From the NCBI RefSeq assembly GCF_018138715.1, contig NZ_JAGSHX010000006.1:7626001-7690000 (forward strand): 64,000 nucleotides of DNA. Reading direction: 5' to 3'. Source of the stretch: Streptomyces asiaticus. Lineage in GTDB: Bacteria; Actinomycetota; Actinomycetes; Streptomycetales; Streptomycetaceae. Positions 1 to 64,000 of the stretch are shown here, one piece after another. Every line of letters starts with the position of its first letter. The stretch's first letter is position 1. The position numbers and the translations under genes are program-made. Under the pieces are notes generated by a model. The model worked only from the letters and a program-made list of their open reading frames with translations. It made no database searches and was not told where the DNA came from.

Positions 1-373
1 TCTTGTGGCCCCACTGGATCGTGCCGTGGGGCAGTGACTCGATCAGGATCCTGCGCAGTTCGCCGCGCAGGACTTCGGGGTTGCTCAGTTCCCCGTCGTC
101 GGGGATCTCGCCGACGAGTTCTCCGTCGGGGTTGAGGAATCGCATGGCCTCGGCGCCCATGTTGACGATCGAGTGGAACTCGTCCATGAGCTGGCACTGC
201 TGGAGGGCGATCTGGCCATTGAAGTCGTGGATATCGAGCTGGCCGCCCTGGGTGCGTCCGCTGGGCGATGCCTCCGCCTCGTAGACGGTCGAGGCTATGC
301 CGTGGACGTGCAGGACGCGGGCGAGGGCGAGTCCGGCCAGTCCGGCTCCGGCAATGGTGATCGATCCGTTCAC
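1..373 (-). CDS. FAD-dependent monooxygenase, partial (3' end beyond window)
   Basis: N-terminal 124 codons of an aromatic-ring/TetX-type flavoprotein monooxygenase. A GTG start at 373-371 is preceded by AAGGAG eight bases upstream. The protein opens with a dinucleotide-binding Rossmann strand-loop (ITIAGAGLAGLALARVL, GxGxxG), then a glutamate (VYEAE) that in this family contacts the FAD ribose, and a GGQLDIHD segment typical of the PHBH fold. These enzymes use NAD(P)H and O2 to hydroxylate small or polyketide aromatics. It is divergent from the MarR gene at 539, an arrangement in which the regulator normally controls the enzyme. The rest of the gene lies outside the window, so the substrate class cannot be judged. 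Confidence 0.85.
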   Translation of the reverse strand, partial: MNGSITIAGAGLAGLALARVLHVHGIASTVYEAEASPSGRTQGGQLDIHDFNGQIALQQCQLMDEFHSIVNMGAEAMRFLNPDGELVGEIPDDGELSNPEVLRGELRRILIESLPHGTIQWGHK

Positions 374-463
374 TGTGATGACTCCTTGAGTTCCTTCGAT
401 GGGCCTCGGGCGACTGCTGGGCTGGGTGAGTCCGGTGGCCTGGTGGGCCCCGACTCCAGGTCC

Positions 464-492
464 TTATGTCGCAAAATTATTATGCCGCATAA
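464..492. promoter_or_regulatory. Candidate MarR operator (imperfect palindrome)
   Basis: TTATGTCGCA (464-473) and TGCCGCATAA (483-492) form 10-bp inverted arms with two mismatches and a 9-bp AT-rich spacer, inside an otherwise GC-rich intergenic region between the divergent monooxygenase and MarR genes. A TATATT box (494-499) follows directly and could be the -10 of marR. Size and position fit an autoregulatory MarR site; binding is inferred. Confidence 0.55.
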
Positions 493-538
493 CTATATTA
501 GGTTGCCGTAAGGTACCGGGGGCGTCGAAAGGTAGGTC

Positions 539-1024
539 ATGACAGAGGCTGAGCCGGGTGATGAGTACGAGCAGGTGCTGGGCAGTCTCACGGCCTTCAC
601 CGCCACGCAGAAGGAACTGGCACGGGCCTTCGCCCGCAGTGCGCGCCTGCACACCACCGACGCTGACGCCATCGTGCTGATCATCGAGGCGGAACAGCGT
701 GGCCGGCCGCTGACGCCAGCACGCCTCGCCGAACGCGTGGGCCTCTCGCCGGGTGCGACCTCGATCCTTCTCGGACGCCTGGAGAAAGCAGGGCATGTCG
801 AGCGCGTTCGGGAGGACTCCGACCGGCGGGTCGTGACCCTGCGCTCGACCACGACGATCAACGCCGCTGCCGACGCCTTCTTCGAACCGCTGCATCTGCA
901 GCTCGGTCAGGCGCTGGGTGAGTTCACCACGGAACAGCTCGCCCTCATCATCCGTGCCGCCGACAATCTCCGCACCACCATGGAGACCTACCTCCGCGAC
1001 TGCGAATCGACCCCGAACGACTAA
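539..1024 (+). CDS. MarR-family transcriptional regulator
   Basis: A 161-residue protein of usual MarR size. A dimerisation helix is followed by a winged helix-turn-helix at about residues 55-105, with the recognition region LAERVGLSPGATSILLGRLE and the wing DSDRRVVTL, whose D-x-R-R motif is the family hallmark. MarR proteins are dimeric repressors that leave DNA when they bind phenolic or other aromatic ligands. The gene is divergent from the FAD monooxygenase, with a palindrome at 464-492 between them, so it probably represses the monooxygenase and itself until an aromatic effector appears. The start codon is the ATG at 539; a weak GGTAGG lies upstream. Confidence 0.93.
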   Translation: MTEAEPGDEYEQVLGSLTAFTATQKELARAFARSARLHTTDADAIVLIIEAEQRGRPLTPARLAERVGLSPGATSILLGRLEKAGHVERVREDSDRRVVTLRSTTTINAAADAFFEPLHLQLGQALGEFTTEQLALIIRAADNLRTTMETYLRDCESTPND

Positions 1025-1145
1025 CCTCTGGGGCCGGCCGGCCGAGCGTAGCGGGGCCAACGGCACGTCCAGCGGACTGCGGGCTATGTGTCTGCGCCCC
1101 TAGCCTGCCGTCCTGCCGCGGGTGCCCGGCTGCCCCGCCGCCTGA

Positions 1146-1319
1146 TCACGCGCCTCCGGTTCCGTGCGAGGAGCGCATGCCGCCGGGCGGCTCCGGAAAC
1201 TGGGAGAAGTACCCGCCCAGCGCGTTGACATGGTGATGCACGATCGGGAAGAGGCGGGCCGCGTCCTGGCCGCGGACCTCGAAGCCCTCGGCGCGGAGCT
1301 GGGTTGCGGTTACCTCCAT
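1146..1319 (-). pseudogene. Tn3-family transposase, C-terminal remnant
   Basis: A 57-codon open stretch reads TQLRAEGFEVRGQDAARLFP and then HHHVNALGGYFSQFPEPPGG. This matches the end of Tn3-family TnpA, where LRAEG-, LSPL- and HINxLGRYxF are conserved. An in-frame stop lies just upstream and nothing else of the transposase is present. It is a scrap left by deletion or by the neighbouring IS4-type element. Recognition rests on motif memory, not on a search. Confidence 0.55.
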
Positions 1320-1401
1320 TGGTCATCTGAAAGATCCCCTCGTCCCACACCGAGATCATCACGGCACGAGGCGAGACACGGACCACGGTTCTAAAACACG
1401 G

Positions 1402-2878
1402 CCTAGTACCAATGCCGTTGTTTTAGGCCTTGGGCGTGGGTTCTTGGGTAGTGGTCCCGGGGGGTGGTTCGGGTGTCTGCGCGTGTGTCTGAGTTATCGG
1501 GCCTGGGGCTGTTGACCTGGGTGTATCCGCCGGGGTTGGTGGATCGGGTGGTGGCGGCTTGCGGGTGCGGGGAGCAACGCAGACGGCTGCTTCCCGCGCG
1601 GCTGGTGGTGTACTTCGTGCTGGGGCTGGCGTTGTTCTCTCCGGCTCCGTATCTGGAAGTGATGCGGCACCTGGTGGAAGGTCTGCGGGGCCAGGGCTTG
1701 CTGGGCGACTGGCATGTGCCGGCGAAGTCGTCGCTGTTCCGGGCACGGCAGCGGCTGGGCTGTGAGCCGTTGCGGGTGCTGTTCGCCACGACCGCCAAGC
1801 CGATGGCCACCGAGGCGACACCCGGTGCGTTCTGGCGGGGCTTGCGGCTGCCGGCGGTGGACGCAACCTACTGGGACGTCGCGGACAGCGAAGCCAACGA
1901 GGCCGCGTTCGGGCGTCCGGGTAACGGCCGCGGGTCGGCAGGAGCGCGTTCCCGCAGGTGCGGATGGCTGCGTTGGTGGAGGTGGGCAGCCATGCGGTGC
2001 TGGACGCGGAACTCGCCGGCTGCCGCACCGGCGAAGTCACCCTGGTCGGCCGCCTGCCACGGTCACTCGGCCCGGGCCGGCTCGTCCTGGCCGACCGTGA
2101 GTTCCTCGGTGTCCCGTTGTGGCAGGCCTTCACCGCCACCGGCGCCGATCTGCTGTGGCGAGTGCCCGCCAACCGCGTCCTGCCGGTCATCAGACAGTTC
2201 CGGGACGGGTCATGGCTGTCACATATCCGGGCGAGCAGCGGCCCTGCCAGGCATGAGCCGGTCACCGTCCGGGTTCTGACCTACCAGCTCAAGGGCCAGG
2301 TCGGGAAGGATGCGGCCGGTGGTTATCGCCTGGCCACCACCCTCCTGGACGCCCGACGCCATCCGGCCCGGCAGCTAGCCGCGCTCTACCGCGAACGCTG
2401 GGAGATCGAGTCAGTCTTCGCCGAGATCAAAACCCATCAGCGCGGCGCCCGCGTCGTACTCAGCAGCAAGACCCCCGATGGGGTCCGCCAGCAGATCTGG
2501 GCACACCTGCTGGTCCACCACGCCCTGCGCGAACTCATGCTGAGAACCGCCGCCACCCGTGGTCTGGACCCCGATCGGGTCTCCTTCACCGAAACCCTGC
2601 GCTCCGCCCGGCGCAGCGTGACCGTTACACCGGGCAGCTTTTCCCCCTGACCTCCTGGTCAAGGCCTTGGTGATGCTCGAGCAGGACCTTTTGGAACGAC
2701 TCCTGCCCGCCAGACGCCTGCGCAGCCAGCCCCGAGCCGTGAAACGCAAGATGTCCAATTACCAGCTCAGGCGAGCTGAACACCGTCTCTGGCCGCAACC
2801 GACCCGCACCGGCACGCAAGCCATCCTCATCACAAGACCCCAACCCGCAGACCCATAACGCAACGGCATTGGGCCTAG
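1402..2878 (+). mobile_element. IS4-family insertion sequence, degenerate
   Basis: The element has inverted ends: CCAATGCCGTTG at 1409-1420 and CAACGGCATTGG at 2861-2872 match perfectly. CCTAG occurs two bases outside each arm (1402-1406 and 2874-2878), so the true terminal repeat may be a 19-bp CCTAG-N2-CCAATGCCGTTG or the element may favour CTAG targets. The second partial copy at 23533 also has GCCTAG in that position. No clean direct repeat is visible outside. It encodes one transposase broken by two frameshifts. Insertion cut off the 3' end of the ridA gene at 2879-3133. Confidence 0.8.
1464..2858 (+). pseudogene. IS4-family transposase, two frameshifts
   Basis: DDE transposase of the type carrying an N-terminal helical domain (residues about 1-110, with LLPARLVVYFVLGLALF) before the catalytic RNase H-like core. 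The first frame runs from 1464 to about 1930 (AFWRGLRLPAVDATYWD holds the first catalytic Asp). The second runs from about 1960 to 2650 with VLADREF (second Asp) and the Y-R-E-K signature YRERWEIESVFAEIKTH. The last 70 codons (DLLVKALVMLEQDLLERLLP) are in a third frame to 2858. Two shifts, near 1925-1960 and 2640, make it inactive unless they are sequencing errors. Confidence 0.85.
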
Positions 2879-3133
2879 GTGGGCGGGATCCGTGAGGTAG
2901 ACACGGAGCATCACGACGTCCTCCAGGTCCGCGTCGGCCGCCTTGAGTACGGCGGAGACGTTACGCAGGGCCTGCGTGGTTTGCTCGGCGACCGTGGTGC
3001 CTACGATCTCGCCCGTGTCCGGGGCGAGCGGGAGCTGCCCGGAGACCTGCAGGATGGGGCCCTTGCGGGCGCCCTGGGACAGCGGGGCCACCAGTGCGGG
3101 CGCGTTGTCGGTGGTGATGACGGTTCTGGTCAT
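2879..3133 (-). pseudogene. RidA/YjgF-family deaminase, 3'-truncated by IS
   Basis: The first 85 codons are normal RidA: ATG at 3133 with AAGGA upstream, then GPILQVSGQLPLAPDTGEIV and NVSAVLKAADADLEDVVML. RidA proteins are trimeric enamine/imine deaminases of about 130 residues. Here the reading frame runs into the right end of the IS4 element (2878) right after VYLTDPAHL, so about 45 residues, including most of the active-site C-terminus, are missing. It is the last gene of the minus-strand operon with the esterase (42-bp gap). No 3' half was found on the far side of the element. Confidence 0.8.
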
Positions 3134-3175
3134 GGTGTGTCCTTGAAGAGGGTGCGGAGTGATGTGTACGGCATG

Positions 3176-4666
3176 TCAGTTCCAGGCCTGGCGTTCCTGG
3201 CCACGGGGGTCGTCGACCTGGGTCCACTGTGCGTCGATGTGCATCGTGGCCCGGCGCTCGCTGTCGTACGGGTCCCAGCCGGGGTTACCGGTCCTGGCGA
3301 ACCGGACCCACGTCTCGTGCACTCGGGCGGCGAGATTCGCGGGGGGCTTGTCGGGGCCGAGCAGGCCGTTGGGTCCGTGCAGTTGGGGGAGATGCGTGAC
3401 GCCGAAGACGAAGGGGAGCTCCATCGCGTGGGTGGCGCCGAGTTCTCCCGTCAGGGCATGGGAGCGCCACGCGAACTCGTAGCCGAAGGTCTCGGACTGG
3501 GGGTGGGCGGCGTGGGCACTGGCCAGTGCCCAGCTGCCCGCGCCGAACGCGGCGTCGCCCATGATGGCGGACCGCAGCTCACCGAAGGACGCCTTGGGGC
3601 GTGCCTTCCGGTACGTCTCGACGAGCCGTGCTGGATTCGGGTGAGAGCGGGCCGCCGCCGCGTGGACGTCGGCCGCGGTCGAGGTGGAGTAGTTGCCCAT
3701 GGGAGCCAGGTAGAGGTTGGCCTCCTCGGTGTTGATCCCGATGAGCAGGTCGACGTCGGCGCTGAGGCCGGTGGAGACGGATTCGGCGGGCTGCGTGTCG
3801 AGGGCCAGGCTGAAGGGGCTGAGTCCGATCAGCGGGTCGCTGTGCGTCTCGGTCCGCAGGTCGATGCCCGCGACCCGGTTGGCGGCCTCGACCAGGCGCT
3901 CGTCGGAGACGTCCGCGAAGCCGTCGACATGGGGATCGACGCCCAGCGCCTCGGTCGCGGCCTTGGTGACGCGGGCGGCCTGCTCGATCGTGAACGCCCC
4001 CCGGCCGCTGCCGCTCTGGACGATCGCCCGGCGGAAGAGGCCCGTGGCCTCGGGGGTGGCGAGCACGCCGCCGACGATGGTTGCCCCGGCCGACTGGCCG
4101 AAGAGTGTGACGTTGCTCGGGTCACCGCCGAAGGCGGCGATGTTCTCCCGCACCCAGCGCAGCGCGGCGACGACGTCGAGCAGGCCGCGGTTGGCGGGCG
4201 CTCCGGGGATGTCGAGGAATCCCGGGATGCCGAGCCGGTAGTTCAGGGTGACGAGGATGACGCCGTCGCGGGCGAAGCCGGAGCCGTCGTACAGCGCGGA
4301 CCGCGTCGATCCGGCGACGAATCCGCCGCCGTGGACGAACACCATGACGGGCAGAGCGCTGTCCATGGCGGCGGGCGTCCAGATGTTGGCGGTGAGGTAG
4401 TCCTCCCCCTGGCTCCAACCGGGGCCGAAGTAGGGGGACATGTCCACGGTGCCGAGCTTGCGCTCGGATTGCGGCGCATTGGGTCCCGGCACGGTGGCGT
4501 CCCGTACGCCGTCCCAGGACTCATGCGGCTGCGGCGGCGCGAATCGGCCGGCGCCGAGGGGAGGGGCGGCGTAGGGGATGTTCAGGAAGGCGGTGGTGTC
4601 GTCCTGTCGTAGGCCGCGGACCGCCCCTTGCGGGGTGGCAACAACGGGGTCGGGGTGGTGGTTCAC
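3176..4666 (-). CDS. Carboxylesterase/lipase (type B, alpha/beta hydrolase)
   Basis: 496 residues, a typical length for bacterial carboxylesterase family proteins. The oxyanion-hole motif HGGGF lies at about 112-116, the nucleophile elbow GQSAG has its serine near 192, and the catalytic-His region GATHAMELPFVFG lies near 400. A GTG start at 4666 has AGAAGGG upstream. No signal peptide is seen, so it should be cytoplasmic. It would hydrolyse carboxylic esters. It sits between a metallo-beta-lactamase-fold hydrolase and ridA in one operon, suggesting stepwise breakdown or detoxification of an ester or lactone. A paralogue of the same family occurs at 46541-48043. Confidence 0.92.
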   Translation of the reverse strand: MNHHPDPVVATPQGAVRGLRQDDTTAFLNIPYAAPPLGAGRFAPPQPHESWDGVRDATVPGPNAPQSERKLGTVDMSPYFGPGWSQGEDYLTANIWTPAAMDSALPVMVFVHGGGFVAGSTRSALYDGSGFARDGVILVTLNYRLGIPGFLDIPGAPANRGLLDVVAALRWVRENIAAFGGDPSNVTLFGQSAGATIVGGVLATPEATGLFRRAIVQSGSGRGAFTIEQAARVTKAATEALGVDPHVDGFADVSDERLVEAANRVAGIDLRTETHSDPLIGLSPFSLALDTQPAESVSTGLSADVDLLIGINTEEANLYLAPMGNYSTSTAADVHAAAARSHPNPARLVETYRKARPKASFGELRSAIMGDAAFGAGSWALASAHAAHPQSETFGYEFAWRSHALTGELGATHAMELPFVFGVTHLPQLHGPNGLLGPDKPPANLAARVHETWVRFARTGNPGWDPYDSERRATMHIDAQWTQVDDPRGQERQAWN

Positions 4667-4687
4667 AGTGGTGCCCTTCTGCGGGCC

Positions 4688-4801
4688 TCAGCCCTGTTCG
4701 GTGTACGCGAAGGGGACCCAGCCCTTGATCGGCATCTCATTGTCTTTGTCTACGGTTGGGTCGTCGACGGCCCGTGGCCCGGGGCATGGCCCCGGGGCCA
4801 T
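4688..4801 (-). CDS. Possible small protein (37 aa), function unknown
   Basis: A short frame between the MBL hydrolase and the esterase, ending MPIKGWVPFAYTEQG. A nested ATG would give only those 15 residues. No convincing ribosome binding site precedes either start. The first part overlaps a GC-rich hairpin (CCCGGGGC...GCCCCGGG near 4779-4798) that may act as a processing or attenuation site in the operon. It could be a degenerate gene tail. Reported because the sequence is not typical of random high-GC frames. Confidence 0.2.
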   Translation of the reverse strand: MAPGPCPGPRAVDDPTVDKDNEMPIKGWVPFAYTEQG

Positions 4802-4821
4802 GGTTGTGGACCGACCAGATG

Positions 4822-5721
4822 TCAGAGTCGGTCGAGCGAGGCCCACCGCTTGATGCCGAACGAGCCCCCGCTGCGTTCCACTTCCAGCGCGCCGTGTCCC
4901 GCGAAGTGAGCAGGCAGGACAAGCGCGTTGGCGTCGGCGGCCCAGCCGAGAATCTCGTGCCGGGTCTTGCGGGAAGCCTGTGCGTCCTCGCAGAAGCAGC
5001 TGTTGTGGTCCGGCTGCATGACCTGGAAGGGGGAGTGCATCAGATCGCCGGCGAAGACCGCGCGCTCGGAGCCGGAGTCCAGCATCAGGACACTCGATCC
5101 CGGTGTATGGCCGGGTGCGGCCTGTAGACGGAGGTTGGCGTCGATCTGGTGGCTCGACTCCCAGAGCTGGACCTGGCCCGCGGCGTGTACGGGCGCGACG
5201 CTGTCCTCGAAGACGTTCTCGTTGACTCCGCCGGCGATCTTGGGGTTGTTGGCCGGGTTCCAGAACTCGAAGTCGGCCTTGGGCATCACGTAGGTGGCGT
5301 TGCGGAAGGTCGGAACCCAGGACTGGCCTTCCAGATGGGTGTTCCATCCCACGTGGTCGACGTGCAGGTGGGTGTTGACCACGATGTCGACGTCGTCGGG
5401 GTGCACGCCGGCCCGCTGGAGGTTGTCGAGGAAGTCCAGCTCCAGGTGGTCCCAGGCCGGTGTGTGGGGGCGTTCCTTGTGATTGCCGATCCCGGTGTCT
5501 ATGAGGACGGTCTTGCCCTCGCTGCGCAGCACCCAGGTCTGCACGGCCACCTGACAGATACCGGTCTCGTCGCTGAGGAAGTCCGGGACGAGCACGGACC
5601 GGTGTTCGTCCCAGTGCTGCTTCGGCGAGCCGGGGAAGAATGTCCCCGGGTCCATGCCGACCGGTCCGTGCATCTCCTCGACCCGGGTCACCTCGACGTC
5701 GCCGAGAGTAATGTCACTCAT
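4822..5721 (-). CDS. MBL-fold metallo-hydrolase
   Basis: 299 residues with the metallo-beta-lactamase fold. The zinc motif THLHVDHVGW (HxHxDH) is near residue 117, a later metal-binding His is in APGHTPGSSVLML, the bridging Asp in VFAGDLMHSP, and the last His near LPAHFAGHG. The pattern resembles the AHL-lactonase/AttM and organophosphorus-hydrolase-like branch, which opens lactone or ester rings with a di-metal centre. The start is the ATG at 5721. It lies 38 bp downstream of an SMP-30-like gene and upstream of an esterase, so a lactone or ester substrate is plausible but unproven. Confidence 0.9.
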   Translation of the reverse strand: MSDITLGDVEVTRVEEMHGPVGMDPGTFFPGSPKQHWDEHRSVLVPDFLSDETGICQVAVQTWVLRSEGKTVLIDTGIGNHKERPHTPAWDHLELDFLDNLQRAGVHPDDVDIVVNTHLHVDHVGWNTHLEGQSWVPTFRNATYVMPKADFEFWNPANNPKIAGGVNENVFEDSVAPVHAAGQVQLWESSHQIDANLRLQAAPGHTPGSSVLMLDSGSERAVFAGDLMHSPFQVMQPDHNSCFCEDAQASRKTRHEILGWAADANALVLPAHFAGHGALEVERSGGSFGIKRWASLDRL

Positions 5722-5759
5722 GATATGTGGTCCTCTATTCGTATCGTCCGGGCGAGTTC

Positions 5760-6731
5760 CTACCGGTCGCCGTGCAGGCGTGCGCGCAGCAGATTGGGGT
5801 CAGTGGCCGTGGTGTAGGCAGCGCTGAGCACGTACACGTCATTGCCGCGCAGGGCGATGGAGGTGGGGTTCTGAAGTCCGTTTGTGGCATCCAGCACGGT
5901 GGTGCTGGTGCCGTTGGACCGGATGCGCACGACCGTGTTGGGGGCGTTGAGTGCGGCGAGCACGTCGTCGCCGCGGCCGGTGAACGCGAAATCGTCGATT
6001 CCGGCCAGGCCTGATGCCTTGACCTGCGGGGTGCCCGCACGGTTTCCGGAGCGGATCGGAATGCGCAGCAGGGTGCCCCGGTCGAGGTTGGTCACCCACA
6101 GTGCGCCGTCGTGTACTTTCGCGCCGTTGGCTCCAAGGAAGCCGGTCGAGGCGAGCTCGGGGGCGGCGGACCAGGCGGTGGGTGTTCCGCCGCCGATGGG
6201 AACGGTCCACACAGTGCCGAGCGCCGAGTCGGTGATGTAGAGCTGCCGGCTGTGCTCATCCAGTGCCAGCCCGTTGGGCAGGCCGTTGGCGGGCAGCGCG
6301 GCGATGCGCTCCGGGTCCTGCCCGGGGCGTATCCGCCACAGCCCTGTCAGGTCGGCCGTGCCGGTCGCGTAGAGCATGTAAACGGTGCCGTCCGAGGTAT
6401 GGACGATGCCGGTGGTCAGGGGGAAGCCGAGGACCGGTGTCTTGACTCCGCCGTCGGCGGGTGCGGGCAGCGTCGCCAGGATGCGCGTCGCGCCGCCAGG
6501 GCTGACCTGAGCCACCTGGCGGCTGGCGGCGAAGGTGACGTCTGCCGTGCCGTCGGGCAGCAGGGTGACGTTCTCCGGCATCTGGCCTGCTGACAGGTCG
6601 AAGTGGGCGGCGACCCGCACATCTGTCAGTGGCCCTGTGGCGGACAGCGTGTTGGCCGGCGTAGCCGCCGTAAGGGTGGCTACAGCCACCGATACGGCCG
6701 ACATGGCGATCTTGATACTTCGCTTGGACAT
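5760..6731 (-). CDS. Secreted SMP-30/gluconolactonase-like beta-propeller protein
   Basis: 323 residues. The N-terminus has a Sec signal peptide (SKRSIKIAMSAVSVAVATL, then small residues around position 25). The body shows repeated beta-propeller blades: ENVTLLPDGTADVTF, GLPNGLALDEHSRQLYITDS, FLGANGAKVHDGALWVTNLD and NPTSIALRGNDVYVLS. These resemble SMP-30/NHL lactonases, where the N-G-x and D residues line a metal site. ATG at 6731 with GAGGAACC just upstream. It is the first gene of the operon running down to ridA; its likely role is extracytoplasmic lactone hydrolysis or ligand binding. Enzymatic activity is inferred. Confidence 0.82.
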   Translation of the reverse strand: MSKRSIKIAMSAVSVAVATLTAATPANTLSATGPLTDVRVAAHFDLSAGQMPENVTLLPDGTADVTFAASRQVAQVSPGGATRILATLPAPADGGVKTPVLGFPLTTGIVHTSDGTVYMLYATGTADLTGLWRIRPGQDPERIAALPANGLPNGLALDEHSRQLYITDSALGTVWTVPIGGGTPTAWSAAPELASTGFLGANGAKVHDGALWVTNLDRGTLLRIPIRSGNRAGTPQVKASGLAGIDDFAFTGRGDDVLAALNAPNTVVRIRSNGTSTTVLDATNGLQNPTSIALRGNDVYVLSAAYTTATDPNLLRARLHGDR

Positions 6732-6943
6732 GGTTCCTCACTGCTTTCGGGCATGCGGTAGCCGCGGTGCGGCGACGTGGTCGAGAGGGGCCTCGGGGGA
6801 GGCCGCAGGTCGCGATCTGCCGGAGGTCGCGTGCTGCCGACCGGCGGGCGTGGGCGTGTCCGGCGACCGGGGCAGTCCGGTGGCGGGGCGCCGCGGCGGT
6901 CAGGCAGGCCGCGGGCGACCTCGGGCGACGGAGGGGCGCGGGG

Positions 6944-7840
6944 TCAGATGCGGTTTTCGGCGCCGTGGCGCGGCCGGGTCGCTTCCTCCGATGCGGTGGC
7001 GTGGGCAAGCAGGTTCAGGGCTGTCGCGGAGGAGGAGCCGGGGTCGGCTGTGGCCACCACCAGGGCCGGGCCGTTCCCTTGCGGGCTCTGCAGCGTCTGC
7101 TGGGTGACCGTCAGGGTCCCGACCAGCGGGTGGCGCATCTCATAGTCGGCGACATCGCAGGCCACGATCCGGTGATCGGCCCACATCGTGGCGAACTCCG
7201 GACTACCCATGGTCAGCTCGCCGATCAGTCCGGCCAGCAGTGGATCATCGGGGTATCGGCCAGCCGTCAGACGCAGGTTGCCCACCACGGCCCGGGCCTT
7301 CGCGGGCCAGTCTGTGTACAGGTCACGGGTGTGCGCGTCGAGGAACACCAGCCTGGCCATGTTCGGCCGTCGGCCCGGAGTGTCGGGGCTGCCCAGATCG
7401 AGATGGCCGGCGAACAGCCCGTGACCTTGACGGTTCCAGGCCAGGACGTCGCTGCGGCGGCCCATGACGATGGCGGGTGTGCCCTCGATGGCTGCCAGCA
7501 AAGCGCTGGTTGCTGGGGATATGCGTTCGGCACGCGGCCGACCCGCGGGCCTGCCGCGTCTCGGTGCATTGGCCAGGGCGTGCAGATGGGCACGCTCGGA
7601 GTCATCCAGTCGCAGGGCCTTCGCGATGGCGTCGAGCACCTCGCGCGAGGCGTTGTGCGACTGGCCCTGCTCCAGGCGGGTGTAGTAGGGCGCGCTGATT
7701 CCCGCGAGCATCGCGAGCTCCTCCCGGCGCAGCCCCGGTACCCGGCGCCGCTCGCCGTAGGTCTGCAGCCCGACGTCTTCCGGCCGCAGCTGGCCGCGGC
7801 GTGCCTGAAGGAAGTCGGCGAGGTGCCCGTGGTTATTCAT
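6944..7840 (-). CDS. XRE-family regulator with MmyB-like ligand-binding domain
   Basis: 298 residues from the ATG at 7840. The N-terminal HTH (residues about 5-75) shows the strongly conserved block VPGLRREELAMLAGISAPYY and then RLEQGQSH. The C-terminal part is the MmyB-like domain (LAWNRQGHGLF, NMARLVFLD, DWPAKARAVVGNLR, ADYEMRHPLVGTLTV), a PAS-like pocket that in this family probably binds fatty-acid-like ligands. It is divergent from the SRPBCC gene at 7971, which it probably controls. It is one of three such regulators in this window (others at 44698 and 59579), each beside a small oxidoreductase or hydrophobic-ligand gene. Confidence 0.93.
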   Translation of the reverse strand: MNNHGHLADFLQARRGQLRPEDVGLQTYGERRRVPGLRREELAMLAGISAPYYTRLEQGQSHNASREVLDAIAKALRLDDSERAHLHALANAPRRGRPAGRPRAERISPATSALLAAIEGTPAIVMGRRSDVLAWNRQGHGLFAGHLDLGSPDTPGRRPNMARLVFLDAHTRDLYTDWPAKARAVVGNLRLTAGRYPDDPLLAGLIGELTMGSPEFATMWADHRIVACDVADYEMRHPLVGTLTVTQQTLQSPQGNGPALVVATADPGSSSATALNLLAHATASEEATRPRHGAENRI

Positions 7841-7970
7841 GTATCCGAGTGTGCATCCCGCCGACGATTCGTGCCTGACCCCGCTGGGGTAGTGATCCGC
7901 AGGGTCTGGCTCGCTTCTGTCCCGGTCTCCAGGATGGCCGCATTCCTCTTCATCGCCTCCGGGAGAATCC

Positions 7971-8483
7971 ATGAGCATCACCACCCCCGACCCACAGCAT
8001 CCGCTTGCCGGGCTCGACCTCACTCCCTTCGCCTTCACCCGGCGGTGCTGGGTCGACGGAACGCCGGACTCCGTCTACCGCCTCATCAGCGACGTATCAC
8101 TGATCGAGACGTGGAGCCCGAGCGCCAGCGAGGTGAGCTACGCGCCGGGCGACGGTCCCTGGGTCGGCGCCCGGTTCAGCGGCCTCAACCGCCGGGACCA
8201 GCGCGAATGGGTCACCCACTCCGAGGTGGTGCAGGCCGATCCAGGCCGCGCCTTCGCCTTCGTCGTCGGCGGAGCCGATCACGGCATCGTGCGCTGGAGT
8301 TGGCACTTCCGCGAGCAGGGCACCGGCAGCATCGTCGAGCAGTCCTGGCAACTGCTGCGCACCGATCCGGTCCTGGGCGCCACACGCGAGGACGTCATCG
8401 CGCTGCGCGACCACATGGCCGACAGCGCGGAGGCCACGTTGGTCGCCCTGGCGGAATGGATCGTCGCCGACCGTGCCCGCTGA
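7971..8483 (+). CDS. SRPBCC-family (START-like) protein
   Basis: 170 residues with the polyketide-cyclase/START fold: FTRRCWVDGTPDSVYRLISD opens the helix-grip cavity, followed by WSPSASEVSY, GARFSGLNRRD and REWVTHSEVVQADPGRAFAF, and ending in a long C-terminal helix (DSAEATLVALAEWIV). Such proteins bind hydrophobic ligands; some are cyclases or hydrolases. ATG at 7971 with GGGAG upstream. Divergent from the MmyB-type regulator. No catalytic residues can be assigned. Confidence 0.85.
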   Translation: MSITTPDPQHPLAGLDLTPFAFTRRCWVDGTPDSVYRLISDVSLIETWSPSASEVSYAPGDGPWVGARFSGLNRRDQREWVTHSEVVQADPGRAFAFVVGGADHGIVRWSWHFREQGTGSIVEQSWQLLRTDPVLGATREDVIALRDHMADSAEATLVALAEWIVADRAR

Positions 8484-8485
8484 TC

Positions 8486-8626
8486 CCACTGCACAAGCTC
8501 TACGAGGACGACGGCGCCCCGACCGACATCGAGATCTCCACCGTCCGCCCCCGACAGGTTCTGGTGATCGGTAGCCTCAGCGAGTTCACCGACCGCGGCT
8601 CGGCGAACCCGGAGAAGATCACCTCC
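8486..8626 (+). pseudogene. Shedu/DUF4263-type nuclease, C-terminal fragment
   Basis: The open stretch contains VRPRQVLVIGSLSEF followed by ANPEKITS. This matches the conserved C-terminal strand of DUF4263 (SduA C-terminal) proteins, where QVLVIG-, -N-EKF-SF and TFDEL follow one another. The start, the catalytic PD-(D/E)XK part and the final TFDEL region are all absent. DUF4263 is the effector domain of the Shedu anti-phage system, so this may be a relic of a defence gene. Assignment is from motif memory only. Confidence 0.45.
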
Positions 8627-9067
8627 ATGGGGATGCCCGGCGGGCTGGACCGCTCGCCCTACAGCACCTTCACCCGGGCGTTCTCCTCCCAGCGGTCCCC
8701 CTCCTCCAGCGCCCAGGTCGCCCGCGAAGCCCTCGCCGGACGCCTGGTACACCTGGTGCGGGACGCCGGAATCACCGGGCGTGAGCTGTCCGCCCGGTGC
8801 GGCTGACACCCGGCCAAGGCCTCCCGCGTCCTGCGCGCCAAGGCCGCCCCCTCCGAAACCGACATCCGCGCCTGGTGCGCCGCCTGCTCCGCCCAGGACC
8901 AGACCGCGGACCTCATCGCCACCGCCCGCGCCGTGGACTCGATGTACCTGGAATGGCGCCGCCAGCACCGCGACGGGATGCGGGTCCGTTCGATCGAGGT
9001 CACAACCCACCCCGGGCCCCAGACGACGGTCAACATCACCACCAACGACACTAAGTCGAATGGGTGA
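8627..9067 (+). pseudogene. XRE-type regulator fragment with internal stop
   Basis: Reads ALAGRLVHLVRDAGITGREL then SARCG, a TGA at 8804-8806, then HPAKASRVLRAKAAPSETDI, continuing through DLIATARAVDSMYLEWRR to a stop at 9065-9067. This is the N-terminal HTH region of the Streptomyces XRE/DUF5753-type regulators, where the motif is CGWHPAKxSR. The TGA sits exactly at the expected tryptophan (TGG to TGA). The C-terminal DUF5753 domain is missing. It is inactive on both counts. Confidence 0.65.
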
Positions 9068-9087
9068 CGGGCCGGAGCTCTCAGGGC

Positions 9088-9646
9088 TTCAAGATCATCC
9101 CATGGCCCCTTTTGGGCTCACCTCGGCGATACCCCCTGCCGGTCTTCACGTTGGCGGTCTTCTATCGGCCATCCAAGACCACCGAGTACGTGCACATCGA
9201 CGCCCTGTTCGGCGAGCCGGGCAAGAACGTCATCGACCTGACCTGATCGAGTCCCAGTTCCGGCACCTGATGCGGGTGGCCGTCTCCGTCCGCGAGGGCG
9301 TCAGTGGGTCGGCTTCGGCAACCGCGGTGTCATCGCCGACAACGACCCCGTCGAGCAGGAGAAGGCGATGAAGTTCAACGGCTTGTTGACCAACGCGGTG
9401 ATCTTCCACAACGCCCTGGACATCGCGGAGATCGTCCGCCAACTGCTGGAGGAGGGATGGGAGATCGACCCGGAGGACCTGGCGCGCATTTCGCCGTACC
9501 TGACCGAGCACATCAAACGGTTCGGCGAGTACTCCACCCACGAACTCGGCATCCAGCCCGAGGTATACGACCCCAAGCTCGACGTCGACTTCACCCAGCT
9601 CCGAGACCAGGACCTGCGTGCCGAGGGCTTCGGCACAGCAGCCTGA
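9088..9646 (+). pseudogene. Tn3-family transposase remnant (internal deletion, frameshift)
   Basis: Pieces of a Tn3-type TnpA C-terminal half: FYRPSKTTEYVHIDALFGEP at about 9155-9225, SQFRHLMRVAVSVREG at about 9252-9300, then in another frame QWVGFGNRGVIADNDPVEQE through HNALDIAEIVRQLLEEGWEI and RISPYLTEHIKRFGEYSTHE to the stop at 9646. About 75 residues that normally lie between VREG- and -QWVGFGN are absent and a stop occurs at 9244-9246. The DDE catalytic region is incomplete. No resolvase or terminal repeat was recognised nearby. Confidence 0.75.
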
Positions 9647-9800
9647 TACGCCCGACACCAGCACCGGACGCGTCCAAGGGGGCTGACCTAAGAAGCTGTC
9701 TTTCCGGGCTTGAGGGCTGCGTTTTCGCTGGTCGGGCGCGGGGCCGGAGGTTCCGTGGGAGTAGTGGCCCGTCGTGCTGCAGCTCCCGGTGAGGTCGTGG

Positions 9801-9925
9801 ATGCCGTCGGTGGTTGGCCTGCTCGAACAGCGTGAGCTGGGTGCTCGCCGTCGCGTGGACGAACTATGAGAGGAGGCCGGCCGTGTCCAGGCCGAGTCGG
9901 CCGTGGCCGAGCAGAGCGGAATCCC
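9801..9925 (+). pseudogene. Remnant of an IS-associated coiled-coil protein
   Basis: Reads MPSVVGLLEQRELGARRRVD, then a TGA at 9867-9869, then EEAGRVQAESAVAEQSG in the same frame. Heptad-like charged helices of this type begin small proteins found near transposases in Streptomyces genomes. Only the N-terminus is present. The rest of 9647-9954 shows nothing recognisable. Confidence 0.3.
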
Positions 9926-9954
9926 AGCGTGGATCTTCCTTGCCGGGTGCGGCG

Positions 9955-10863
9955 TTATGGCGCCGCGCGAAGCTGTGCGGCCTCCTGGCGCAGCGCCCCC
10001 ACGGTGGCCGTCACCTCGGGAGAGCGGTCGCGGACCGTGACGGCGACGATGGCTCGGCCGAGCCAGGCGGGGTCGTCGACTTGGACGATGCGGACGCCGG
10101 TGGGGACCGCGGCGGCCGCTACTTCGGGGAGTACGGCGATGCCGAGACCGGCGGCGACAAGGCCGAGGCGAGTGGGCCATTCGCGGGCGGCATAGGCGAT
10201 CCGCGGGTGGTCGAGGGTTGGCCAGGCGCCGAACTGGGGGTCGTCGCGGAGGCCCTTGCCGACGATCCAGGGTTCGTCCCCCAGCTCGGTCACCGGAATG
10301 GGTTGGCGGCCGGCGAGCCGGTGGTTCGCGGGGACGGCGAGCAGGAGACGGCCGTCGAGGAGCAAGTCGCGGCGCAGTCCCTCGAAATCGTAGGCGGGCA
10401 GGTCCGCTCCCACACCGATCACTGCGACGTCGATGCGGTGAGCGCGGAGTTGGCGAAGCTGCGTGGGCGAGGACGCCTCGCCGAACTCGGCGATCAAACC
10501 CGGGTGGTCGTTCCGCAGGCGGGCCATTGCCCTGGGGACGAGCACGGCGGCAGCCGAGGGGAACGCCGCGATGGCGACGCGTCCGGTGAGGTGGTCCTGC
10601 AACCCGGCGAGGTCTGTGCTGACGGCGTCGATCTCGTTGAGGGCTGTTGCGGCCCGGCGGGCGAGCATCATGCCCGCGGGAGACGGGGTCACCCCGCGGG
10701 CGCCCCGGACGAACAGCGGTACGCCTGCGGCGGCTTCCATCGCCGCCATCTGACGGGACACCGCTGACTGGGTGTATCCGAGTGCGTCGGCCGCGGCGGT
10801 GAACGAGCCGGTGTCGATCACGGCCTGGACGACGCGGAGACCGGTGAGGGTGAAGTCGGCCAC
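9955..10863 (-). CDS. LysR-family transcriptional regulator
   Basis: About 302 residues, standard LTTR length. The N-terminal HTH (LRVVQAVIDTGSFTAAADAL, YTQSAVSRQMAAME) is followed by a linker and the periplasmic-binding-protein-like effector domain (GRVAIAAFPSAAAVLVPRAM to GLGIAVLPEVAAAAVP). The GTG at 10863 is chosen because AGGA lies seven bases upstream; an ATG at 10881 is possible. It is divergent from the SDR gene at 10993, which it probably regulates together with itself. Confidence 0.93.
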   Translation of the reverse strand: MADFTLTGLRVVQAVIDTGSFTAAADALGYTQSAVSRQMAAMEAAAGVPLFVRGARGVTPSPAGMMLARRAATALNEIDAVSTDLAGLQDHLTGRVAIAAFPSAAAVLVPRAMARLRNDHPGLIAEFGEASSPTQLRQLRAHRIDVAVIGVGADLPAYDFEGLRRDLLLDGRLLLAVPANHRLAGRQPIPVTELGDEPWIVGKGLRDDPQFGAWPTLDHPRIAYAAREWPTRLGLVAAGLGIAVLPEVAAAAVPTGVRIVQVDDPAWLGRAIVAVTVRDRSPEVTATVGALRQEAAQLRAAP

Positions 10864-10992
10864 GCCGTCATCCTGACACATTCTGAAACCGCATGTCTTC
10901 TATGCAAGACCTTCGCTGGTGGAATGTCTCGATCAACAGCACGATGGAACAGCAACAGCAAGCAATCCATCCACCTGCAGGGAGCACCAGCC

Positions 10993-11796
10993 ATGGCCAA
11001 GACCTGGTTCATCACAGGCAGCTCGAGGGGGTTCGGCCGCGAGTGGGCGGAGGCGGCGCTCGAACGCGGCGATCATGTCGCGGCGACGGCCCGGGACGAC
11101 AGCCAGTTGACCCCTTTGGTCGAGCGGCACGGAGATGCGGTATTGCCGGTCCGGCTCGACGTTACCGACCGCGCCGCGGTGCATGAGGCGGTGCAGCGTG
11201 CCCACGCGCATTTCGGTTCGCTGGACATCGCGATCAACAACGCCGGCTACGGGCATTTCGGCATGGTCGAGGAGGTGAACGAGGACGACCTCCGTGCTCA
11301 GATGGAGACCAACTTCTTCGGTGCGGTGTGGGTCACACAGGCCGTGCTGCCTCTCATGCGGTCGCAGCGATCGGGGAGGATCCTGCAAGTGACCAGCGAG
11401 GGCGGCGTACGTGCATTCCCCGGCATCGGTGCGTACCACGCCTCCAAATGGGCCCTTGAGGGGTTGTCGGAGTCCCTGGCGCAAGAAGTTGCAGCCTTCG
11501 GCATCCACATCACCAACGTCGAGCCCGGCCCCTACGCCACCGACTGGCTGGCCCGCGGGGCACGGCACAGCGAGCTGTACCCGGACTACGCCGAAGTCCG
11601 CGCGGCTACTGCACCGGATTTCGAGGTAGGCGACCCGCGCGCGACCCGTGACGCGATTCTTCAGATCGTCGATGCGGACCAGCCCCCGCTGAGGATCTTC
11701 CTCGGCAAGTCCTTCACCGATGTCGCTGGTCTCTACGAGGAGCGTCTGAGCACCTGGCGTCAGTGGCAGCCGGTCTCCCTGGCTGCGTTCGGCTAA
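10993..11796 (+). CDS. Short-chain dehydrogenase/reductase (SDR)
   Basis: 267 residues, classical SDR. The cofactor loop TGSSRGFGRE (TGxxxGxG) is near residue 8, ARDDS and LDVTD bind the cofactor, NNAGYG is the structural NAG, and the catalytic triad sits in VTSEGGVRAF (Ser) and YHASKWALEG (YxxxK). ARDD at the end of strand 2 suggests NADP(H). The ATG at 10993 has GGGAG ten bases upstream. The start is SDR-a-like with an IN(N/T)AGYG...M..N.(F/L)G pattern shared with the SDR at 45617. Divergent from the LysR gene; substrate unknown. Confidence 0.92.
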   Translation: MAKTWFITGSSRGFGREWAEAALERGDHVAATARDDSQLTPLVERHGDAVLPVRLDVTDRAAVHEAVQRAHAHFGSLDIAINNAGYGHFGMVEEVNEDDLRAQMETNFFGAVWVTQAVLPLMRSQRSGRILQVTSEGGVRAFPGIGAYHASKWALEGLSESLAQEVAAFGIHITNVEPGPYATDWLARGARHSELYPDYAEVRAATAPDFEVGDPRATRDAILQIVDADQPPLRIFLGKSFTDVAGLYEERLSTWRQWQPVSLAAFG

Positions 11797-11879
11797 AGCG
11801 GCAACGCTGGGTATCAGTGGTGTGCGAGTCGGGAGCGAAGGCGCCGTCGATTCCGTCAGCGTCCCCCTCGGCCGCTTCG

Positions 11880-12012
11880 ACGAGCGGGGAATGAGGATCT
11901 TCTCGTAGGCGGTGACGGCATCGCCGACGGTGGTGTGTCCGGTGAGGGCCTGGGTCAGGCCAGCGCCGTCGCGCATGGCGAGGTTGGCGCCCATGCCCGA
12001 GAAGGGGGGTGC
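11880..12012 (-). pseudogene. FAD monooxygenase C-terminal remnant
   Basis: The minus frame reads GMGANLAMRDGAGLTQALTG then VGDAVTAYEKILIPRS. This is the second FAD-binding segment of aromatic-ring monooxygenases, usually G-GANLAM-DGA-LA--L with a following Y---L-PRS helix. No Rossmann N-terminus is found nearby. It may be left from a rearranged copy of a gene like that at 1-373. Confidence 0.6.
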
Positions 12013-12109
12013 CCCTGTCTGTTTCGTCAACCCTGGCGGGGTTGGTTCGTGGCGGTTCATGCCGGTTTTCGGGAACGTCCCGCGAAGCGCGACGTTCTTG
12101 GCGGATCGG

Positions 12110-12170
12110 GTGCGGTTCACGCGCCGGCGGGCCAGGCGGAGGATGGCCTGGGTGTGTGTCTTGCCGCGTG
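12110..12170 (-). pseudogene. Possible IS110-type transposase C-terminal scrap
   Basis: The minus strand reads KTHTQAILRLARRRVN, a string seen near the end of IS110/transposase-20 proteins (-H-QA---LARRR-NVL-). After VN it diverges at once. It lies directly upstream of the antitoxin promoter region. Very short, hence low confidence. Confidence 0.3.
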
Positions 12171-12202
12171 CGCGCTGCCGCGTGGAGTGTACAGTTCTGT
12201 TC

Positions 12203-12460
12203 ATGAGTGACACGTTGCCGATTACAGAGGCTCGGGCCCGGTTCGGGTCGCTGGTGCGTCGCGCGTCCCATGCCCGTGAGCGGATCACCATCACCGACCA
12301 TGGCCAGCCCGCGGCGGTCCTGATCAATCCGCAGGAACTGGCCGACCTCGAGGACGCCCTGGCCCTGGCGCAGTACCGGGCGCGGCAGGCGTCCGGCGAG
12401 GCCACGGGTGTGCCGCATGAGCAGGTGCGTGCCCAGCTCGGGCTGGGGCACGCTTCTTGA
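12203..12460 (+). CDS. Type II antitoxin, Phd/YefM family
   Basis: 85 residues. The N-terminal Phd/YefM DNA-binding fold reads LPITEARARFGSLVRRAS then RITITDHGQPAAVLINPQEL, the usual antitoxin signature; the charged C-terminal tail (ALAQYRARQASGEATG) would wrap the toxin. A TACAGT box (12190-12195) lies only eight bases before the ATG, so the transcript may be leaderless. The flanking TGTACAGTTCTGTTCA is partly symmetric and could be the autoregulatory operator. The gene overlaps the toxin start by four bases. Confidence 0.93.
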   Translation: MSDTLPITEARARFGSLVRRASHARERITITDHGQPAAVLINPQELADLEDALALAQYRARQASGEATGVPHEQVRAQLGLGHAS

Positions 12461-12708
12461 CCTACACGATCATCTGGGACGAGGGCGCGGTGAACGCGGC
12501 CGCCCGGTTCCTCAAGGACGACCCAGACGGCCTACGGCAGCTGATGGACGCCGTCGACCTGCTCGCCGACACCCCGCGGCCGGCGGGCACCGCGGAGTAT
12601 GGCTCCCCGGACCTGCGCCGCATGCACGTCGGCCGTTACCGCGTCCTGTACGAGATCACAGAAACCACTGTGACCATCGTGGTGATCCACATCGGCCGCA
12701 TCGGCTGA
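12457..12708 (+). CDS. Type II toxin, RelE/ParE family
   Basis: 83 residues, normal RelE size. The TTG start at 12457 overlaps the antitoxin stop as TTGA, typical translational coupling. The protein has YTIIWDEGAVNAAARFLKDD (N-terminal strand and helices) and DLRRMHVGRYRVLYEI with the core strand and basic residues, then VVIHIGRIG at the end where RelE toxins usually place an aromatic or basic catalytic residue (-GHR--IY). The shortened IGRIG tail may weaken activity. RelE toxins cut ribosome-bound mRNA. Confidence 0.92.
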   Translation: MTYTIIWDEGAVNAAARFLKDDPDGLRQLMDAVDLLADTPRPAGTAEYGSPDLRRMHVGRYRVLYEITETTVTIVVIHIGRIG

Positions 12709-12882
12709 ACCAAGCGGGCCCGGCAGCGGACGCGGACTGCGGAGCAGCTGCTGCCAAGCACCCATGGCAAGCCAAACCCCGCCTCCAACGTCGCCGCCAG
12801 GCTGTGGTCACCGAGGCCGCCCCTTTGTGCCGGGCCCGTTCCGAGCCGGGGCTTACCTTGTGATCCGTGCGGGCCGGGCGCT

Positions 12883-13891
12883 CTACAGCAGCCCTCTCAG
12901 CGGCAGGATGCGCTCGGTGAGCTGTCCGCGCAGCTTTCCTTCGGCGGTGTTGGTTTCGGCGAGCCAGTCGGCAGTGATCAGCAGTCCGGCGTGCTCGGCG
13001 ACTTCCTCGGGTGGCAGGGCGGTGAACGCGGCGGCCTGGTCCAGGTTCAGCCCGCCGTCCTCGGAGTGTCCGAGGCGGCCGTCGGGGCGGGCGTGGGCGG
13101 CGGTGTACAGGACCAGGAGCCGGGTGGCGGCGCCCAGTTTCTTTTTGCGGAGCTTCCGGTCACCGACGACTTTCTGGGCCCAGCCGGAGATCCTGGCGCG
13201 GGTGGTCTTGCCGAAAGTGAACGGGCGGGGCTGGGGGGGCAGCAGGGTGGGGACGGTGACCGCGGTGGGGTCCTCGGAGCGGGAGGCCATCACCTCGGAG
13301 ACGGTGCCGGGCGGGCACAGCCAGCCGCCGGTGACCAGCCGCTGAAGCACCCGCTCGGCATCGTCCGGAAGCCAGCCGGTCAGGTCCTGGCCGGTGACGT
13401 TCCCGGTGCCGGCGCGCGCGGCCCGCAGGGTGAGCCTGAGTACCTTCAGGCGCACCTCGGCCTCCGGGTGTGGGGAGTGGGCGGCGACGTAGTCCAGCAC
13501 GGCACGGGCGTGCACGGCCTGTGGCCCGGTCAGCAGCCGTTCCACCAGCTGGTTGCCGACCGCCCTGTCGCCGACCGCCAGCTGGTCGTTGCCCGCTGGG
13601 TCACCGGCCATCTGGCCGCCACGGTTGGCGTGCATCTCGCGGGTGGTCTGCGCGACCTTCTCGGCACGCTTCGCCTCGTGGCGCAGGGCGCCGTCGCCAC
13701 TGACGTCGGCCCACCAGGCGAAGGCGCGGGCCTTGCGTTCGTGGAGCCCGGCGAGGAGGGCGAGGTCGGGCTCGGTGCGCTGTAGGTGGCACGGAACGCG
13801 TCCCCGAGCTCGATGAACTCCAACCGCAGAGCGCCGGGTTCAAGGTCGTGCGGCACGATCCGCTGCGCGATCTTCCCCCACCGCTTCGCCC
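12883..13891 (-). pseudogene. Hypothetical protein, 3' part of an IS-split gene
   Basis: A gene of unknown function disrupted by the IS at 13892-15102. From the IS edge it reads AKRWGKIAQRIVPHDLEPGA then RLEFIELGDAFRATY. After a 1-2 nt shift near 13785 it continues LQRTEPDLALLAGLHERKAR, AFAWWADVSGDGALRHEAKR, and on to GQLTERILPLRGLL at 12883. The 250 residues downstream of an internal ATG (13635) stay open. A basic stretch (ISGWAQKVVGDRKLRKKKLG) and winged-helix-like features suggest a nucleic-acid-related role, but no family is recognised. The 5' end is at 15103-15186. Confidence 0.6.
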
Positions 13892-15102
<1,211 letters not shown>

Positions 15103-15186
15103 CCCGTGGACCGCGCGCAGGACCGCCACGGTGGTGGCCCGGCCCAACGGGGCACCGAACCAGTGTTGGGGAGCCCCCGTTGTCAT
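15103..15186 (-). pseudogene. 5' fragment of the IS-split hypothetical gene
   Basis: ATG at 15186 opens MTTGAPQHWFGAPLGRATTV then AVLRAVHG, and the frame meets the IS end at 15102. Joining this directly to the fragment beyond the IS (AKRWGKIAQRIVPHD) gives one smooth protein, so both pieces are taken as one gene of about 370 codons. No clear ribosome binding site precedes the ATG. Confidence 0.55.
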
Positions 15187-15262
15187 GGAAATTGCTCCGA
15201 CCTCTTGACGCCGCACCCACCGAGTGTCAGCATCTTAACGCATCCGAAATATTAAAGCAATC

Positions 15263-15277
15263 TTCATTATTAATGAA
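15263..15277. promoter_or_regulatory. Perfect 15-bp palindrome, candidate operator
   Basis: TTCATTA-T-TAATGAA, a perfect inverted repeat in an unusually AT-rich patch (15230-15280) ahead of the broken GH13 gene and the fucoside locus. Its compact, symmetric form suits a repressor site; no regulator gene adjoins it. Confidence 0.4.
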
Positions 15278-15357
15278 CTCCCGGATCTCGGTCCGGAACT
15301 CGCAGGCCGGCGCCGGTGCGCGGCGCGTCGACTCCGCTGAGGAAGACGGCAGACCTC

Positions 15358-15855
<498 letters not shown>

Positions 15856-15897
15856 TGGACATGTCGTGAAGGGCCCCACCGGAGGTGCAGTCAAGAA

Positions 15898-17202
15898 ATG
15901 ACCATCGTGCGCCAGACGTTCGCCAACCTCCGCGAGCACCCCGGTCGTCCTCTCGGCGGCCCGCTCCGCCTTGCCGTGGCCGGTGCCGGGGCGCGCGGCA
16001 CCGGATACGCGGCTCTGGCCGCGGCGGGGGAGACACCCGTCGCGTTCACCGCCGTCGCCGAGCCGCGCGATGCTCGCCGAGCGGCCTTCGCCGAGCAGTA
16101 CGGGGTGCCGCTCGACCACCGGTACGCCGACTGGCGCGAGTTGGCCGAAGCGCCCCGCCTTGCGGACGCCGTACTCATTACGCTGCAGGACGCCCAACAC
16201 ATCGGGGCGGTGGAGGCGTTCGCCGCACGCGGCTACGACATCCTGCTGGAAAAGCCGATGGCGACCGGCATGGAGGAGTGCGACCGCATCACTGAGGCGG
16301 CCACGTCGGCGGGGGTGTCGCTGACCGTCTGTCACGTCATGCGTTACTCGCCCTATACACGCCGTCTCAAAGAGCTCCTCGACAGCGGCCGCATCGGCGA
16401 CCTGGTCAGCGTCCAACACCTGGAGCCCATCGGCTATTGGCACTTCGCCCACTCGTATGTACGTGGGAATTGGCGCCGCGAAGACTTGTCGTCCTTCTTG
16501 CTTCTCACTAAGTCGTGCCACGACATCGACTGGCTCGGCCACCTCGTCGGGCAGCCCGTGGCCGCGGTGTCTTCCTTCGGTTCCCTCAGCCATTTCCGTG
16601 CCGAGAACGCCCCGGCCGGGGCGAGCGGGCGCTGCGTCAGCTGCGCCGTCGAGCCCGACTGTCCGTACTCGGCCGGCAAGCTCTACCCGGTCGGTCTGCG
16701 CGAGGGCGGCGTGAAGCGCTACTTCACCCGGATCGTCGCCGACGAGATGACCGCGGAGGCGGTGGAGACGGCTCTGGCCGAGGGCCCGTACGGGCGCTGT
16801 GTTTACGCCTGCGACAACGACATTGTCGACCACCAAGTCGTCAACCTCCAGTACGAGGGCGGCGTCACCGCCTCCTTCACCCTCACCGCCTTCACTCCGC
16901 AGGAGAACCGCCACACCAAGCTCTTCGGCACTCACGGCCAGATCACCGGCGACGGCCGGACGATCGAGATCTACGACTTCCGCACTGATGAGCGCACCGT
17001 CATCGACACCGACAACGGCGGCGCCTCGGCCGCCGAAGGCCACGGCGGCGGAGATGCCGGCCTGATCGAGGCATTCGTCCGCGCTCACCATGAGGGCCGC
17101 CCGGACCTGCTGCTCACCGGCCCGGAGGCCAGTCGCGACAGTCATCGCGTCGTCTTCTCGGCCGAGAGGTCCCGCCGCACCGGCCAGGTCGTCCGACTCT
17201 GA
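15898..17202 (+). CDS. Gfo/Idh/MocA-family oxidoreductase
   Basis: 434 residues. The N-terminal Rossmann domain has LRLAVAGAGARGTGYAAL (GxGxxG) and VAEPRDARRAAFAEQYG. The family signature LLEKPMATGMEECDRI (EKP) is near residue 120 and the MRYSPYTRRLKELLDSGRIG helix follows. The substrate domain has SCHDIDWLGHLVG with the catalytic-type H-D pair and a Cys cluster (GRCVSCAVEPDCPYSAGK), seen in a sugar-active subgroup. GGAGG lies nine bases before the ATG. It probably oxidises a monosaccharide, perhaps L-fucose released by the downstream fucosidases; this is inferred from position. Confidence 0.92.
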   Translation: MTIVRQTFANLREHPGRPLGGPLRLAVAGAGARGTGYAALAAAGETPVAFTAVAEPRDARRAAFAEQYGVPLDHRYADWRELAEAPRLADAVLITLQDAQHIGAVEAFAARGYDILLEKPMATGMEECDRITEAATSAGVSLTVCHVMRYSPYTRRLKELLDSGRIGDLVSVQHLEPIGYWHFAHSYVRGNWRREDLSSFLLLTKSCHDIDWLGHLVGQPVAAVSSFGSLSHFRAENAPAGASGRCVSCAVEPDCPYSAGKLYPVGLREGGVKRYFTRIVADEMTAEAVETALAEGPYGRCVYACDNDIVDHQVVNLQYEGGVTASFTLTAFTPQENRHTKLFGTHGQITGDGRTIEIYDFRTDERTVIDTDNGGASAAEGHGGGDAGLIEAFVRAHHEGRPDLLLTGPEASRDSHRVVFSAERSRRTGQVVRL

Positions 17203-17313
17203 TCTGCCACGGATTCCGTCCGGCCGGTGGAGGGACCGCCTCCGGCCTACGGCGTCCACGCGCATTGCCGCACCTGAAATAACGCCTCAACCCCGAGGCG
17301 CCCAAGAGCCGGG

Positions 17314-17333
17314 CCGCCCACCGCACTGGGCGG
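17314..17333 (+). terminator. Hairpin after the Gfo/Idh/MocA gene
   Basis: CCGCCCA and TGGGCGG form a perfect 7-bp stem with a six-base loop, 110 bp after the oxidoreductase stop and before the next gene's leader. No T-tract follows, as is usual in Streptomyces. It may terminate or attenuate between the two genes. Confidence 0.45.
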
Positions 17334-17367
17334 TCGCGCATGCACACCACATGAAGGAGTGGAGCAC

Positions 17368-17427
17368 GTGCATACGCGTATGGCCGTGACCTTCAACCCG
17401 TTACCCCACCTGGGAAGGGATCAGTGA
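17368..17427 (+). CDS. 19-aa upstream ORF coupled to the GH95-like gene
   Basis: GTG at 17368 has AAGGAG exactly eight bases upstream, a better site than that of the large gene. It encodes a 19-residue peptide starting VHTRMAVTFNPLPH and ends in TGATG (17425-17429), where its stop overlaps the ATG of the glycosidase. The arrangement suggests translational coupling or a regulatory leader. The peptide has no recognisable family. Confidence 0.4.
   Translation: MHTRMAVTFNPLPHLGRDQ
17371..17382. promoter_or_regulatory. Perfect 12-bp palindrome CATACGCGTATG
   Basis: A self-complementary 12-mer with a central CG, as in LacI-family half-sites, 45 bp upstream of the GH95-like start and inside the short upstream ORF. 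A repressor site is possible; no second copy was found elsewhere in the locus. Confidence 0.35.
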
Positions 17428-19796
17428 TGTTCCGTACCAAACGCCCGGGGCCGCTGATCGCGATCGCCGCGATCGGCGCGCTGGCGGCCGCCGGGCTGCC
17501 GTCGGCCACCCGACCCGACCTCGCCGCGGTCACCGTCGCCTCCTCGGCCGACCGCGACTCGGACTGGGCCGCGATCCAGGGATTCCTGCCGGGCCTCAAC
17601 CCCACCTGGAGCACTCCGCCGACGAGATCGGTCACCGACATGGAGCCCGACGGGCCGTTGCTGGGCAACGGTGACCTTACTGTCTCCAGCGGCGGCGACA
17701 CGCACACCCAAACCCTCTATCTGTCGAAGAACGACTTCTGGACCAGCACCACTGGTCCCGACGGCGTCCACCCGATCACCCTGGGCAGCATCACGTTCCG
17801 CAGACCAGCGTCCGGCTCGGACAGCGGCACGACCTACAACCAGACCCAAGATCTGCTCAATGCGGAGGTTCGGTCAGATCTGACGATCAACGGGGCCCCG
17901 ATCCACACCCGGAGCTATACCTCTGACACGCACGGGGACATGCTGGTCACTGAGATCTCCACGACCGGTTCCAGTCCGGTGGTGCTGGACATGGATGTGT
18001 CGGCGAAGTCTGACAACGCCACCTTCCCGGCTTCTTCGGGGGTCAGCGGATCGACGTTGTGGGCGTCACGGTCCACGGACTCCTCCAAGGGAACCCAGTG
18101 GGTTTCCCGGGCGGCGGTCGCCACACGGGTGCTGGGCGCGGATCCGGCGGTGAGCACGAATTCCTCGGGTACCTCGACGGCGGAGTTCACCGTCCACCCG
18201 GGGCAGCCGGTGACGGTGGTGTCGGGTGTGCGGGGCGGGAAGAACGCCACCACTCAAGTCGCCGACGCGCAGCGTGCCGTCCGGGACATGAACACCACTG
18301 CGGTGGCGTCCATGTCAGCTGCCCACCGTGCGTGGTGGAAGGCGTACTGGCTCAAGTCCTATGTGCGGCTCTATGACGACACCATCGAGAAGTACTACTA
18401 CGGCTCGCAGTACCTGATGGGCAGCTCGGCTAGGGCCGGTTCGGAGGCCCCCAACATGTGGGGCTGGGTCACGACCGACGACCCGATGTGGCGAGGAGCA
18501 ATTTTCCTCAACTACAACGCAGAATCCGCCTACTACGGGGTGTTCTCCAGCAATCGCCCGGAGACCGCCGATCCGTACATCAAGGCGATCACCGACTACC
18601 AGGGCCAGGGCGCGGCAAACATCCAGAACCTCGCGTCGATCCCGGCCGACGGGCAGTACATCTCGACGCAATTCAAGGCCGCCGTCCCGCCGTCCACCCG
18701 CGGGTATCTGTATCCGCTGGGGATCGGGCCCTGGGGCTCAACCGCATATAAGGGCTTCTGGAACCAGCCGGGCGAAGCTAGCTATGCCGCGGTCCCGCTG
18801 ATCTACCGGTACGAGTACTCGCCGGACAAAACATACTTGAGCCAGAAGCTATACCCTCTCGTCAACAAGCTGGCCCAGTTCTGGCAGGACTACCTCGGCG
18901 CCAAGCAAGCCGACGGGAAGTATCACCTGATGGGCGCCGCTTACGAGGGGGACTGGAAGCACGACGACTCGCTCGATCTCGCAGAGGTCGGCTTGATCCT
19001 GAAGGCTGCGCTGAAGTACAGCGAAGTCCTCGACGTCGACGCGTCGAAGCGCCCGGCGTGGCAGGACATCATCGACCACCTACCCCCGTACGCCACCGAC
19101 ACCTACAACGGGAAGACCGTCTACACCAGTGACTACGACACCTCGTTCACGTCGCTCTTGGGGCGGACCATTTGCAACCTGGAGTGGATCCACCCGTTCG
19201 ATCAGTTGAACCTCGATTCGCCGGCCGCGCAGCGGCAGGCCGCGATCGACACCCTGGACGCCATGAACTCCTGGGGTGAAGACAACAACTTCGCCAAGAG
19301 CTTCGGGATCGCCGCCCGTGTCGGCTATCCGGCCTCACCCCTGCTGGCGCAGCTCAAGAGCCGCATCAACGCGGAAATTCAGACCAACCAAACCGGCAGT
19401 GTCCAGGTTGGTGGCCTGGAGTCGATCAGCGCTATCGACGCGATCAACTCGATGATGCTGCAATCGGACAACGGCACGATCCGCTTGTTCCCGGACTACC
19501 CGTCAGGCCGACGTGGGCACTTCAGCAACCTGCGTGCTCAGGGCGGGTACCTGGTCAGCGCGGACTATGACGGCACCACCGTCTCCAACGTGTCAGTGGT
19601 CGCGGACAACCAGGGTGGTGTCGCGACCGTACTCAATCCCTGGCCTGGCCAGTCTCTCAAGGTCACCGACGCCAGGGGCAACATCGTGGCCACCACGCAG
19701 AACGGCGACCGCTACACCTTCACCAGCCGCGCGGGCGGGCGGTACACGCTTGCACCGCAGGGCGGGGGTACGGACGTCGCGCACCGGCACGGTTGA
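17427..19796 (+). CDS. Secreted GH95-like glycoside hydrolase (putative alpha-L-fucosidase)
   Basis: 789 residues. The N-terminal signal peptide reads KRPGPLIAIAAIGALAAAGL. The N-terminal beta-domain includes PLLGNGDLTVSSGG and LYLSKNDFW. The (alpha/alpha)6 catalytic region has MWGWVTTDDPMWRGAIFLNY, NAESAYYGVFSSNRPETADP and YEGDWKHDDSLDLAEVGLIL. The C-terminal beta-domain ends YTFTSRAGGRYTLAPQG. The layout and the LGNGD and LNYNAE motifs point to GH95 (1,2-alpha-L-fucosidase or L-galactosidase), but substrate assignment is tentative. Start ATG 17427 with AAGGGA upstream. The two GH29 enzymes that follow fit the same job. A degraded copy of its 3' end lies at 21727. Confidence 0.8.
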   Translation: MFRTKRPGPLIAIAAIGALAAAGLPSATRPDLAAVTVASSADRDSDWAAIQGFLPGLNPTWSTPPTRSVTDMEPDGPLLGNGDLTVSSGGDTHTQTLYLSKNDFWTSTTGPDGVHPITLGSITFRRPASGSDSGTTYNQTQDLLNAEVRSDLTINGAPIHTRSYTSDTHGDMLVTEISTTGSSPVVLDMDVSAKSDNATFPASSGVSGSTLWASRSTDSSKGTQWVSRAAVATRVLGADPAVSTNSSGTSTAEFTVHPGQPVTVVSGVRGGKNATTQVADAQRAVRDMNTTAVASMSAAHRAWWKAYWLKSYVRLYDDTIEKYYYGSQYLMGSSARAGSEAPNMWGWVTTDDPMWRGAIFLNYNAESAYYGVFSSNRPETADPYIKAITDYQGQGAANIQNLASIPADGQYISTQFKAAVPPSTRGYLYPLGIGPWGSTAYKGFWNQPGEASYAAVPLIYRYEYSPDKTYLSQKLYPLVNKLAQFWQDYLGAKQADGKYHLMGAAYEGDWKHDDSLDLAEVGLILKAALKYSEVLDVDASKRPAWQDIIDHLPPYATDTYNGKTVYTSDYDTSFTSLLGRTICNLEWIHPFDQLNLDSPAAQRQAAIDTLDAMNSWGEDNNFAKSFGIAARVGYPASPLLAQLKSRINAEIQTNQTGSVQVGGLESISAIDAINSMMLQSDNGTIRLFPDYPSGRRGHFSNLRAQGGYLVSADYDGTTVSNVSVVADNQGGVATVLNPWPGQSLKVTDARGNIVATTQNGDRYTFTSRAGGRYTLAPQGGGTDVAHRHG

Positions 19797-20066
19797 CCGG
19801 ACCAAACCCATCCTCTGGGCCTGCAATGGCGGCGTCTATCAGCAGCGGCGCCCACTGTCCTGATCCGGAACCCCCCGTCGCCTTCTAGGAGGACGGACAC
19901 GAAACCCATACGACGCCTAGCGCGGCCTGCCACGGCCTTGGCACCCGGGGAGTGCCGCGCCGGCGTTGAGGTTCAGAACGGCACGCCTCCGAAGTGCTCA
20001 CGGACCTGATGTCCCTTCGCGTGCCCCCACCCGACCAGCACACCCCCACGATCCAGGAGCTGCACG

Positions 20067-21707
20067 ATGTCACCTACGCCTATGAGTCGACGCTCCCTCA
20101 TGAAGGCTGCTGCGCTAGCCGGAGGCGCCGTGGCCTTCGGGCTCCCACAGGTCCCGTCGCCTGCCACCGCCGAGGCATACCCCGTCCCGCAGAAGATGGA
20201 CTGGTGGTATCAGGCCCGGTTCGGGATGTTCATCCACTTCGGGTCCTACTCCTACCTCGGCCGCGGAGAACAGCTGTTCAACGCCGAGAACTGGTCCAAG
20301 GCCGACTACCAGACCCAGGTGTCCGCGCACTTCAACCCCACGGCGTTCAACGCGGCCGAAATTGCCCAACTGGCAGCGGACGCCGGCATGAGATACCTCG
20401 TGATCACCGCCAAGCATCACGAGGGCTTCGCCATGTGGGACTCCCATGTCCCCAGCTTCACCGACACCACCGGCACCAAGCGCTACAACCTGCACGACTA
20501 CGCAGGTTTCCAGGGCGACCTGCTGGCAGCGCTCAAGCGTGAGTGCGAGGCGCGCGGCGTCAAGTTCGGGGTCTACTACTCGATCATGGACTGGAACCAC
20601 CCCTCCCAGACCAACCGAGGGGGGCCCACCACGATGGCCTCGATGGCGGCCCGTACCAGCTACATCGCGGACATGAAAGCCCAGCTGCAGGAGTTGCTGG
20701 ACCGCTATGACCCGGCGATCCTCTGGTTCGACGGCGACATGCCCAACGACGTTGCCAGCCCCACCCTGGAGGACTGGTGGAACCGATCGGACGGCCTCGA
20801 ACTCTACAACTGGTTGATCGCCCGTAAGCCCAACCTCGTCATCAATGAACGCGTCAAGCACAACTGCGGGCTGGGCGACTACACAGTCGCGGAGTCCAGT
20901 CTCCCCAGCACGCAGCCGGATCGACTGTGGGAGACATGCGACACCATGAACGGCGCCTGGGGCTATAACTCGGGCGCCGAGAACTCCTACCGTTCCACCA
21001 GCGACTTCGTCAAAGAGCTCGCCACATGTGTGTCCCGGGACGGCAACTTCCTGCTGAACATCGGCCCCAAGGGCGACGGCTCGGTCACCGCCGGATCCAT
21101 GACCATTCTGCGCGGCCTCGCCTCCTGGATGCCGACGTACGGCAAGAGCATCCACGGCGCGACGGCAAGTCCCTTCGCTATCGATCCGGCCTGGGGCAGG
21201 GTCACCAAGAAGGACGGCAAGCTGTTCGCCCACGTCTTCGACTGGCCCGGCAACGGCGTGCTCAAGATTCCGGCGATCACCAACAGGATCGGCCGCGTCT
21301 ACCTGATGAACAACCCCACGACCTCACTCACCTACTCCGTCAGCGGCGGCCAGATCAACGTCACCGTCCCGGCCACCGCCCCGGACGCCAATGACTCCGT
21401 GGTCTGCGTCGAGGTCAGCGGCGTCCCCACGCCGGCCGGGGTCACGGTGTTCCAGGACGTGGGCTACTCCGGAGCGAGCGCCATCCTGTCGCCGGGCAGC
21501 TACACCTCCTCACAGCTGTCGGCTGCCGGGGTGAAGCCCTCGGTCATCTCCTCGATGAAGGTGCCACAGGGCTACTCGCTGACGGGCTACTCCGGCGACA
21601 ACTCCACCGGCACGGCCTGGACGTTCACCGCGGACAATCCTGACCTGCGGGTGACCGGCAACAACGACGCCATTGTCTCGCTGAAGGTCGCGTCAACGTC
21701 CGGTTGA
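20067..21707 (+). CDS. Secreted GH29 alpha-L-fucosidase with C-terminal crystallin-like domain
   Basis: 546 residues. A twin-arginine signal (SRRSLMKAAALAGGAVAFGL) directs folded export. The GH29 barrel shows WWYQARFGMFIHFGSYSYLG, the conserved AKHHEGFAMWDS, KFGVYYSIMDWNHP and the nucleophile region ILWFDGDMP (Asp after WF). LLNIGPKGDG closes the barrel. From about residue 460 a beta/gamma-crystallin-like module (VTVFQDVGYSGASAILSPGS, LTGYSGDNSTGTAWTFTADN) replaces a carbohydrate-binding domain. ATG 20067 with GGAG eight bases upstream. It would release terminal L-fucose from glycans outside the cell. Confidence 0.93.
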   Translation: MSPTPMSRRSLMKAAALAGGAVAFGLPQVPSPATAEAYPVPQKMDWWYQARFGMFIHFGSYSYLGRGEQLFNAENWSKADYQTQVSAHFNPTAFNAAEIAQLAADAGMRYLVITAKHHEGFAMWDSHVPSFTDTTGTKRYNLHDYAGFQGDLLAALKRECEARGVKFGVYYSIMDWNHPSQTNRGGPTTMASMAARTSYIADMKAQLQELLDRYDPAILWFDGDMPNDVASPTLEDWWNRSDGLELYNWLIARKPNLVINERVKHNCGLGDYTVAESSLPSTQPDRLWETCDTMNGAWGYNSGAENSYRSTSDFVKELATCVSRDGNFLLNIGPKGDGSVTAGSMTILRGLASWMPTYGKSIHGATASPFAIDPAWGRVTKKDGKLFAHVFDWPGNGVLKIPAITNRIGRVYLMNNPTTSLTYSVSGGQINVTVPATAPDANDSVVCVEVSGVPTPAGVTVFQDVGYSGASAILSPGSYTSSQLSAAGVKPSVISSMKVPQGYSLTGYSGDNSTGTAWTFTADNPDLRVTGNNDAIVSLKVASTSG

Positions 21708-21726
21708 TCAACGTCACGGGAAGGTG

Positions 21727-21879
21727 CTGGCCGTCGGGCCGATGCGGCTGCCAGTCACCGACGCCAGTGGCACGACCGTAGCCACCACGCAGAACTGCAA
21801 ACGCCATACCTTCACCAGCAGCGCGCCTGGGCGCTACACGCTTGCACCGCAGGGCGCAACCATGAAGCTCCCCGGCTGA
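21727..21879 (+). pseudogene. Duplicated 3' tail of the GH95-like gene
   Basis: The frame reads LPVTDASGTTVATTQNCKRH, TFTSSAPGRYTLAPQG and stops at 21877-21879. It matches the end of the glycosidase at 17427-19796 (LKVTDARGNIVATTQNGDRY, TFTSRAGGRYTLAPQG) in both protein and DNA. Only the last 45 or so codons are present, so a second glycosidase gene of this type was deleted here or the tail was copied by recombination. Confidence 0.8.
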
Positions 21880-21987
21880 CAGCCCGTCTGGGACCACGCC
21901 GGGCCACGCCGCAGGCGGGCGTCCTCCTGGACATCCGATCTCCACGCTCTGTGCAGCCACCTGCGACATCAATCGAGAGGAAGCAGC

Positions 21988-23412
21988 ATGCCCGCATCAT
22001 CCGACCCGCTCCGTCGCCGAACACTGCTCGGCGCCCTCGCCGCCGTGCCTGCCGTCATTGCCACCGGCCCGGCGGCAAGGGCGCTAGGAGGTGCCCCACA
22101 GAGTGGAAGCCAAGGGGCCGATGTGCGTGTGAACGACCCCGGCGGCGTTCTCGCCTCTCTTCGGTTCGGAATGTTCGTGCACTTCAACCCGTCGTCCGTG
22201 GTGGGACGAGAGATCGGTTGGGGCCGTAACGCGTACCGTCCGGGCGAGGGGCCTGGCAACCAGTACGCTGACCCGTCGGTGAAGTCCGACCCTGTCTACG
22301 ACACCGCCTACCGCAGCTTCCAACCCGAGACGGACTGGGCGACGAAGCTGGCGGCCACGGCCAAAGCAGCCGGAATGAACTACCTGGTCTTCACGACCAA
22401 GCATCACGACGGCTATCCCAACTTCCGTGCCGGCAACGTCCAGCGATCCTTCTACGCTGACTACGCGGACACTCCCATGGGAAGGTCAGGACGGGACCTC
22501 ACCCGGGAAATGGCCGAAGCCGCCAGGGGCGCCGGGCTCAAGCTCGGCTTCTACTACTCGGCCCGCGACTGGACCCAACCCGACTACGGCAAGGGCGACT
22601 ACACCACGTACTACGGCTACATGATGGAGCACCTCAAGCAGCTCCTCACCCGGTACGGCAAGGTCGACTTCCTCTGGTACGACAGCATCCCGTACGCTGA
22701 CCGGCAGCCCTTCCAGCCACCCCAACTCATCGATGTCCCACGGAAGTTGCAGCCGGGCATCCTCGTCAACGACCGTGCCTACTCCAACATGGGCTTCCAG
22801 GACGTACCGAAGGACCTGACCGGGGACTACGACACCCCCGAGCAGCAGATCGGCGGGTTCAACCTGACCCGGCCGTGGGAGTCCTGCCTCACCATCACAC
22901 CACCGCACTGGTCCTGGCAGCCGGACGTGCCCGCTTCCGACTTCCCCACCGTGCTCCAGGGTCTCGCCTCCGCCGCCGTCGGAGACGGCAACCTTCTGCT
23001 CAACGTGCCGCCGATGAAGAGCGGCTACCTGGAGGACAGGATCACCTCCACCCTGCACCAAGTCGGACAGTGGATGCGCCAGTACGGGTACACGATCGTC
23101 GGAACGCGCGGCGGACCGTACCGCTCCAGCGGCATCGGCGGGTCGACGTACCGGAACAGCAAGATCTATCTGCACATCACTGACGAAAGCCGCCCGGGCA
23201 GGCTGCGCCTGCCGCGCCTCAACGCCACCGTGAAATCGATCAGCACTCTCAACGACGTGCCGATTCCGTACTCCGTGGACGCGCAGGGCGACCTGCTCCT
23301 CGACATGAGCAAGTTCACGGCTCATTTCCCGGAATACAACCTCAAGCTCGACGTCGACCGGCCCATGAGCCCCGCGTTCGTGACGGACAGGGCCATCTCC
23401 TGGGACGTCTGA
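21988..23412 (+). CDS. Secreted GH29-family alpha-L-fucosidase (second)
   Basis: 474 residues. Twin-arginine signal (LRRRTLLGALAAVPAVIATG). The barrel shows LRFGMFVHFNPSSVVGREIG, TTKHHDGYPNF, LKLGFYYSARDWTQP and KVDFLWYDSIPYAD, where D follows LWY in place of the usual WFDG nucleophile context. NLLLNVPPMKSGYLED is the family's closing strand. The C-terminus is a short beta-sandwich without an added binding module. GAGAGGAAG precedes the ATG. It is less like typical fucosidases than the first GH29, so its fucoside specificity may differ. Confidence 0.88.
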   Translation: MPASSDPLRRRTLLGALAAVPAVIATGPAARALGGAPQSGSQGADVRVNDPGGVLASLRFGMFVHFNPSSVVGREIGWGRNAYRPGEGPGNQYADPSVKSDPVYDTAYRSFQPETDWATKLAATAKAAGMNYLVFTTKHHDGYPNFRAGNVQRSFYADYADTPMGRSGRDLTREMAEAARGAGLKLGFYYSARDWTQPDYGKGDYTTYYGYMMEHLKQLLTRYGKVDFLWYDSIPYADRQPFQPPQLIDVPRKLQPGILVNDRAYSNMGFQDVPKDLTGDYDTPEQQIGGFNLTRPWESCLTITPPHWSWQPDVPASDFPTVLQGLASAAVGDGNLLLNVPPMKSGYLEDRITSTLHQVGQWMRQYGYTIVGTRGGPYRSSGIGGSTYRNSKIYLHITDESRPGRLRLPRLNATVKSISTLNDVPIPYSVDAQGDLLLDMSKFTAHFPEYNLKLDVDRPMSPAFVTDRAISWDV

Positions 23413-23532
23413 CTGCGAGCTGCTCAAGGTCCGCACTCGAGCCGCATCTCGCTCATCGGGCAGCAAGTTCCCAGCGGCTTGGGAAGCGGATGACCGTTGT
23501 TCGAGCAGGTTGCCTGCCCCAGTTGCACCACA

Positions 23533-23667
23533 TGGCCTAGCCGCAATGCCGTTGTTTTAGGCCTTGGGTGTGGGTTCTTGGGTAGTGGTCCTGGGGGGTG
23601 GTTCGGGTGTCTGTGCGTGTGTCTGAGTTATCGGGTCCGGGGCTGTTGGCCTGGGTGTATCCGCCGT
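23533..23667 (+). mobile_element. IS4-type element, left-end fragment
   Basis: The left terminal repeat (CAATGCCGTTG at 23544-23554) and the following 110 bp match the start of the element at 1402, including the preceding GCCTAG. It breaks off at GTATCCGCCG (about 23667), where it abuts the rve transposase remnant. A solo end left by a deletion or a nested insertion. Confidence 0.85.
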
Positions 23668-24035
23668 CTATTGGACACTCCCGCGCGACGCAGGACCAGC
23701 TGCCGTAATGCTCCCGGTTTCGGTGGTCGGCCTGGATCGCGGCGTGGATAGGTCCATTTCCGAGCGACGAGGCGTGTGTGCCAGCGCAGGACTGACCGTG
23801 GTGTAACCAGCAGCGCCGGCTGTGAGCGCTGCTGCTTGTTCGCCACCCGGAGCAGTGCTGCCATGACGGCCCTGTCGCTCCAGGAGAACCGGGGCCGTGG
23901 GTGGATGCGCTGTGCGACGGTGAGTTGGTGGCGGAGCATCAAGATCGCAATGTCTTTCGCCGCGCTCGACCGGGCCAGCAGCGCGAGCCATCGGAAGGTC
24001 TGGCACCCGAGCAGATAGATCAGACGTATTGCCAC
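23668..24035 (-). pseudogene. rve transposase, N-terminal fragment
   Basis: GTG at 24035 opens MAIRLIYLLGCQTFRWLALL, followed by ILMLRHQLTVAQRIHPRPRF and LALLVTPRSVLRWH-type HTH residues. About 115 codons match the N-terminal part of the element at 31569-32767, then the frame runs into the IS4 fragment. The DDE core is missing. Confidence 0.85.
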
Positions 24036-24255
24036 GACCCAGCATCATGCCCGCACGGGTTTGTGTCGCGCTGCCCGCTGCTGGCCCCGGGGTGGGGAAT
24101 GGCCGGGGCAGGCCGAGCCGCCCCTGGCAGTTGGCTCGGTCGGCATGACCTTGTGGCCGACCGTATGGGAACGGGGCGGCAAAGCGGGGCTTACGGCTAC
24201 TTCGCACCCGGGGTCATTGACAGGTCCTGGCACGAAGCGACGCGCAGCCGCTCCG

Positions 24256-24595
24256 TCAAGAGTCAGCCCGCGGCTCTGCTTGCGGTGTGATACGAGCTAG
24301 GACGTCGTCGAGCATGCCCAGCGCTTGCCTGGCCTCATCGAGTGTGACCGTCATCGGTGGTGTCACGCGGAGGACGTTGCCCAACAACCCGCCCTTCCCG
24401 ATGAGTAACCCCAATCAACGAGTAGCGGGTAGCGAGTCCTCGCTGTCCGTCAAATAGAAAGCGGCCGATCTCGACGGCGTTGGCTTGCAACTCGTGCGCA
24501 TCGAAGAAGTCAAGTACGGCGTTGCCTGTGGCCATCGCGATCGGGTTGCCACGAGAGGTCGATACCGAGTTCGCGGTGAGACAGTTCATCAGGTC
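24256..24595 (-). pseudogene. Class III aminotransferase, C-terminal remnant
   Basis: Two minus-strand pieces. SVSTSRGNPIAMATGNAVLD then FFDAHELQANAVEIGRFLFD is the conserved G-NP-A-AA- helix after the PLP lysine in ornithine/GABA-type aminotransferases. After a gap and frameshift comes IGKGGLLGNVLRVTPPMTVT then LDEARQALGMLDDVLAR, the normal C-terminus, stopping at 24256-24258. The large PLP domain with the lysine is absent. Confidence 0.75.
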
Positions 24596-24663
24596 GTCCA
24601 CCCGTCCGGCGGTGTCGCGAATCCACCCGCGCCTGACCAATGGCCAGGGCCGTCTACAGCTGT

Positions 24664-26116
24664 CTAGAGCGGAAGCGGCGGCCACGCACCCCAGGGCTGG
24701 GACCACGTGTACGTGCGTTCCGCGTTGCCCGTCCGCCAGCGGCGCGGGGCCGTGGTCCCGAGCCAGTCCAGTGGTTCGACGCCGCCGGGCGACCCGCCGT
24801 CCAGCGCGAGCCGGACGGCCGCGCCGAGGTCGGCATCGGTCTGCGGGTACGGGCGGCCGGGGCGACGGAGACGAACAGCGCGGTGCCGGAACGGGCCACC
24901 AGGTCCAGGAACTGACGGTTCAGCCGCCACTCGGTGGCCGGGGTACAGGGCACGCAGTCGGCATCCACCGCGTAGAAGCGGCTGTGCTGGGCCAGCCGGA
25001 AGGCGAGGGTGTTGATGCCCATCCGTCGGGTGCGCTCCCAGTGACGGCCCGAGGTGTCGTCACCGGTTCGCTGCACCTGCACCAGACCCGCCGCCAGATG
25101 TCCGACGGTGTTGCAGCCGAGCACCACGGCGTCCCCGGCCGCCTCGGCGATGGTCCGGTAGAGGCCCACCAGCACTTCGGCGGTGGTGCGGGTGCGGTCG
25201 GCGAGCCGCCATCCGGCACCGGCCATTTCGTGCGGTGTGTCCGGGTGGAAGCGGCCGAAGACGTCGTACGTGCTGAAGTCGTGCTTGATCAGCTCGAAAC
25301 CCCAGGAGCGGAAGCGGGCGACATCGGCGGCGACGGTCGCCAGCGTCGCGTCCAGCGACGGGTCCAGGGGGATCCGGCCGGGAGCGCCGGTGTCCGTGCG
25401 CATCCCCTCCGTCGGCACCCGGGACAGCAGCGGCCGGAACCACAGGCCTGGCCGGGCGCCACGGTCGGCGATGCCCGCGGCCAGGCCCGCCATGTCGTCG
25501 AACAGCCCGGGCAGGCCGGTGTCCCACGGCCCTCCCGGGGCGCTTCCCCCGCCCTCCGTCCAGCCGTCGTCGACGACACAGAACGGCCGCACTGGATGGT
25601 CCCCGGCGAACTCGGCGATGGTGGCCGCGTCGCGCAGTACGGCGTCCGGGCCGAAGTCCTGGCCGTAGGCGTAGTACCAGTTGTTGCAGCCGACCACCGG
25701 CTGCGCGGGCACCAGCGGATCGGGGGACATGGCGGCGCACAGCTCCTGGAGCGCCGCGTACGGGGGTGGTGTCCGCACCCGTCGTCACCCCGACCACCGT
25801 GGCGGCGGCGATTTCCCGGTCGCCCGGCAGCACAGGCAGGCCGCCGGAGCGTACGTCCAGCCACAGCGTGTGTACCAGGACGGGGTGGTGACCGCCGGGG
25901 TGGTGGCGCCAGCGCAGCGCCACCGTCGACAGGCCCTCCGGACCCGGCGCGGCGAGCACCAGCCGCAGGGCGCCGTATGGATCGTGTCGGCGCCGTCACC
26001 TCGGCGCCGGGCACGGTCCAGCGGCCCGCCCCCGCCGGTGCGGCGGTGCGCGGGTCCCCGGACGGACCGGTGATCACATGGACGGAGTCGGGCAGCGGAA
26101 CGTCGATCGCGGCCAT
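24664..26116 (-). pseudogene. Melibiase/GH36-like glycosidase with three frameshifts
   Basis: Starts at ATG 26116, five bases after the upstream permease stop, so it belongs to the ABC operon. Frame 1: MAAIDVPLPDSVHVITG. Frame 2 (from about 25975): VALRWRHHPGGHHPVLVHTL, LDVRSGGLPVLPGD. Frame 3 (from about 25775): PVVGCNNWYYAYGQDFG, PFCVVDDGWTEGG, GLWFRPLLSRVP and FELIKHDFSTYDVFG, where KHDF resembles the KxD nucleophile region of GH27/GH36 alpha-galactosidases. Frame 4 (from about 24860) ends DADLGAAVRLALDGG and WSQPWGAWPPLPL. The full length would be about 480 residues. The shifts sit in GC runs, so an assembly error is possible. Confidence 0.7.
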
Positions 26117-26121
26117 CGGCC

Positions 26122-26958
26122 TCACCCCTTCACGGCGCCGGAGGTGAGCCCCTGCACGATGTGGCGGCTCGCGAAGGCGAAGAGCACCATGGTTGGCAGG
26201 ATCGTGAACACGGCCGCTGCGGACATCGAGCCCCAGTCGATGTTGAAGCTGGAGATGAATCCGTTGAGGGCCGTGGGGGTCGTCTTGTTGGCGTCGCTGT
26301 TCATCAGGGTCACCGACAGGAACAGCTCGTTCCAGCAGTTGACGAAGTTGAAGATGAACGCCGCCACGATCCCCGGACGCATCACCGGGAGCAGCACCCG
26401 GAACAGCGCCGCGAACCGGGAGAGGCCGTCGATCATCGCGGCCTCCTCCAGTGCGTCGGGGATGTTCTCGAAGAAGCCGCGGAGCATCACCGTGCAGAAG
26501 GGGATACACACGGCGATGTAGACGAGGATGAGCCCGAGCCGGTTGTCGACCAGTTTCAGGTCGGTCATCAGCAGATACAGCGGGCCCAGCGCGATGAAGG
26601 CCGGGATCATCTGGGTGACCAGGGCGGCCGTCAGCAACGCGGACTTGGTGCGGAACTCGAAGCGCGCCAGCACATACGCCGACAGCATCGAGATGGCGGT
26701 GGCGACCGCGCCCGCGACGGTCGCGACGATGAGGCTGTTGGTGAGATAGGTCCCGAAGTCGGCCTTGTTGAACAGCTCACTGTAGTTCTCCAGCGAGAAG
26801 TGCTCGGGCCAGTAGGCGAGGGGGAAGGAGAAGATGTCGCCCGGCGCCTTTAGCGAGGTGATGGCGATCCAGTACAGCGGGAACACGGTGAAGGCCAGCC
26901 ACAGCACCAGGAAGATGATTCGGACGGCCCGGCCGACCGCGGTCTCTTTGCCGATCAC
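26122..26958 (-). CDS. Carbohydrate ABC transporter permease (MalG type)
   Basis: 278 residues with six predicted membrane helices (IIFLVLWLAFTVFPLYWIAI first, then several more). The EAA loop LEEAAMIDGLSRFAALFRVL, near residue 185, contacts the ATPase. FPLAYWPEHFSLENYSELF is the usual periplasmic stretch of sugar-importer inner-membrane proteins. GTG start at 26958 overlaps the stop of the other permease (26955-26957). No ATPase gene lies in the operon. In Streptomyces several sugar importers share the ATPase MsiK, which is likely here too. Confidence 0.93.
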   Translation of the reverse strand: MIGKETAVGRAVRIIFLVLWLAFTVFPLYWIAITSLKAPGDIFSFPLAYWPEHFSLENYSELFNKADFGTYLTNSLIVATVAGAVATAISMLSAYVLARFEFRTKSALLTAALVTQMIPAFIALGPLYLLMTDLKLVDNRLGLILVYIAVCIPFCTVMLRGFFENIPDALEEAAMIDGLSRFAALFRVLLPVMRPGIVAAFIFNFVNCWNELFLSVTLMNSDANKTTPTALNGFISSFNIDWGSMSAAAVFTILPTMVLFAFASRHIVQGLTSGAVKG

Positions 26959-27944
26959 GACCTCACCTCTCGCTTCTCACGCGTGGCCAGCAGGAAGAAC
27001 ACCGTGAAAAGCAGCAGCCCCGCGACCACGAGGAGACCGAGCGCCGAGGCCTTGCCGTAGTCGCCCTGCTGAGTGATCTTGATCATCCAGGTGGTCACGA
27101 TGTGTGTCTGGTTGTTCGGCCCGCCACCGGTCATCCCGAAGATCAGATCGGGGAAGTTGAAGATCCAGATGACCCGCAGCAGCACCGTGAGCACCAGCGT
27201 GACCCGGATATAGGGGATGGTGATCTGGAAGAGCGTGCGTGCCTTCCCGGCCCCGTCCAGCGCCGCGGCCTCGTACAGCTCGTCGGGGACCGACTGGAGC
27301 GCGGCCAGGATCATGATGGCGAAGAAGGTGACGCCGTACCAGATGTTGGCGATCAGTACGGCGATCATCGCCTTGTGCGGATCGGCCAGCCACGCCACGG
27401 GCTCGTCGATCAGCCCCGCCTTCTGGAGCAGATCGTTCACGACGCCGAACTCGCTGTTGAACATCCAGCGGAACAGGATGCCGATGAGGAACCCGGAGAT
27501 CGCCCAGGGGAAGAAGATCAGCGCCTGGTAGACGCCGCGGAAGCGGAACCGGCGGCGCAGCCACAGGGCGAGCGCGAAACCGATCACGAGCTGGGGCACG
27601 ATCGATCCGATGACCCAGACGCCCGTATTGCCCAGCACGGTGCCCCAGTTGGGGTCGGAGAAGACACGGTGGAAGTTGTCCAGGCCCACCCAGGAGGTGT
27701 CGGTGAGATCGTTCAGATCCCAGTGGCGGAAGGCCATCTGGCTGCCCGCGATCATGGGGTAGTACGTGAACACCGCCACGAAGATCGCGGCAGGCGCCAT
27801 GAAGGCGGCGATGAGCAGGCCCCGGCGGGTCGTGAACTCCCGCTTCCGGCCGCCCCGCGGCCCGTTCCGGACCCGCGGGGCGGCTTGCTTCCGGACGGGG
27901 CGCGAAGTCTTCGGCCCGGTCGTCGTTGCGGACGTGGCGGGCAT
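26955..27944 (-). CDS. Carbohydrate ABC transporter permease (MalF type)
   Basis: 329 residues from the ATG at 27944. A 35-residue basic cytoplasmic lead is followed by six helices beginning GLLIAAFMAPAAIFVAVFTY. The EAA loop YEAAALDGAGKARTLFQITI is near residue 235. It is the partner of the permease at 26122 and lies two bases downstream of the binding-protein gene. It forms the inner-membrane channel of a sugar importer. Confidence 0.93.
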   Translation of the reverse strand: MPATSATTTGPKTSRPVRKQAAPRVRNGPRGGRKREFTTRRGLLIAAFMAPAAIFVAVFTYYPMIAGSQMAFRHWDLNDLTDTSWVGLDNFHRVFSDPNWGTVLGNTGVWVIGSIVPQLVIGFALALWLRRRFRFRGVYQALIFFPWAISGFLIGILFRWMFNSEFGVVNDLLQKAGLIDEPVAWLADPHKAMIAVLIANIWYGVTFFAIMILAALQSVPDELYEAAALDGAGKARTLFQITIPYIRVTLVLTVLLRVIWIFNFPDLIFGMTGGGPNNQTHIVTTWMIKITQQGDYGKASALGLLVVAGLLLFTVFFLLATREKREVRS

Positions 27945-27946
27945 CC

Positions 27947-29248
27947 CTACTTCTCCTGCTCCCACTTCTTGGTCCAGTACGCGTCCCAGCCCGTCAGCAG
28001 CTCCTTGGGCGACATCTTGCCGGTCACCATCTTCTGCACGTCGGCGTCGGACTTCTGCTCCCACTCGCTCCACCAGGTCACGCCGCGCGGCTGGCTGACG
28101 TTGAGATAGGTGTCGGGGTGCTTGGTCATGGTGACGTAGGACGACCATGGGCCGGTCTTGTAGAACGGGTCCTCGGTCGCCGACTTGAGGATCGGCACCA
28201 GGCTGTTCTTCTTGGTGAAGTCCGTCGACGCCTTGCCCTGGGACAGGAACTTGATCAGCTTGACGGTCTCGGCCTTGTGTTTGCTGCCCTTCGCGATGCC
28301 CCACCCGGCGGTGGCCAGCGGCTGGACGGTCTTCCCGCTGGGTCCGGCCACCAGTGGAGCGGTGTCCCACTGCTCCTTCGAGATCGACTTGGACTCGGAG
28401 ACCGTGGCGATGACTTCCGGATCCTGGAGCAGGAAGGCCGTGGAGCCGTTGGAGAACGCCTCGACCATCTCCGGATAGCCCCAGGACACGGATGACTTGG
28501 GCGACGCCTTCTTGAAGAGTGTGAGGTAGGTCTTGAGGGCGTCCAGGGCCTCGGGCGCGGAGAAGATCGTGCGCCCGTTCTTCAGCTTGTAGCCGTTGGC
28601 GAGGTCGACCTTGTCGGCCACGTACGCCTCGATGATGGCGGTGGCGTTGCTGTTGGCGTTGGCCCCGCCGCGGAACGCGTAGCCGTAACGGCGCTTCGCC
28701 GGGTCGTTGATGGCGGATGCCTGCTTCAGCAGCTGGTCCCAGGAGGCCGGGGGCTTGCTGAACCCGGCGTCCTTGATCAGGTCCTTGCGGTAGAAGAGGC
28801 TCAGCCCGTAGAAGCCGTAGGGGACGAAGAAGGTACGGCCCTTGGCGTCCTCGGACGCCTTGACGGCGTTCTCCGTCATGGCATTCCAGCCCTGCCAGCC
28901 CTTGAGGTCCTTCGCCATGTCGTACAGCCAGCCGTTGTTCGACCACGGGCCGACCGTGATGTCCCGTACCTCGAGTGCGTCCACCCCGCTGCCGGACTGG
29001 AGCATCTGCTGGATCTTCTGATCGGCCTGTTCGGTGGGCGGCGAGATCAGGTTGACCTTGATCTTGGGGTTCTGCTTCTCGAAGTCGGCTATGAGCCCCT
29101 TGAGCAGATCGGTGCGGGAGGGGTTGGTCAGGCTCTCGACCATGTTGAGCGTGACCGTGCCGTTCGCGTTCGGACTCATGGCGGAACAGCCGGTCAGGAC
29201 CATCGCTGCGGCGGTGCCGAGGGCGAGGGCTGCCGTCCTTCTCCTCAT
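27947..29248 (-). CDS. Sugar ABC transporter substrate-binding lipoprotein
   Basis: 433 residues. Lipoprotein signal peptide with lipobox LTGC (Cys near 21). Family 1 binding-protein features: LLKGLIADFEKQNPKIKVNL early, FVPYGFYGLSLFYRKDLIKD in the hinge region, and WGYPEMVEAFSNGSTAFLLQ plus AGWGIAKGSKHKAETVKLIK in the C-lobe. It would be anchored outside the membrane and deliver an oligosaccharide or sugar to the two permeases. The neighbouring melibiase-like gene suggests an alpha-galactoside, while the convergent fucosidase locus makes fucosides another option. Confidence 0.93.
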   Translation of the reverse strand: MRRRTAALALGTAAAMVLTGCSAMSPNANGTVTLNMVESLTNPSRTDLLKGLIADFEKQNPKIKVNLISPPTEQADQKIQQMLQSGSGVDALEVRDITVGPWSNNGWLYDMAKDLKGWQGWNAMTENAVKASEDAKGRTFFVPYGFYGLSLFYRKDLIKDAGFSKPPASWDQLLKQASAINDPAKRRYGYAFRGGANANSNATAIIEAYVADKVDLANGYKLKNGRTIFSAPEALDALKTYLTLFKKASPKSSVSWGYPEMVEAFSNGSTAFLLQDPEVIATVSESKSISKEQWDTAPLVAGPSGKTVQPLATAGWGIAKGSKHKAETVKLIKFLSQGKASTDFTKKNSLVPILKSATEDPFYKTGPWSSYVTMTKHPDTYLNVSQPRGVTWWSEWEQKSDADVQKMVTGKMSPKELLTGWDAYWTKKWEQEK

Positions 29249-29333
29249 CGTGCTGACCTCTTTCTTGGGTGCGGGCCGCGCTCGGAGCGGCTTGGGGAGT
29301 CGGGGGTGGGGAGGGGAGTACGGTGTCGCGCCG

Positions 29334-30578
29334 CTATGGCGCGCCGTGCTGCCCGCGAGCCGCGCGGGCCCACTCAGCGAGGACGGGGACGCAGGTCTCG
29401 GCGAAGTGCTCGTAGTCGGCGGCGGTGTTGTAGACGTGGGCGGACACCCGCAGATAGCCGATGCCGCCGAAGCTGGTGAAGGCCGCCTCGACACCCAGCT
29501 CGCCGGCGACCCGGTCGCGCAGCGCGTCGGCCTCGACGCGGGTGGCCCCGAGCCCCTCGGGCAGCCGCACCAGACGCATCCCGGGGACCGGCATGCCGAC
29601 GTCGACGCTGCTGTCGGCGCCGGTCAGCTCGGTGAACGCGGCACCGATGACCTGCGCGGCGTAACCGGCCAGGTGGTCCATATAGCGGCGGGCGTGCCTC
29701 CAGCCCCAGGTGTGCTCGATGAAGCCGAGCGCCGTCGGTGCCGCCAGATAGCAGGTGGCATCCACCGTGCCCTGCTGGTCGAAGCGGTCGGGGTACGGGT
29801 CCTCTGCACCCCATGAGTCGATCGGTGGGTAGAGCCGCTCACGCAGTGGACCGCGGGCGACGAGCGCTGCGGTGCCCCGGGGCGCGCATCCCCACTTGTG
29901 CAGGTTCCCGACCCAGAAATCACAGGTCAGCCCCGAGAGCGGGGCGGGAAGCAGACCAGGTGCGTGCGCACCGTCCACGAGCAGCGGGATCCCGCGCCGC
30001 CGAGCCTCCGCGCCGATCCGCTCCACCGGCAGCCGGCGGGCGGTCGCCGAGGTGATCTGGTCCACCACGATGAGGTCCGTCGCCTCGGACAGTTCGGCGA
30101 ACACGGCCTCGCACGCTTGCTCCTCATCTGCGTCGAGGGGTACCCGCGCGGTGCGGACCCCGCCATCCCAGCGGTCGCGCGCCAGCCGCTCGGCGCCCAT
30201 GGTCACGGCGCCGTAACCGTGGTCGGTGACGACGATCTCCCCGCCGCGGCGACGGTCGAGGGCGGCGTACACGGTGCTGATGCCCGCGCTCGCGTTCGGC
30301 ACCAGGGCCAGGTCGTCGGCGGCCACCGCCAAGAAGTCGGCGATCTCGACCCTGGTGTCGGCGATCCGCTGAGGCAGCGCCGGGAACCACACCACCGGGG
30401 AGCACTCCATCTCCACCCGCAGTTGCTTCTGCCGCTCCTGTGCCACCAGGGGAACCGCGCCGAAGGAACCGTGGTTCAGGTGTCTCATGGCGGGGTCCAG
30501 CGTCCACGCCCGGTCGGCGGGACGGCCGTCGGCCAGCAACAGGGGGCGTGGCGCCGCGATGACATCGGTCTCGCTCAC
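29334..30578 (-). CDS. Class V aminotransferase (isopenicillin-N epimerase-like)
   Basis: 414 residues, PLP fold type I. HLNHGSFGAVPLVAQERQ is the N-terminal signature of the epimerase-like group. The cofactor Asp and His lie in LLVDGAHAPG and the Schiff-base lysine in GNLHKWGCAPRGTAAL. FTSFGGIGYLRVSAHVYNT is the C-terminal domain. The GTG at 30578 fits the start; an upstream ATG would hit a stop. It is the first gene of the minus-strand operon, 85 bp before the lipoprotein gene. Role unclear: racemisation, desulfuration or amino-group removal from an imported substrate. Confidence 0.9.
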   Translation of the reverse strand: MSETDVIAAPRPLLLADGRPADRAWTLDPAMRHLNHGSFGAVPLVAQERQKQLRVEMECSPVVWFPALPQRIADTRVEIADFLAVAADDLALVPNASAGISTVYAALDRRRGGEIVVTDHGYGAVTMGAERLARDRWDGGVRTARVPLDADEEQACEAVFAELSEATDLIVVDQITSATARRLPVERIGAEARRRGIPLLVDGAHAPGLLPAPLSGLTCDFWVGNLHKWGCAPRGTAALVARGPLRERLYPPIDSWGAEDPYPDRFDQQGTVDATCYLAAPTALGFIEHTWGWRHARRYMDHLAGYAAQVIGAAFTELTGADSSVDVGMPVPGMRLVRLPEGLGATRVEADALRDRVAGELGVEAAFTSFGGIGYLRVSAHVYNTAADYEHFAETCVPVLAEWARAARGQHGAP

Positions 30579-30674
30579 ATGAGTCCCGATCTGCCGGGGT
30601 CCGGGTGTTCCGAGGGGCGTCGGAAACGAGAGAGATCTGATCGCAACCGGAACACGTATGATGACTCGGCATCC

Positions 30675-30760
30675 TGCATGACGGATTCCATGCAATCAAG
30701 GGGTGTAGCAGCATGGATCATCAGATGACTTCCGATCGATACCTCTGACATATCTGATGA
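30675..30760. promoter_or_regulatory. Candidate operators in the divergent GntR control region
   Basis: Two inverted repeats lie between the divergent aminotransferase and GntR genes. TGCATG-N8-CATGCA spans 30675-30694. TCATCAGAT (30718-30726) mirrors ATCTGATGA (30752-30760) with 25 bp between. CTGACA (30745) and TACAGT (30766) could be -35 and -10 boxes of the GntR gene, though the 15-bp spacer is short. Paired sites fit repression of both promoters. Confidence 0.45.
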
Positions 30761-30818
30761 ATCGGTACAGTGCGACGAAGGGCGCGGGACCGCGCCCCGC
30801 CCGTTCGGGAGGAATCGG

Positions 30819-31517
30819 ATGTCCGCAGTCGACAAGGCGTTCCACGGCCTACGCCACATGATCGCCACCGGGCGCCTCAGCGCCGGAGGGCGCATTCCGC
30901 CCGAGGGCGAGCTGTGCGAGGAACTCGGCGTGTCCCGGGGGTCGTTGCGCGAGGCCGTACGGATGCTCGCGGCCCTGGGGGTGGTCGAGCCGCGGCACGG
31001 CTCCGGTACTTATGTCTCCCAGCTCAGGCCGGAGGACATCATAGGTAGCCTGTCGCTCACCCTGGAACTGCTGCCGCTCTCCGGTCTGCTGGAGGTGTAC
31101 GAGATCCGGCGTGTCCTGGAGTCCCACGTCGCGGCGCAGGCTGCGGCCCGCAGCACCCCGGAGACGGTGCGGGAACTCTTCGCGCTCATCGAGGCCATGG
31201 ACGCCACCGACGACCCCACCGAGGCATCGGACCTCGACCACCGCTTCCATGCCGAGATCGCCACCGCGGCTGGAAACCCCGCCCTCGGCTCCCTGCTCTC
31301 GGTCTTCCGCGCCCGCTCCCGCAAGTACCAGATCTTCACCCTCCCCGAGGGCGAGCAGATGCGGCGCAAGAGCGACGAGGATCACCGCGCGCTGGCCACC
31401 GCGATCGCCGACCGCGATCCGCGCGCCGCCGCCGGAGCGGCCGAGGCACATGTCGCCCAGACGGAGCGATGGCTGCGCGCCTTCATGCCGCCCATGGAGG
31501 AGGACTCCCCGGCCTGA
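30819..31517 (+). CDS. GntR/FadR-family regulator (FCD domain)
   Basis: 232 residues. N-terminal winged HTH: IPPEGELCEELGVSRGSLRE, AVRMLAALGVVEPRHGSGTY. The C-terminal FCD helical bundle shows YEIRRVLESHVAAQAAARST, DLDHRFHAEIATAAGNPALG (metal-binding D and H) and DEDHRALATAIADRDPRAAA (H). FCD regulators usually bind organic acids or sugar acids through a metal. GGAGG lies seven bases before the ATG. It is divergent from the aminotransferase/ABC operon and probably represses it. Confidence 0.93.
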   Translation: MSAVDKAFHGLRHMIATGRLSAGGRIPPEGELCEELGVSRGSLREAVRMLAALGVVEPRHGSGTYVSQLRPEDIIGSLSLTLELLPLSGLLEVYEIRRVLESHVAAQAAARSTPETVRELFALIEAMDATDDPTEASDLDHRFHAEIATAAGNPALGSLLSVFRARSRKYQIFTLPEGEQMRRKSDEDHRALATAIADRDPRAAAGAAEAHVAQTERWLRAFMPPMEEDSPA

Positions 31518-31568
31518 CGCGTTGCGTTGCGTTTGACGCGTCAGACCATTGCGCGTTGGCAATGCGCC

Positions 31569-32767
31569 TGTGGGTGCCGGAATCGGTGTCACCCTATGCG
31601 ACCTGCGAGTGTTCGTGGATGAGGCCGCCGAGTCGATCGTGTCGACCGATGCGAGTGTGGTCCTTGGCGATGGGCGGCTCGGGGTCGGTGAGTCGGTCTG
31701 GTGCCTGTTGTCCGAGGAATCGATGCGGTCGGTGTCTGTTGTAGTGCTCCGCGTGCTCGCTGACGACAAGGCGCAGGTGGCGCTCTCCGGCGATCAGGAC
31801 GCGGTCGGTTGCCTCGCGTCGGCATGATGCGATCCAGCGTTCCGCGATGGCGTTCATTCGGGGCACCTGGGGCGGTGTCGGAATGACGTGCACGCCGATG
31901 GCCTGGAAGACGGCGTCGAAGCTGTCGGTGAAGTAGGTGCCGCGGTCCCGGATGAGGAGGCTGATCGACTCTGCGCGGTCACCGAGGTCCATGAGGTAGT
32001 TCCGTGCTTGCTGGGTGATCCAGGGGCCGGTCGGGTGCCGGGTGATGCCGGCGATGTGCACGCGGCGGGTGCCGTGGTCGATGAAGAACAGCACGAACCA
32101 GCGCCGCAGGAAGACCGTGTCGATGTGGAAGAGGTCGGTGGCCATGATGGCGGAGGCCTGGGGTTTGAGGAAGGCGGGCCAGGACTGGTTGGTGCGCTGG
32201 GGTGCGGGGCCGATCCCGGCCTTCTGCAAGATCTCCCAGACGGTCGAGGCGCCGACCTTGCGTCCCAGGCCGAGCAGTTCGCCGTGGATCCGTCGATATC
32301 CCCACCCCGGGTTCTCCCGCGCGAGGCGCAGGACCAGCTGCCGCAGTGCTTCCGGCGTCGGTGGTCGGCCCGGACGGCGGTGTGCATAGGTCCACTTCCG
32401 GGCGACCAGGCGTGGGTGCCAGCGCAGGACCGACCGTGGAGTGACCAGCAACGCCAGCCGTGCACGCTGCTGGTTGTTCACCATCCGGAGCAGCGCTGCC
32501 ATGACAGTCCTATCGCTCCAGGAAAGTTGAGGTCGTGGCTGGGTGCGTTGGGCGACACTGAGCTGGTGCCGGAGCATCAAGATCTCGACGTCTTTGCCGC
32601 ACTCGACCGGGCCAGCAGCGCAAGCCATCGGAAGAGCTGACACGCGAGCTGATAGATCAGGCGTATCGCCACGACCCAGCATGATGCCGCAGCACCCGTC
32701 AGCTCCAGCGCTCTGGCAGATCCGAAGCCGCAGGTCACCTCGGGTGACATATTTTCCGGCACCCACA
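31569..32767 (-). mobile_element. rve-type insertion sequence
   Basis: Ends begin TGTGGGTGCCGGAA and, reversed from the right, TGTGGGTGCCGGAA again, followed after a 4-bp difference by TGTCACCC on both sides (31569-31594 and 32742-32767). The element starts TG and ends CA. Flanks (GCC and ACG) do not match, so no target duplication is seen; it may have recombined with another copy. An N-terminal fragment of a related element lies at 23668-24035. Confidence 0.8.
31594..32672 (-). pseudogene. rve transposase with 5' frameshift
   Basis: Homologous to the fragment at 23668. GTG at 32672 opens a VAIRLIYQLACQLFRWLALL segment that goes out of frame near 32600, where one base is missing relative to the other copy (GCAAAGAC against GCGAAAGAC). 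The rest (ILMLRHQLSVAQRTQPRPQL onward) keeps the DDE core: IMATDLFHIDTVFLRRW, LLIRDRGTYFTDSFD and MNAIAERWIASCRRE. Translation from an internal start could still give a nearly complete catalytic domain. Confidence 0.8.
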
Positions 32768-32780
32768 ACGTCGCACTGCC

Positions 32781-34032
32781 CTTGCCGGAAACTTCATCCG
32801 TGCAGGTCACGCTGCATGTCGGTACTCATGGAGGATGCCGCCGAGGCGATCGCGTCGACGTATGGCGAGGCGGGCTAACGTGTCCGGATCGTCGATCGGC
32901 GGGGGCAAGGAGTACAGCGGTCTGGCGTTGGCGATGCCCTGGTGTGGTCGGTGTCCGTTGTAGAACTGCTCGAACTCGCGCAGGGTGTGCAGAAGGTGTC
33001 GCTGGTTCCAGACCAATGTCCGGTCCAGGAGCTCGCGGCGACAGGTCTGTATCCAGCGCTCCATGATCGAATTCATCCTCGGTATCTGGATGCCGCTGAG
33101 CACGACGTCGATCCCCGCGTCCTTGAGGACGGCATCGAAGAGGTTGGGGAACTTCCCGTCCCTGTCCCGGATCATGAACCGTGCCCGGAAGCCGAGGTCT
33201 TCGAGGCCCATGACGAGGTTCTTCGCCGCTTGCGCTACCCAGGTTGCGGTCGGATGTGTGGTGGCGCCCAGGACGCGGATCCGGCGACTGCCGTGTTCGA
33301 TCACCACGAGCACGTATATCCGTACCCCCGACAGGGTGACTGTTTCCATGAAGTCGCAGGCCAGAAGCGCCTCAGCCTGGGAACGCAGAAAACTGGCCCA
33401 GGTACTGGAGTTCCGCTCGGGCGCAGGATCGATGCCGGCCTCCTTCAGGATTTCCCAGACGGTGGACGCGCCCACTCTCAGCCCCAGCACGAGCAACTCG
33501 CCGTGCAGGCGCCTGTACCCCCAGCTCGGGTTCTCCTTCGCCAGCCGCAGCACCAGGATGCGGATGGAGCGCACGGTGCAGGGTCGTCCCGGGCGTTTGG
33601 GTCGGCAGGAGGCGGCATGACGGCGTTTGACGAGGGTGCGGTGCCAACGCAGCACCGTGTCGGGGCGGACGAGTAGCCGTAGTCTTCGCAGGACGTGAAG
33701 TGGCAGCCGGTGCAGCAGCGCCGCCAGGAACGCCCGATTGCCGGGCGTGAACAGGACCTTGCCCTTGTCGAGTTGACGTTCCAAAACGGTGACTTGGTGG
33801 CGCAGCGCGAGGATCTCCGCGCACTTGTCCCGGTCGGACATCGGCAGCAGGCGCAGCATCGCGAACGCGTTCGTCACGCCGAGGTAAGCCAGTCGCAGCA
33901 GCAGCACGGTCGATCATCTTGCCGCGGTGAGCGTCGGCCTCGCGAGAGCGCCTGTTCTGGCGACTTCGCCGGTCGACCTCCGGTACACCGCGCACACCCC
34001 CTTCCACCAGGGCGGACGACATTTTCGGCAAG
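32781..34032 (-). mobile_element. rve-type insertion sequence (CTTGCCG ends)
   Basis: 1252 bp. Left end CTTGCCGGAAACTTCATCCG; right end, reversed, CTTGCCGAAAATGTCGTCCG, with matching CAGG/CTGG further in. It sits immediately inside an IS701-type transposase remnant (34033-34329). Two internally deleted relatives are at 43418 and 49774. Only 13 bp separate it from the previous element. Confidence 0.85.
32807..33907 (-). CDS. rve transposase, intact
   Basis: 366 residues from GTG 33907. ILALRHQVTVLERQLDKGKV is the N-terminal helix and WGYRRLHGELLVLGLRVGAS precedes the core. Catalytic residues: Asp in LLACDFMETVTL, Asp in MIRDRDGKFPNLFD, Glu in MNSIMERWIQTCRRE. C-terminus YNGHRPHQGIANARPLYSLP. 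Frame uninterrupted, so potentially active and able to mobilise the deleted relatives at 43418 and 49774. Confidence 0.9.
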   Translation of the reverse strand: MLLLRLAYLGVTNAFAMLRLLPMSDRDKCAEILALRHQVTVLERQLDKGKVLFTPGNRAFLAALLHRLPLHVLRRLRLLVRPDTVLRWHRTLVKRRHAASCRPKRPGRPCTVRSIRILVLRLAKENPSWGYRRLHGELLVLGLRVGASTVWEILKEAGIDPAPERNSSTWASFLRSQAEALLACDFMETVTLSGVRIYVLVVIEHGSRRIRVLGATTHPTATWVAQAAKNLVMGLEDLGFRARFMIRDRDGKFPNLFDAVLKDAGIDVVLSGIQIPRMNSIMERWIQTCRRELLDRTLVWNQRHLLHTLREFEQFYNGHRPHQGIANARPLYSLPPPIDDPDTLARLAIRRRDRLGGILHEYRHAA

Positions 34033-34329
34033 CGCAGGGTGGAGGAGACCTTTCAGTCCGGAAAGGGCCTGGCCGGACTGGACGAACACCAGGTCCGCCG
34101 CTTCACCTCGTGGTCTCGCTGGGTCACCCTGGCCATGCTCGCTCACGCCTTCCTCGTTGTCGTTCGCGCCGACGAACACGCCCGCCACCCCGCCCCGGAC
34201 GAGCTGATCCCGCTCACCTGCAACGAAATCCAGCGACTGTTCACGACACTCGTCGTCCGGCCCGTGCACGATGCGGCCCATCGGCTCCGCTGGTCCGCCT
34301 GGCGACGTCGCCATCAGGCCCGAGCCTAG
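34033..34329 (+). pseudogene. IS701-family transposase, C-terminal remnant
   Basis: Reads RVEETFQSGKGLAGLDEHQV, RRFTSWSRWVTLAMLAHAFL, ELIPLTCNEIQRLFTTLVVR and ends RLRWSAWRRRHQARA. This is the end of IS701-type DDE transposases, where E-TFQ-GKG carries the catalytic Glu. The upstream 300 residues were removed or displaced by the element ending at 34032. Confidence 0.85.
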
Positions 34330-34391
34330 GCCGGCCATTACTACCGGCAAGCCGCGAACCAGACATGAAGATCACGATCTACGGCTGGAGT

Positions 34392-35908
34392 CAACACCGT
34401 TGATTTAGCGCTTTGACCTGGCCTTCAAGCCGTCTTCCATCACCGTGACCTCGGTTTCGAGGGTGTAGTGCTGAGCTGTGGCGGGGTGTTGGAGGGAGTT
34501 CTTGCTGTACTTGCTGGTCGGGTTCTTTCGGGTTCGGGCCTTGGCTCGCTGCCGGCGGCGGGCGGGCAGAAGGTTGTCCAGGATGGCGTGACCGATCGTG
34601 CTCACCAGCGTGACCTCGCGCGGGATGATCCCGGCGGCGGTGGTGACCTGGTCGCGGGCTGTTTCCAGGGCGATGGTGAAGCTGATCCGGTCGGGGTCCA
34701 GACCCGGTCGTCCGGCGGTGGCGTCGGTGGTGATCCGCACGAGGGCTTGGTAGACGGTCAGCAGGGCGTACACCTCCTGTTCGACCTCCTGCGGGCGGTG
34801 CGAGCGCAGGATGCGGCCGTCCAGCATCGTGGCCTTGATCGAGAAGTAGGCGGTCTCGGCCTGCCACCTCTCGTGGTAGAGGGTGACCAGCTCACGGGCG
34901 GGGTAGCGGGTGTGGTCGGTGAGGCTGGTGGCCAGGCGCCACTGCTCGCGGCGGACCGTGCCGTCCTGGTAGGTCACGGTGATCCATGCTTCGACGATCC
35001 GCACCGGCAGCTTTCCCATGCCGAAGGTCGACAGGTAGGAGCCGTCAGGCAGCCGCTTGGTGATCAGCGGGATGCGACGGGCGCCGGACCGGCACAGGAA
35101 CTCCGCTCCGGTGGAGCGGAGTTGGAGCAAGAGGGGGTAACCGTCGAAGCCGGTGTCCAGCAACACGAGCATTCCGCGGGTCAACCGGTCGAGCATCTGC
35201 TCGGCGTAGATGGTCTCGCCTGTGGTCTCCGGGCCGAAGGCCGCGGCGGGCACCGCCCGGGTGCCGCACTCGATGAGCGTGAGCAGTCGCAGCAGCGGGT
35301 AGCCGAACTCCACGTCCTCGCCCTTGCGCTTGCGTTTGGTGTGCCGGGCGGCGATCGGTTCGCTGTCGGGAAGGTGCAGGCTGGTGCCGTCGATAGCCAC
35401 CGTCCGCAGGCCCCGCCAGAACGCGCCGGGAGTGTGCGGCCCGGCCACCGGCCCGGCCAGTGTCTCGAACAGCGCCTGGAACGGTGCGGATCCCACCCGG
35501 CGGCGGGCCCGGCACAGCGCCGAGGTACACGGCCGCACCAGGGCCAGAGCATCCAGGCTCGCGACGAGCTTGCCCCACACCGCCCGATAGCTGCACCGCT
35601 CGAACAGGGCCAGCGCCAGGACGAAGTACACCACCACCCGCGAGGGCAGCAGCCTGACCCGCTTCTGGACCGTCCCGGTCTCCTCCAGAACCGCATCGAC
35701 CAGCGCAAAGTCCACCACCTGCGTCAACTCCCCGAGATGTCCCGGCGCGAACCCGCCCGCGGCTACCGCGATCTCACGGGTGATGACAGACTGCTCCTGC
35801 AACGGAACTCCTTGATCAACTCTCTTGGTCGAAAGTTGATCTACCGGGTTCCGTTGCGTCGCTCAACCCCCTTGACGCGTCACCACCAGGTCAAACTCAA
35901 CGGTGTTG
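34392..35908 (-). mobile_element. Complete IS4-family element with 10-bp target duplication
   Basis: 1517 bp. Terminal repeats CAACACCGTTGA (34392-34403) and TCAACGGTGTTG (35897-35908), with TTTGACCTGG further in on both sides. The 10-bp direct repeat CGGCTGGAGT flanks it at 34382-34391 and 35909-35918. A perfect duplication and an intact transposase indicate a recent insertion, the youngest event that can be dated in this nest. Confidence 0.97.
34405..35802 (-). CDS. IS4-family transposase, intact
   Basis: 465 residues. N-terminal domain with RLLPSRVVVYFVLALALFER, then the DDE core: first Asp in TVAIDGTSLHLPDSE, second Asp in LVLLDTGFDGYPLL, and the Y-R-E-K motif YHERWQAETAYFSIK. C-terminal basic tail (LPARRRQRAKARTRKN). 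It is related to the broken transposase at 1464-2858 in domain order but differs in sequence and end repeats. Confidence 0.95.
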   Translation of the reverse strand: MQEQSVITREIAVAAGGFAPGHLGELTQVVDFALVDAVLEETGTVQKRVRLLPSRVVVYFVLALALFERCSYRAVWGKLVASLDALALVRPCTSALCRARRRVGSAPFQALFETLAGPVAGPHTPGAFWRGLRTVAIDGTSLHLPDSEPIAARHTKRKRKGEDVEFGYPLLRLLTLIECGTRAVPAAAFGPETTGETIYAEQMLDRLTRGMLVLLDTGFDGYPLLLQLRSTGAEFLCRSGARRIPLITKRLPDGSYLSTFGMGKLPVRIVEAWITVTYQDGTVRREQWRLATSLTDHTRYPARELVTLYHERWQAETAYFSIKATMLDGRILRSHRPQEVEQEVYALLTVYQALVRITTDATAGRPGLDPDRISFTIALETARDQVTTAAGIIPREVTLVSTIGHAILDNLLPARRRQRAKARTRKNPTSKYSKNSLQHPATAQHYTLETEVTVMEDGLKARSKR

Positions 35909-35919
35909 CGGCTGGAGTA

Positions 35920-37464
35920 CTACCGGTAGTTCGTTAAATCCGGCGGTAGAGGTCAATGCCGTGTCCGGTGGTGACCGCGTCGATCAGGGCCTGGAGCTCG
36001 GAGGGTGGGTCCCTGTCCGTCCAGGCTCGCCACCATCGGGTGAGGGTGGTGGCGGGGGTGAGCCAGGAACGGATGGCTCGTAAGGCCCTGGGCCAACAAG
36101 GCGGTTGGGGCTGGCGGGACGGGGCCGGTCCCCCTCTCTGGCCCCTTGTCGGGGCACGGGTCCGGCCCGGTGGTATCCAGGGGCCCCGGTGGGGCGAACC
36201 ACTGGTCCCAGCAGAAGGAGAAGGCGCAGTTGACCAGAATCTGGTGGCGGCGGATGGCGCGGTCGGAGCGGACTTGGAAGTCGGCCCAGCCGAGTTCGTC
36301 CTTGACTTGCTTGTAGCTCTGCTCAATCCACGGCCGCAGGCCGTAGAGGCGGACGATCTCGGCGAGGCCGGCCGGCGGGTGCGGGCCGGTGGCGGCGTGG
36401 GGTGCGTCGGGGTGAGGCAGTTTGGTGGCCAGGTACCAGGTGGCCTTCTCCGGCAGGCTGGCTGGGTCGGTGGTGGCCACGACCAGTCGGCAGGGTGAGT
36501 CGGGTCCGTATCCGCCCAGGCGGGCATCGGCGGCCCACCAGGTCTCGGTGTGCCCGTCACGGAAGTGACGCTCCACGGGCGTCCAGTCGCCTGGACGCCT
36601 GGCATCGCGCCAGGTCAGGGCGTGGGCCGCTTCGATGGGAGTGTGCGGCTGGTCTGCCGGAGCCCAGGTGCCACGGTGCGGCTTGAGCGCGACCACGTAG
36701 GCCAGGCCGGCCTGGCGCAGTGCGAGGTACCAGGTGTCGCTGACTTAAGTAGGCGCAGTCGGCGACCACCGCGCGGCAGTCGAAGCCCGCCTCCTTCCCG
36801 CGGGCCGCGAGGTGGGCGGCCGGCTGCGGTTTGGTGCGGAAGGCCGGGTCGGAGCGGCCGCGGGCGAAGTGGTGGGCGGGGGTGTAGGGAGTCGTGTGCA
36901 GCGGGTAGTACACGCGGCCGTCGGTCCACACCGTGGTCACCGTGACGATGCCGTTGTCCGTCTTGCCCAGCCGGCCCAGCCACTGCCTGCCCACGTGCGC
37001 GGTCGCCGTGCCGTCCTTGCGGTCCCCGGAGTCGTCGATCACGATGACCCCGCCGTCGTGCGGAGCCGTCGTCGACTGCTCGCGCAGCAGTTCAAGCCGC
37101 CGGTCGTTGACCTGCTCGGCCTCCCAGGGCGATTCGGACAGGAAGAACTGCAGCCGCTGCACCGCCGGCATCCCCGCACCGGCCACCGGCTCCGCCCCGG
37201 CCAGACAGGTGATCGACTTGTTCCGCTCCCGTGGCGCCAGCAGTCCGGTCAGGTACTCGCGAAACCCTCGCCGCTGGGCCAGGCTGAAGAAGAGGTCGTC
37301 GAACCGGGCCGCGTAGTCCTCCAACGGCCCCGGCGCAGGCGGACACGGACGGCGAGCGGTCATCTTCAGCCCCCAGCAAGGCAATTGACTCCTACCACCG
37401 GCCTACGACCAACCCGACCAGCCGTCAACCCACACCACTGCCGGATTTAACGAACTACCGGTAG
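35920..37464 (-). mobile_element. IS701-family insertion sequence, degenerate
   Basis: 1545 bp with perfect inverted repeats of at least 24 bp: CTACCGGTAGTTCGTTAAAT plus CCGG at 35920-35943, mirrored at 37441-37464. It starts two bases after the IS4 target repeat, so the IS4 element landed at its very edge. Its transposase is frameshifted. Clear 4-bp duplications are not seen. Confidence 0.9.
35934..37363 (-). pseudogene. IS701-family transposase, frameshifted
   Basis: ATG 37363. Frame 1: LEDYAARFDDLFFSLAQRRG, FLSESPWEAEQV, VIVIDDSGDRKDG (first catalytic Asp) and AVVADCAYL (second). A shift near 36745 is followed by frame 2: ALKPHRGTWAPADQP, WIEQSYKQVKDELGWADFQV (catalytic Glu) and HQILVNCAFSFCWDQWF. 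Near 36110 it shifts again to end TRWWRAWTDRDPPSELQALI at 35934. Two shifts make it non-functional. Confidence 0.88.
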
Positions 37465-37485
37465 GGCGTGTTTCGAAAGTGCTGG

Positions 37486-37568
37486 TCACAGCCATTCGTT
37501 GATGGCCGCGACCAGCACTGTCGCCTCATAGCGGACGGCGAGCTTGTCGTACCTCGTCGCCACCGCGA
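37486..37568 (-). pseudogene. IS5-type transposase, last 27 codons
   Basis: Reads FAVATRYDKLAVRYEATVLV then AAINEWL and stops. KLA-RYEATV---A---WL is the typical end of IS5-group transposases with Y-R-YD-LA. The GGGCGTGTTTCGAAAG beside it (37464-37479) looks like the terminal repeat of such an element. Confidence 0.7.
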
Positions 37569-37708
37569 AGAATGGCCGCATCACGGCCTGCCGATTCCCG
37601 GGGCCTCAGCAGGCCGAGTGCCCCGCGACGTTAAAGGCCAAGCTCAGGAAGAAGGGAGCTCAGACCTCGCAGTGCAGCTACCTGGAAGTCACGCAGCTGG
37701 CTCCGGGG

Positions 37709-38956
37709 CTACTGGTGCCGTGGGAGAGCCTGTGCCTTCTGCGCCGAAAGAGTCTTGTAGACGGTACCGGCGAGGTCGGGCAGCGTGTCCCCTTCGCCAA
37801 CGGCGCTGTTGACAGCAAGGGCGATGATCATGCCAGTCTTCGGGAAGTACATGTGCAGCACCCGGTTTCCAAAAGTGGCCCCCTCATAGGCCCAGACCGT
37901 CCCGGCCACAGGATGGACGAACTTCACGACACCGAGCCCGAAACCGATGGGATCGTCGGCCGTGACGCTCTTGATGGGCTTACTCGTCTTCGCCGAGACC
38001 AGGGACTCCAGCTCGCGCTGCTGCGCTGAGGGCAGCAGTCGACCGCTGTACAGCGCCCTGTCCCAAGCCGTCATGTCTCTCAGTGAACTCACCAGGCCAC
38101 CCGCCCCCTGCGCCCAGGACAGGCGGAGCCGAGGAAGTGACTTGTTGAGATGCTTCGGCAGGACGGAATGGGTGGAGTACGGCGTCGGCATGCGCGAGGC
38201 CGTGTCCGGAGGGCAGTCCGGGGGGAGGCAGGTGTCGTTCATTCCGAGAGGTTCGATGATGCGCTCGGCGAGCCGCTCATGGTAAGTATCGTGCGACGCT
38301 CGTTCGACAATCATCTGCGCGAGGAGGTAGTTCGTATTCGAGTAATCGTACTTCGCGGGACCCAGTGGCAGGCCCTCCACATAGGACATCAGGCGCTCCA
38401 GCGTGAAGCGCGTGGAGGGATTGGCGTCGAAATCCTTCAGGAACGCATTCTGCTCGGTGTAGCTGGGGATGCCGCTGGTCATCGACAGCAGTTGCTTGAT
38501 GGTGACATCGCGCCACGCCGGATACTGGGGAAGCCACTTTCCCAGCTTGTCCCATATGGACAGCTTTCCTTCGGCCTCCAGTTGAAGCAGCAGCACGGAC
38601 GTGAACGCCTTGGTGTTGCTGCCTATCTGCCACAGCGCCTTGCTGTTCACCGGTCGACCACCGCCGTAGCGGGACGTCCCCGCATCGACCGAGATATCAG
38701 GTCGCTGATCGGCATAGGTCACCCGAAGGGAGACCGCTGAGAAATGATCCTTAGTGCCCTGAGCGTCCAGATATTTCTCGAGGTCACTTCGCAGTGACGC
38801 GGTGGCACTGCGAACGGATGGCTCCACCACTGCGTGCGCGACGGCCGGCCCACTTCCCGACACCATCATCCCCGAAACAATCGCCGCGGTGACCGTCGCC
38901 AGGGCCACGAGGCGCTCCCCTTGCTGACCACCCCGCCGACGAAGCCTGTACCTCAC
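37709..38956 (-). CDS. Secreted serine hydrolase (beta-lactamase/DD-peptidase-like)
   Basis: 415 residues from GTG 38956 (GGAGG upstream). A long signal peptide (RRRGGQQGERLVALATVTAA, small residues near 40) is followed by a class C-type fold. SxxK is in QIGSNTKAFTSVLLL, the Y-x-N equivalent in YDYSNTNYLLAQMI, and GLVSSLRDMTAWDRAL and GFGLGVVKFVHPVAGTVWAY follow; the last replaces the usual H-x-G near the active site. It resembles the D-aminopeptidase/esterase EstB group. Substrate unknown; it acts outside the cell. It stands alone between IS debris. Confidence 0.92.
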   Translation of the reverse strand: MRYRLRRRGGQQGERLVALATVTAAIVSGMMVSGSGPAVAHAVVEPSVRSATASLRSDLEKYLDAQGTKDHFSAVSLRVTYADQRPDISVDAGTSRYGGGRPVNSKALWQIGSNTKAFTSVLLLQLEAEGKLSIWDKLGKWLPQYPAWRDVTIKQLLSMTSGIPSYTEQNAFLKDFDANPSTRFTLERLMSYVEGLPLGPAKYDYSNTNYLLAQMIVERASHDTYHERLAERIIEPLGMNDTCLPPDCPPDTASRMPTPYSTHSVLPKHLNKSLPRLRLSWAQGAGGLVSSLRDMTAWDRALYSGRLLPSAQQRELESLVSAKTSKPIKSVTADDPIGFGLGVVKFVHPVAGTVWAYEGATFGNRVLHMYFPKTGMIIALAVNSAVGEGDTLPDLAGTVYKTLSAQKAQALPRHQ

Positions 38957-39289
38957 TGTCGCTATTCCTCCATCGAATCGAACAGAACTGGGAACGACGA
39001 TCACGCTACGCAGTGGAGGCACGGCAGGTAATGGGGGTAACCCCCGCTTGGTAGTGGTGCTGACCCCCTGAGTGAGGCCAAGTACAGCTTCGAAGGCAGC
39101 CATCTGCCCGTCGGAAGAGGAGAGACCGCGACGGTCATTGACTCATCGCTGAGGTGCGACAACTGACTCCTCAGAAGACATAGAGCCCTTTAGCTCTGAT
39201 GGATCTCGTGTTTCAGGAACGGGCCCTACCCCTTGAGCGTGGACACCCTGATCATTGGATCGTGATGATCCATAGGACAGGAGTGCCCG

Positions 39290-39578
39290 TTGGGGACGTC
39301 GAAGTACTCGCCTGAGTTCCGGGCCGATGCCGTCGCGCTGTACCACGCCAGCTCCGGGTGGGACGTATGCGTCGGTGGCCAAGGACGTGGGCGTCAACCA
39401 CGAGACGCTGCGCACGTGGGTGCGGGACGCCGATCAGGCCGCCCGGCCTGAGGCCGTGGAGGCCTCCGCGATGGAGAAGGAGAACCGTCAGCTGCGGGCG
39501 TGGGTGAAGGAACTCGAGCTCGAGCGGGAGATCCTGCGGAGGGCCGCGAAGTATTTTGCGGCCGAGACCAGCTGGTGA
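39290..39578 (+). pseudogene. IS3 OrfA (HTH protein), frameshifted
   Basis: TTG 39290 with GGAG upstream opens MGTSKYSPEFRADAVALYHA, then one extra base in the GGGTGGG run near 39360 shifts the frame; the true protein continues TYASVAKDVGVNHETLRTWV and KELELEREILRRAAKYFA, the HTH and leucine-zipper of IS3 OrfA. It ends in GTGA overlapping OrfB. The shift would stop normal OrfA and OrfAB synthesis. Confidence 0.85.
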
Positions 39579-40477
39579 GCAGCCGCTTCCAGTTCGTCGA
39601 CGATCACCGTGGCGCCTTCGGCGTCAAGCGGCTGTGCCGGATGCTGCAGGTCTCTCGTTCCGGCTTCTACCGACACCTGGCCGGCGCGCAAGCGCGGGCC
39701 GACCGGGCACGGGCCGATGCCGAGCTCGCTGAGCGCATCACCGAAATCCACCAGGAATCCGACGGCACCTACGGGGCCCCGCGCATCACCGCCGAGCTCC
39801 GGGACGGCGGCGAGCGGATCAATCACCAGCGGGTGGCACGCGTCATGAGGAGGTTCACCATCGTCGGGCTCCACCTGCGCAAGAAGGCCCGCACCACCAT
39901 CCCCGAACCTTCTGCGACGCCGGTGCCGGACCTCCTGCAGCGCGACTTCACCGCGACCACGCCGAACACTCGCTACGTGGGCGACATAACCTACCTGCCG
40001 GTGGGCAATGGCCAATTCCTTTATCTGGCAACGGTGTTGGACCTGTCCTCAAGACGACTGGCGGGCTGGTCGATCGCCGGCCACATGCGCACCGAGCTGG
40101 TCACCGACGCGCTCAAGGCCGCGGCCGCGGCCGCGGCCCGGGGTGCCGACGGCCTGCGCGGGGCGATCTTCCACAGCGACAACGGGTCGCAATACGTCTC
40201 GAAGGAGTTCGCCCAGGTCTGCGGCGAGCTCGGCGTGATCAGATCACGCGGCGCGGTGGGCACGAGCGCGGACAACGCCGCCGCAGAATCGCTGAACGCG
40301 ACCATGAAAAGAGAGATGCTCCAGGGGAGAAAACGGTGGAACGGGGCCCGCGAGGCCCGGCTCGCGGTCTTCCGATGGGCGACTCGCTACAACACCAGAC
40401 GAAGGCACTCCCGCCTCGGCCAGATCAGCCCGATCACTTACGAACAGCGATCAACTACGCTGACCACCGCCGCATAA
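39575..40477 (+). CDS. IS3 OrfB (rve transposase)
   Basis: 300 residues if started at the GTG overlapping the orfA stop. In IS3 elements it is normally made as an OrfAB fusion by -1 frameshifting, and its frame here is indeed -1 to orfA. FGVKRLCRMLQVSRSGFYRH is the HTH-21 region. DDE core: Asp in YVGDITYLPVGNG, Asp in IFHSDNGSQYVSKEF, Glu in NAAAESLNATMKREM. The catalytic frame is intact. Confidence 0.92.
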   Translation: MSSRFQFVDDHRGAFGVKRLCRMLQVSRSGFYRHLAGAQARADRARADAELAERITEIHQESDGTYGAPRITAELRDGGERINHQRVARVMRRFTIVGLHLRKKARTTIPEPSATPVPDLLQRDFTATTPNTRYVGDITYLPVGNGQFLYLATVLDLSSRRLAGWSIAGHMRTELVTDALKAAAAAAARGADGLRGAIFHSDNGSQYVSKEFAQVCGELGVIRSRGAVGTSADNAAAESLNATMKREMLQGRKRWNGAREARLAVFRWATRYNTRRRHSRLGQISPITYEQRSTTLTTAA

Positions 40478-40557
40478 CAACCGGTGTCCACGATCAAGGG
40501 TGAAGCCCCGGGGTCAAACCCACCAGCAGCGTCACCACGTCACATCCTCACTGTCAG

Positions 40558-40671
40558 GTGTCGACAAGTACTTGGCGGACTACTCAACGAGTACCACACC
40601 ATGCCACTCCGACTGCCTCACCATCCACAGGAAACGCCCAGCTCAGCAGCCTGATCGGCACCCTTCAGGCT
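40558..40671 (+). mobile_element. Solo end of the rve element seen at 13892
   Basis: [20 protein letters not shown] then ETPSSAA and stop is the C-terminus of the transposase at 13913-15031. It is followed by CTGATCGG and ACCCTTCA, the element's end, with eight bases missing relative to the full copy. Only about 110 bp remain. Confidence 0.85.
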
Positions 40672-40733
40672 CGCGGTACGGGTGATTCCGGCGGAGCCGG
40701 ATGTCGGCCGCCGCCTGCGGAGGCCGAGCCGGG

Positions 40734-40764
40734 CTCCAGGAACCCATGGAACGGATTCCTGGAG
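40734..40764. terminator. Strong hairpin in an IS-remnant spacer
   Basis: CTCCAGGAA (40734-40742) and TTCCTGGAG (40756-40764) give a perfect 9-bp stem with a 13-base loop, without a T-tract. It lies in the long gap before the helicase gene and may be part of an IS end rather than a host terminator. Confidence 0.35.
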
Positions 40765-40809
40765 TCCGGCTGCGTTGACCCGACCGGTAACGGGTGCAGC
40801 GGGCTGGCC

Positions 40810-40935
40810 TTGATCACCTGCTGATCTTGAACGAAGCTCACGCTCGACGGATGCTCGACACGTGCGCCTGTCACTGCAACTGGAACGGGATCAGAAGCGT
40901 TCCGTCGATGACCGCCACGAAGCGGGGGAAGTAGT
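40810..40935 (+). pseudogene. rve transposase C-terminal scrap
   Basis: Reads DHLLILNEAHARRMLDTCAC then HCNWNGIRSVPSMTATKRGK. ILNE-H-RR-L--Y--HYN-HRPHQ is the usual end of IS481-like rve transposases. Cys replaces Tyr twice and the HRPH motif is lost. Apart from this, 40940-41125 is a non-coding leader of the helicase gene. Confidence 0.5.
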
Positions 40936-41125
40936 GGGCAGACGGCCGACTGAGGCCGGGACTGCCGGGACGCGATCTCGGGACGCGGGGCTGTCACTTC
41001 GTGTTAGCCTCATGCTTTTGCGTGCTCGTGACGGTTGGCGATCCTGCCTGTCCGGTTCCTTTTGTTCGTCGACTGCTCATTCCTACCGGGTCTTCCTCGG
41101 TACGTTCGCATGCGGAAGGCTCTTC

Positions 41126-42541
41126 ATGAATCACCCTGACCTCCCCGGCACCTCGCGCAGCGATCCCGCCCCGCTCATGGCCACTGCGCCAACGGTGCCT
41201 CCGGTCGCTTCCTTCGCCAGCCTGGAACTACCAGCCGAGGTGCTGCGAACGCTCAGCGAACTCGGTGTGCGCGAGCCCTTCCCGATCCAAGCAGCAACCC
41301 TGCCCAACGCCCTCGCGGGACGCGATGTCCTGGGGCGCGGGCGCACCGGATCGGGCAAGACGCTCGCTTTCGGCCTACCGCTGCTCGCACGGATGGCTGG
41401 GCGGCGCGCGGAACCGAAGCAGCCCCTGGCTCTGATCCTGGTGCCTACCCGGGAGCTGGCCCAACAGGTCACCGAGGCGCTTGCGCCGTACGCAGAGGCA
41501 CTGCGGCTGCGGATGGCCACGGTCGTCGGCGGCATGTCGATCGGCCGGCAGGCCGCTGCGCTGCGCGATGGAGCCGAGGTGGTCGTCGCCACCCCCGGCC
41601 GTCTGCACGACCTCATCGAGCGCAGGGCCTGCCGCTTGGGACGGGTAGGGATCACTGTCCTCGACGAGGCCGACCAGATGTGCGACATGGGCTTCCTGCC
41701 GCAGGTGACCGAGGTGCTCGACCAGGTAGACCCCGACGGTCAGCGGTTGCTGTTCTCGGCCACTCTGGGCCGCGACGTCGACCACCTGGTCCGCCGCTAC
41801 CTCCACGATCCCGTCGTCCACTCGGTCGACATGTCCGCGGGCGCAGTCACGACGATGGACCACCATGTTCTGGTCGTCCACGGCCCCGACCGGTACGCCG
41901 TCACCACGGAGATCGCCGCTCGCGACGGCCGCGTACTGCTGTTCCTGGACACCAAGCACGCGGTTGACCAGCTCACCCGGCATCTGCGAGCCAGCGGAGT
42001 GCACGCCGCGGCCCTGCACAGCGGCAAGTCCCAGCCGCAGCGCACACGGGCCCTGGCGCAGTTCAAGAACGGCCGGGTCACCGCCCTGGTGGCGACCAAT
42101 GTCGCGGCCCGTGGCCTGCACGTCGACGACCTCGATCTCGTGGTCAACGTCGACCCGCCCACCGACCCCAAGGACTATGTGCACCGCGCGGGCCGTACCG
42201 CCCGGGCCGGTGAGTCCGGCCGCGTCGTCACGTTGGTGCTGGCGGGCCAGCGCCGCGAGATGAGCCGACTGATGGCAGAGGCCGGCATCGAGCCGACCAT
42301 CACCAAGGTACGCTCGGGCGAGGCGGAGCTGAGCCGGATCACCGGGGCCAAGGCCCCCTCCGGCACCCCGCTCGATGGCGGGTCGGCCGCGCCCCGGCCC
42401 AAGAACACCAACGCTCCCTTCCGCGGCCTGGGCACCAGCAAGGACACCTCCCGCGGCGCCGGCGGCAAGTCCCGAAAGGCTCGCGAGGCCCGCAAGCTCG
42501 CCGAAGCCCGCAAGGCGGCCCTGGTGCGGCGCGGCGGCTGA
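41126..42541 (+). CDS. DEAD-box ATP-dependent RNA helicase
   Basis: 471 residues. The Q motif (FASLELPAEVLRTL, PFPIQAATLP) precedes motif I GRGRTGSGKT, Ia PTRELAQQ, Ib TPGRL, II LDEADQM, III FSATL, IV VLLFLDTKHA, V ATNVAARGLHVDD and VI YVHRAGRTARAG. The C-terminal tail is basic (SRKAREARKLAEARKAAL), as in RNA-chaperone DEAD proteins. GGAAGG lies before the ATG at 41126. The leader of over 100 bases is pyrimidine-rich, suggesting 5'UTR control, as in cold-inducible helicases. It likely acts in ribosome assembly or mRNA turnover. Confidence 0.95.
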   Translation: MNHPDLPGTSRSDPAPLMATAPTVPPVASFASLELPAEVLRTLSELGVREPFPIQAATLPNALAGRDVLGRGRTGSGKTLAFGLPLLARMAGRRAEPKQPLALILVPTRELAQQVTEALAPYAEALRLRMATVVGGMSIGRQAAALRDGAEVVVATPGRLHDLIERRACRLGRVGITVLDEADQMCDMGFLPQVTEVLDQVDPDGQRLLFSATLGRDVDHLVRRYLHDPVVHSVDMSAGAVTTMDHHVLVVHGPDRYAVTTEIAARDGRVLLFLDTKHAVDQLTRHLRASGVHAAALHSGKSQPQRTRALAQFKNGRVTALVATNVAARGLHVDDLDLVVNVDPPTDPKDYVHRAGRTARAGESGRVVTLVLAGQRREMSRLMAEAGIEPTITKVRSGEAELSRITGAKAPSGTPLDGGSAAPRPKNTNAPFRGLGTSKDTSRGAGGKSRKAREARKLAEARKAALVRRGG

Positions 42542-42699
42542 GAGCCGTCGCCCTGATGGTCGAAAACTTCCGCCCCGGAGCGGAGAACCTCCAGCCCGGC
42601 CCGAAACCCTCCGGTGCATACACCTACGAGATGAACGCCCTCGTGGTGTGCTCGGCATGACAAGCTGTGCTTCCCACTGCTCGAACCCAGGAGGCCGCC

Positions 42700-42942
42700 A
42701 TGACCGCAGAGTCTGTATCCGAAGAAGGTTCGGAGCCGACTGACCCCGAGACGTCCGCTCTGGTGCCCGACAGCGACGGCCACTACGACCTGAAACGCAA
42801 GTTCAGGGAGGCCCTGGCGCGCAAGCGCAGTGTGCAGGCGGACGCCGCTGACCTCGCTGCGAACGTCGAGGCGTCGAAGGTCCGTAGGGCGAACGGCCCG
42901 GCTGCGAGCCAGCGGTCGTTCCGGCGCAAGAGCGGCGGCTGA
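42700..42942 (+). CDS. Small charged protein, DUF5302-like
   Basis: 80 residues. ATG 42700 has a perfect CAGGAGG site six bases away. GHYDLKRKFREALARKRSVQ and ANGPAASQRSFRRKSGG match the actinobacterial DUF5302 family, short soluble proteins of unknown role. The N-terminal 30 residues are acidic, the rest basic. A short frame (42556-42660, containing MVENFRPGAENLQPG) lies between it and the helicase and is not recognised as a gene. Confidence 0.85.
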   Translation: MTAESVSEEGSEPTDPETSALVPDSDGHYDLKRKFREALARKRSVQADAADLAANVEASKVRRANGPAASQRSFRRKSGG

Positions 42943-42956
42943 GTCAATGAGCTCTT

Positions 42957-43417
42957 TCAGCATTGCCGCTCCAGAGTGAGCACGGCCGCGGAGATTGACG
43001 ACATTCGATTCGGACTGCACCGGGACCTGCGGAAGATCCGCCACGACTTCAGCCGCGCGACGCCGCGCTCGACCGGTGCCCGTGCTGTGGACAGCGCTCG
43101 GTTTACGGTTTGCTGGGTCGGGGTGAGGCCACGACCCGGCGGGCGTCTGAGGGGTGTCGTCACCCACGGGCCAACTCCCATGTAGGCGCGGTCGGCGAGG
43201 ATGGGAACGCCCTGGCGTTCGCAGATCCGGATGATCCGGTGGCGCGGGCCGTAGCGAGATCGTGCGCGTGGCCGGGCCTAGTCGGCAAGATCCACAGCAG
43301 CCGCCGACCGGGTCGGTCACCATCTGCACGTTTACTCCGTGTCGGCGGTGCTTGTGGGAGAAGTCGGCCCGGCCGTCGCCGACCCGGTAGGCGTGGGCGG
43401 TGCCGACGGGGATTGCC
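42957..43417 (-). pseudogene. IS5-type transposase remnant
   Basis: ADFSHKHRRHGVNVQMVTDP is the -Y-GKHK-HG-N-Q segment of IS5-group DDE transposases. After frame changes the C-terminus reads VERGVARLKSWRIFRRSRCS then NRMSSISAAVLTLERQC, with the catalytic Glu, to the stop at 42957. The 5' end is cut by the element beginning at 43418. Confidence 0.8.
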
Positions 43418-44042
43418 CTTGCCGAGAACGTCATCCGTACAGGTCATGCGGCATGTTGGTACTCGTGGAGGATCCCGCCGAGTCGATCGTGTCGTCGTTT
43501 GTCGAGACGGCTGATCTGCTCAGGATCGTCGATCGGCGTCGGTAAGGCGTGCAGCGGTCTGGCGTTCGCGATGCCCTGGTGCGGCCGGTGTGCGTTGTAG
43601 AACTGCTCGAACTCGCGCAGGACGTGGAGCAAGTGTCGGTGGTTCCAGATCAGGGTGCGGTCCAGGAGTTCCCGTCGGCAGGTCTGCACCCACCGTTCCA
43701 TGAGCGAGTTCATCCTCGGCATCTGAACACCGCTGAGCACGACCTCGATCCCCGCATCCGCCAGAATGGCGTCGAGCAGGCCGGGGAACGGTGCAAGATG
43801 GTCTCGGGGCGGATCAGCAGCAGAAGGTGCCGCAGTCTGTCTTTGGGGAGGTGGTGGAGCAGGCCGGCGAGGGTGGCACGGTCGCTGTCGGTGAGGGTCG
43901 GCTTGCCGACCTGACGCTGTAGGACGAGCAGTTGGTGCCGGAGGACGAGGATCTCGATGTCCTTGTCTCGGTCGCTCATCGGCAGGAGGTGTAGGAACGC
44001 CAGGGCGTTGGTCGTGGCGAGGTAGGCCAGGGGCAGCAGCAC
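43418..44042 (-). pseudogene. rve element with internal deletion (relative of 32781-34032)
   Basis: The left end reads CTTGCCGAGAACGTCATCCG. GTG 44042 opens LLPLAYLATTNALAFLHLLP, DIEILVLRHQLLVLQRQVGK and runs to about residue 83 (LIRPETIL). It then jumps, near 43795, to the C-terminal part FPGLLDAILADAGIEVVLSG, MNSLMERWVQTCRRELLDRT and RRHDRLGGILHEYQHAA. About 140 codons with the first two catalytic Asp residues are gone. A non-autonomous derivative. Confidence 0.88.
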
Positions 44043-44129
44043 GACAGATCATGATGCCGCCCCGGCCCTTTGCGGGTGAAGGCACTTGGGCGAATGTCGA
44101 GGAGAACCGAAGATCCGTGATCAGGCTCC

Positions 44130-44660
44130 CGACCTGCGTGGATGATGTATCGGCACCCGCAAACTCCCCCGTCACCGGGTCGACCAGCATCACCCCACCG
44201 ACGATGTCCATCTGCCACAACTGCATCGGCCGATCCCGCTGCCAGCGCTTGTAATCCGACCGCTTCCGGCGCCTGGCCCCCGGCTCCACCAGGCCATGCC
44301 GGACCAGGATCCGATACACCGTCATCCGCGACGGCACCGGCGCCACTGCCCCCGACCAAACTCCAGCACATGAAGGATCCGCCGCGGACCCCACCGAGGA
44401 TGCTTACGCCGCAGCTCGCACACGGCCGCCTCCGCCTCGGCAGAGGCCTGATGCGGACACGACCCCGGCGTACGCGACCGGTCCGCCAGCCCGGCCAGTC
44501 CCGAGACGGCATACCGGGACTTCCAACCGCTGACCGTCTGCCGGGACACACCAAGCGACGCGGCGACTTCCGTCACCGCCGCACCCGCCAGCACAGCCCG
44601 GTATCTCTGCTCGACTACCCACAACTCCACCGGCGCCAATCCCGGCCTCCCCACACACGC
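44130..44660 (-). pseudogene. IS481-family transposase remnant
   Basis: N-terminal two HTH regions: VEQRYRAVLAGAAVTEVAAS, LGVSRQTVSGWKSRYAVSGL, ADRSRTPGSCPHQ and LRRKHPRWGPRRI. After a frameshift near 44340: SRMTVYRILVRHGLVEPGAR and YKRWQRDRPMQLWQMDIVGG (first catalytic Asp). It ends at VDPVTGEFAGAD. The rest of the DDE core is missing. Confidence 0.82.
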
Positions 44661-44697
44661 CGCCACGTCTCGGCCCCGGGCGCCAGCCGGTGCGATG

Positions 44698-45513
44698 TCA
44701 AGAAGACGCGTCGAGGGAGGCGAGCAGGGCCAGAGCATCGGCCGAGCGGGTGCCGGGCTCTGTGTGCAGGAGCATCATCTCCAGCCTGCTGGCCCCCACC
44801 ACCTGGAACTTCTCGACCAGGAGTTCCAGGGAACCGACCTGCGGATGCTGTATCCGGAACGTGGCCTCGGCCGCGGAACGCACATCGTGGCGCGCCCACA
44901 GCTGACGGAACCGGTCGCTCTTCAGGGACATCTCCCCGATCAGAGATTGGAGGCGCTCGTCGTCGGTCTGTGTACCGACCGTGGCGCGCAGGTGGGCCAC
45001 GGCGACGGCCGTGTAGTGCTCCCAGTCGGCGTGGTATTCCTGGAGTGCTTCGTCGGTGAAGAGGGCACGCAGCCGGTTCGTTCCGGGCGTGAGCTCCGGT
45101 GACAGTGCCTGGGCCAGTCGGTTGGCGGCCAGGACATCGCTGTACTGGTTGAAGACGAACGCGGGCACGTTGAGTGTCCGCAGGAGCATGTCGAGTCCCG
45201 AGGGCAGGCGCTCGTCGGGATGGTCAAGGCCGCGGCGCGGTTTCGGGGCGGTGAGTGACAGCAGGTAAGCCGTGCCCTCCGTGTCCAGCTGGAGGACCTG
45301 GGCGAGCGCCTCGAGTACCTGGGCCGAGGGGTTGCGGTCGCGGCCTTGCTCCAGGCGCAGGTAGTACTCGGCACTGATGCCGGCCAGCATGGCGACCTCC
45401 TCGCGGCGCAACCCGGTCACCCGGCGCAGCCCGTGTCCGGGTGACAGGCCCGCATCGGTGGGGGTGACCTGTTCGCGTCGTGCACGCAGGAAATCTCCGA
45501 GGGCGTTGTCCAC
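44698..45513 (-). CDS. XRE-family regulator with MmyB-like domain (second)
   Basis: 271 residues from the GTG at 45513. HTH block VTGLRREEVAMLAGISAEYY, LEQGRDRNPSAQVLEAL; MmyB-like domain AFVFNQYSDVLAANRLAQAL, ALFTDEALQEYHADWEHYTA and TFRIQHPQVGSLELLVEKFQ. It is divergent from an SDR gene at 45617 with about 100 bp between, and the SDR is followed by an esterase. It likely senses a hydrophobic molecule and controls these two genes. Confidence 0.93.
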   Translation of the reverse strand: MDNALGDFLRARREQVTPTDAGLSPGHGLRRVTGLRREEVAMLAGISAEYYLRLEQGRDRNPSAQVLEALAQVLQLDTEGTAYLLSLTAPKPRRGLDHPDERLPSGLDMLLRTLNVPAFVFNQYSDVLAANRLAQALSPELTPGTNRLRALFTDEALQEYHADWEHYTAVAVAHLRATVGTQTDDERLQSLIGEMSLKSDRFRQLWARHDVRSAAEATFRIQHPQVGSLELLVEKFQVVGASRLEMMLLHTEPGTRSADALALLASLDASS

Positions 45514-45616
45514 GATGGCAGGCTATGCGGTCGCAATCGTTTCTGGGTGTCCCTGTCACTACCAGGAACACGGGGGAACTGGCAGGGGCTCCTTGGCGCC
45601 GGTGAAGGTCCTTGGT

Positions 45617-46450
45617 ATGACGATGCAGACGTGGTTCATCACTGGTGTCAACAGCGGGTTCGGGCGTGAGCTGGCCGAGCAGCTCCTTTCTCGCGGCGAC
45701 CGGGTCGCCGGGACGGTCCGGCGGGAGGGCTCGGTCGATGATCTGCGCGTCACGTACGGCGACCGTTTCTGGGTCGGCCACCTCGACGTCACTGACCTGC
45801 TGCGGGTCCGCGCGGTCGTGGACGCCGCCTTCGGGGACCTCGGCCGTATCGACGTCGTCGTGATCAACGCGGGTTACGGCCTGTTCGGTGCCGCCGAAGA
45901 GTTCACCGACGAGCAGGTGGTCCATCAGATCACCACCAACCTTCTCGGCTCGATCCAGACGGCGCGGGCCGCGCTGCCGCACCTGCGTGCCCAGGGCGGC
46001 GGCCGGGTGATCCAGATTTCCTCGGTCGCCGGGCTCGCCGCACACGCCGGTGCCTCCCTCTACCACGCGAGCAAATGGGGCATGGAGGGCTTCACGGAAG
46101 CACTCGCCCAGGAGGTGGCACCGTTCGGCATCGAGGTGACCCTCGTAGAGCCCGGAGGAGCGCGGACCGCCTTCAGCGGCAGCAGCCTCCAGCTGAGTGA
46201 GCCCTTGGCCGCTTACGACGGGACACCGGCCGCGATGGTGCGCGCCTTCCGGCACACCCGGATTCCGGTCCCCGGCGACCCGGTGAAGGTCGCGGCGAAG
46301 GTCATCAACAGCGCCGCGCAGAAGCCGGCCCCGATGAGGCTCGTCCTGGGCAGCGACTCCTACCAGGGAGTCACCACTGCGCTGCGCAACCGGCTCGCCC
46401 AGGTCGAGCCTCAGCAGGCGAGTGCGGCCGAGACCGACGCCGACACCTGA
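45617..46450 (+). CDS. Short-chain dehydrogenase/reductase
   Basis: 277 residues. TGVNSGFGRELAEQLLSRGD holds the TGxxxGxG loop, LDVTD and INAGYGLFGAAEE follow, and Ser/Tyr/Lys lie in QISSVAGLAAHAGASLYHAS then KWGMEGF. It belongs to the same GFGRE subgroup as the SDR at 10993. ATG 45617 is used; a second in-frame ATG is at 45623. It probably forms an operon with the esterase 90 bp downstream and is divergent from the MmyB-type regulator. Confidence 0.92.
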   Translation: MTMQTWFITGVNSGFGRELAEQLLSRGDRVAGTVRREGSVDDLRVTYGDRFWVGHLDVTDLLRVRAVVDAAFGDLGRIDVVVINAGYGLFGAAEEFTDEQVVHQITTNLLGSIQTARAALPHLRAQGGGRVIQISSVAGLAAHAGASLYHASKWGMEGFTEALAQEVAPFGIEVTLVEPGGARTAFSGSSLQLSEPLAAYDGTPAAMVRAFRHTRIPVPGDPVKVAAKVINSAAQKPAPMRLVLGSDSYQGVTTALRNRLAQVEPQQASAAETDADT

Positions 46451-46540
46451 GCACAGCAGCGGCACGACCGCTCACCATCCGTACCTGTCGACGCATCGAC
46501 GCGCACGGCGAGACACCCCCTACCGAGTGGAGCGAACAGC

Positions 46541-48043
46541 ATGGACACGATCGACGCCGAGACGACAGCAGGGACGGTCAGAGGCGAGCTGCGTGACGGG
46601 ATCGCCGCGTTCAAGGGCATCCCCTATGCGGAGCCACCGTTCGGCGTCAACGCGTTCAAGCCGCCCGTGCCGCGCGCTCCCTGGGAGGGCGTACGTGAGT
46701 GCACCGCCTACGGGCCGGGCTGCCCCCAGCCGTCCTCACCCATTTTCGGGGGCCTGAGCACAGGCGAGGACTTCCTGTCGGTCAACGTGTGGGCGCCAGA
46801 GGGTGCGACCGGCCTGCCGGTGATGTTCTCGATCCACGGCGGCGGCTTCCTCATGGGCTCGAACGCCGGCTCCGGCTCGGACGGGAACACCTTCGCCCGG
46901 GACGGAGTGGTGCTCGTCAGCTGCAACTATCGGCTCGGCGCTTTTGGATTCCTCCACGCCGGGCACCTGGACGACGCCTACGCCGCGGGATCGGGGGCCT
47001 ACGGAGTGGCCGACCAGATCGCCGCCCTGCGATGGACCCGCGAGAACATCGCGGCCTTCGGCGGCGCCCCGGACAACATCACCATCTTCGGCTCCTCGGC
47101 GGGCGGCACATTCGTCGGCGAACTCCTCGGCTGCCCTTCCGCACAGGGACTGTTCCAGCAGGCCGTCTGCCAGAGCGCCGCAGCGGCACCGCTGTTCGGC
47201 TTCCCCGCCCACTACGCCGAAGCGATCGCCGAGGCCATGCTTGACAAACTCGGTGTGCCCGCCCGTGACCTGCACACCGTCGACGCGGCGCGCATCCTGC
47301 AGGCGCAGACCGAGTTCATGATCGAGAAGCAGCGCGGTGAACACCCCGAGTGCGGACGCATGATCCCGTTCGTCCCGCTCACCGGCGGCGACCTGCTCCC
47401 ACAGCCCCCGTACCAGGCCATCACCGACGGCGTCGGGACGGACGTCAACCTGGTGATCGGAACCAACCGCGACGAGTGCACCCTGTACGCGCTGATGGAG
47501 GAAATGGGCGCTGCTGAAACAGGCATGTCCCCCGGGGGCTGGGACGCCGACCCGGCAGTACAGCAGGCCATCCTTGACGTCTACGAACAGAGCCAGGAAC
47601 CGGGTTCTGCGATCACACCGCAGGTCTCGATGGATACCGACCGCGCCTTCCGCGTCCCCTCACTGCGGATCGCCGACGCCCACCACCGAGCAGGCGGAAC
47701 GACCCGATTCTACCAGTTCGCATGGCGCAGCCCGGCCTTCAACGGACGCGTAGGAGCGTCCCACGGCATCGAAGGCCCGTTCGTGTTCGACGACTTCTCC
47801 CTGCCGATCACCAAGACGCTGATCGGCGACGAGATGCCCCAGGACCTGCTCACCGCCATGCACGGCTCTTGGATCTCCTTCGCGACCACTGGCGACCCCT
47901 CCGCCACCGGTGTCATCCCGGTCTGGCCGACTCACAACCCGGACACTCGCCCCACGATGGTGTTCGACACCAAGACCACCGTCGCCGAAGACCCCGACGG
48001 TGAGCGCCGCGCCAGCTGGGACGAGATCGACCTGAGTCTCTAA
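46541..48043 (+). CDS. Carboxylesterase/lipase (type B), second copy
   Basis: 500 residues. HGGGF at about 99-103, nucleophile GSSAG with Ser near 186, and catalytic-His segment GASHGIEGPFVFDDF. GTRXEXT-like acid region in GTNRDECTLYALMEEM. No signal peptide. It follows the SDR gene and is probably co-transcribed. An SDR plus an esterase under a lipid-sensing type of regulator suggests handling of an ester or hydroxy compound. It is a paralogue of the enzyme at 3176-4666. Confidence 0.92.
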   Translation: MDTIDAETTAGTVRGELRDGIAAFKGIPYAEPPFGVNAFKPPVPRAPWEGVRECTAYGPGCPQPSSPIFGGLSTGEDFLSVNVWAPEGATGLPVMFSIHGGGFLMGSNAGSGSDGNTFARDGVVLVSCNYRLGAFGFLHAGHLDDAYAAGSGAYGVADQIAALRWTRENIAAFGGAPDNITIFGSSAGGTFVGELLGCPSAQGLFQQAVCQSAAAAPLFGFPAHYAEAIAEAMLDKLGVPARDLHTVDAARILQAQTEFMIEKQRGEHPECGRMIPFVPLTGGDLLPQPPYQAITDGVGTDVNLVIGTNRDECTLYALMEEMGAAETGMSPGGWDADPAVQQAILDVYEQSQEPGSAITPQVSMDTDRAFRVPSLRIADAHHRAGGTTRFYQFAWRSPAFNGRVGASHGIEGPFVFDDFSLPITKTLIGDEMPQDLLTAMHGSWISFATTGDPSATGVIPVWPTHNPDTRPTMVFDTKTTVAEDPDGERRASWDEIDLSL

Positions 48044-48136
48044 CCTGCCTGCAAGCCGGTCGAATCCACTCCGATGCGGACAGGGCTGTGAAGGCCGGGG
48101 CCAAGGACTCGTCGAAGGCCCGGCGGTAGCCCGGAA

Positions 48137-48602
48137 CTACCGGGAGCCCGCCACAGGGCGCGACTTGTAGAAGGACTCCTCCAGGTAGGCGGCCTCGTGC
48201 GGCTGGTAGGGCTCCTCCAAGTAGGCGACCGCGTCTTCGTCGAGTTCGACGTCCGCCGCGGCGACCGCGTCGGCCAGCTGGGCCGGCTTGGTGACCCCGA
48301 CGATGGGCGAGGTCACCGCCGGGTTGCGCATGACCCAGGCCAGGGCGATCTGAGCCGGGGACAGACCCCGCTGGCCCGCGATCTCGTGGACGCGCTCGGC
48401 CACTGCCTGGTCCCCGTCGCGGTAGAGGATCTTGCCGCCCTCGTCGGTCTCGGCACGCGCCGTGGCGGTGTCCCGGGCCCGCGTCAGCCTGCCCCGCGCC
48501 AGCGGGCTCCACGGGATCACGCCGATGCCCTGGTCGGCGCAGAGCGGGAGCATCTTGCGCTCTGCTTCTCGGTGGATGAGGTTGTAGTTTTCTGACGATC
48601 CA
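48137..48602 (-). pseudogene. Aldo/keto reductase, C-terminal half
   Basis: Reads ENYNLIHREAERKMLPLCAD, QGIGVIPWSPLARGRLTRAR, SPAQIALAWVMRNPAVTSPI and VGVTKPAQLADAVAA to a TAG at 48137. This is the second half of a Tas/YajO-type AKR, including the cofactor-binding WSPLARG and P-VGV-K segments. The first half with the catalytic Asp-Tyr-Lys-His is gone beyond about 48602, where IS630 material begins shortly after. Confidence 0.85.
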
Positions 48603-48755
48603 ATCGGGCCCCGTATGAGACGCGCAGCGCGGCCAACGCACTGGCGGACAGCTGGCTCTGAGGAGGCGACGCCCCCCCCGATGACTCCTGGCGTAAGGAT
48701 CACCCGAGACCAATGTCCTAGTGTCCTGCGCCAGTATTTGATCGTTAGTTGTTGC

Positions 48756-49593
48756 GTGACTCCTTCTGCTGCTGGTGCTTCGGTCCCTCGTCGGGGCCCG
48801 AAGCTGGAACCGTTACTGCTCTCCGATGAGGAGAGGGCGGTGTTGCAACGGTGGTCGCGTCGGGCGACGTCGGCTCAGGCGCTGGCCCTGCGGGCTCGGA
48901 TCGTACTGGCGTGTGCGGGCCCGGAGGTGCCGCCGATCGTGGTGGTCGCCCGCGAGTTGCGGGTGGCCGCCGACACGGTCCGCAAGTGGCGGCGCCGGTT
49001 CCTGGCCGAGCGGCTGGACGGCCTGGCCGACGAGCCCCGGCCGGGACGACCGCCCGCCATCGGTGTTGATCGGGTGGAGGCGGTCGTGGTCACCACGCTG
49101 GAGGAGATCCCGAAGAACGCCACGCACTGGTCGCGGAAGTCGATGGCCGAGCACAGCGGCCTGTCGAAATCCACCGTCGGCCGGATCTGGCGGAAGTTCC
49201 AGCTCAAGCCGCACCTCACGAACACCTTCAAGCTGTCCACCGACCCGTTGTTCGTGGAGAAGGTCTACGACGTCGTTGGCCTGTACTTCAACCCGCCCGA
49301 CGGCGCGGTGGTCCTCTCGGTGGATGAGAAGTCCCAGATCCAGGCCCTGGAACGGTCCCAGCCGGTGCTGCTGATCATGCCCGGCATGCCCGAGCGGCGC
49401 ACTCACGACTACGTCCGCAACGGCCTGACCACGCTGTTCGCCGCCTTCGACGTCGCCACCGGCGAGGTCATCAGCTCCCTGCACCGTCGGCACCGGGCAG
49501 CGGAGTTCAAGAAGTTCCTGATCAAGATCGACAAAGAGGTGCCCGCACACCTCCAGATCCACCTCATCTGCGACAACTACGGCACCCATAAGA
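48756..49593 (+). pseudogene. IS630-family transposase, C-terminus missing
   Basis: GTG 48756. LLSDEERAVLQRWSRRATSA starts the two HTH domains; VARELRVAADTVRKWRRRFL and WSRKSMAEHSGLSKSTVGRI follow. First catalytic Asp in VVLSVDEKSQIQALERSQPV, second in HLICDNYGTHK, after which homology ends at 49593. The last 80 or so residues with the catalytic Asp/Glu are replaced by unrelated sequence. Confidence 0.88.
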
Positions 49594-49614
49594 CTGCGGG
49601 TGCCGATAAATCAT

Positions 49615-49773
49615 CCGCGCAGTTCAGGCGGCGTGCTGGTATTGGGGGCGCGGCCGAGGAGGCCGATGGCATCTCGCTGGAGGCGGAGCCTGACGTGGGC
49701 GTAGACGGTGGCGGTGACGCCGGTGTGGGCGTTGGCCGAGGAGGTCCTTGGTGACGACGCGTTCGACGCTGTG
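49615..49773 (-). pseudogene. Tyrosine recombinase (integrase), C-terminal remnant
   Basis: The minus strand reads SVERVVTKDLLG in one frame and AHTGVTATVYAHVRLRLQRD then AIGLLG in the next. LGHAHIGVTAxVYAHVRLRLQRDAI is the end of Streptomyces site-specific integrases; the Y in VYAHV is the catalytic tyrosine. Only this tail survives. It hints that an integrative element once ended here. Confidence 0.6.
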
Positions 49774-50028
49774 CTTGCCGAATACTTCATCCGTGCAGGT
49801 CACGCGGCATGTTTGTATTCGTGGAGGATGCCGCCAAGGCGGTCGTGGCGTCGTATGTCGAGGTTGCTTAACTTGTCCGGATCGTCGATTGGTGAGGGCA
49901 GCGGGTGTAGCGGTCGGGCGTTCGCGATGGAATGTCGGCTGCGCGAGAGCGCCGACTAGAGCGACGAGGCCGACCACCGCCAGCCCGGGTGCAGGCGTCC
50001 GACCAGGGCGGATGACATTCTCGGCAAG
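49774..50028 (-). mobile_element. Short deletion derivative of the CTTGCCG rve element
   Basis: 255 bp with both ends intact: CTTGCCGAATACTTCATCCG at 49774 and the reversed right end CTTGCCGAGAATGTCATCCG at 50028. Inside are only the last codons of the transposase (about 49800-49930) joined to the non-coding 5' leader. It resembles a MITE that the intact transposase at 32807 could move. It truncates the Sua5-type gene. Confidence 0.85.
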
Positions 50029-50295
50029 CGCAAGGTCCGCGTCGATCGTGATCGCGTCGACGATCTCCTGCTCGCGGCTGCCCAGCTCGTGCACCTCACG
50101 GTGCAGCTCGTAGTTGCCGACCATCGCGTGGCGCTTATGCGGGGCGCGCTGCTTGGCGACGAACAACCGCTGTAGTGCTTCCGGCGAGCTCGCGCCCGCC
50201 CCGTAGCCGATGTCGCCGGGGAGAATGACCGCGCCACCGGCTGTGATCGTGTCGAAGACGCGCTTCGCGTCGGCGTTGATGTCGTGCCTGCCCAT
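50029..50295 (-). pseudogene. Sua5/YciO/YrdC-family protein, 5' part
   Basis: ATG 50295 has a perfect AGGAGG. 89 codons read GRHDINADAKRVFDTITAGG, AVILPGDIGYGAGASSPEAL, QRLFVAKQRAPHKRHAMVGN, matching the KRxxxKP-type nucleotide/tRNA-modifying fold (here K--APHKRHAM). Cut at DADLAL by the MITE-like element. Full-length family members are about 200 residues. Housekeeping TsaC is presumably elsewhere. Confidence 0.7.
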
Positions 50296-50396
50296 CCGAG
50301 CCTCCTTGCTCGTTGGGTGGTATGCGTTGCCGTATCCCGGAACGGACGCTGGTCCGTTGCCAGCCGCCGCTTCATTACATCGCTCTGTCCAGGTTG

Positions 50397-50460
50397 TTGA
50401 CTTGGGTGAAAGTAGCATCTATCTTCATGCTACATCGCGGCAAGGATTGCCACGATGTAG
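50397..50460 (+). promoter_or_regulatory. Promoter with nested inverted repeats (catabolic operon)
   Basis: TTGACT (50397-50402), 17 bp, TATCTT (50420-50425): near-consensus. Overlapping the -10 is GTAGCAT-N8-ATGCTAC (50412-50433). Just downstream is a second palindrome: CTACATCG (50430-50437), GGCAA-GGA-TTGCC inside, CGATGTAG (50453-50460). The two share the bases CTAC at 50430-50433. Either could be the site for the IclR protein encoded at 52149, or the second could be an RNA hairpin at the 5' end of the message. Confidence 0.65.
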
Positions 50461-50475
50461 TCATCGGAGGATGTC

Positions 50476-51328
50476 ATGCGTCGAAGCCTTGCGGCTCGAG
50501 CCGCCCTCGTGATCCCGGCACTGCTGGTCGTCGCAGGCAGCGGCGGCAGCGCAACGCTGCGGACACAACTGTCGGGCGGCATCCCCATCGGTGAGATCGG
50601 CTACAAGTCCGTCCTTGACGCGTCGAAGGAGGGCATCCCGGTGCTCGCGGTCGGAGGCGGCGCTCAGGGCCCTTACGGCGGCGACTTCTACGCTCGCGCC
50701 GACAACAACCGGGTCAACGACCTTCGTGACATCAAGAAGTGGGCGTACACCAACCCCGGGTCCTCGATCTACGCGCGGTCGTTCCTGCTCCCCAAAACGG
50801 CGGGACTCCCCACCAAGGCCAAGCGCATCGCCGCCGGCGGAGTCGGCGAGGGTGAGGCCCTACTGGAGGCGGGCAGCGTCGACGTCGCCTGGCTGCCGCC
50901 GTCCCTGGCGAGCCGCAGCAAGGGCAAGTTCACGTTGGTCGTGGAGACGAGCAAGTACATCACTGACTTCCAGCAGAGCGTCATCACCACCAGCCCGGCC
51001 TACGCCAAAAGAGCACCCCGACGTGGTACGGGGCGTCCTCGCCGGCCGGCAGGAGGCAGCACAGTGGATCACCCAGAACCCGGATGCCGCCGCGCGCATC
51101 TACGCCAAGCACGTCGACCTTCCCGTCCCGGCAGCGGTGTCGGTGGTCAAGGGTGCGGTCAAGTCGAACGTCCGGAACGTGGGCTTCAACTCCGCTGCGC
51201 TGAAGCGCGCCACGGAGGCCGCGGTCGTCAGCGGGTTCAAGGGCGACGTGAAGTACTGCGACTTCATCGACACCTCGTACCTGCCCAGCGGTGCCACTGC
51301 CGAACTGCCGACCAAGTGCGGCGCGTGA
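50476..51328 (+). pseudogene. NMT1/SsuA-type ABC substrate-binding protein, damaged
   Basis: GGAGG then ATG 50476. The signal peptide (RRSLAARAALVIPALLVVAG) runs straight into LSGGIPIGEIGYKSVLDASK, so some 60-80 residues of the N-lobe are missing. RDIKKWAYTNPGSSIYARSF, KRIAAGGVGEGEALLEAGSV and DVAWLPPSLASRSKG are typical of taurine/nitrate/NMT1-like binding proteins. Near 51008 one extra A in AAAA shifts the frame; the rest (EHPDVVRGVLAGRQEAAQWI, NPDAAARIYAKHV) is in frame +1 to the stop at 51328. Two lesions argue for true loss. Confidence 0.85.
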
Positions 51329-51386
51329 CAGCCGCACCGGAACCAGGTCTCGCCCCTCCAGCCGCGACGGACACGGAGAACCGATC

Positions 51387-52082
51387 ATGAACACAGATGC
51401 GGACACGACGTCCCGCCCCGCTGCGAGCGCCGCAGCCGCCGGAGCCGCGCACGTCGAGGCGTCGGGCGTCGTGCGGGCCTTCGGGCCGGTACAGGCGCTC
51501 GGACCCGTCGATCTGCGTATAAGAGCAGGTGAGTTCGTGTCGGTCGTGGGCCCGAGCGGCTGCGGAAAGTCGACGCTCCTGGAGATCATCGGGGGTCTTC
51601 AGGCCCCGGACGCGGGCACGGTCGAGGTCGGCGGGGAGACGCTGGCCGGGCCGCGGGAGCGTACCGCGATCGTGTTCCAGGACTCTGCGTGCCTGCCGTG
51701 GCGGACCGTCCTGGACAACGTCGCCTTCCCACTGGAGGTGGCGAAGGTGCCCCGGAAGGAGCGCCGCGCCCGGGCCCAGGAACTCCGGGTCCTCCCGATG
51801 GTCGGCTGGCCCGCCGTCATGCCCGCGGTCGCGGCCGGGCTACGGCTGACCTTCGGGTTCACCTTCCTCGGCCTGATCATCGCTGAGATGTTCGCCGGCT
51901 CCTCGGGGCTCGGCCAGCAGCTCCTGCGCAACGTCGCCCTTGCCCGCATGGAATACATCGCCGAGGAGATCGTCCTGATCGTCGTATTGGCGCTCGTGCC
52001 CTTCCTGCTGCTCACGTGGATCGAGAGGCGCGTCAATGACCGCTTCGGCTCCCGCTCGGCACCCCGTGGAAGCCGCTCATGA
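51387..52082 (+). CDS. Chimeric ORF: ABC ATPase N-terminus fused to permease C-terminus
   Basis: 231 codons in one frame. Residues 1-135 are an SsuB/TauB-type ATPase (ASGVVRAFGPVQALGPVDLR, Walker A GPSGCGKST, Q-loop FQDSACLPW) as far as RKERRARAQELR. Residues 136-231 are the end of an SsuC-type permease (LPMVGWPAVMPAVAAGLRLT, GLIIAEMFAGSSGLGQQLLR, IVLIVVLALVPFLLLTWIER). The ABC signature, Walker B, and the permease's first helices and EAA loop are missing, so one deletion joined the two genes in frame. It cannot work as a normal importer; whether the product is made is unknown. Confidence 0.88.
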   Translation: MNTDADTTSRPAASAAAAGAAHVEASGVVRAFGPVQALGPVDLRIRAGEFVSVVGPSGCGKSTLLEIIGGLQAPDAGTVEVGGETLAGPRERTAIVFQDSACLPWRTVLDNVAFPLEVAKVPRKERRARAQELRVLPMVGWPAVMPAVAAGLRLTFGFTFLGLIIAEMFAGSSGLGQQLLRNVALARMEYIAEEIVLIVVLALVPFLLLTWIERRVNDRFGSRSAPRGSRS

Positions 52083-52148
52083 CCGCCATATCCTCGGGTG
52101 CGCATTGCGTGAGAACGCTACCAATCGATGAAAACGGAGACCGGAACG

Positions 52149-52943
52149 ATGTCTGAAGGCCAGCCCTCGATCCTCGTCATGGAGAAGGCGGTCCGCGTCC
52201 TTGATTGCTTTTCCCCGGGGCAGACCCGGCTGTCGCTGAGCGACATCCGGCGGCTGACGGGCATGCCCAACTCGACGGTCGCCCGCCTGGTCCGCACCCT
52301 TGTCGCCAGTGAACTCCTTCAGCGGACGGGAGACGAGTACTGCGTCGGACTCCGCGTGCTCGGCTGGGCGTCGGCCGCGTCGGCCGGCTCGGACCTGTTG
52401 GTGGCCGCCGAACCAGTGGCCGCGCACCTGCGGGACGTGACCGGCGAGACGGCCGGGCTCTACATTCGGCGCGGCACGACGAGGGTGGCGGTGATCGTCA
52501 AGCTCAGCTCGCGGTCGATCATCTACCGCAGTGACGTCGGCCAGCTCATGCCGATGCACCTGGGAGCGGCCGGCAAGGTGTTCATGGCCCATGACGAGCG
52601 GGTGCTCAACGCGGTTCTCGTCGAGACCGCCGACGAGGCGCCGGGCGAGTCGCGGATCGCGCTGGATCGGCAGCTCGAGTTCGTGCGGGGGCATGGTTGG
52701 CTGCTGACCGAGGAGGAACGCGAGGCAGGCCTCAACTCACTGGCCGCGCCCGTGTTCGACGCGAGCGGCACCATCGTGGCGGCCATCGCGGTCGGCGGCC
52801 CCTCGTCCCGCCTCGACCGAGCGGCCGCCGAGGAATTCGGTCCGCTCGTCGCCGACGCCGCGCGGAGCCTGTCGCGCCGCCTCGGCTATGACGGTGCCCC
52901 GGCCGGGCGGGCGCCGGGCACCACGAGCGAGGCGACGGCGTAA
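52149..52943 (+). CDS. IclR-family transcriptional regulator
   Basis: 264 residues from ATG 52149; an upstream ATG at 52128 has no ribosome site. N-terminal winged [43 protein letters not shown]. The effector domain has [55 protein letters not shown] and [10 protein letters not shown]. IclR proteins sense small acids such as glyoxylate, pyruvate or aromatic intermediates. It stands between the transporter remnant and the dehydratase genes (2-bp gap to the next), so it most likely regulates this operon through the palindromes at 50412-50460. Confidence 0.93.
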
Positions 52944-52945
52944 CG

Positions 52946-54346
52946 ATGACCACCCTGCTGGACAAGATCTGGGACGCCCACGTGGTGCACTGCGGCGCCG
53001 CGGGAAGCAGCGATCTGCTCTACGTCGACTTCCACCTGCTCCACGAAGGCTCCAGCCCGCAGGCGTTCGAGGGCCTGCGCCTGGCCGGACGCACGGTCCG
53101 CCGGCCCGACCTCACACTCGCCACCGAGGACCACGTCGTTCCCACCCGCGGCCTGCTGGGGCAGACCGGTGTGGCAGTGACGATGGTGGAGGCACTGCGG
53201 CGCAATTGCGCGGAGTTCGGAATCCCGCTGCACCGATCGGGCACGGACGGCCAGGGCATCGTGCACGTGATCGGACCCGAGCTCGGCATCACCCAGCCCG
53301 GCCGCATCATCCTGTGCGGCGACAGCCACACGAGTACGCACGGCGCGTTCGGTGCGCTCGCGTTCGGCATCGGCACCAGCCAGGTCGAGCACGTGCTGGC
53401 GACGCAGACTGTCGCGTTCGCCAAGCCTCGTGCCATGGCCGTGACGCTGCACGGCGCGCTGCCGGCCGGCGTCTCGGCGAAGGACGTGGCACTGGCCGTC
53501 ATCGGCCGGATCGGCACCGGGGGCGCGCAAGGCCATGTGATCGAGTACCGCGGACCCGCCGTCGAGGCGATGTCCATGGAGTCGCGGCTGACGCTGTGCA
53601 ACATGTCGATCGAGGCGGGTGCGAAGGCCGGCATGATCGCTCCCGACGACGTGACCGTCGACTACCTCCGCGGCCGGCCGTACGCACCGACGGGGCGCGC
53701 CTGGGACGATGCCGTCGCATCGTGGAAGTCGCTGCGCAGCGACGACGACGCCGAGTTCGACCGCAGCATCGACATCGATGTGACGACCTTGTCGCCGTTC
53801 GTCAGCTGGGGCACGAACCCGAGCCAGGTCGTCGAGCTGAGCGCGGCGGTCCCGGACCCGGCCGATACGCCCGATCCAGACGCACGCCGCGCCGCCGAGC
53901 GGGCTCTGACCTACATGGATCTCTCTCCCGGAACACCGATGCGGGAGATCCCGATCGACGTGGTGTTCCTCGGGTCCTGCACCAACGGCCGCATCGAGGA
54001 CCTCCGGGCCGCCGCGCAGGTCCTCGAGGGCCGCGAGATCGCGCCCGGGGTGCGCATGCTCGTCGTGCCCGGTTCGGCCGCCGTCATGCGCGCCGCCGAG
54101 TCCGAGGGTCTCGACGAGGTGTTCCGCAAGGCCGGGGCAGAGTGGCGCACGGCCGGCTGCTCCTTGTGTGTCGCGATGAACGACGACTCCCTGGCGGCGG
54201 GGGAGCGCTGCGCGTCGACCTCCAACCGCAACTTCGAGGGCCGCCAGGGCCGGGGCGGCCGTACGCACCTGGTCTCACCCACCACCGCGGCCGCAACGGC
54301 GGTGACCGGCCGCCTCACCGCGCCGTCGAACCTGGGAACCCGATGA
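52946..54346 (+). CDS. LeuC-type dehydratase, large subunit (aconitase superfamily)
   Basis: 466 residues, bacterial LeuC length. [11 protein letters not shown] start; [20 protein letters not shown] active-site loop; Fe-S cysteines in [14 protein letters not shown] and [20 protein letters not shown] (CxxC); [20 protein letters not shown] near the end. These enzymes need a [4Fe-4S] cluster and a small subunit to dehydrate and rehydrate 2-hydroxy or 3-hydroxy diacids. It sits beside a lyase and a second dehydratase, not beside leuB or leuA, so leucine synthesis is unlikely. It overlaps its small-subunit gene by ATGA. Confidence 0.9.
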
Positions 54347-54927
54347 AACCGATTACCTCGATCACCGGTCGTGCGGTGGCGATCCGTCGTCCGAACATCG
54401 ACACCGACCAGATCATCGCCGCCCGACACTGCCTGCGGACGACTCGGACGGGCTTCGCCGAGCACCTCTTCGCCGCGTGGCGGGCAGAGCCGGGTTTCCC
54501 GCTGGCCGATCCGGCCCATGCCGGAGCGACGATTCTCCTCGCGGGTGCGGACTTCGGTTCCGGCTCCTCGCGCGAGCATGCCGTCTGGGCACTGCAGGAC
54601 CACGGTTTCGCCGTCGTCATCGCCACTCGCTTCGGTGACATCTTCGCCGACAACGCTGTCCGGTCCGGACTCGTTCCCGCCGTGCTGGCGGACGACGAGG
54701 TAAGCGGCCTGATGGACACCGTCGAGGCCGACCCGGCGTTGCCCGTCACCGTGGACCTCGTGTCGCTGACCGTCCGCGCGGCCGGGATCGAAGCCCCGAT
54801 CCGGATGGACGCCGACACCCGGCAGCGGTTCCTGGACGGGCACGACGGCATCGACGTGACCCTCCGGCACGAGGCGGCCATCCGCGCGTACGAGCTCACG
54901 CACGTCCCCATCGCCAGGGCGTCGTGA
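54343..54927 (+). CDS. LeuD-type dehydratase, small subunit
   Basis: 194 residues. ATG overlaps the large-subunit stop as [24 protein letters not shown] then [13 protein letters not shown] is the LeuD start; [20 protein letters not shown] is the swivelling-domain active-site loop; [15 protein letters not shown] follows. It forms the heterodimer with the protein at 52946. The residues after DTDQII (-AARHCLR-) differ from the usual -P--YLKR- of leucine enzymes, compatible with another substrate. Confidence 0.9.
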
Positions 54928-54951
54928 CTACCAACCAGAGAGGTGACCTCC

Positions 54952-55797
54952 ATGACGACTGCACCTGCCGAACTGCGCAGGCTCTTGTCCGAGCCGGGCA
55001 TGGTCCGCGCGCCCGGTGTCTATGACGGGATCGGTGCCCATCTCGTACGGCGGGCGGGCTTCCCGGTCGCCTATCTGACCGGCGCCGGGGCAGTGGCCGC
55101 CGGCTACGGACTGCCCGACATCGGTCTGGCCACCGCGACGGAGATGGCCGACCGTGCGGAAGTCGTGGTCGAGGCGAGCCGGCTCCCAGTGATCGCGGAC
55201 GCCGACACCGGCTACGGCAACCCGATGCACGTCGTGCGGACGGTGCGGGCCTACGAGCGCGCCGGTGTCGCGGCGATCCAGCTCGAGGACCAGGACTTCC
55301 CGAAGCGCTGCGGGCATTTCACCGACAAGTCCGTCATCAGCGCGGACGACTTCGTCCGCAAGCTCGCCGCCGCCCTCGAAGCCAGGGAGAACGACACCGT
55401 CGTCATCGCCCGCACCGACGCGCGCGGACCGGAGGGACTGGACGAGGCCATCACCCGTGCCCACCGTTACGCGGCCGAGGGCGCCGACATGATCTTCGTC
55501 GAGGCTCCCCAATCGGTGGAGGAGATCGAACGCATCGCCGCCGAGGTCCAGGCCCCGCTGGTGTTCAACGTCGTCCCCGCGGGGCGGACACCCGCCGTCC
55601 CCGATGCGGACCTGGAGAAGCTCGGCTTCCGTATGGCGATCTACCCGGGGGCGCTGCTCCAGCCCGTCACGGCCGCGATGGCCGCCGCGCTGGTCGAGCT
55701 GGGTGGCGAGGATCCCCACCTCGGGGAGGGCCCGCTCGGCATATTCCGTGCGGTCGGGTTCGACGACTGGGCCGCGCTCGGCGAACGCTACCGCTGA
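54952..55797 (+). CDS. Isocitrate lyase/PEP mutase superfamily C-C lyase
   Basis: 281 residues. AGAGAGG lies before ATG 54952. Barrel motifs: RAPGVYDGIGAHLVRRAGFP, GYGLPDIGLATATEMADRAE, the metal-site DADTGYGNP, IQLEDQDFPKRCGH and ARTDARGPEGLDEAI. KRCGH, with catalytic Cys, marks true lyases such as isocitrate, methylisocitrate and 2,3-dimethylmalate lyase rather than PEP mutase. It would cleave a 2-hydroxy diacid to pyruvate (or glyoxylate) plus a carboxylic acid. Its place between two dehydratase pairs suggests it cleaves their product. Exact substrate unknown. Confidence 0.9.
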   Translation: MTTAPAELRRLLSEPGMVRAPGVYDGIGAHLVRRAGFPVAYLTGAGAVAAGYGLPDIGLATATEMADRAEVVVEASRLPVIADADTGYGNPMHVVRTVRAYERAGVAAIQLEDQDFPKRCGHFTDKSVISADDFVRKLAAALEARENDTVVIARTDARGPEGLDEAITRAHRYAAEGADMIFVEAPQSVEEIERIAAEVQAPLVFNVVPAGRTPAVPDADLEKLGFRMAIYPGALLQPVTAAMAAALVELGGEDPHLGEGPLGIFRAVGFDDWAALGERYR

Positions 55798-55824
55798 TCC
55801 GCTGCGACCACCGAAGGAGACCGT

Positions 55825-57072
55825 ATGGGCATGACCATGGTCGAGAAGATTCTGGCCCGCGCCTCGGGCAGACCCGCGGTACAAGCCGGCGACACCGTGG
55901 TCGCCAAGGTCGACATGAACATCTTGATCGACCTCATGTTCACCCAGTGGCCCGATCCGCTGAGCATCGCCGATGCGGAGCGGACGGCCGTCATCCTGGA
56001 CCACGCAGTCCCGGCTCCCAGCGTTGTGGACGCGAACGCGGCGGTACTCGCCCGTGAGTTCGCCGCGCGGTTCGGGATCGAGAGGTTCTTCGACGTCGGC
56101 CGGCACGGCATCTGCCACCAGGTGATCGCCGAGAACGCTCTCGCCCTCCCCGGGCAGGTGCTGACCTGCACGGACTCCCACACCTGCGCCGGCGGCGCCT
56201 ACAACAACGCCGCACGCGGGCTGGGACCCGTCGAGATCATCTCGATCCTGTGCACCGGGGAGACCTGGTACAGCGTGGCGCCGACGATCCGCTATGAGCT
56301 CACCGGCGCGCCCGCTCCCGGGGTCACCGGCAAGGACGTCTTCCTTCACCTCGCCGGGACCTGGGGAGACGCGACGAACCACACGTTGGAGTTCGGTGGG
56401 CCGGGGCTCGCCTCGCTGCCGATGAACGACCGTCGGACCATCGCCACCCAAGGTGCGGAGGTTTCCGCCGACTTCAGCGTCTTCGAGTTCGACGAGCACT
56501 GCGCCGCCTACCTGGCCGAGCACGGGGCCCCGGACTCGTTCACCCCCGCCGCCCCGGACCCGGACGCCGCGTACGTCGCCACCCGCACGATCGACCTCGG
56601 CGCCCTCGTGCCGTACGTCGCCCGCCCGGGCAAGGTCAGCGAGAACGCGCTTCCCATCCCCGAGATCGAGGATCGTGCGGTGCAGCAGTGCTTCATCGGC
56701 TCCTGTGCCAACGGCCAGCTCGAGGACCTGCGCATCGCCGCCGAGATCCTCGGCGGCCGTCAGGTCGCGCGGGACGTCCGGCTGATCGTCACACCCGCCT
56801 CGCAGCAGGTCTACCGGGACGCCGTCCGCCTCGGGTACGTCCAGGCCCTCGCAGATGCCGGGGCCGTGGTCACGAACTCCACGTGCGGCGCCTGCTTCGG
56901 CTACCACATGGGGGTCCTCGGCGCGGGCGAGGTCTGTCTGACCTCCAGCACCCGCAACTTCCGCGGCCGAATGGGCAGTCCGGACGCCGAGATCTACATG
57001 GCCTCCACCGCGACCGTGGCCAGCTCCGCCGTGATCGGACGCATCACCGACCCGAGGAAGGCCCTGGGATGA
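55825..57072 (+). CDS. HacA/DmdA-type dehydratase, large subunit
   Basis: 415 residues, the shorter archaeal-type/HacA form, clearly a different subfamily from the LeuC at 52946. [20 protein letters not shown] opens; [20 protein letters not shown] is the active-site loop; Fe-S cysteines in [14 protein letters not shown] and [19 protein letters not shown] (CxxC); [20 protein letters not shown] ends the barrel. This form includes homoaconitase, methyltransferase-free IPM isomerase and 2,3-dimethylmalate dehydratase (DmdA). Lying beside a KRCGH lyase, a dimethylmalate-type reaction is the closest known parallel. It overlaps its small subunit by ATGA. Confidence 0.9.
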
Positions 57073-57578
57073 GCCACACGATCACCGGCCGGACCTGGGT
57101 GATCGGGGACAGCGTCGACACCGACGCCCTGTACCCCGGTTTCGCGATGCGCCTGCCCGTCCCCGAGGCGGCGACACATGTGCTCTACGACCTGCGCCCC
57201 GGCTGGTCCGCGCAGGTCCGCCCCGGCGACATCCTGGTGGCAGGCCGCAACTTCGGCATCGGCTCGAGCCGTCAGGTGGCGGCGTTGTTGCGCCATCTCG
57301 GCATCACCGCACTCGTCGCCGAGGACTTCAACTCCCTCTTCCACCGCAACGCGATCAACCACGGCCTTCCCGCCGTCACCGTACCCGGCGTCAGCAACCT
57401 GGTCACCGAGGGAGACGTCATCACCCTCGACCTGGAAGCCGGCCTGCTCCGAAATGCAGACACCGAGCTCGCCTTCAGCCCGGTCCCGCCGATGATGCTG
57501 GAGATCCTCGACGCCGGCGGACTGCTTCCCCGCCTCGTCGCCGCCGGCTATCTCGCCGACCCGTCCGGAAAGGGCTGA
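57069..57578 (+). CDS. HacB/DmdB-type dehydratase, small subunit
   Basis: 169 residues from the ATG in the ATGA overlap. [20 protein letters not shown] opens; [20 protein letters not shown] is the active-site loop; [20 protein letters not shown] follows. In homoaconitase and IPM isomerase small subunits a YLRM or YLRT stretch after DTDxI decides the substrate; here -YPGFAMRLP- replaces it, so substrate cannot be predicted from that rule. Two bases separate it from the CoA ligase gene. Confidence 0.9.
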
Positions 57579-57580
57579 CC

Positions 57581-59062
57581 GTGAACCTGGCCATCAACCT
57601 GGTCGCGTCCGCCCGCTCGCAGCCCCGGCACCCGGCGATCAAACTGGACGGCCACGTCCTGGATTACGCCGCGCTGCACGCTTCCGCCGCAGCCGTGGCC
57701 GGTGACTTGCGCGAACGCGGTGTGGAGCCGGGCGACCGGGTCGGCCTGGTGCTGCCGAACGTGCCCGCCTTCCCGATCGTGTTCTACGGTGCGCTGTTCG
57801 CCGGCGCGGTCGTGGTCCCGATGAACCCGCTGCTCAAGACACGCGAAGTCGAGTACTACCTGGGCGACTCGGGCATGAAGGTCGTCTACGGCTGGGACGG
57901 CTCTGGGGACGTCGTGCCCGAGGCGGCCAAGGCCGTGGGGATCACCGGGATCGTCGTCCCGGCGACCGGCCCCACCGAGCTGAGCGGCACCCCGATCGAG
58001 GAGCCGGTCGAGCGCGCGGACAACGACACCGCCGTCATCCTCTACACCTCCGGCACCACCGGGCAGCCCAAGGGCGCGGAGCTCACCCACCACAACCTTT
58101 CCTCCAATGCGGCGACCATGGCCGAGACACTGATCGAACTCGGCCCGGACGACGTGATCATGGGCTGCTTGCCCCTGTTCCACGTCTTCGGTCTCACCTG
58201 TGGGCTCAATGCCGCGGTCCACTCGGGAGTCACGCTGACGCTGATTCCGCGGTTCGATCCGGCCAAGGCGCTGGAGGTGGTGTCCCGTGACCAGGTGACC
58301 GTGTTCGAGGGTGTGCCCACCATGTACGCGGCGATGCTGAACTGCCCCGATGCGGCGACTGCCGATATGTCCTCGCTGCGCACCTGCGTCACCGGGGGCT
58401 CCGCGATGCCCGTGGAGATCTTGCGTAGCTTCGAGTCCCGGTTCGGCTGCGAGGTCTTCGAGGGCTACGGCCTGTCGGAGACCTCGCCGGTCGCGTCGTT
58501 CAACCAGCCCGGCCATGAGCGCAAGGCAGGCACCATCGGCTTCCCGGTACGCGGTTGCGAGATGCGCCTGGTCAACGACGACGGCGAGGACGTCCCGGTC
58601 GGCGAGCCCGGGGAGATCGCCATCCGCGGCGAAAACGTCATGAAGGGCTACTGGAACCGCCCCGAGGCCACCGCCGAAGCGATACCGGACGGTTGGTTCC
58701 GCAGCGGCGACATCGCCACCAAGGACGCGGACGGCTACCACACCATCGTCGACCGCAAGAAGGATCTGATCATCCGCGGCGGCTACAACGTCTACCCCCG
58801 CGAGGTCGAGGAAACCCTCTACCAGCACCCCGCCGTGGCCGAGGCCGCGGTGATCGGGATCAAGCATCCCGATCTCGGTGAGGAGATCGGCGCCGCGGTG
58901 GCCCTCAAACCGGGCGCCGAGGCGGACCCGGAGGAGCTCAAGAACTTCGTCCGGGACCGTCTCGCGGCGTACAAGTACCCCCGTTCGGTCTGGCTTGTCG
59001 ACACCCTCCCGAAGGGATCCACTGGCAAGATCCTCCGCCGCAAGGTTGAACCCGCAGACTGA
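57581..59062 (+). CDS. AMP-forming acyl-CoA synthetase
   Basis: 493 residues, GTG start. P-loop [50 protein letters not shown] (A5), [20 protein letters not shown] (A7 with the Asp), [16 protein letters not shown] (A8) and [13 protein letters not shown] with the C-terminal catalytic Lys. It activates a carboxylate to the acyl-CoA. As the last gene of the operon it may activate the acid released by the lyase (for example propionate or a branched acid) or the entering substrate. A hairpin follows at 59074. Confidence 0.93.
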
Positions 59063-59073
59063 CAGAAGGTGAC

Positions 59074-59111
59074 GGGTTCCTGGAATCCTGGCGGAGGCGG
59101 AGCAGGGACCC
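59074..59111 (+). terminator. Operon-end hairpin after the CoA ligase
   Basis: GGGTTCCTG (59074-59082) pairs with CAGGGACCC (59103-59111) with one G-T wobble; the loop is GC-rich and 20 bases. It lies 12 bp after the ligase stop and marks the likely end of the operon. Confidence 0.55.
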
Positions 59112-59119
59112 GCTGGACT

Positions 59120-59440
59120 TCCCGTGCCAGCTTCACCCCACTCACCCGCTCAAACCACCAGCCCGACCCGCTCCAAGGTCCATAAATCGGCCTCGAACCC
59201 GTGCGCCTGGGCACCCTGCTCCAACGCGGCCCGCACCTGCTCGACCTGGGCGTCATCAAGCTTGGGCGGCCGCCCCGTGGCCGGAGACCGCCGCAGCGCC
59301 GCGGCCCCGCCCTGTTCCCACTGGCGCTTCCACCGCCGCACGCTCTCGGGACGGACCCCCAGCATTCCCGCGATCTGCGCATGGGGACGCCCCTGCTCGA
59401 ACAACTCCACCGCCCGCATACGTCGAGCCTCGGCCAACTG
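59120..59440 (-). pseudogene. IS630-type transposase, N-terminal HTH remnant
   Basis: Reads AEARRMRAVELFEQGRPHAQ, IAGMLGVRPESVRRWKRQWE, QGGAAALRRSPATGRPPKLD, then DLWTLERVGLVV and, after a frame change, VERVSGVKLARE. This is the double-HTH N-terminus of IS630-group proteins (WTL-RV--LI---G). The DDE domain is missing. 59441-59578 shows nothing else. Confidence 0.8.
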
Positions 59441-59578
59441 CGGTCGCGTCAGCGGCGGAACGCAGACTTCGGAAACAACGGACTGAAACTCGGAAAGCAG
59501 CCAAGATACTCACACCGCACAGTGCCCTACACCCACAGAACTAACGAAAACCTCAGTAGTACGGCTGAAGGGGTTGGA

Positions 59579-60472
59579 CTATCCGTTGTGTGCTTCGAAC
59601 TCGGTTGCCAGCGTCTGTTGGGTGGCCGCCCACGACGCCAGGAGCGCTACATTGTCAGCGGTCGGTGTGCCCGCGGGTGCGGTGTAGACGTTGAGGTGCA
59701 GGCCGGGTTCGGCGGGCAGTTCCAGGGACTCGACGTCCAAGTCGAGCTGGCCCACGATCGGATGGTGCACCCGCTTGCGGCCGGACCGGTGCAGCCGCAC
59801 GTCCTGAGATGCCCACCGCTGCCGAAATAGCTCACTGCACGTTGACAGTTCGCCGACTAGGGAGATCAGCTCCTCGTCGTGCGGATTGCGGCCGGCTTCC
59901 ATGCGTAGCTTCGCGGCCGCGGCACCCGCAACTTGGTCGTAATCGACAAAGAAATCTCTGGCCGCCTCAGGGTTGAGATAGACGAACCGCGCTGTGTTCG
60001 CGGGCCGTCGCGGGTCGGCCAGTACCGGTGAATACAGCGCGCGAGCGAGTTGATTCATGGCGAGCACGTCATAACGGCCGTTACCGATCCAGGCCGGCGC
60101 ATCGGAAATCGCGTCGAGCACCTGCTGCAGCGTCGAGCGCACCGTCACGGCAGGCCTACGCCGGCGTGGGCCGCTGGGCGCCCTGGATTGGCGCGCGAGG
60201 TGGAACAGGTGGTCGCGCTCGGCCTCGTCGAGTTGCAAGGCAGAGGCCAACGCGTCGAGTACGCCATCGGAGGCACCGGCGAGGCTGCCGCGCTCCATGC
60301 GCACGTAGTAGTCGACCGATACCCCCGCCAGTAGCGCTACCTCCTCGCGGCGCAGACCTTTGACCCGACGGTTGCCGCCGTAAGCGGGCAGGCCCGCCTG
60401 CTCCGGTGCGATGCGGGCGCGACGCGAACTGAGAAACTCCCGGATCTCGGTGCGTAGATCCATCGTGGCCAT
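59579..60472 (-). CDS. XRE-family regulator with MmyB-like domain (third)
   Basis: 297 residues. HTH block VKGLRREEVALLAGVSVDYY and RMERGSLAGASDGVLDALAS; MmyB-like domain APAWIGNGRYDVLAMNQLAR, NTARFVYLNPEAARDFFVDY and RKRVHHPIVGQLDLDVESLE. It follows the SDR gene by 27 bp on the same strand, so unlike the other two regulators here it is probably in the same operon as its target. It likely autoregulates with the SDR. Confidence 0.93.
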   Translation of the reverse strand: MATMDLRTEIREFLSSRRARIAPEQAGLPAYGGNRRVKGLRREEVALLAGVSVDYYVRMERGSLAGASDGVLDALASALQLDEAERDHLFHLARQSRAPSGPRRRRPAVTVRSTLQQVLDAISDAPAWIGNGRYDVLAMNQLARALYSPVLADPRRPANTARFVYLNPEAARDFFVDYDQVAGAAAAKLRMEAGRNPHDEELISLVGELSTCSELFRQRWASQDVRLHRSGRKRVHHPIVGQLDLDVESLELPAEPGLHLNVYTAPAGTPTADNVALLASWAATQQTLATEFEAHNG

Positions 60473-60499
60473 CCCCTCACCGTAAGCCCGTCCCGCAGT

Positions 60500-61306
60500 C
60501 TAAGGGGTACCCGATGCGGTCGTCGCGGTGCCGCCGTCTACCGGGATGATGGTGCCCGTGAGGTAGGAGCCGGCCCGGCTGGCGAGGAACACGGCGATAC
60601 CTGCCATGTCGTCGTCGCGGCCGAGGCGGCGCAGAGGGGCCTTCGCCGCGATCTTGTCGCCGATGGCATCGAGCGTGGACGCCACCATCTGCGACGGGAA
60701 CACTCCCGGTGCTACCGCGTTCACCGTGACGTGCTGTGGGCCCAGTTCCCTGGCAAGCACTCTGGTGAGTTGATGGAGTGCCGCTTTGCTGCTGGCGTAC
60801 GAGTAGTTGGGCGCCTCGGCGACGTGGATGGCGGCGATACTGCCGATGTTAATGATCCGCGCGGGGTCATCGGCGGTGCCCGCCCTGCGAAGTGCGGGAA
60901 GCAGCGCCTGCACCAGCCAGAACGGCGACTTGAGGTTGAGGTCGATCACTGCGTCCCAGGCTTCGTCCGGGAACGTCTCCAGTGGTGCGAGCCACAGTGC
61001 TCCCGCGTTGTTGACAAGGATGTCCAGGCGTTCCGAGTCGGCCTTGACAAGATCAGCGAGGCGCTGACACTCGTCGCGCCTGGACAGGTCGGCGGGGATT
61101 GCTTGAACGTCGCCGAATTCGGACAGTAGATGCTGTGCCTCCGCGCACGCGTCTGCCTTGCGTGAGCTGATGACGACGCGGGCGCCCGCCTGCAGAAGGC
61201 CGCGCGCTATCATCATCCCAATGCCCCTGGTGCCGCCAGTGACAAGTGCGCACTTCCCACTCAGATCGAAAAGTTCTGTGTGAGTGGTGAATTGGTTGTC
61301 CGCCAT
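60500..61306 (-). CDS. Short-chain dehydrogenase (RhlG/FabG-like)
   Basis: 268 residues. ELFDLSGKCALVTGGTRGIG (TGxxxGIG), ISSRKADACAEA (NADP-type SSR-K), LVNNAGALWLAPLETFPDEA, Ser in INIGSIAAI, Tyr-Lys in NYSYASSKAALHQLTRVLAR, and AGSYLTGTIIPVDGG near the end. Different subgroup from the SDRs at 10993 and 45617. It resembles 3-ketoacyl reductases. Probably co-transcribed with the MmyB-type regulator. Confidence 0.92.
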   Translation of the reverse strand: MADNQFTTHTELFDLSGKCALVTGGTRGIGMMIARGLLQAGARVVISSRKADACAEAQHLLSEFGDVQAIPADLSRRDECQRLADLVKADSERLDILVNNAGALWLAPLETFPDEAWDAVIDLNLKSPFWLVQALLPALRRAGTADDPARIINIGSIAAIHVAEAPNYSYASSKAALHQLTRVLARELGPQHVTVNAVAPGVFPSQMVASTLDAIGDKIAAKAPLRRLGRDDDMAGIAVFLASRAGSYLTGTIIPVDGGTATTASGTP

Positions 61307-61679
61307 TGGTCTCCGTCCCTTTTGTCGTGGAAGAATGCGCCGACACGGTCGCGCATTCGGGGCAGCTGAATTGAACTGATGGGGTAAAGCTGCAGTGCGT
61401 GTCCATGGAGTGTTGTCGGCGCTTTCGACTCAACCAGTTTGACAGGCGTTTTGGACGTCTGGGAGACCCTGGTGATACAGGTACTGTGAGAGCCCCCCTT
61501 TCCTGGTGCGCTGACTCACCCCGGATCCACCGGCTTGATTCCCGGTTGATCGTTTCGGGGTCGTGCAGGCCGTGTTGGGGCTGAGTCGCGGATTCGGCAT
61601 GGGGTGGCCGATGGTCTGCCCAGCTCTTCCACTTTGTCCACAGGTCTCGGGCCCTTTCGGGCAGGTCGGTCAGGGAGCG
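61307..61679. other. Non-coding stretch, nothing recognised
   Basis: Holds the upstream region of the SDR gene and sequence that may belong to the IS1380 element end. A TTGACA at 61439 lacks a well-spaced -10 box. No gene is supported. Confidence 0.4.
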
Positions 61680-62181
61680 TCAGTGGGCCGGCGGTGCATG
61701 CACCGTGCTGAACAGCTGGGTGAAGTCCTCGCTCCAGGGCCGGCGTTCGGACAGGTGCAGGGTGAGGCGGCGGGCGGAGCGGGACAGGCGGGCGGGCACG
61801 TTGATCAGGCGGTCACGGATGGTGGCGGTGGTCGCCCTGGCATGGAACGCGGAGGCCAGGGCGCCGGCGGCGCGGGTCAGGTTGTGTGCCAGGGCCGCCA
61901 GGGCGAGCCACGCGGCATTGGCCTGACATCAGTTTCGCCGCAGGGAAGGCGCCGGTGCCGTCCTCCGAGGCGGGCAGCCGGACGTGCTCCCCGACCAGCG
62001 CGGGCAGACCGCACCGCTCGGCCAGCCGCACCACCGGCTCCAGCCCGCCGTACGCGATCAGGTTTGGATCATCGAACGCGGATGAGACCGCCGCCGCGGC
62101 ATGGGGAGATTGCATCTCGGAAGTGCCTTGCCGATCGTGCCTGATGTGGTCCTGGAGAAACCCCATCATCGCAGGTTGCAA
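61680..62181 (-). pseudogene. IS1380-family transposase with large internal deletion
   Basis: The N-terminus reads DDPNLIAYGGLEPVVRLAER, CGLPALVGEHVRLPASEDGT and GAFPAAKLMS (about 80 codons). It then joins near 61927 to the C-terminus: NAAWLALAALAHNLTRAAGA, FHARATTATIRDRLINVPAR and LSRSARRLTLHLSERRPW to the stop at 61680. Roughly 300 codons with the DDE residues are lost. The two parts are out of frame. Confidence 0.85.
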
Positions 62182-62324
62182 GGCACTTCTTCGTTTCTGG
62201 AAGAGCCATCCACCGGCATCAGGCCGGTGGAAAGGAGGCCATCACCACGATCCACTTAGTATTGCAACCTACCCGGCCCGAGACTGAGCGGGTCCCGTGA
62301 AGCCCAGCACCCGGAGGCCCTGCC

Positions 62325-63827
62325 GTGTCCACCCCCGTCCCACATCTGCGGCGCAGCCTGCGCCGCTTCGACATCATGGCGATGGGCGTCGCCGCCGTGC
62401 TCTCCTTCGATACCCTCGGACAGATCGCGTCCGGTGGCGGCGAGGCCGCTACCTGGATCGCCATCATCGCGTTGGGCTTCCTCGTCCCGTACGCCTTGAT
62501 CTTCGCCGAGACTGGCGCGGCCTTCCCCCAAGAAGGTGGGCCGTACGTCTGGGTGAAGCTCGCCCTCGGCAGGTCGGCGGCGGCTGTGACCACCCTCTTC
62601 TACTGGGTCACCAACCCCATTTGGCTCGGCGGCTCCCTCGCTTTCATCGCCGCCGAGACCTGGGACGGCTTCGTCTTCCGCCTCGGCACCGGTACCTTCG
62701 CCGACTACGCCTTCAAGCTGCTGTTCATTTGGGCGGCCATCCTCACCGCCGTCATCTCGCTGCACCGCGGAAAGTGGATCACCACCGCGGGCGCAGCGAT
62801 GAAGGTCCTCGCCATCATCCTGTTCACCGGCACCGCCCTCGCCTACGGCACCGAGAACGGCTTCCACGGCCTCGACAGGACCTCCTTCAGCCCGACCAGC
62901 GCCGGTTTCCTCGCCCTGGTACCGGTGCTGCTCTTCGCCTACGTCGGCTTCGAGGCGCCCAACGCCGCCGGCGACGAGATGCACGACCCGCAGCGTGACG
63001 TCCCGATCTCCATCGGAGTCTCGTGCCTGATCGCCGCCTGCTGTTACCTGCTTCCGGTCCTCGCGATCCTGTCCGCCGCCCCGCCTGGACAGGCCACAGG
63101 CATCGGGGGATTCATGGACGCAGCGCGCCTCGTCTACACAGGCGTGTACGGCGGTTGGACTGAGCCGCTGCTCACGGCCACCGCCGTATTGTTCGTCTTC
63201 GCGCTGCTCACCCAGGGCAGCGCCTGGATGATCGTCAGCGACCGCATGCAGGCCATGGCCGCCGCCGACGGCGGTTTCTTCAGCCGCGGCCTTGGAGCCT
63301 TCCACTCACGGCTCAGCACCCCGGTCCGTATGAACCTCCTGTCCGGGATCACCGCGACGGCCTTCATGATCGCCGCTATGACCCTTGTCCACGGCAGCGC
63401 TGCCGCCGTCTTCAACGTGGTCCTCGCGGTCGCCATCACCACTCTGCTGCTCTCCTACCTCACCATCGTGCCGGCTCTGCTCATCCTGCGCGTACGCCAC
63501 CCTCAAGTCACCCGCCCCTACCGAGTGCCATTCGGCACGACCGGTTTCAAGGTGTATGCCGCGCTCACCTACGGCTGGATCGTGCTCGGCTCCTGGGTGG
63601 CCCTGTTCCCGGGCACGTTGGAGTCCCTGTTCGGCGTCAGCTACGACTTCCACGACACCTGGGGCGTCTCGCGTACCACCTTTGAGGTGTTCACCCTCGG
63701 CACGGTTGTCCTGCTGCTAGTCATCGGCATCGCCGGATACGCCACCAGCCGGGGCCCGTCGGCCCTCACCTCCGACCGTTCGGCCAGTCGCCCGGTCAGC
63801 ATATCCGGCGGTTCGCGAGAACATTGA
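62325..63827 (+). CDS. APC-superfamily amino acid permease
   Basis: 500 residues, about 12 membrane helices. GTG 62325 with GGAGG upstream. The N-terminal helix 1 region LSFDTLGQIASGGGEAATWI has the unwound G-x-G-type segment, then FAETGAAFPQEGGPYVWVKL (APC signature), FAYVGFEAPNAAGDEMHDPQ in helix 6 and RPYRVPFGTTG before the final helices. It resembles transporters of amino acids or polyamines. It stands alone between IS1380 debris and the next gene; a hairpin follows. Confidence 0.93.
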   Translation: MSTPVPHLRRSLRRFDIMAMGVAAVLSFDTLGQIASGGGEAATWIAIIALGFLVPYALIFAETGAAFPQEGGPYVWVKLALGRSAAAVTTLFYWVTNPIWLGGSLAFIAAETWDGFVFRLGTGTFADYAFKLLFIWAAILTAVISLHRGKWITTAGAAMKVLAIILFTGTALAYGTENGFHGLDRTSFSPTSAGFLALVPVLLFAYVGFEAPNAAGDEMHDPQRDVPISIGVSCLIAACCYLLPVLAILSAAPPGQATGIGGFMDAARLVYTGVYGGWTEPLLTATAVLFVFALLTQGSAWMIVSDRMQAMAAADGGFFSRGLGAFHSRLSTPVRMNLLSGITATAFMIAAMTLVHGSAAAVFNVVLAVAITTLLLSYLTIVPALLILRVRHPQVTRPYRVPFGTTGFKVYAALTYGWIVLGSWVALFPGTLESLFGVSYDFHDTWGVSRTTFEVFTLGTVVLLLVIGIAGYATSRGPSALTSDRSASRPVSISGGSREH

Positions 63828-63836
63828 CAGCTCCTG

Positions 63837-63859
63837 CCAGCCCCTGCGGGGGCGGCTGG
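63837..63859 (+). terminator. Hairpin after the permease gene
   Basis: CCAGCCCC and GGGGCGGCTGG, starting 10 bp after the stop codon, pair as a GC-rich stem with a small bulge and loop. Position and strength fit a terminator without a T-tract. Confidence 0.6.
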
Positions 63860-63867
63860 TCACCGGC

Positions 63868-64000
63868 ATGGGCGATGTGCAGACCGTCGGGCTCGGTGGA
63901 GCAACTGCCACTGGGGGCGAAGACTTGATGGCAGAGCTGGTGAACGTGAGTGCGGACGAACCGGGGGTGCCGCTGACGGAGTCGGACCCGATGCTGCTGC
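63868..64000 (+). CDS. Start of an unrecognised gene (cut by window end)
   Basis: An open frame from ATG 63868, or from ATG 63928 (MAELVNVSADEPGVPLTESD), runs off the window. A GGGGG lies upstream of the second ATG. Too little is present to name a family. Confidence 0.35.
   Translation, partial: MGDVQTVGLGGATATGGEDLMAELVNVSADEPGVPLTESDPMLL

What the first reader, a model, noticed from the sequence alone, without database searches (positions are those of the whole stretch)
52149..59111. Two different aconitase-type dehydratases around a KRCGH lyase and an acyl-CoA ligase, under IclR control
Seen: leuC/leuD-type pair, isocitrate-lyase-superfamily enzyme with KRCGH, HacA/HacB-type pair and an AMP-forming CoA ligase, packed with ATGA overlaps or gaps of 2-27 bp. 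Known: in nicotinate fermentation a HacAB-type 2,3-dimethylmalate dehydratase and a KRCGH lyase yield propionate and pyruvate; methylcitrate and leucine routes use single dehydratases. Inference: one pair moves a hydroxyl or hydrates an unsaturated diacid, the other prepares the lyase substrate, and the ligase activates the acid released. A pathway using both dehydratase classes in series is not one I know as described. Actual substrate is unknown.
Basis: partly seen in the sequence, partly recalled or inferred. Interest (0 to 1): 0.82.

Follow-up and report, generated by a model that had tools for sequence, protein, structure and literature searches.

The report
Two isomerases feeding one lyase
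A streptomycete-type bacterium carries a small gene set that probably breaks down an unidentified organic acid; it holds two different enzymes of the aconitase kind, and related gene sets contain only one or the other, so they look like alternatives rather than two successive steps.

Summary
In detail: IclR, LeuC/LeuD-type pair, KRCGH lyase, HacA/HacB-type pair and AMP-forming CoA ligase lie head to tail at 52128-59062. The first pair (here LeuC2D2) is not the leucine enzyme: the genome has a second LeuC (66% identical) beside a LeuD, LeuC2 forms its own clade, and the substrate-recognition loop of LeuD2 is rewritten. Obligatory use of both pairs in series is not supported. In the 80 loci kept from a HacA search, 77 have the lyase, 79 HacB, 61 an MmgE/PrpD-like gene and one (Streptomyces canus) LeuC2D2. 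Three Amycolatopsis-family genomes found by LeuD2 have IclR-LeuC2-LeuD2-lyase and no close HacA in the operon or genome. The lyases beside LeuC2D2 (three of four relatives) group within the HacAB-linked lyases. Best reading: two interchangeable hydroxyl-shifting dehydratases for one lyase, with the window and S. canus holding both. The substrate is unknown, most likely an imported substituted malate- or citrate-type acid. The window's importer genes are broken by two deletions; the enzyme genes are intact and under purifying selection.

The parts
52128..52943 (+). IclR-family regulator (P0001); internal ATG at 52149 also possible
   Evidence: PF09339 and PF01614; 45-46% identical to the IclR directly upstream of lyase-HacAB in L087 and L167, 33% to the IclR beside the housekeeping leuC
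52946..54346 (+). LeuC2, large subunit of a LeuC-type dehydratase (P0002)
   Evidence: NF004016 and TIGR00170 above cut-off; own clade 100/100 apart from the genome's other LeuC
54343..54927 (+). LeuD2, small subunit (P0003); substrate-recognition loop [10 protein letters not shown] instead of IIPA[VH][WY]LK
   Evidence: TIGR00171 above cut-off; loop in 4 of 4 LeuD2 examined, in 0 of 9 comparison LeuD
54952..55797 (+). KRCGH lyase of the isocitrate lyase/PEP mutase superfamily (P0004; GTG start at 54943 possible)
   Evidence: PF13714; best solved relatives 2,3-dimethylmalate lyase, CPEP-mutase-like, petal death protein
55825..57072 (+). HacA2, large subunit of a HacA-type dehydratase (P0005)
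   Evidence: NF001614, TIGR01343; relatives lie within 4 kb of the lyase in 77 and of HacB in 79 of 80 loci
57069..57578 (+). HacB2, small subunit (P0006); GSSRQ in place of GSSRE, basic residue in the recognition loop
   Evidence: TIGR02087 above cut-off; column counts in 78 sequences
57581..59062 (+). AMP-forming acyl-CoA ligase (P0007)
   Evidence: PF00501, PF13193; nearest solved: feruloyl-CoA synthetase, malonyl-CoA synthetase, FadD13; close relatives in L023 (cut by the contig end) and L153, none in the 19.9 kb of L154 and L178
50476..52082 (+). remains of an NMT1/SsuA-type ABC importer: binding-protein frame with a piece lost, and an ATPase-permease fusion left by a deletion
   Evidence: alignment to the importer genes of L023: about 146 bp and about 1750 bp missing
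49624..50418 (-). truncated divergent Sua5/YrdC-family gene
   Evidence: PF01300 remnant, below cut-off; near full-length matches in L023, L153, L154, L178

Best explanation
The operon is an acid-catabolic module whose core is an aconitase-class isomerase and an isocitrate-lyase-superfamily lyase. The isomerase moves the hydroxyl of an imported hydroxy-di- or tricarboxylic acid to the neighbouring carbon, by loss and re-addition of water, and the lyase splits the product by retro-aldol cleavage into a 2-oxo acid (glyoxylate or pyruvate, say) and a second carboxylic acid, which the ligase converts to its CoA thioester. The older isomerase of this module is HacAB, in many lineages joined by an MmgE/PrpD-like enzyme. 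A duplicated, re-specialised LeuCD (LeuC2D2) was recruited as a second isomerase for the same lyase lineage and in three genomes read here is the only close one. The window and Streptomyces canus hold both, so here the two pairs most likely act in parallel on isomers or homologues of one substrate class. Shown: gene content, families, lyase kinship, loop changes, exchange of partners between genomes. Inferred: reaction direction, parallel action, ligase role, regulation, order of recruitment. Unknown: the substrate.
For: Lyase with HacAB and without LeuC2D2 is the rule: of the 80 loci kept of 181 found with HacA, 77 have the lyase, 79 HacB, 61 the MmgE/PrpD-like gene (each within 4 kb) and 1 has LeuC2D2. 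LeuC2D2 with lyase and without HacAB: 3 of 3 genomes found by LeuD2 (L153, L154, L178); whole-genome HacA matches there are at best 38% and 40% in two and none at 1e-30 in the third. Same kinds of regulator and importer on both sides: IclR 45-46% in L087 and L167, binding protein 44-46% in L024 and L167, the MFS of L153 77% over a partial match in L024. LeuD2 loop rewritten, a region that sets substrate preference in IPMI small subunits (PMC7308503, abstract and passages). dN/dS against S. canus is 0.08-0.25 for the seven genes, 0.17 for HacA and HacB.
Against: In the window and S. canus HacA and HacB are about as constrained as the rest, so they are not simply being lost; a serial role there cannot be excluded. 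Two of the three genomes without close HacAB hold other HacA-class proteins (2 at 37-38% in G273, 4 at 37-40% in G281) that might take its part; only G417 has none at 1e-30. L154 has a different lyase (49%), so LeuC2D2 is not tied to one lyase. If HacAB does the whole hydroxyl shift, the MmgE/PrpD-like gene in 61 of 80 loci is unexplained unless HacAB can only rehydrate, and then LeuC2D2 might replace that gene instead. No activity of any of these proteins is known to me. The junction match in L153 to the HacB end fits loss of HacAB there, but also insertion of HacAB in the Streptomyces line.
Confidence: 0.5

Rival explanations
1. Series, in methylcitrate-cycle style: LeuC2D2 dehydrates the hydroxy acid to the unsaturated acid, standing in for the MmgE/PrpD-like dehydratase of the related loci, and HacAB hydrates it to the isomer that the lyase cleaves.
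For: Where LeuC2D2 occurs with HacAB (window, L023) no MmgE/PrpD-like gene is in the locus (L023 ends inside the ligase), and the window's genome has no match to it at 1e-10 (S. canus has two at 32-33%). Precedents: AcnD plus PrpF replace PrpD (PMC5690661, abstract and outline); in fungi an aconitase makes homoaconitate and homoaconitase only interconverts homoaconitate and homoisocitrate (PMC3556520, abstract). Distant HacA-class proteins in G273 and G281 (37-40%) could replace HacAB there.
Against: LeuC2D2 sits with the lyase where close HacAB is missing from the genome, in G417 even at 1e-30. HacAB plus lyase also occurs with neither LeuC2D2 nor the MmgE/PrpD-like gene in view (for example L167, L031, L061).
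Confidence: 0.25
2. LeuC2D2 and HacAB serve two separate substrates that merely share regulation and ligase, and only one of them feeds the lyase in this genome.
For: Each pair is separately conserved; the ligase is absent from the L154 and L178 stretches.
Against: Each pair is found alone with closely related lyases, so that both feed the lyase is the simpler reading.
Confidence: 0.15
3. Ordinary spare leucine or isoleucine biosynthesis enzymes (isopropylmalate or citramalate isomerase) beside a methylcitrate-type lyase, of no particular pathway.
For: LeuC2 and LeuD2 pass the NCBIfam leuC and leuD cut-offs.
Against: Another LeuC with an adjacent LeuD is in the genome; separate clade; loop replaced; IclR-LeuC2-LeuD2-lyase in 5 of 5 loci read.
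Confidence: 0.05

Closest known systems
Dimethylmalate branch of Eubacterium barkeri nicotinate fermentation (DmdAB plus 2,3-dimethylmalate lyase; recalled)
   Same: HacAB-class dehydratase together with a KRCGH lyase; the best PDB match of the lyase is 2,3-dimethylmalate lyase 3fa3
   Different: actinobacteria, a second LeuCD-type pair, ligase, ABC or MFS importer; nicotinate genes were not searched for; substrate untested
2-Methylcitrate cycle (PrpD or AcnD/PrpF, aconitase, PrpB)
   Same: dehydratase, hydratase, KRCGH lyase; many related loci carry an MmgE/PrpD-like gene (61 of 80)
   Different: no citrate synthase among the seven genes; lyase scores 253 against the prpB cut-off 354; the MmgE/PrpD-like protein of L024 scores 30 against the PrpD cut-off 950; heterodimeric HacAB in place of AcnA/AcnB
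Fungal homocitrate isomerisation by aconitase plus homoaconitase (PMC3556520, abstract)
   Same: two aconitase-family enzymes on one hydroxyl shift
   Different: biosynthetic, dehydrogenase instead of lyase; here relatives keep only one of the two pairs
LeuCD isopropylmalate isomerase
   Same: family models, GSSRE in LeuD2
   Different: recognition loop, operon partners, separate clade, second copy present
Itaconate/methylsuccinate cluster with MmgE/PrpD isomerase (PMC12290011, passages)
   Same: MmgE/PrpD member next to diacid genes
   Different: CoA transferase, hydratase and citramalyl-CoA lyase; no aconitase-class pair named there

Membership tests
LeuCD isopropylmalate isomerase (leucine biosynthesis) | passes leuC/leuD family models | tested here: met
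LeuCD isopropylmalate isomerase (leucine biosynthesis) | groups with housekeeping LeuC and keeps the LeuD recognition loop | tested here: not met
   separate 11-row clade 100/100; loop differs from all 9 comparison LeuD
LeuCD isopropylmalate isomerase (leucine biosynthesis) | isopropylmalate isomerase activity | not testable with these tools
   no assay
HacAB/DmdAB dehydratase | two-subunit aconitase-class enzyme above subfamily cut-offs | tested here: met
   NF001614, TIGR01343, TIGR02087 met; TIGR02086 (396 of 410) and the equivalogs HacA_Meth, HacB_Meth not
HacAB/DmdAB dehydratase | GSSRE substrate motif in the small subunit (motif: PMC7308503, passages) | tested here: not met
   GSSRP in 75, GSSRQ in 2 (window, L023), GSSRE in 1 (L112) of 78; so not filed as homoaconitase or dimethylmaleate hydratase
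2-methylcitrate cycle | lyase passes the prpB model | tested here: not met
   253 bits against cut-off 354
2-methylcitrate cycle | PrpD or AcnD plus citrate synthase in the operon | tested here: not met
   none of the seven genes is one; LeuC2 on the AcnD model 66 of 1420; the PrpD-like query has no match in the genome at 1e-10; the genome was not searched for citrate synthase
2,3-dimethylmalate lyase | sequence kinship to the solved enzyme | tested here: inconclusive
   best PDB match but level with CPEP-mutase-like 4iqd; in the tree 3fa3 pairs with oxaloacetate acetylhydrolase, outside the clade of the window lyase
2,3-dimethylmalate lyase | cleavage of (2R,3S)-2,3-dimethylmalate | not testable with these tools
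   no assay

The most novel reading that the evidence does not exclude
An undescribed actinobacterial route for a substituted malate or citrate in which one lyase lineage is served by interchangeable dehydration systems (HacAB alone, HacAB with an MmgE/PrpD-like enzyme, or a re-specialised LeuCD), with this window caught in the dual state between the old isomerase and its replacement.
Probability: 0.45. Interest if true: 0.66.

Novelty: new variant of a known kind. Interest (0 to 1): 0.5.

Why it matters
The HacAB-lyase cluster occurs, patchily, in Streptomycetaceae, Pseudonocardiaceae, Nocardiaceae, Catenulisporaceae and mycobacteria, and no paper in the listings I saw describes it (searches; open-licence PMC texts only, best rows shown). 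If the two pairs are alternative isomerases for one lyase, this is a traceable case of one aconitase-class enzyme replacing another inside a pathway, and of a LeuCD copy that left leucine synthesis. It also warns that automatic names such as 3-isopropylmalate dehydratase and methylisocitrate lyase are unproven for many relatives.

Tried and rejected
Rejected: that the first pair is the leucine enzyme (second LeuC with LeuD in the genome, separate clade, loop). Rejected as necessary: serial use of both pairs. Considered and not settled: methylcitrate-like, citramalate, alkylmalate, benzylmalate and dimethylmalate substrates; nothing in the flanks or importers fixes one. The large frames of window 1-48500 (read by eye, no family search) gave esterase-like, sugar-importer-like and many transposase-like frames and no acid pathway that I recognised. 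Plasmid relatives of HacA showed other partnerships (HMG-CoA lyase and CoA transferase in Peribacillus and Haloferax; lyase plus alcohol dehydrogenase in Roseomonas at 40%; lyase-HacA-HacB in Ancylobacter at 53%) and did not identify the substrate. A riboflavin-breakdown paper (PMC12746152, abstract and passages) was checked: no aconitase is mentioned. No structure was predicted. The frequency of LeuD2 within the window's genus was not obtained (request did not complete).
Full report
1. What is there. The window is G000:C6:7626001-7690000 of an 11.88 Mb genome. Its family holds genomes whose matches have the coordinates of Streptacidiphilus and Actinacidiphila loci, so it is a streptomycete (inferred). 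The lyase has KRCGH and its nearest solved relatives are 2,3-dimethylmalate lyase 3fa3, CPEP-mutase-like 4iqd and petal death protein 1zlp; it fails the prpB cut-off. The ligase is nearest to feruloyl-CoA synthetase, malonyl-CoA synthetase and FadD13, a broad set that does not name a substrate.

2. The first pair is not the leucine enzyme. The genome holds a second LeuC at C6:2472891-2474279, 66% identical, followed by a LeuD (53%) and with an IclR divergent to it. In the protein database the window LeuC has seven cluster entries at 87-99% (the 99% one bears no source and is probably the window's own or its nearest kin) and then a drop to 70% (best 120 listed). In a tree of 45 rows these, with L023, L153 and L154, form one clade of 11 rows (100/100), while the genome's other LeuC sits with the second S. 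canus copy. The small subunit reads [10 protein letters not shown] in 4 of 4 LeuD2 examined (window, L023, L153, L154; L178 was not in that call); of 9 comparison LeuD, 8 read IIPA[VH][WY]LK and one IIPVRFLTR. This is the region that decides substrate preference in IPMI small subunits (PMC7308503, abstract and passages). The change puts Arg and His where the leucine enzymes have Val or His and Tyr or Trp; that the substrate is more polar is my inference.

3. HacAB belongs to a lyase cluster of its own. A scan of GTDB genomes with HacA gave 181 confirmed loci, of which the best 80 were kept. By tblastn (E 1e-20, at least 30% of the query) 79 of 80 have HacB, 77 the lyase, 61 an MmgE/PrpD-like gene, all within 4 kb of HacA, and 1 has LeuC2D2, namely L023 of Streptomyces canus. 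The L024 MmgE/PrpD-like protein (476 aa) has PF03972 and PF19305 and scores 30 against a cut-off of 950 on the 2-methylcitrate dehydratase model. Some of the 19 loci without that gene are short contigs, and only one query was used. Regulator genes differ: GntR-type 28, AsnC-like 13, IclR 16 (one query) within 4 kb, plus the window-type IclR in L023 and L087. The cluster is patchy: HacA at 1e-60 in 14 of 200 family genomes, own included and none other of the own genus listed with a match; at 1e-150 in 3 of 62 Pseudonocardia-genus genomes. L167 and L087 have IclR (46% and 45% to the window's), lyase, HacA and HacB with importer genes in the locus; L167 has no MmgE/PrpD-like match in its 15 kb. 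The window's IclR is closer to these than to the IclR beside the housekeeping leuC (33%), so the regulator seems to belong to the lyase module.

4. LeuC2D2 without HacAB. LeuC2 was sought in 62 genomes of the genus of Pseudonocardia kujensis (56 matched at 1e-190, best 67%, so none has it). LeuD2 was sought in 19 genomes of the genus of Amycolatopsis acididurans (2 hits) and in 390 of its family (3 hits, including those 2; 8 candidates scored per genome). The three loci read IclR (84-87%), LeuC2 (87-90%), LeuD2 (79-90%) and a lyase (L153 92%, L178 89%, L154 49%); HacAB is absent from the three 19.9-kb stretches, and the ligase is present only in L153. Whole-genome searches with HacA gave 2 matches at 37-38% in G273, 4 at 37-40% in G281, and none at 1e-30 in G417 (G417 did answer for LeuD2). 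A database entry from Streptomyces sp. NPDC056663 has LeuC2 (90%) and lyase (91%) with equal contig length 49059 and no HacA of that contig among the 120 listed; this is indirect. So of five loci read (window, L023, L153, L154, L178), 5 have IclR-LeuC2-LeuD2-lyase, 3 the ligase, 2 HacAB. L023 was found through HacA, so the 2 is not an unbiased count.

5. One lyase lineage, two partners. The lyases of window, L023 and L153 fall inside the HacAB-linked lyases, next to Pseudonocardia kujensis and Actinomycetospora (5 rows, 100/99). In a second tree the lyases of window, L023, L153 and L178 lie in one supported group (19 rows, 99/98) that also holds the Pseudonocardia alni lyase (84%), whose contig length 330683 equals that of a P. 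alni HacA at 87%. The partners of most other rows of that group are unknown and its inner forks are weak. Whether P. alni also has LeuC2 was not searched; it is not among the LeuC2 entries, which are clusters at 90%. L154 is on a long branch and its place is unsure. Importers are shared too: the binding protein of L023 has 44-46% relatives in L024 and L167, and the MFS of L153 a 77% partial match at the edge of L024. This favours one substrate class served by exchangeable isomerases.

6. History at the junction. In L153 the lyase-ligase gap aligns to the end of S. canus HacB and its spacer over 31 columns, 27 identical (score 40; 0 of 2000 single-base shuffles reach it). This fits deletion of HacAB in L153. 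But the matching part starts just where HacB of window and L023 departs from the tails of the other HacB listed (45 shown, two of them cut), which fits insertion of HacAB into a lyase-ligase gap. The congruent kinship of HacA and lyase (both nearest Pseudonocardia types) speaks for an old union. I leave this open.

7. Are the enzymes in use? Against S. canus dN/dS is 0.13 IclR, 0.12 LeuC2, 0.11 LeuD2, 0.08 lyase, 0.17 HacA, 0.17 HacB, 0.25 ligase (226 codons only); against L153 0.13-0.19 for the five shared genes. The importer is not intact: compared with L023 the window lacks about 146 bp in the binding protein and about 1750 bp from ATPase to second permease, leaving a fused frame. The divergent Sua5/YrdC-type gene is also truncated. 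Thus this genome may no longer import the substrate by that route, while the enzymes remain constrained.

8. Chemistry (inference). HacB2 has Lys or Arg in 76 of 78 at the loop position that aligns with the Arg of YLRT in the solved homoaconitase small subunit 2pkp (alignment, counts; the role of that Arg is recalled), and GSSRP or GSSRQ in 77 of 78 in place of GSSRE. The basic residue would suit a substrate with an extra acidic group; the loss of Glu is unexplained. A lyase of this superfamily splits a hydroxy acid into a 2-oxo acid and a carboxylate (recalled), so a 3-substituted malate would give glyoxylate plus a substituted acetate for the ligase, and a 2-substituted one pyruvate or a homologue. 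Two aconitase-family enzymes in series have precedent (PMC3556520) and aconitase-class AcnD with PrpF replaces PrpD (PMC5690661), both read as abstract and outline; hence the series rival keeps a quarter of my belief.

9. Verdict. Real operon, correctly read; LeuC2D2 is a specialised paralogue; serial use is not required by the comparison; alternative isomerases for one lyase is the better reading; substrate unknown.

Noticed in passing
window 50476-52082; L023 2741-6264: Importer of the NMT1/SsuA type is broken in the window by two deletions but open-framed in S. canus, while the downstream enzymes are conserved.
   Followed up: yes
window 49624-50418; L023 1840-2628; L153 12749-13504; L154 6382-7140; L178 12503-13270: A divergent Sua5/YrdC-family gene lies near the IclR gene in all five LeuC2 loci read (truncated in the window); its role in an acid-catabolic operon is unexplained.
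   Followed up: partly
L154 10188-11033: IclR, LeuC2 and LeuD2 are 87-90% alike to the window but the lyase only 49%: the lyase was exchanged or diverged fast while its neighbours did not.
   Followed up: partly
61 of the 80 loci L023-L102: MmgE/PrpD-like gene beside lyase-HacA-HacB in many mycobacteria, nocardiae and streptomycetes; a metallo-beta-lactamase-fold gene lies within 4 kb of HacA in 17 of 80.
   Followed up: partly
window 57069-57578 and 77 HacB relatives: The GSSRE motif of aconitase-class small subunits is GSSRP (75 of 78) or GSSRQ (2 of 78) in this HacB group.
   Followed up: partly
window 13913-15031, 31594-33907, 34405-35802, 39500-40477, 43444-44394, 48615-49754, 59150-59437: Many frames that look like transposases or pieces of them surround the region (by eye), suggesting an unstable chromosome part.
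   Followed up: no
L109 7784-13684; L111 5832-9838: Other HacAB-type pairs sit with hydroxymethylglutaryl-CoA-lyase-type and CoA-transferase genes in Peribacillus and Haloferax plasmids, another partnership that I could not place.
   Followed up: no
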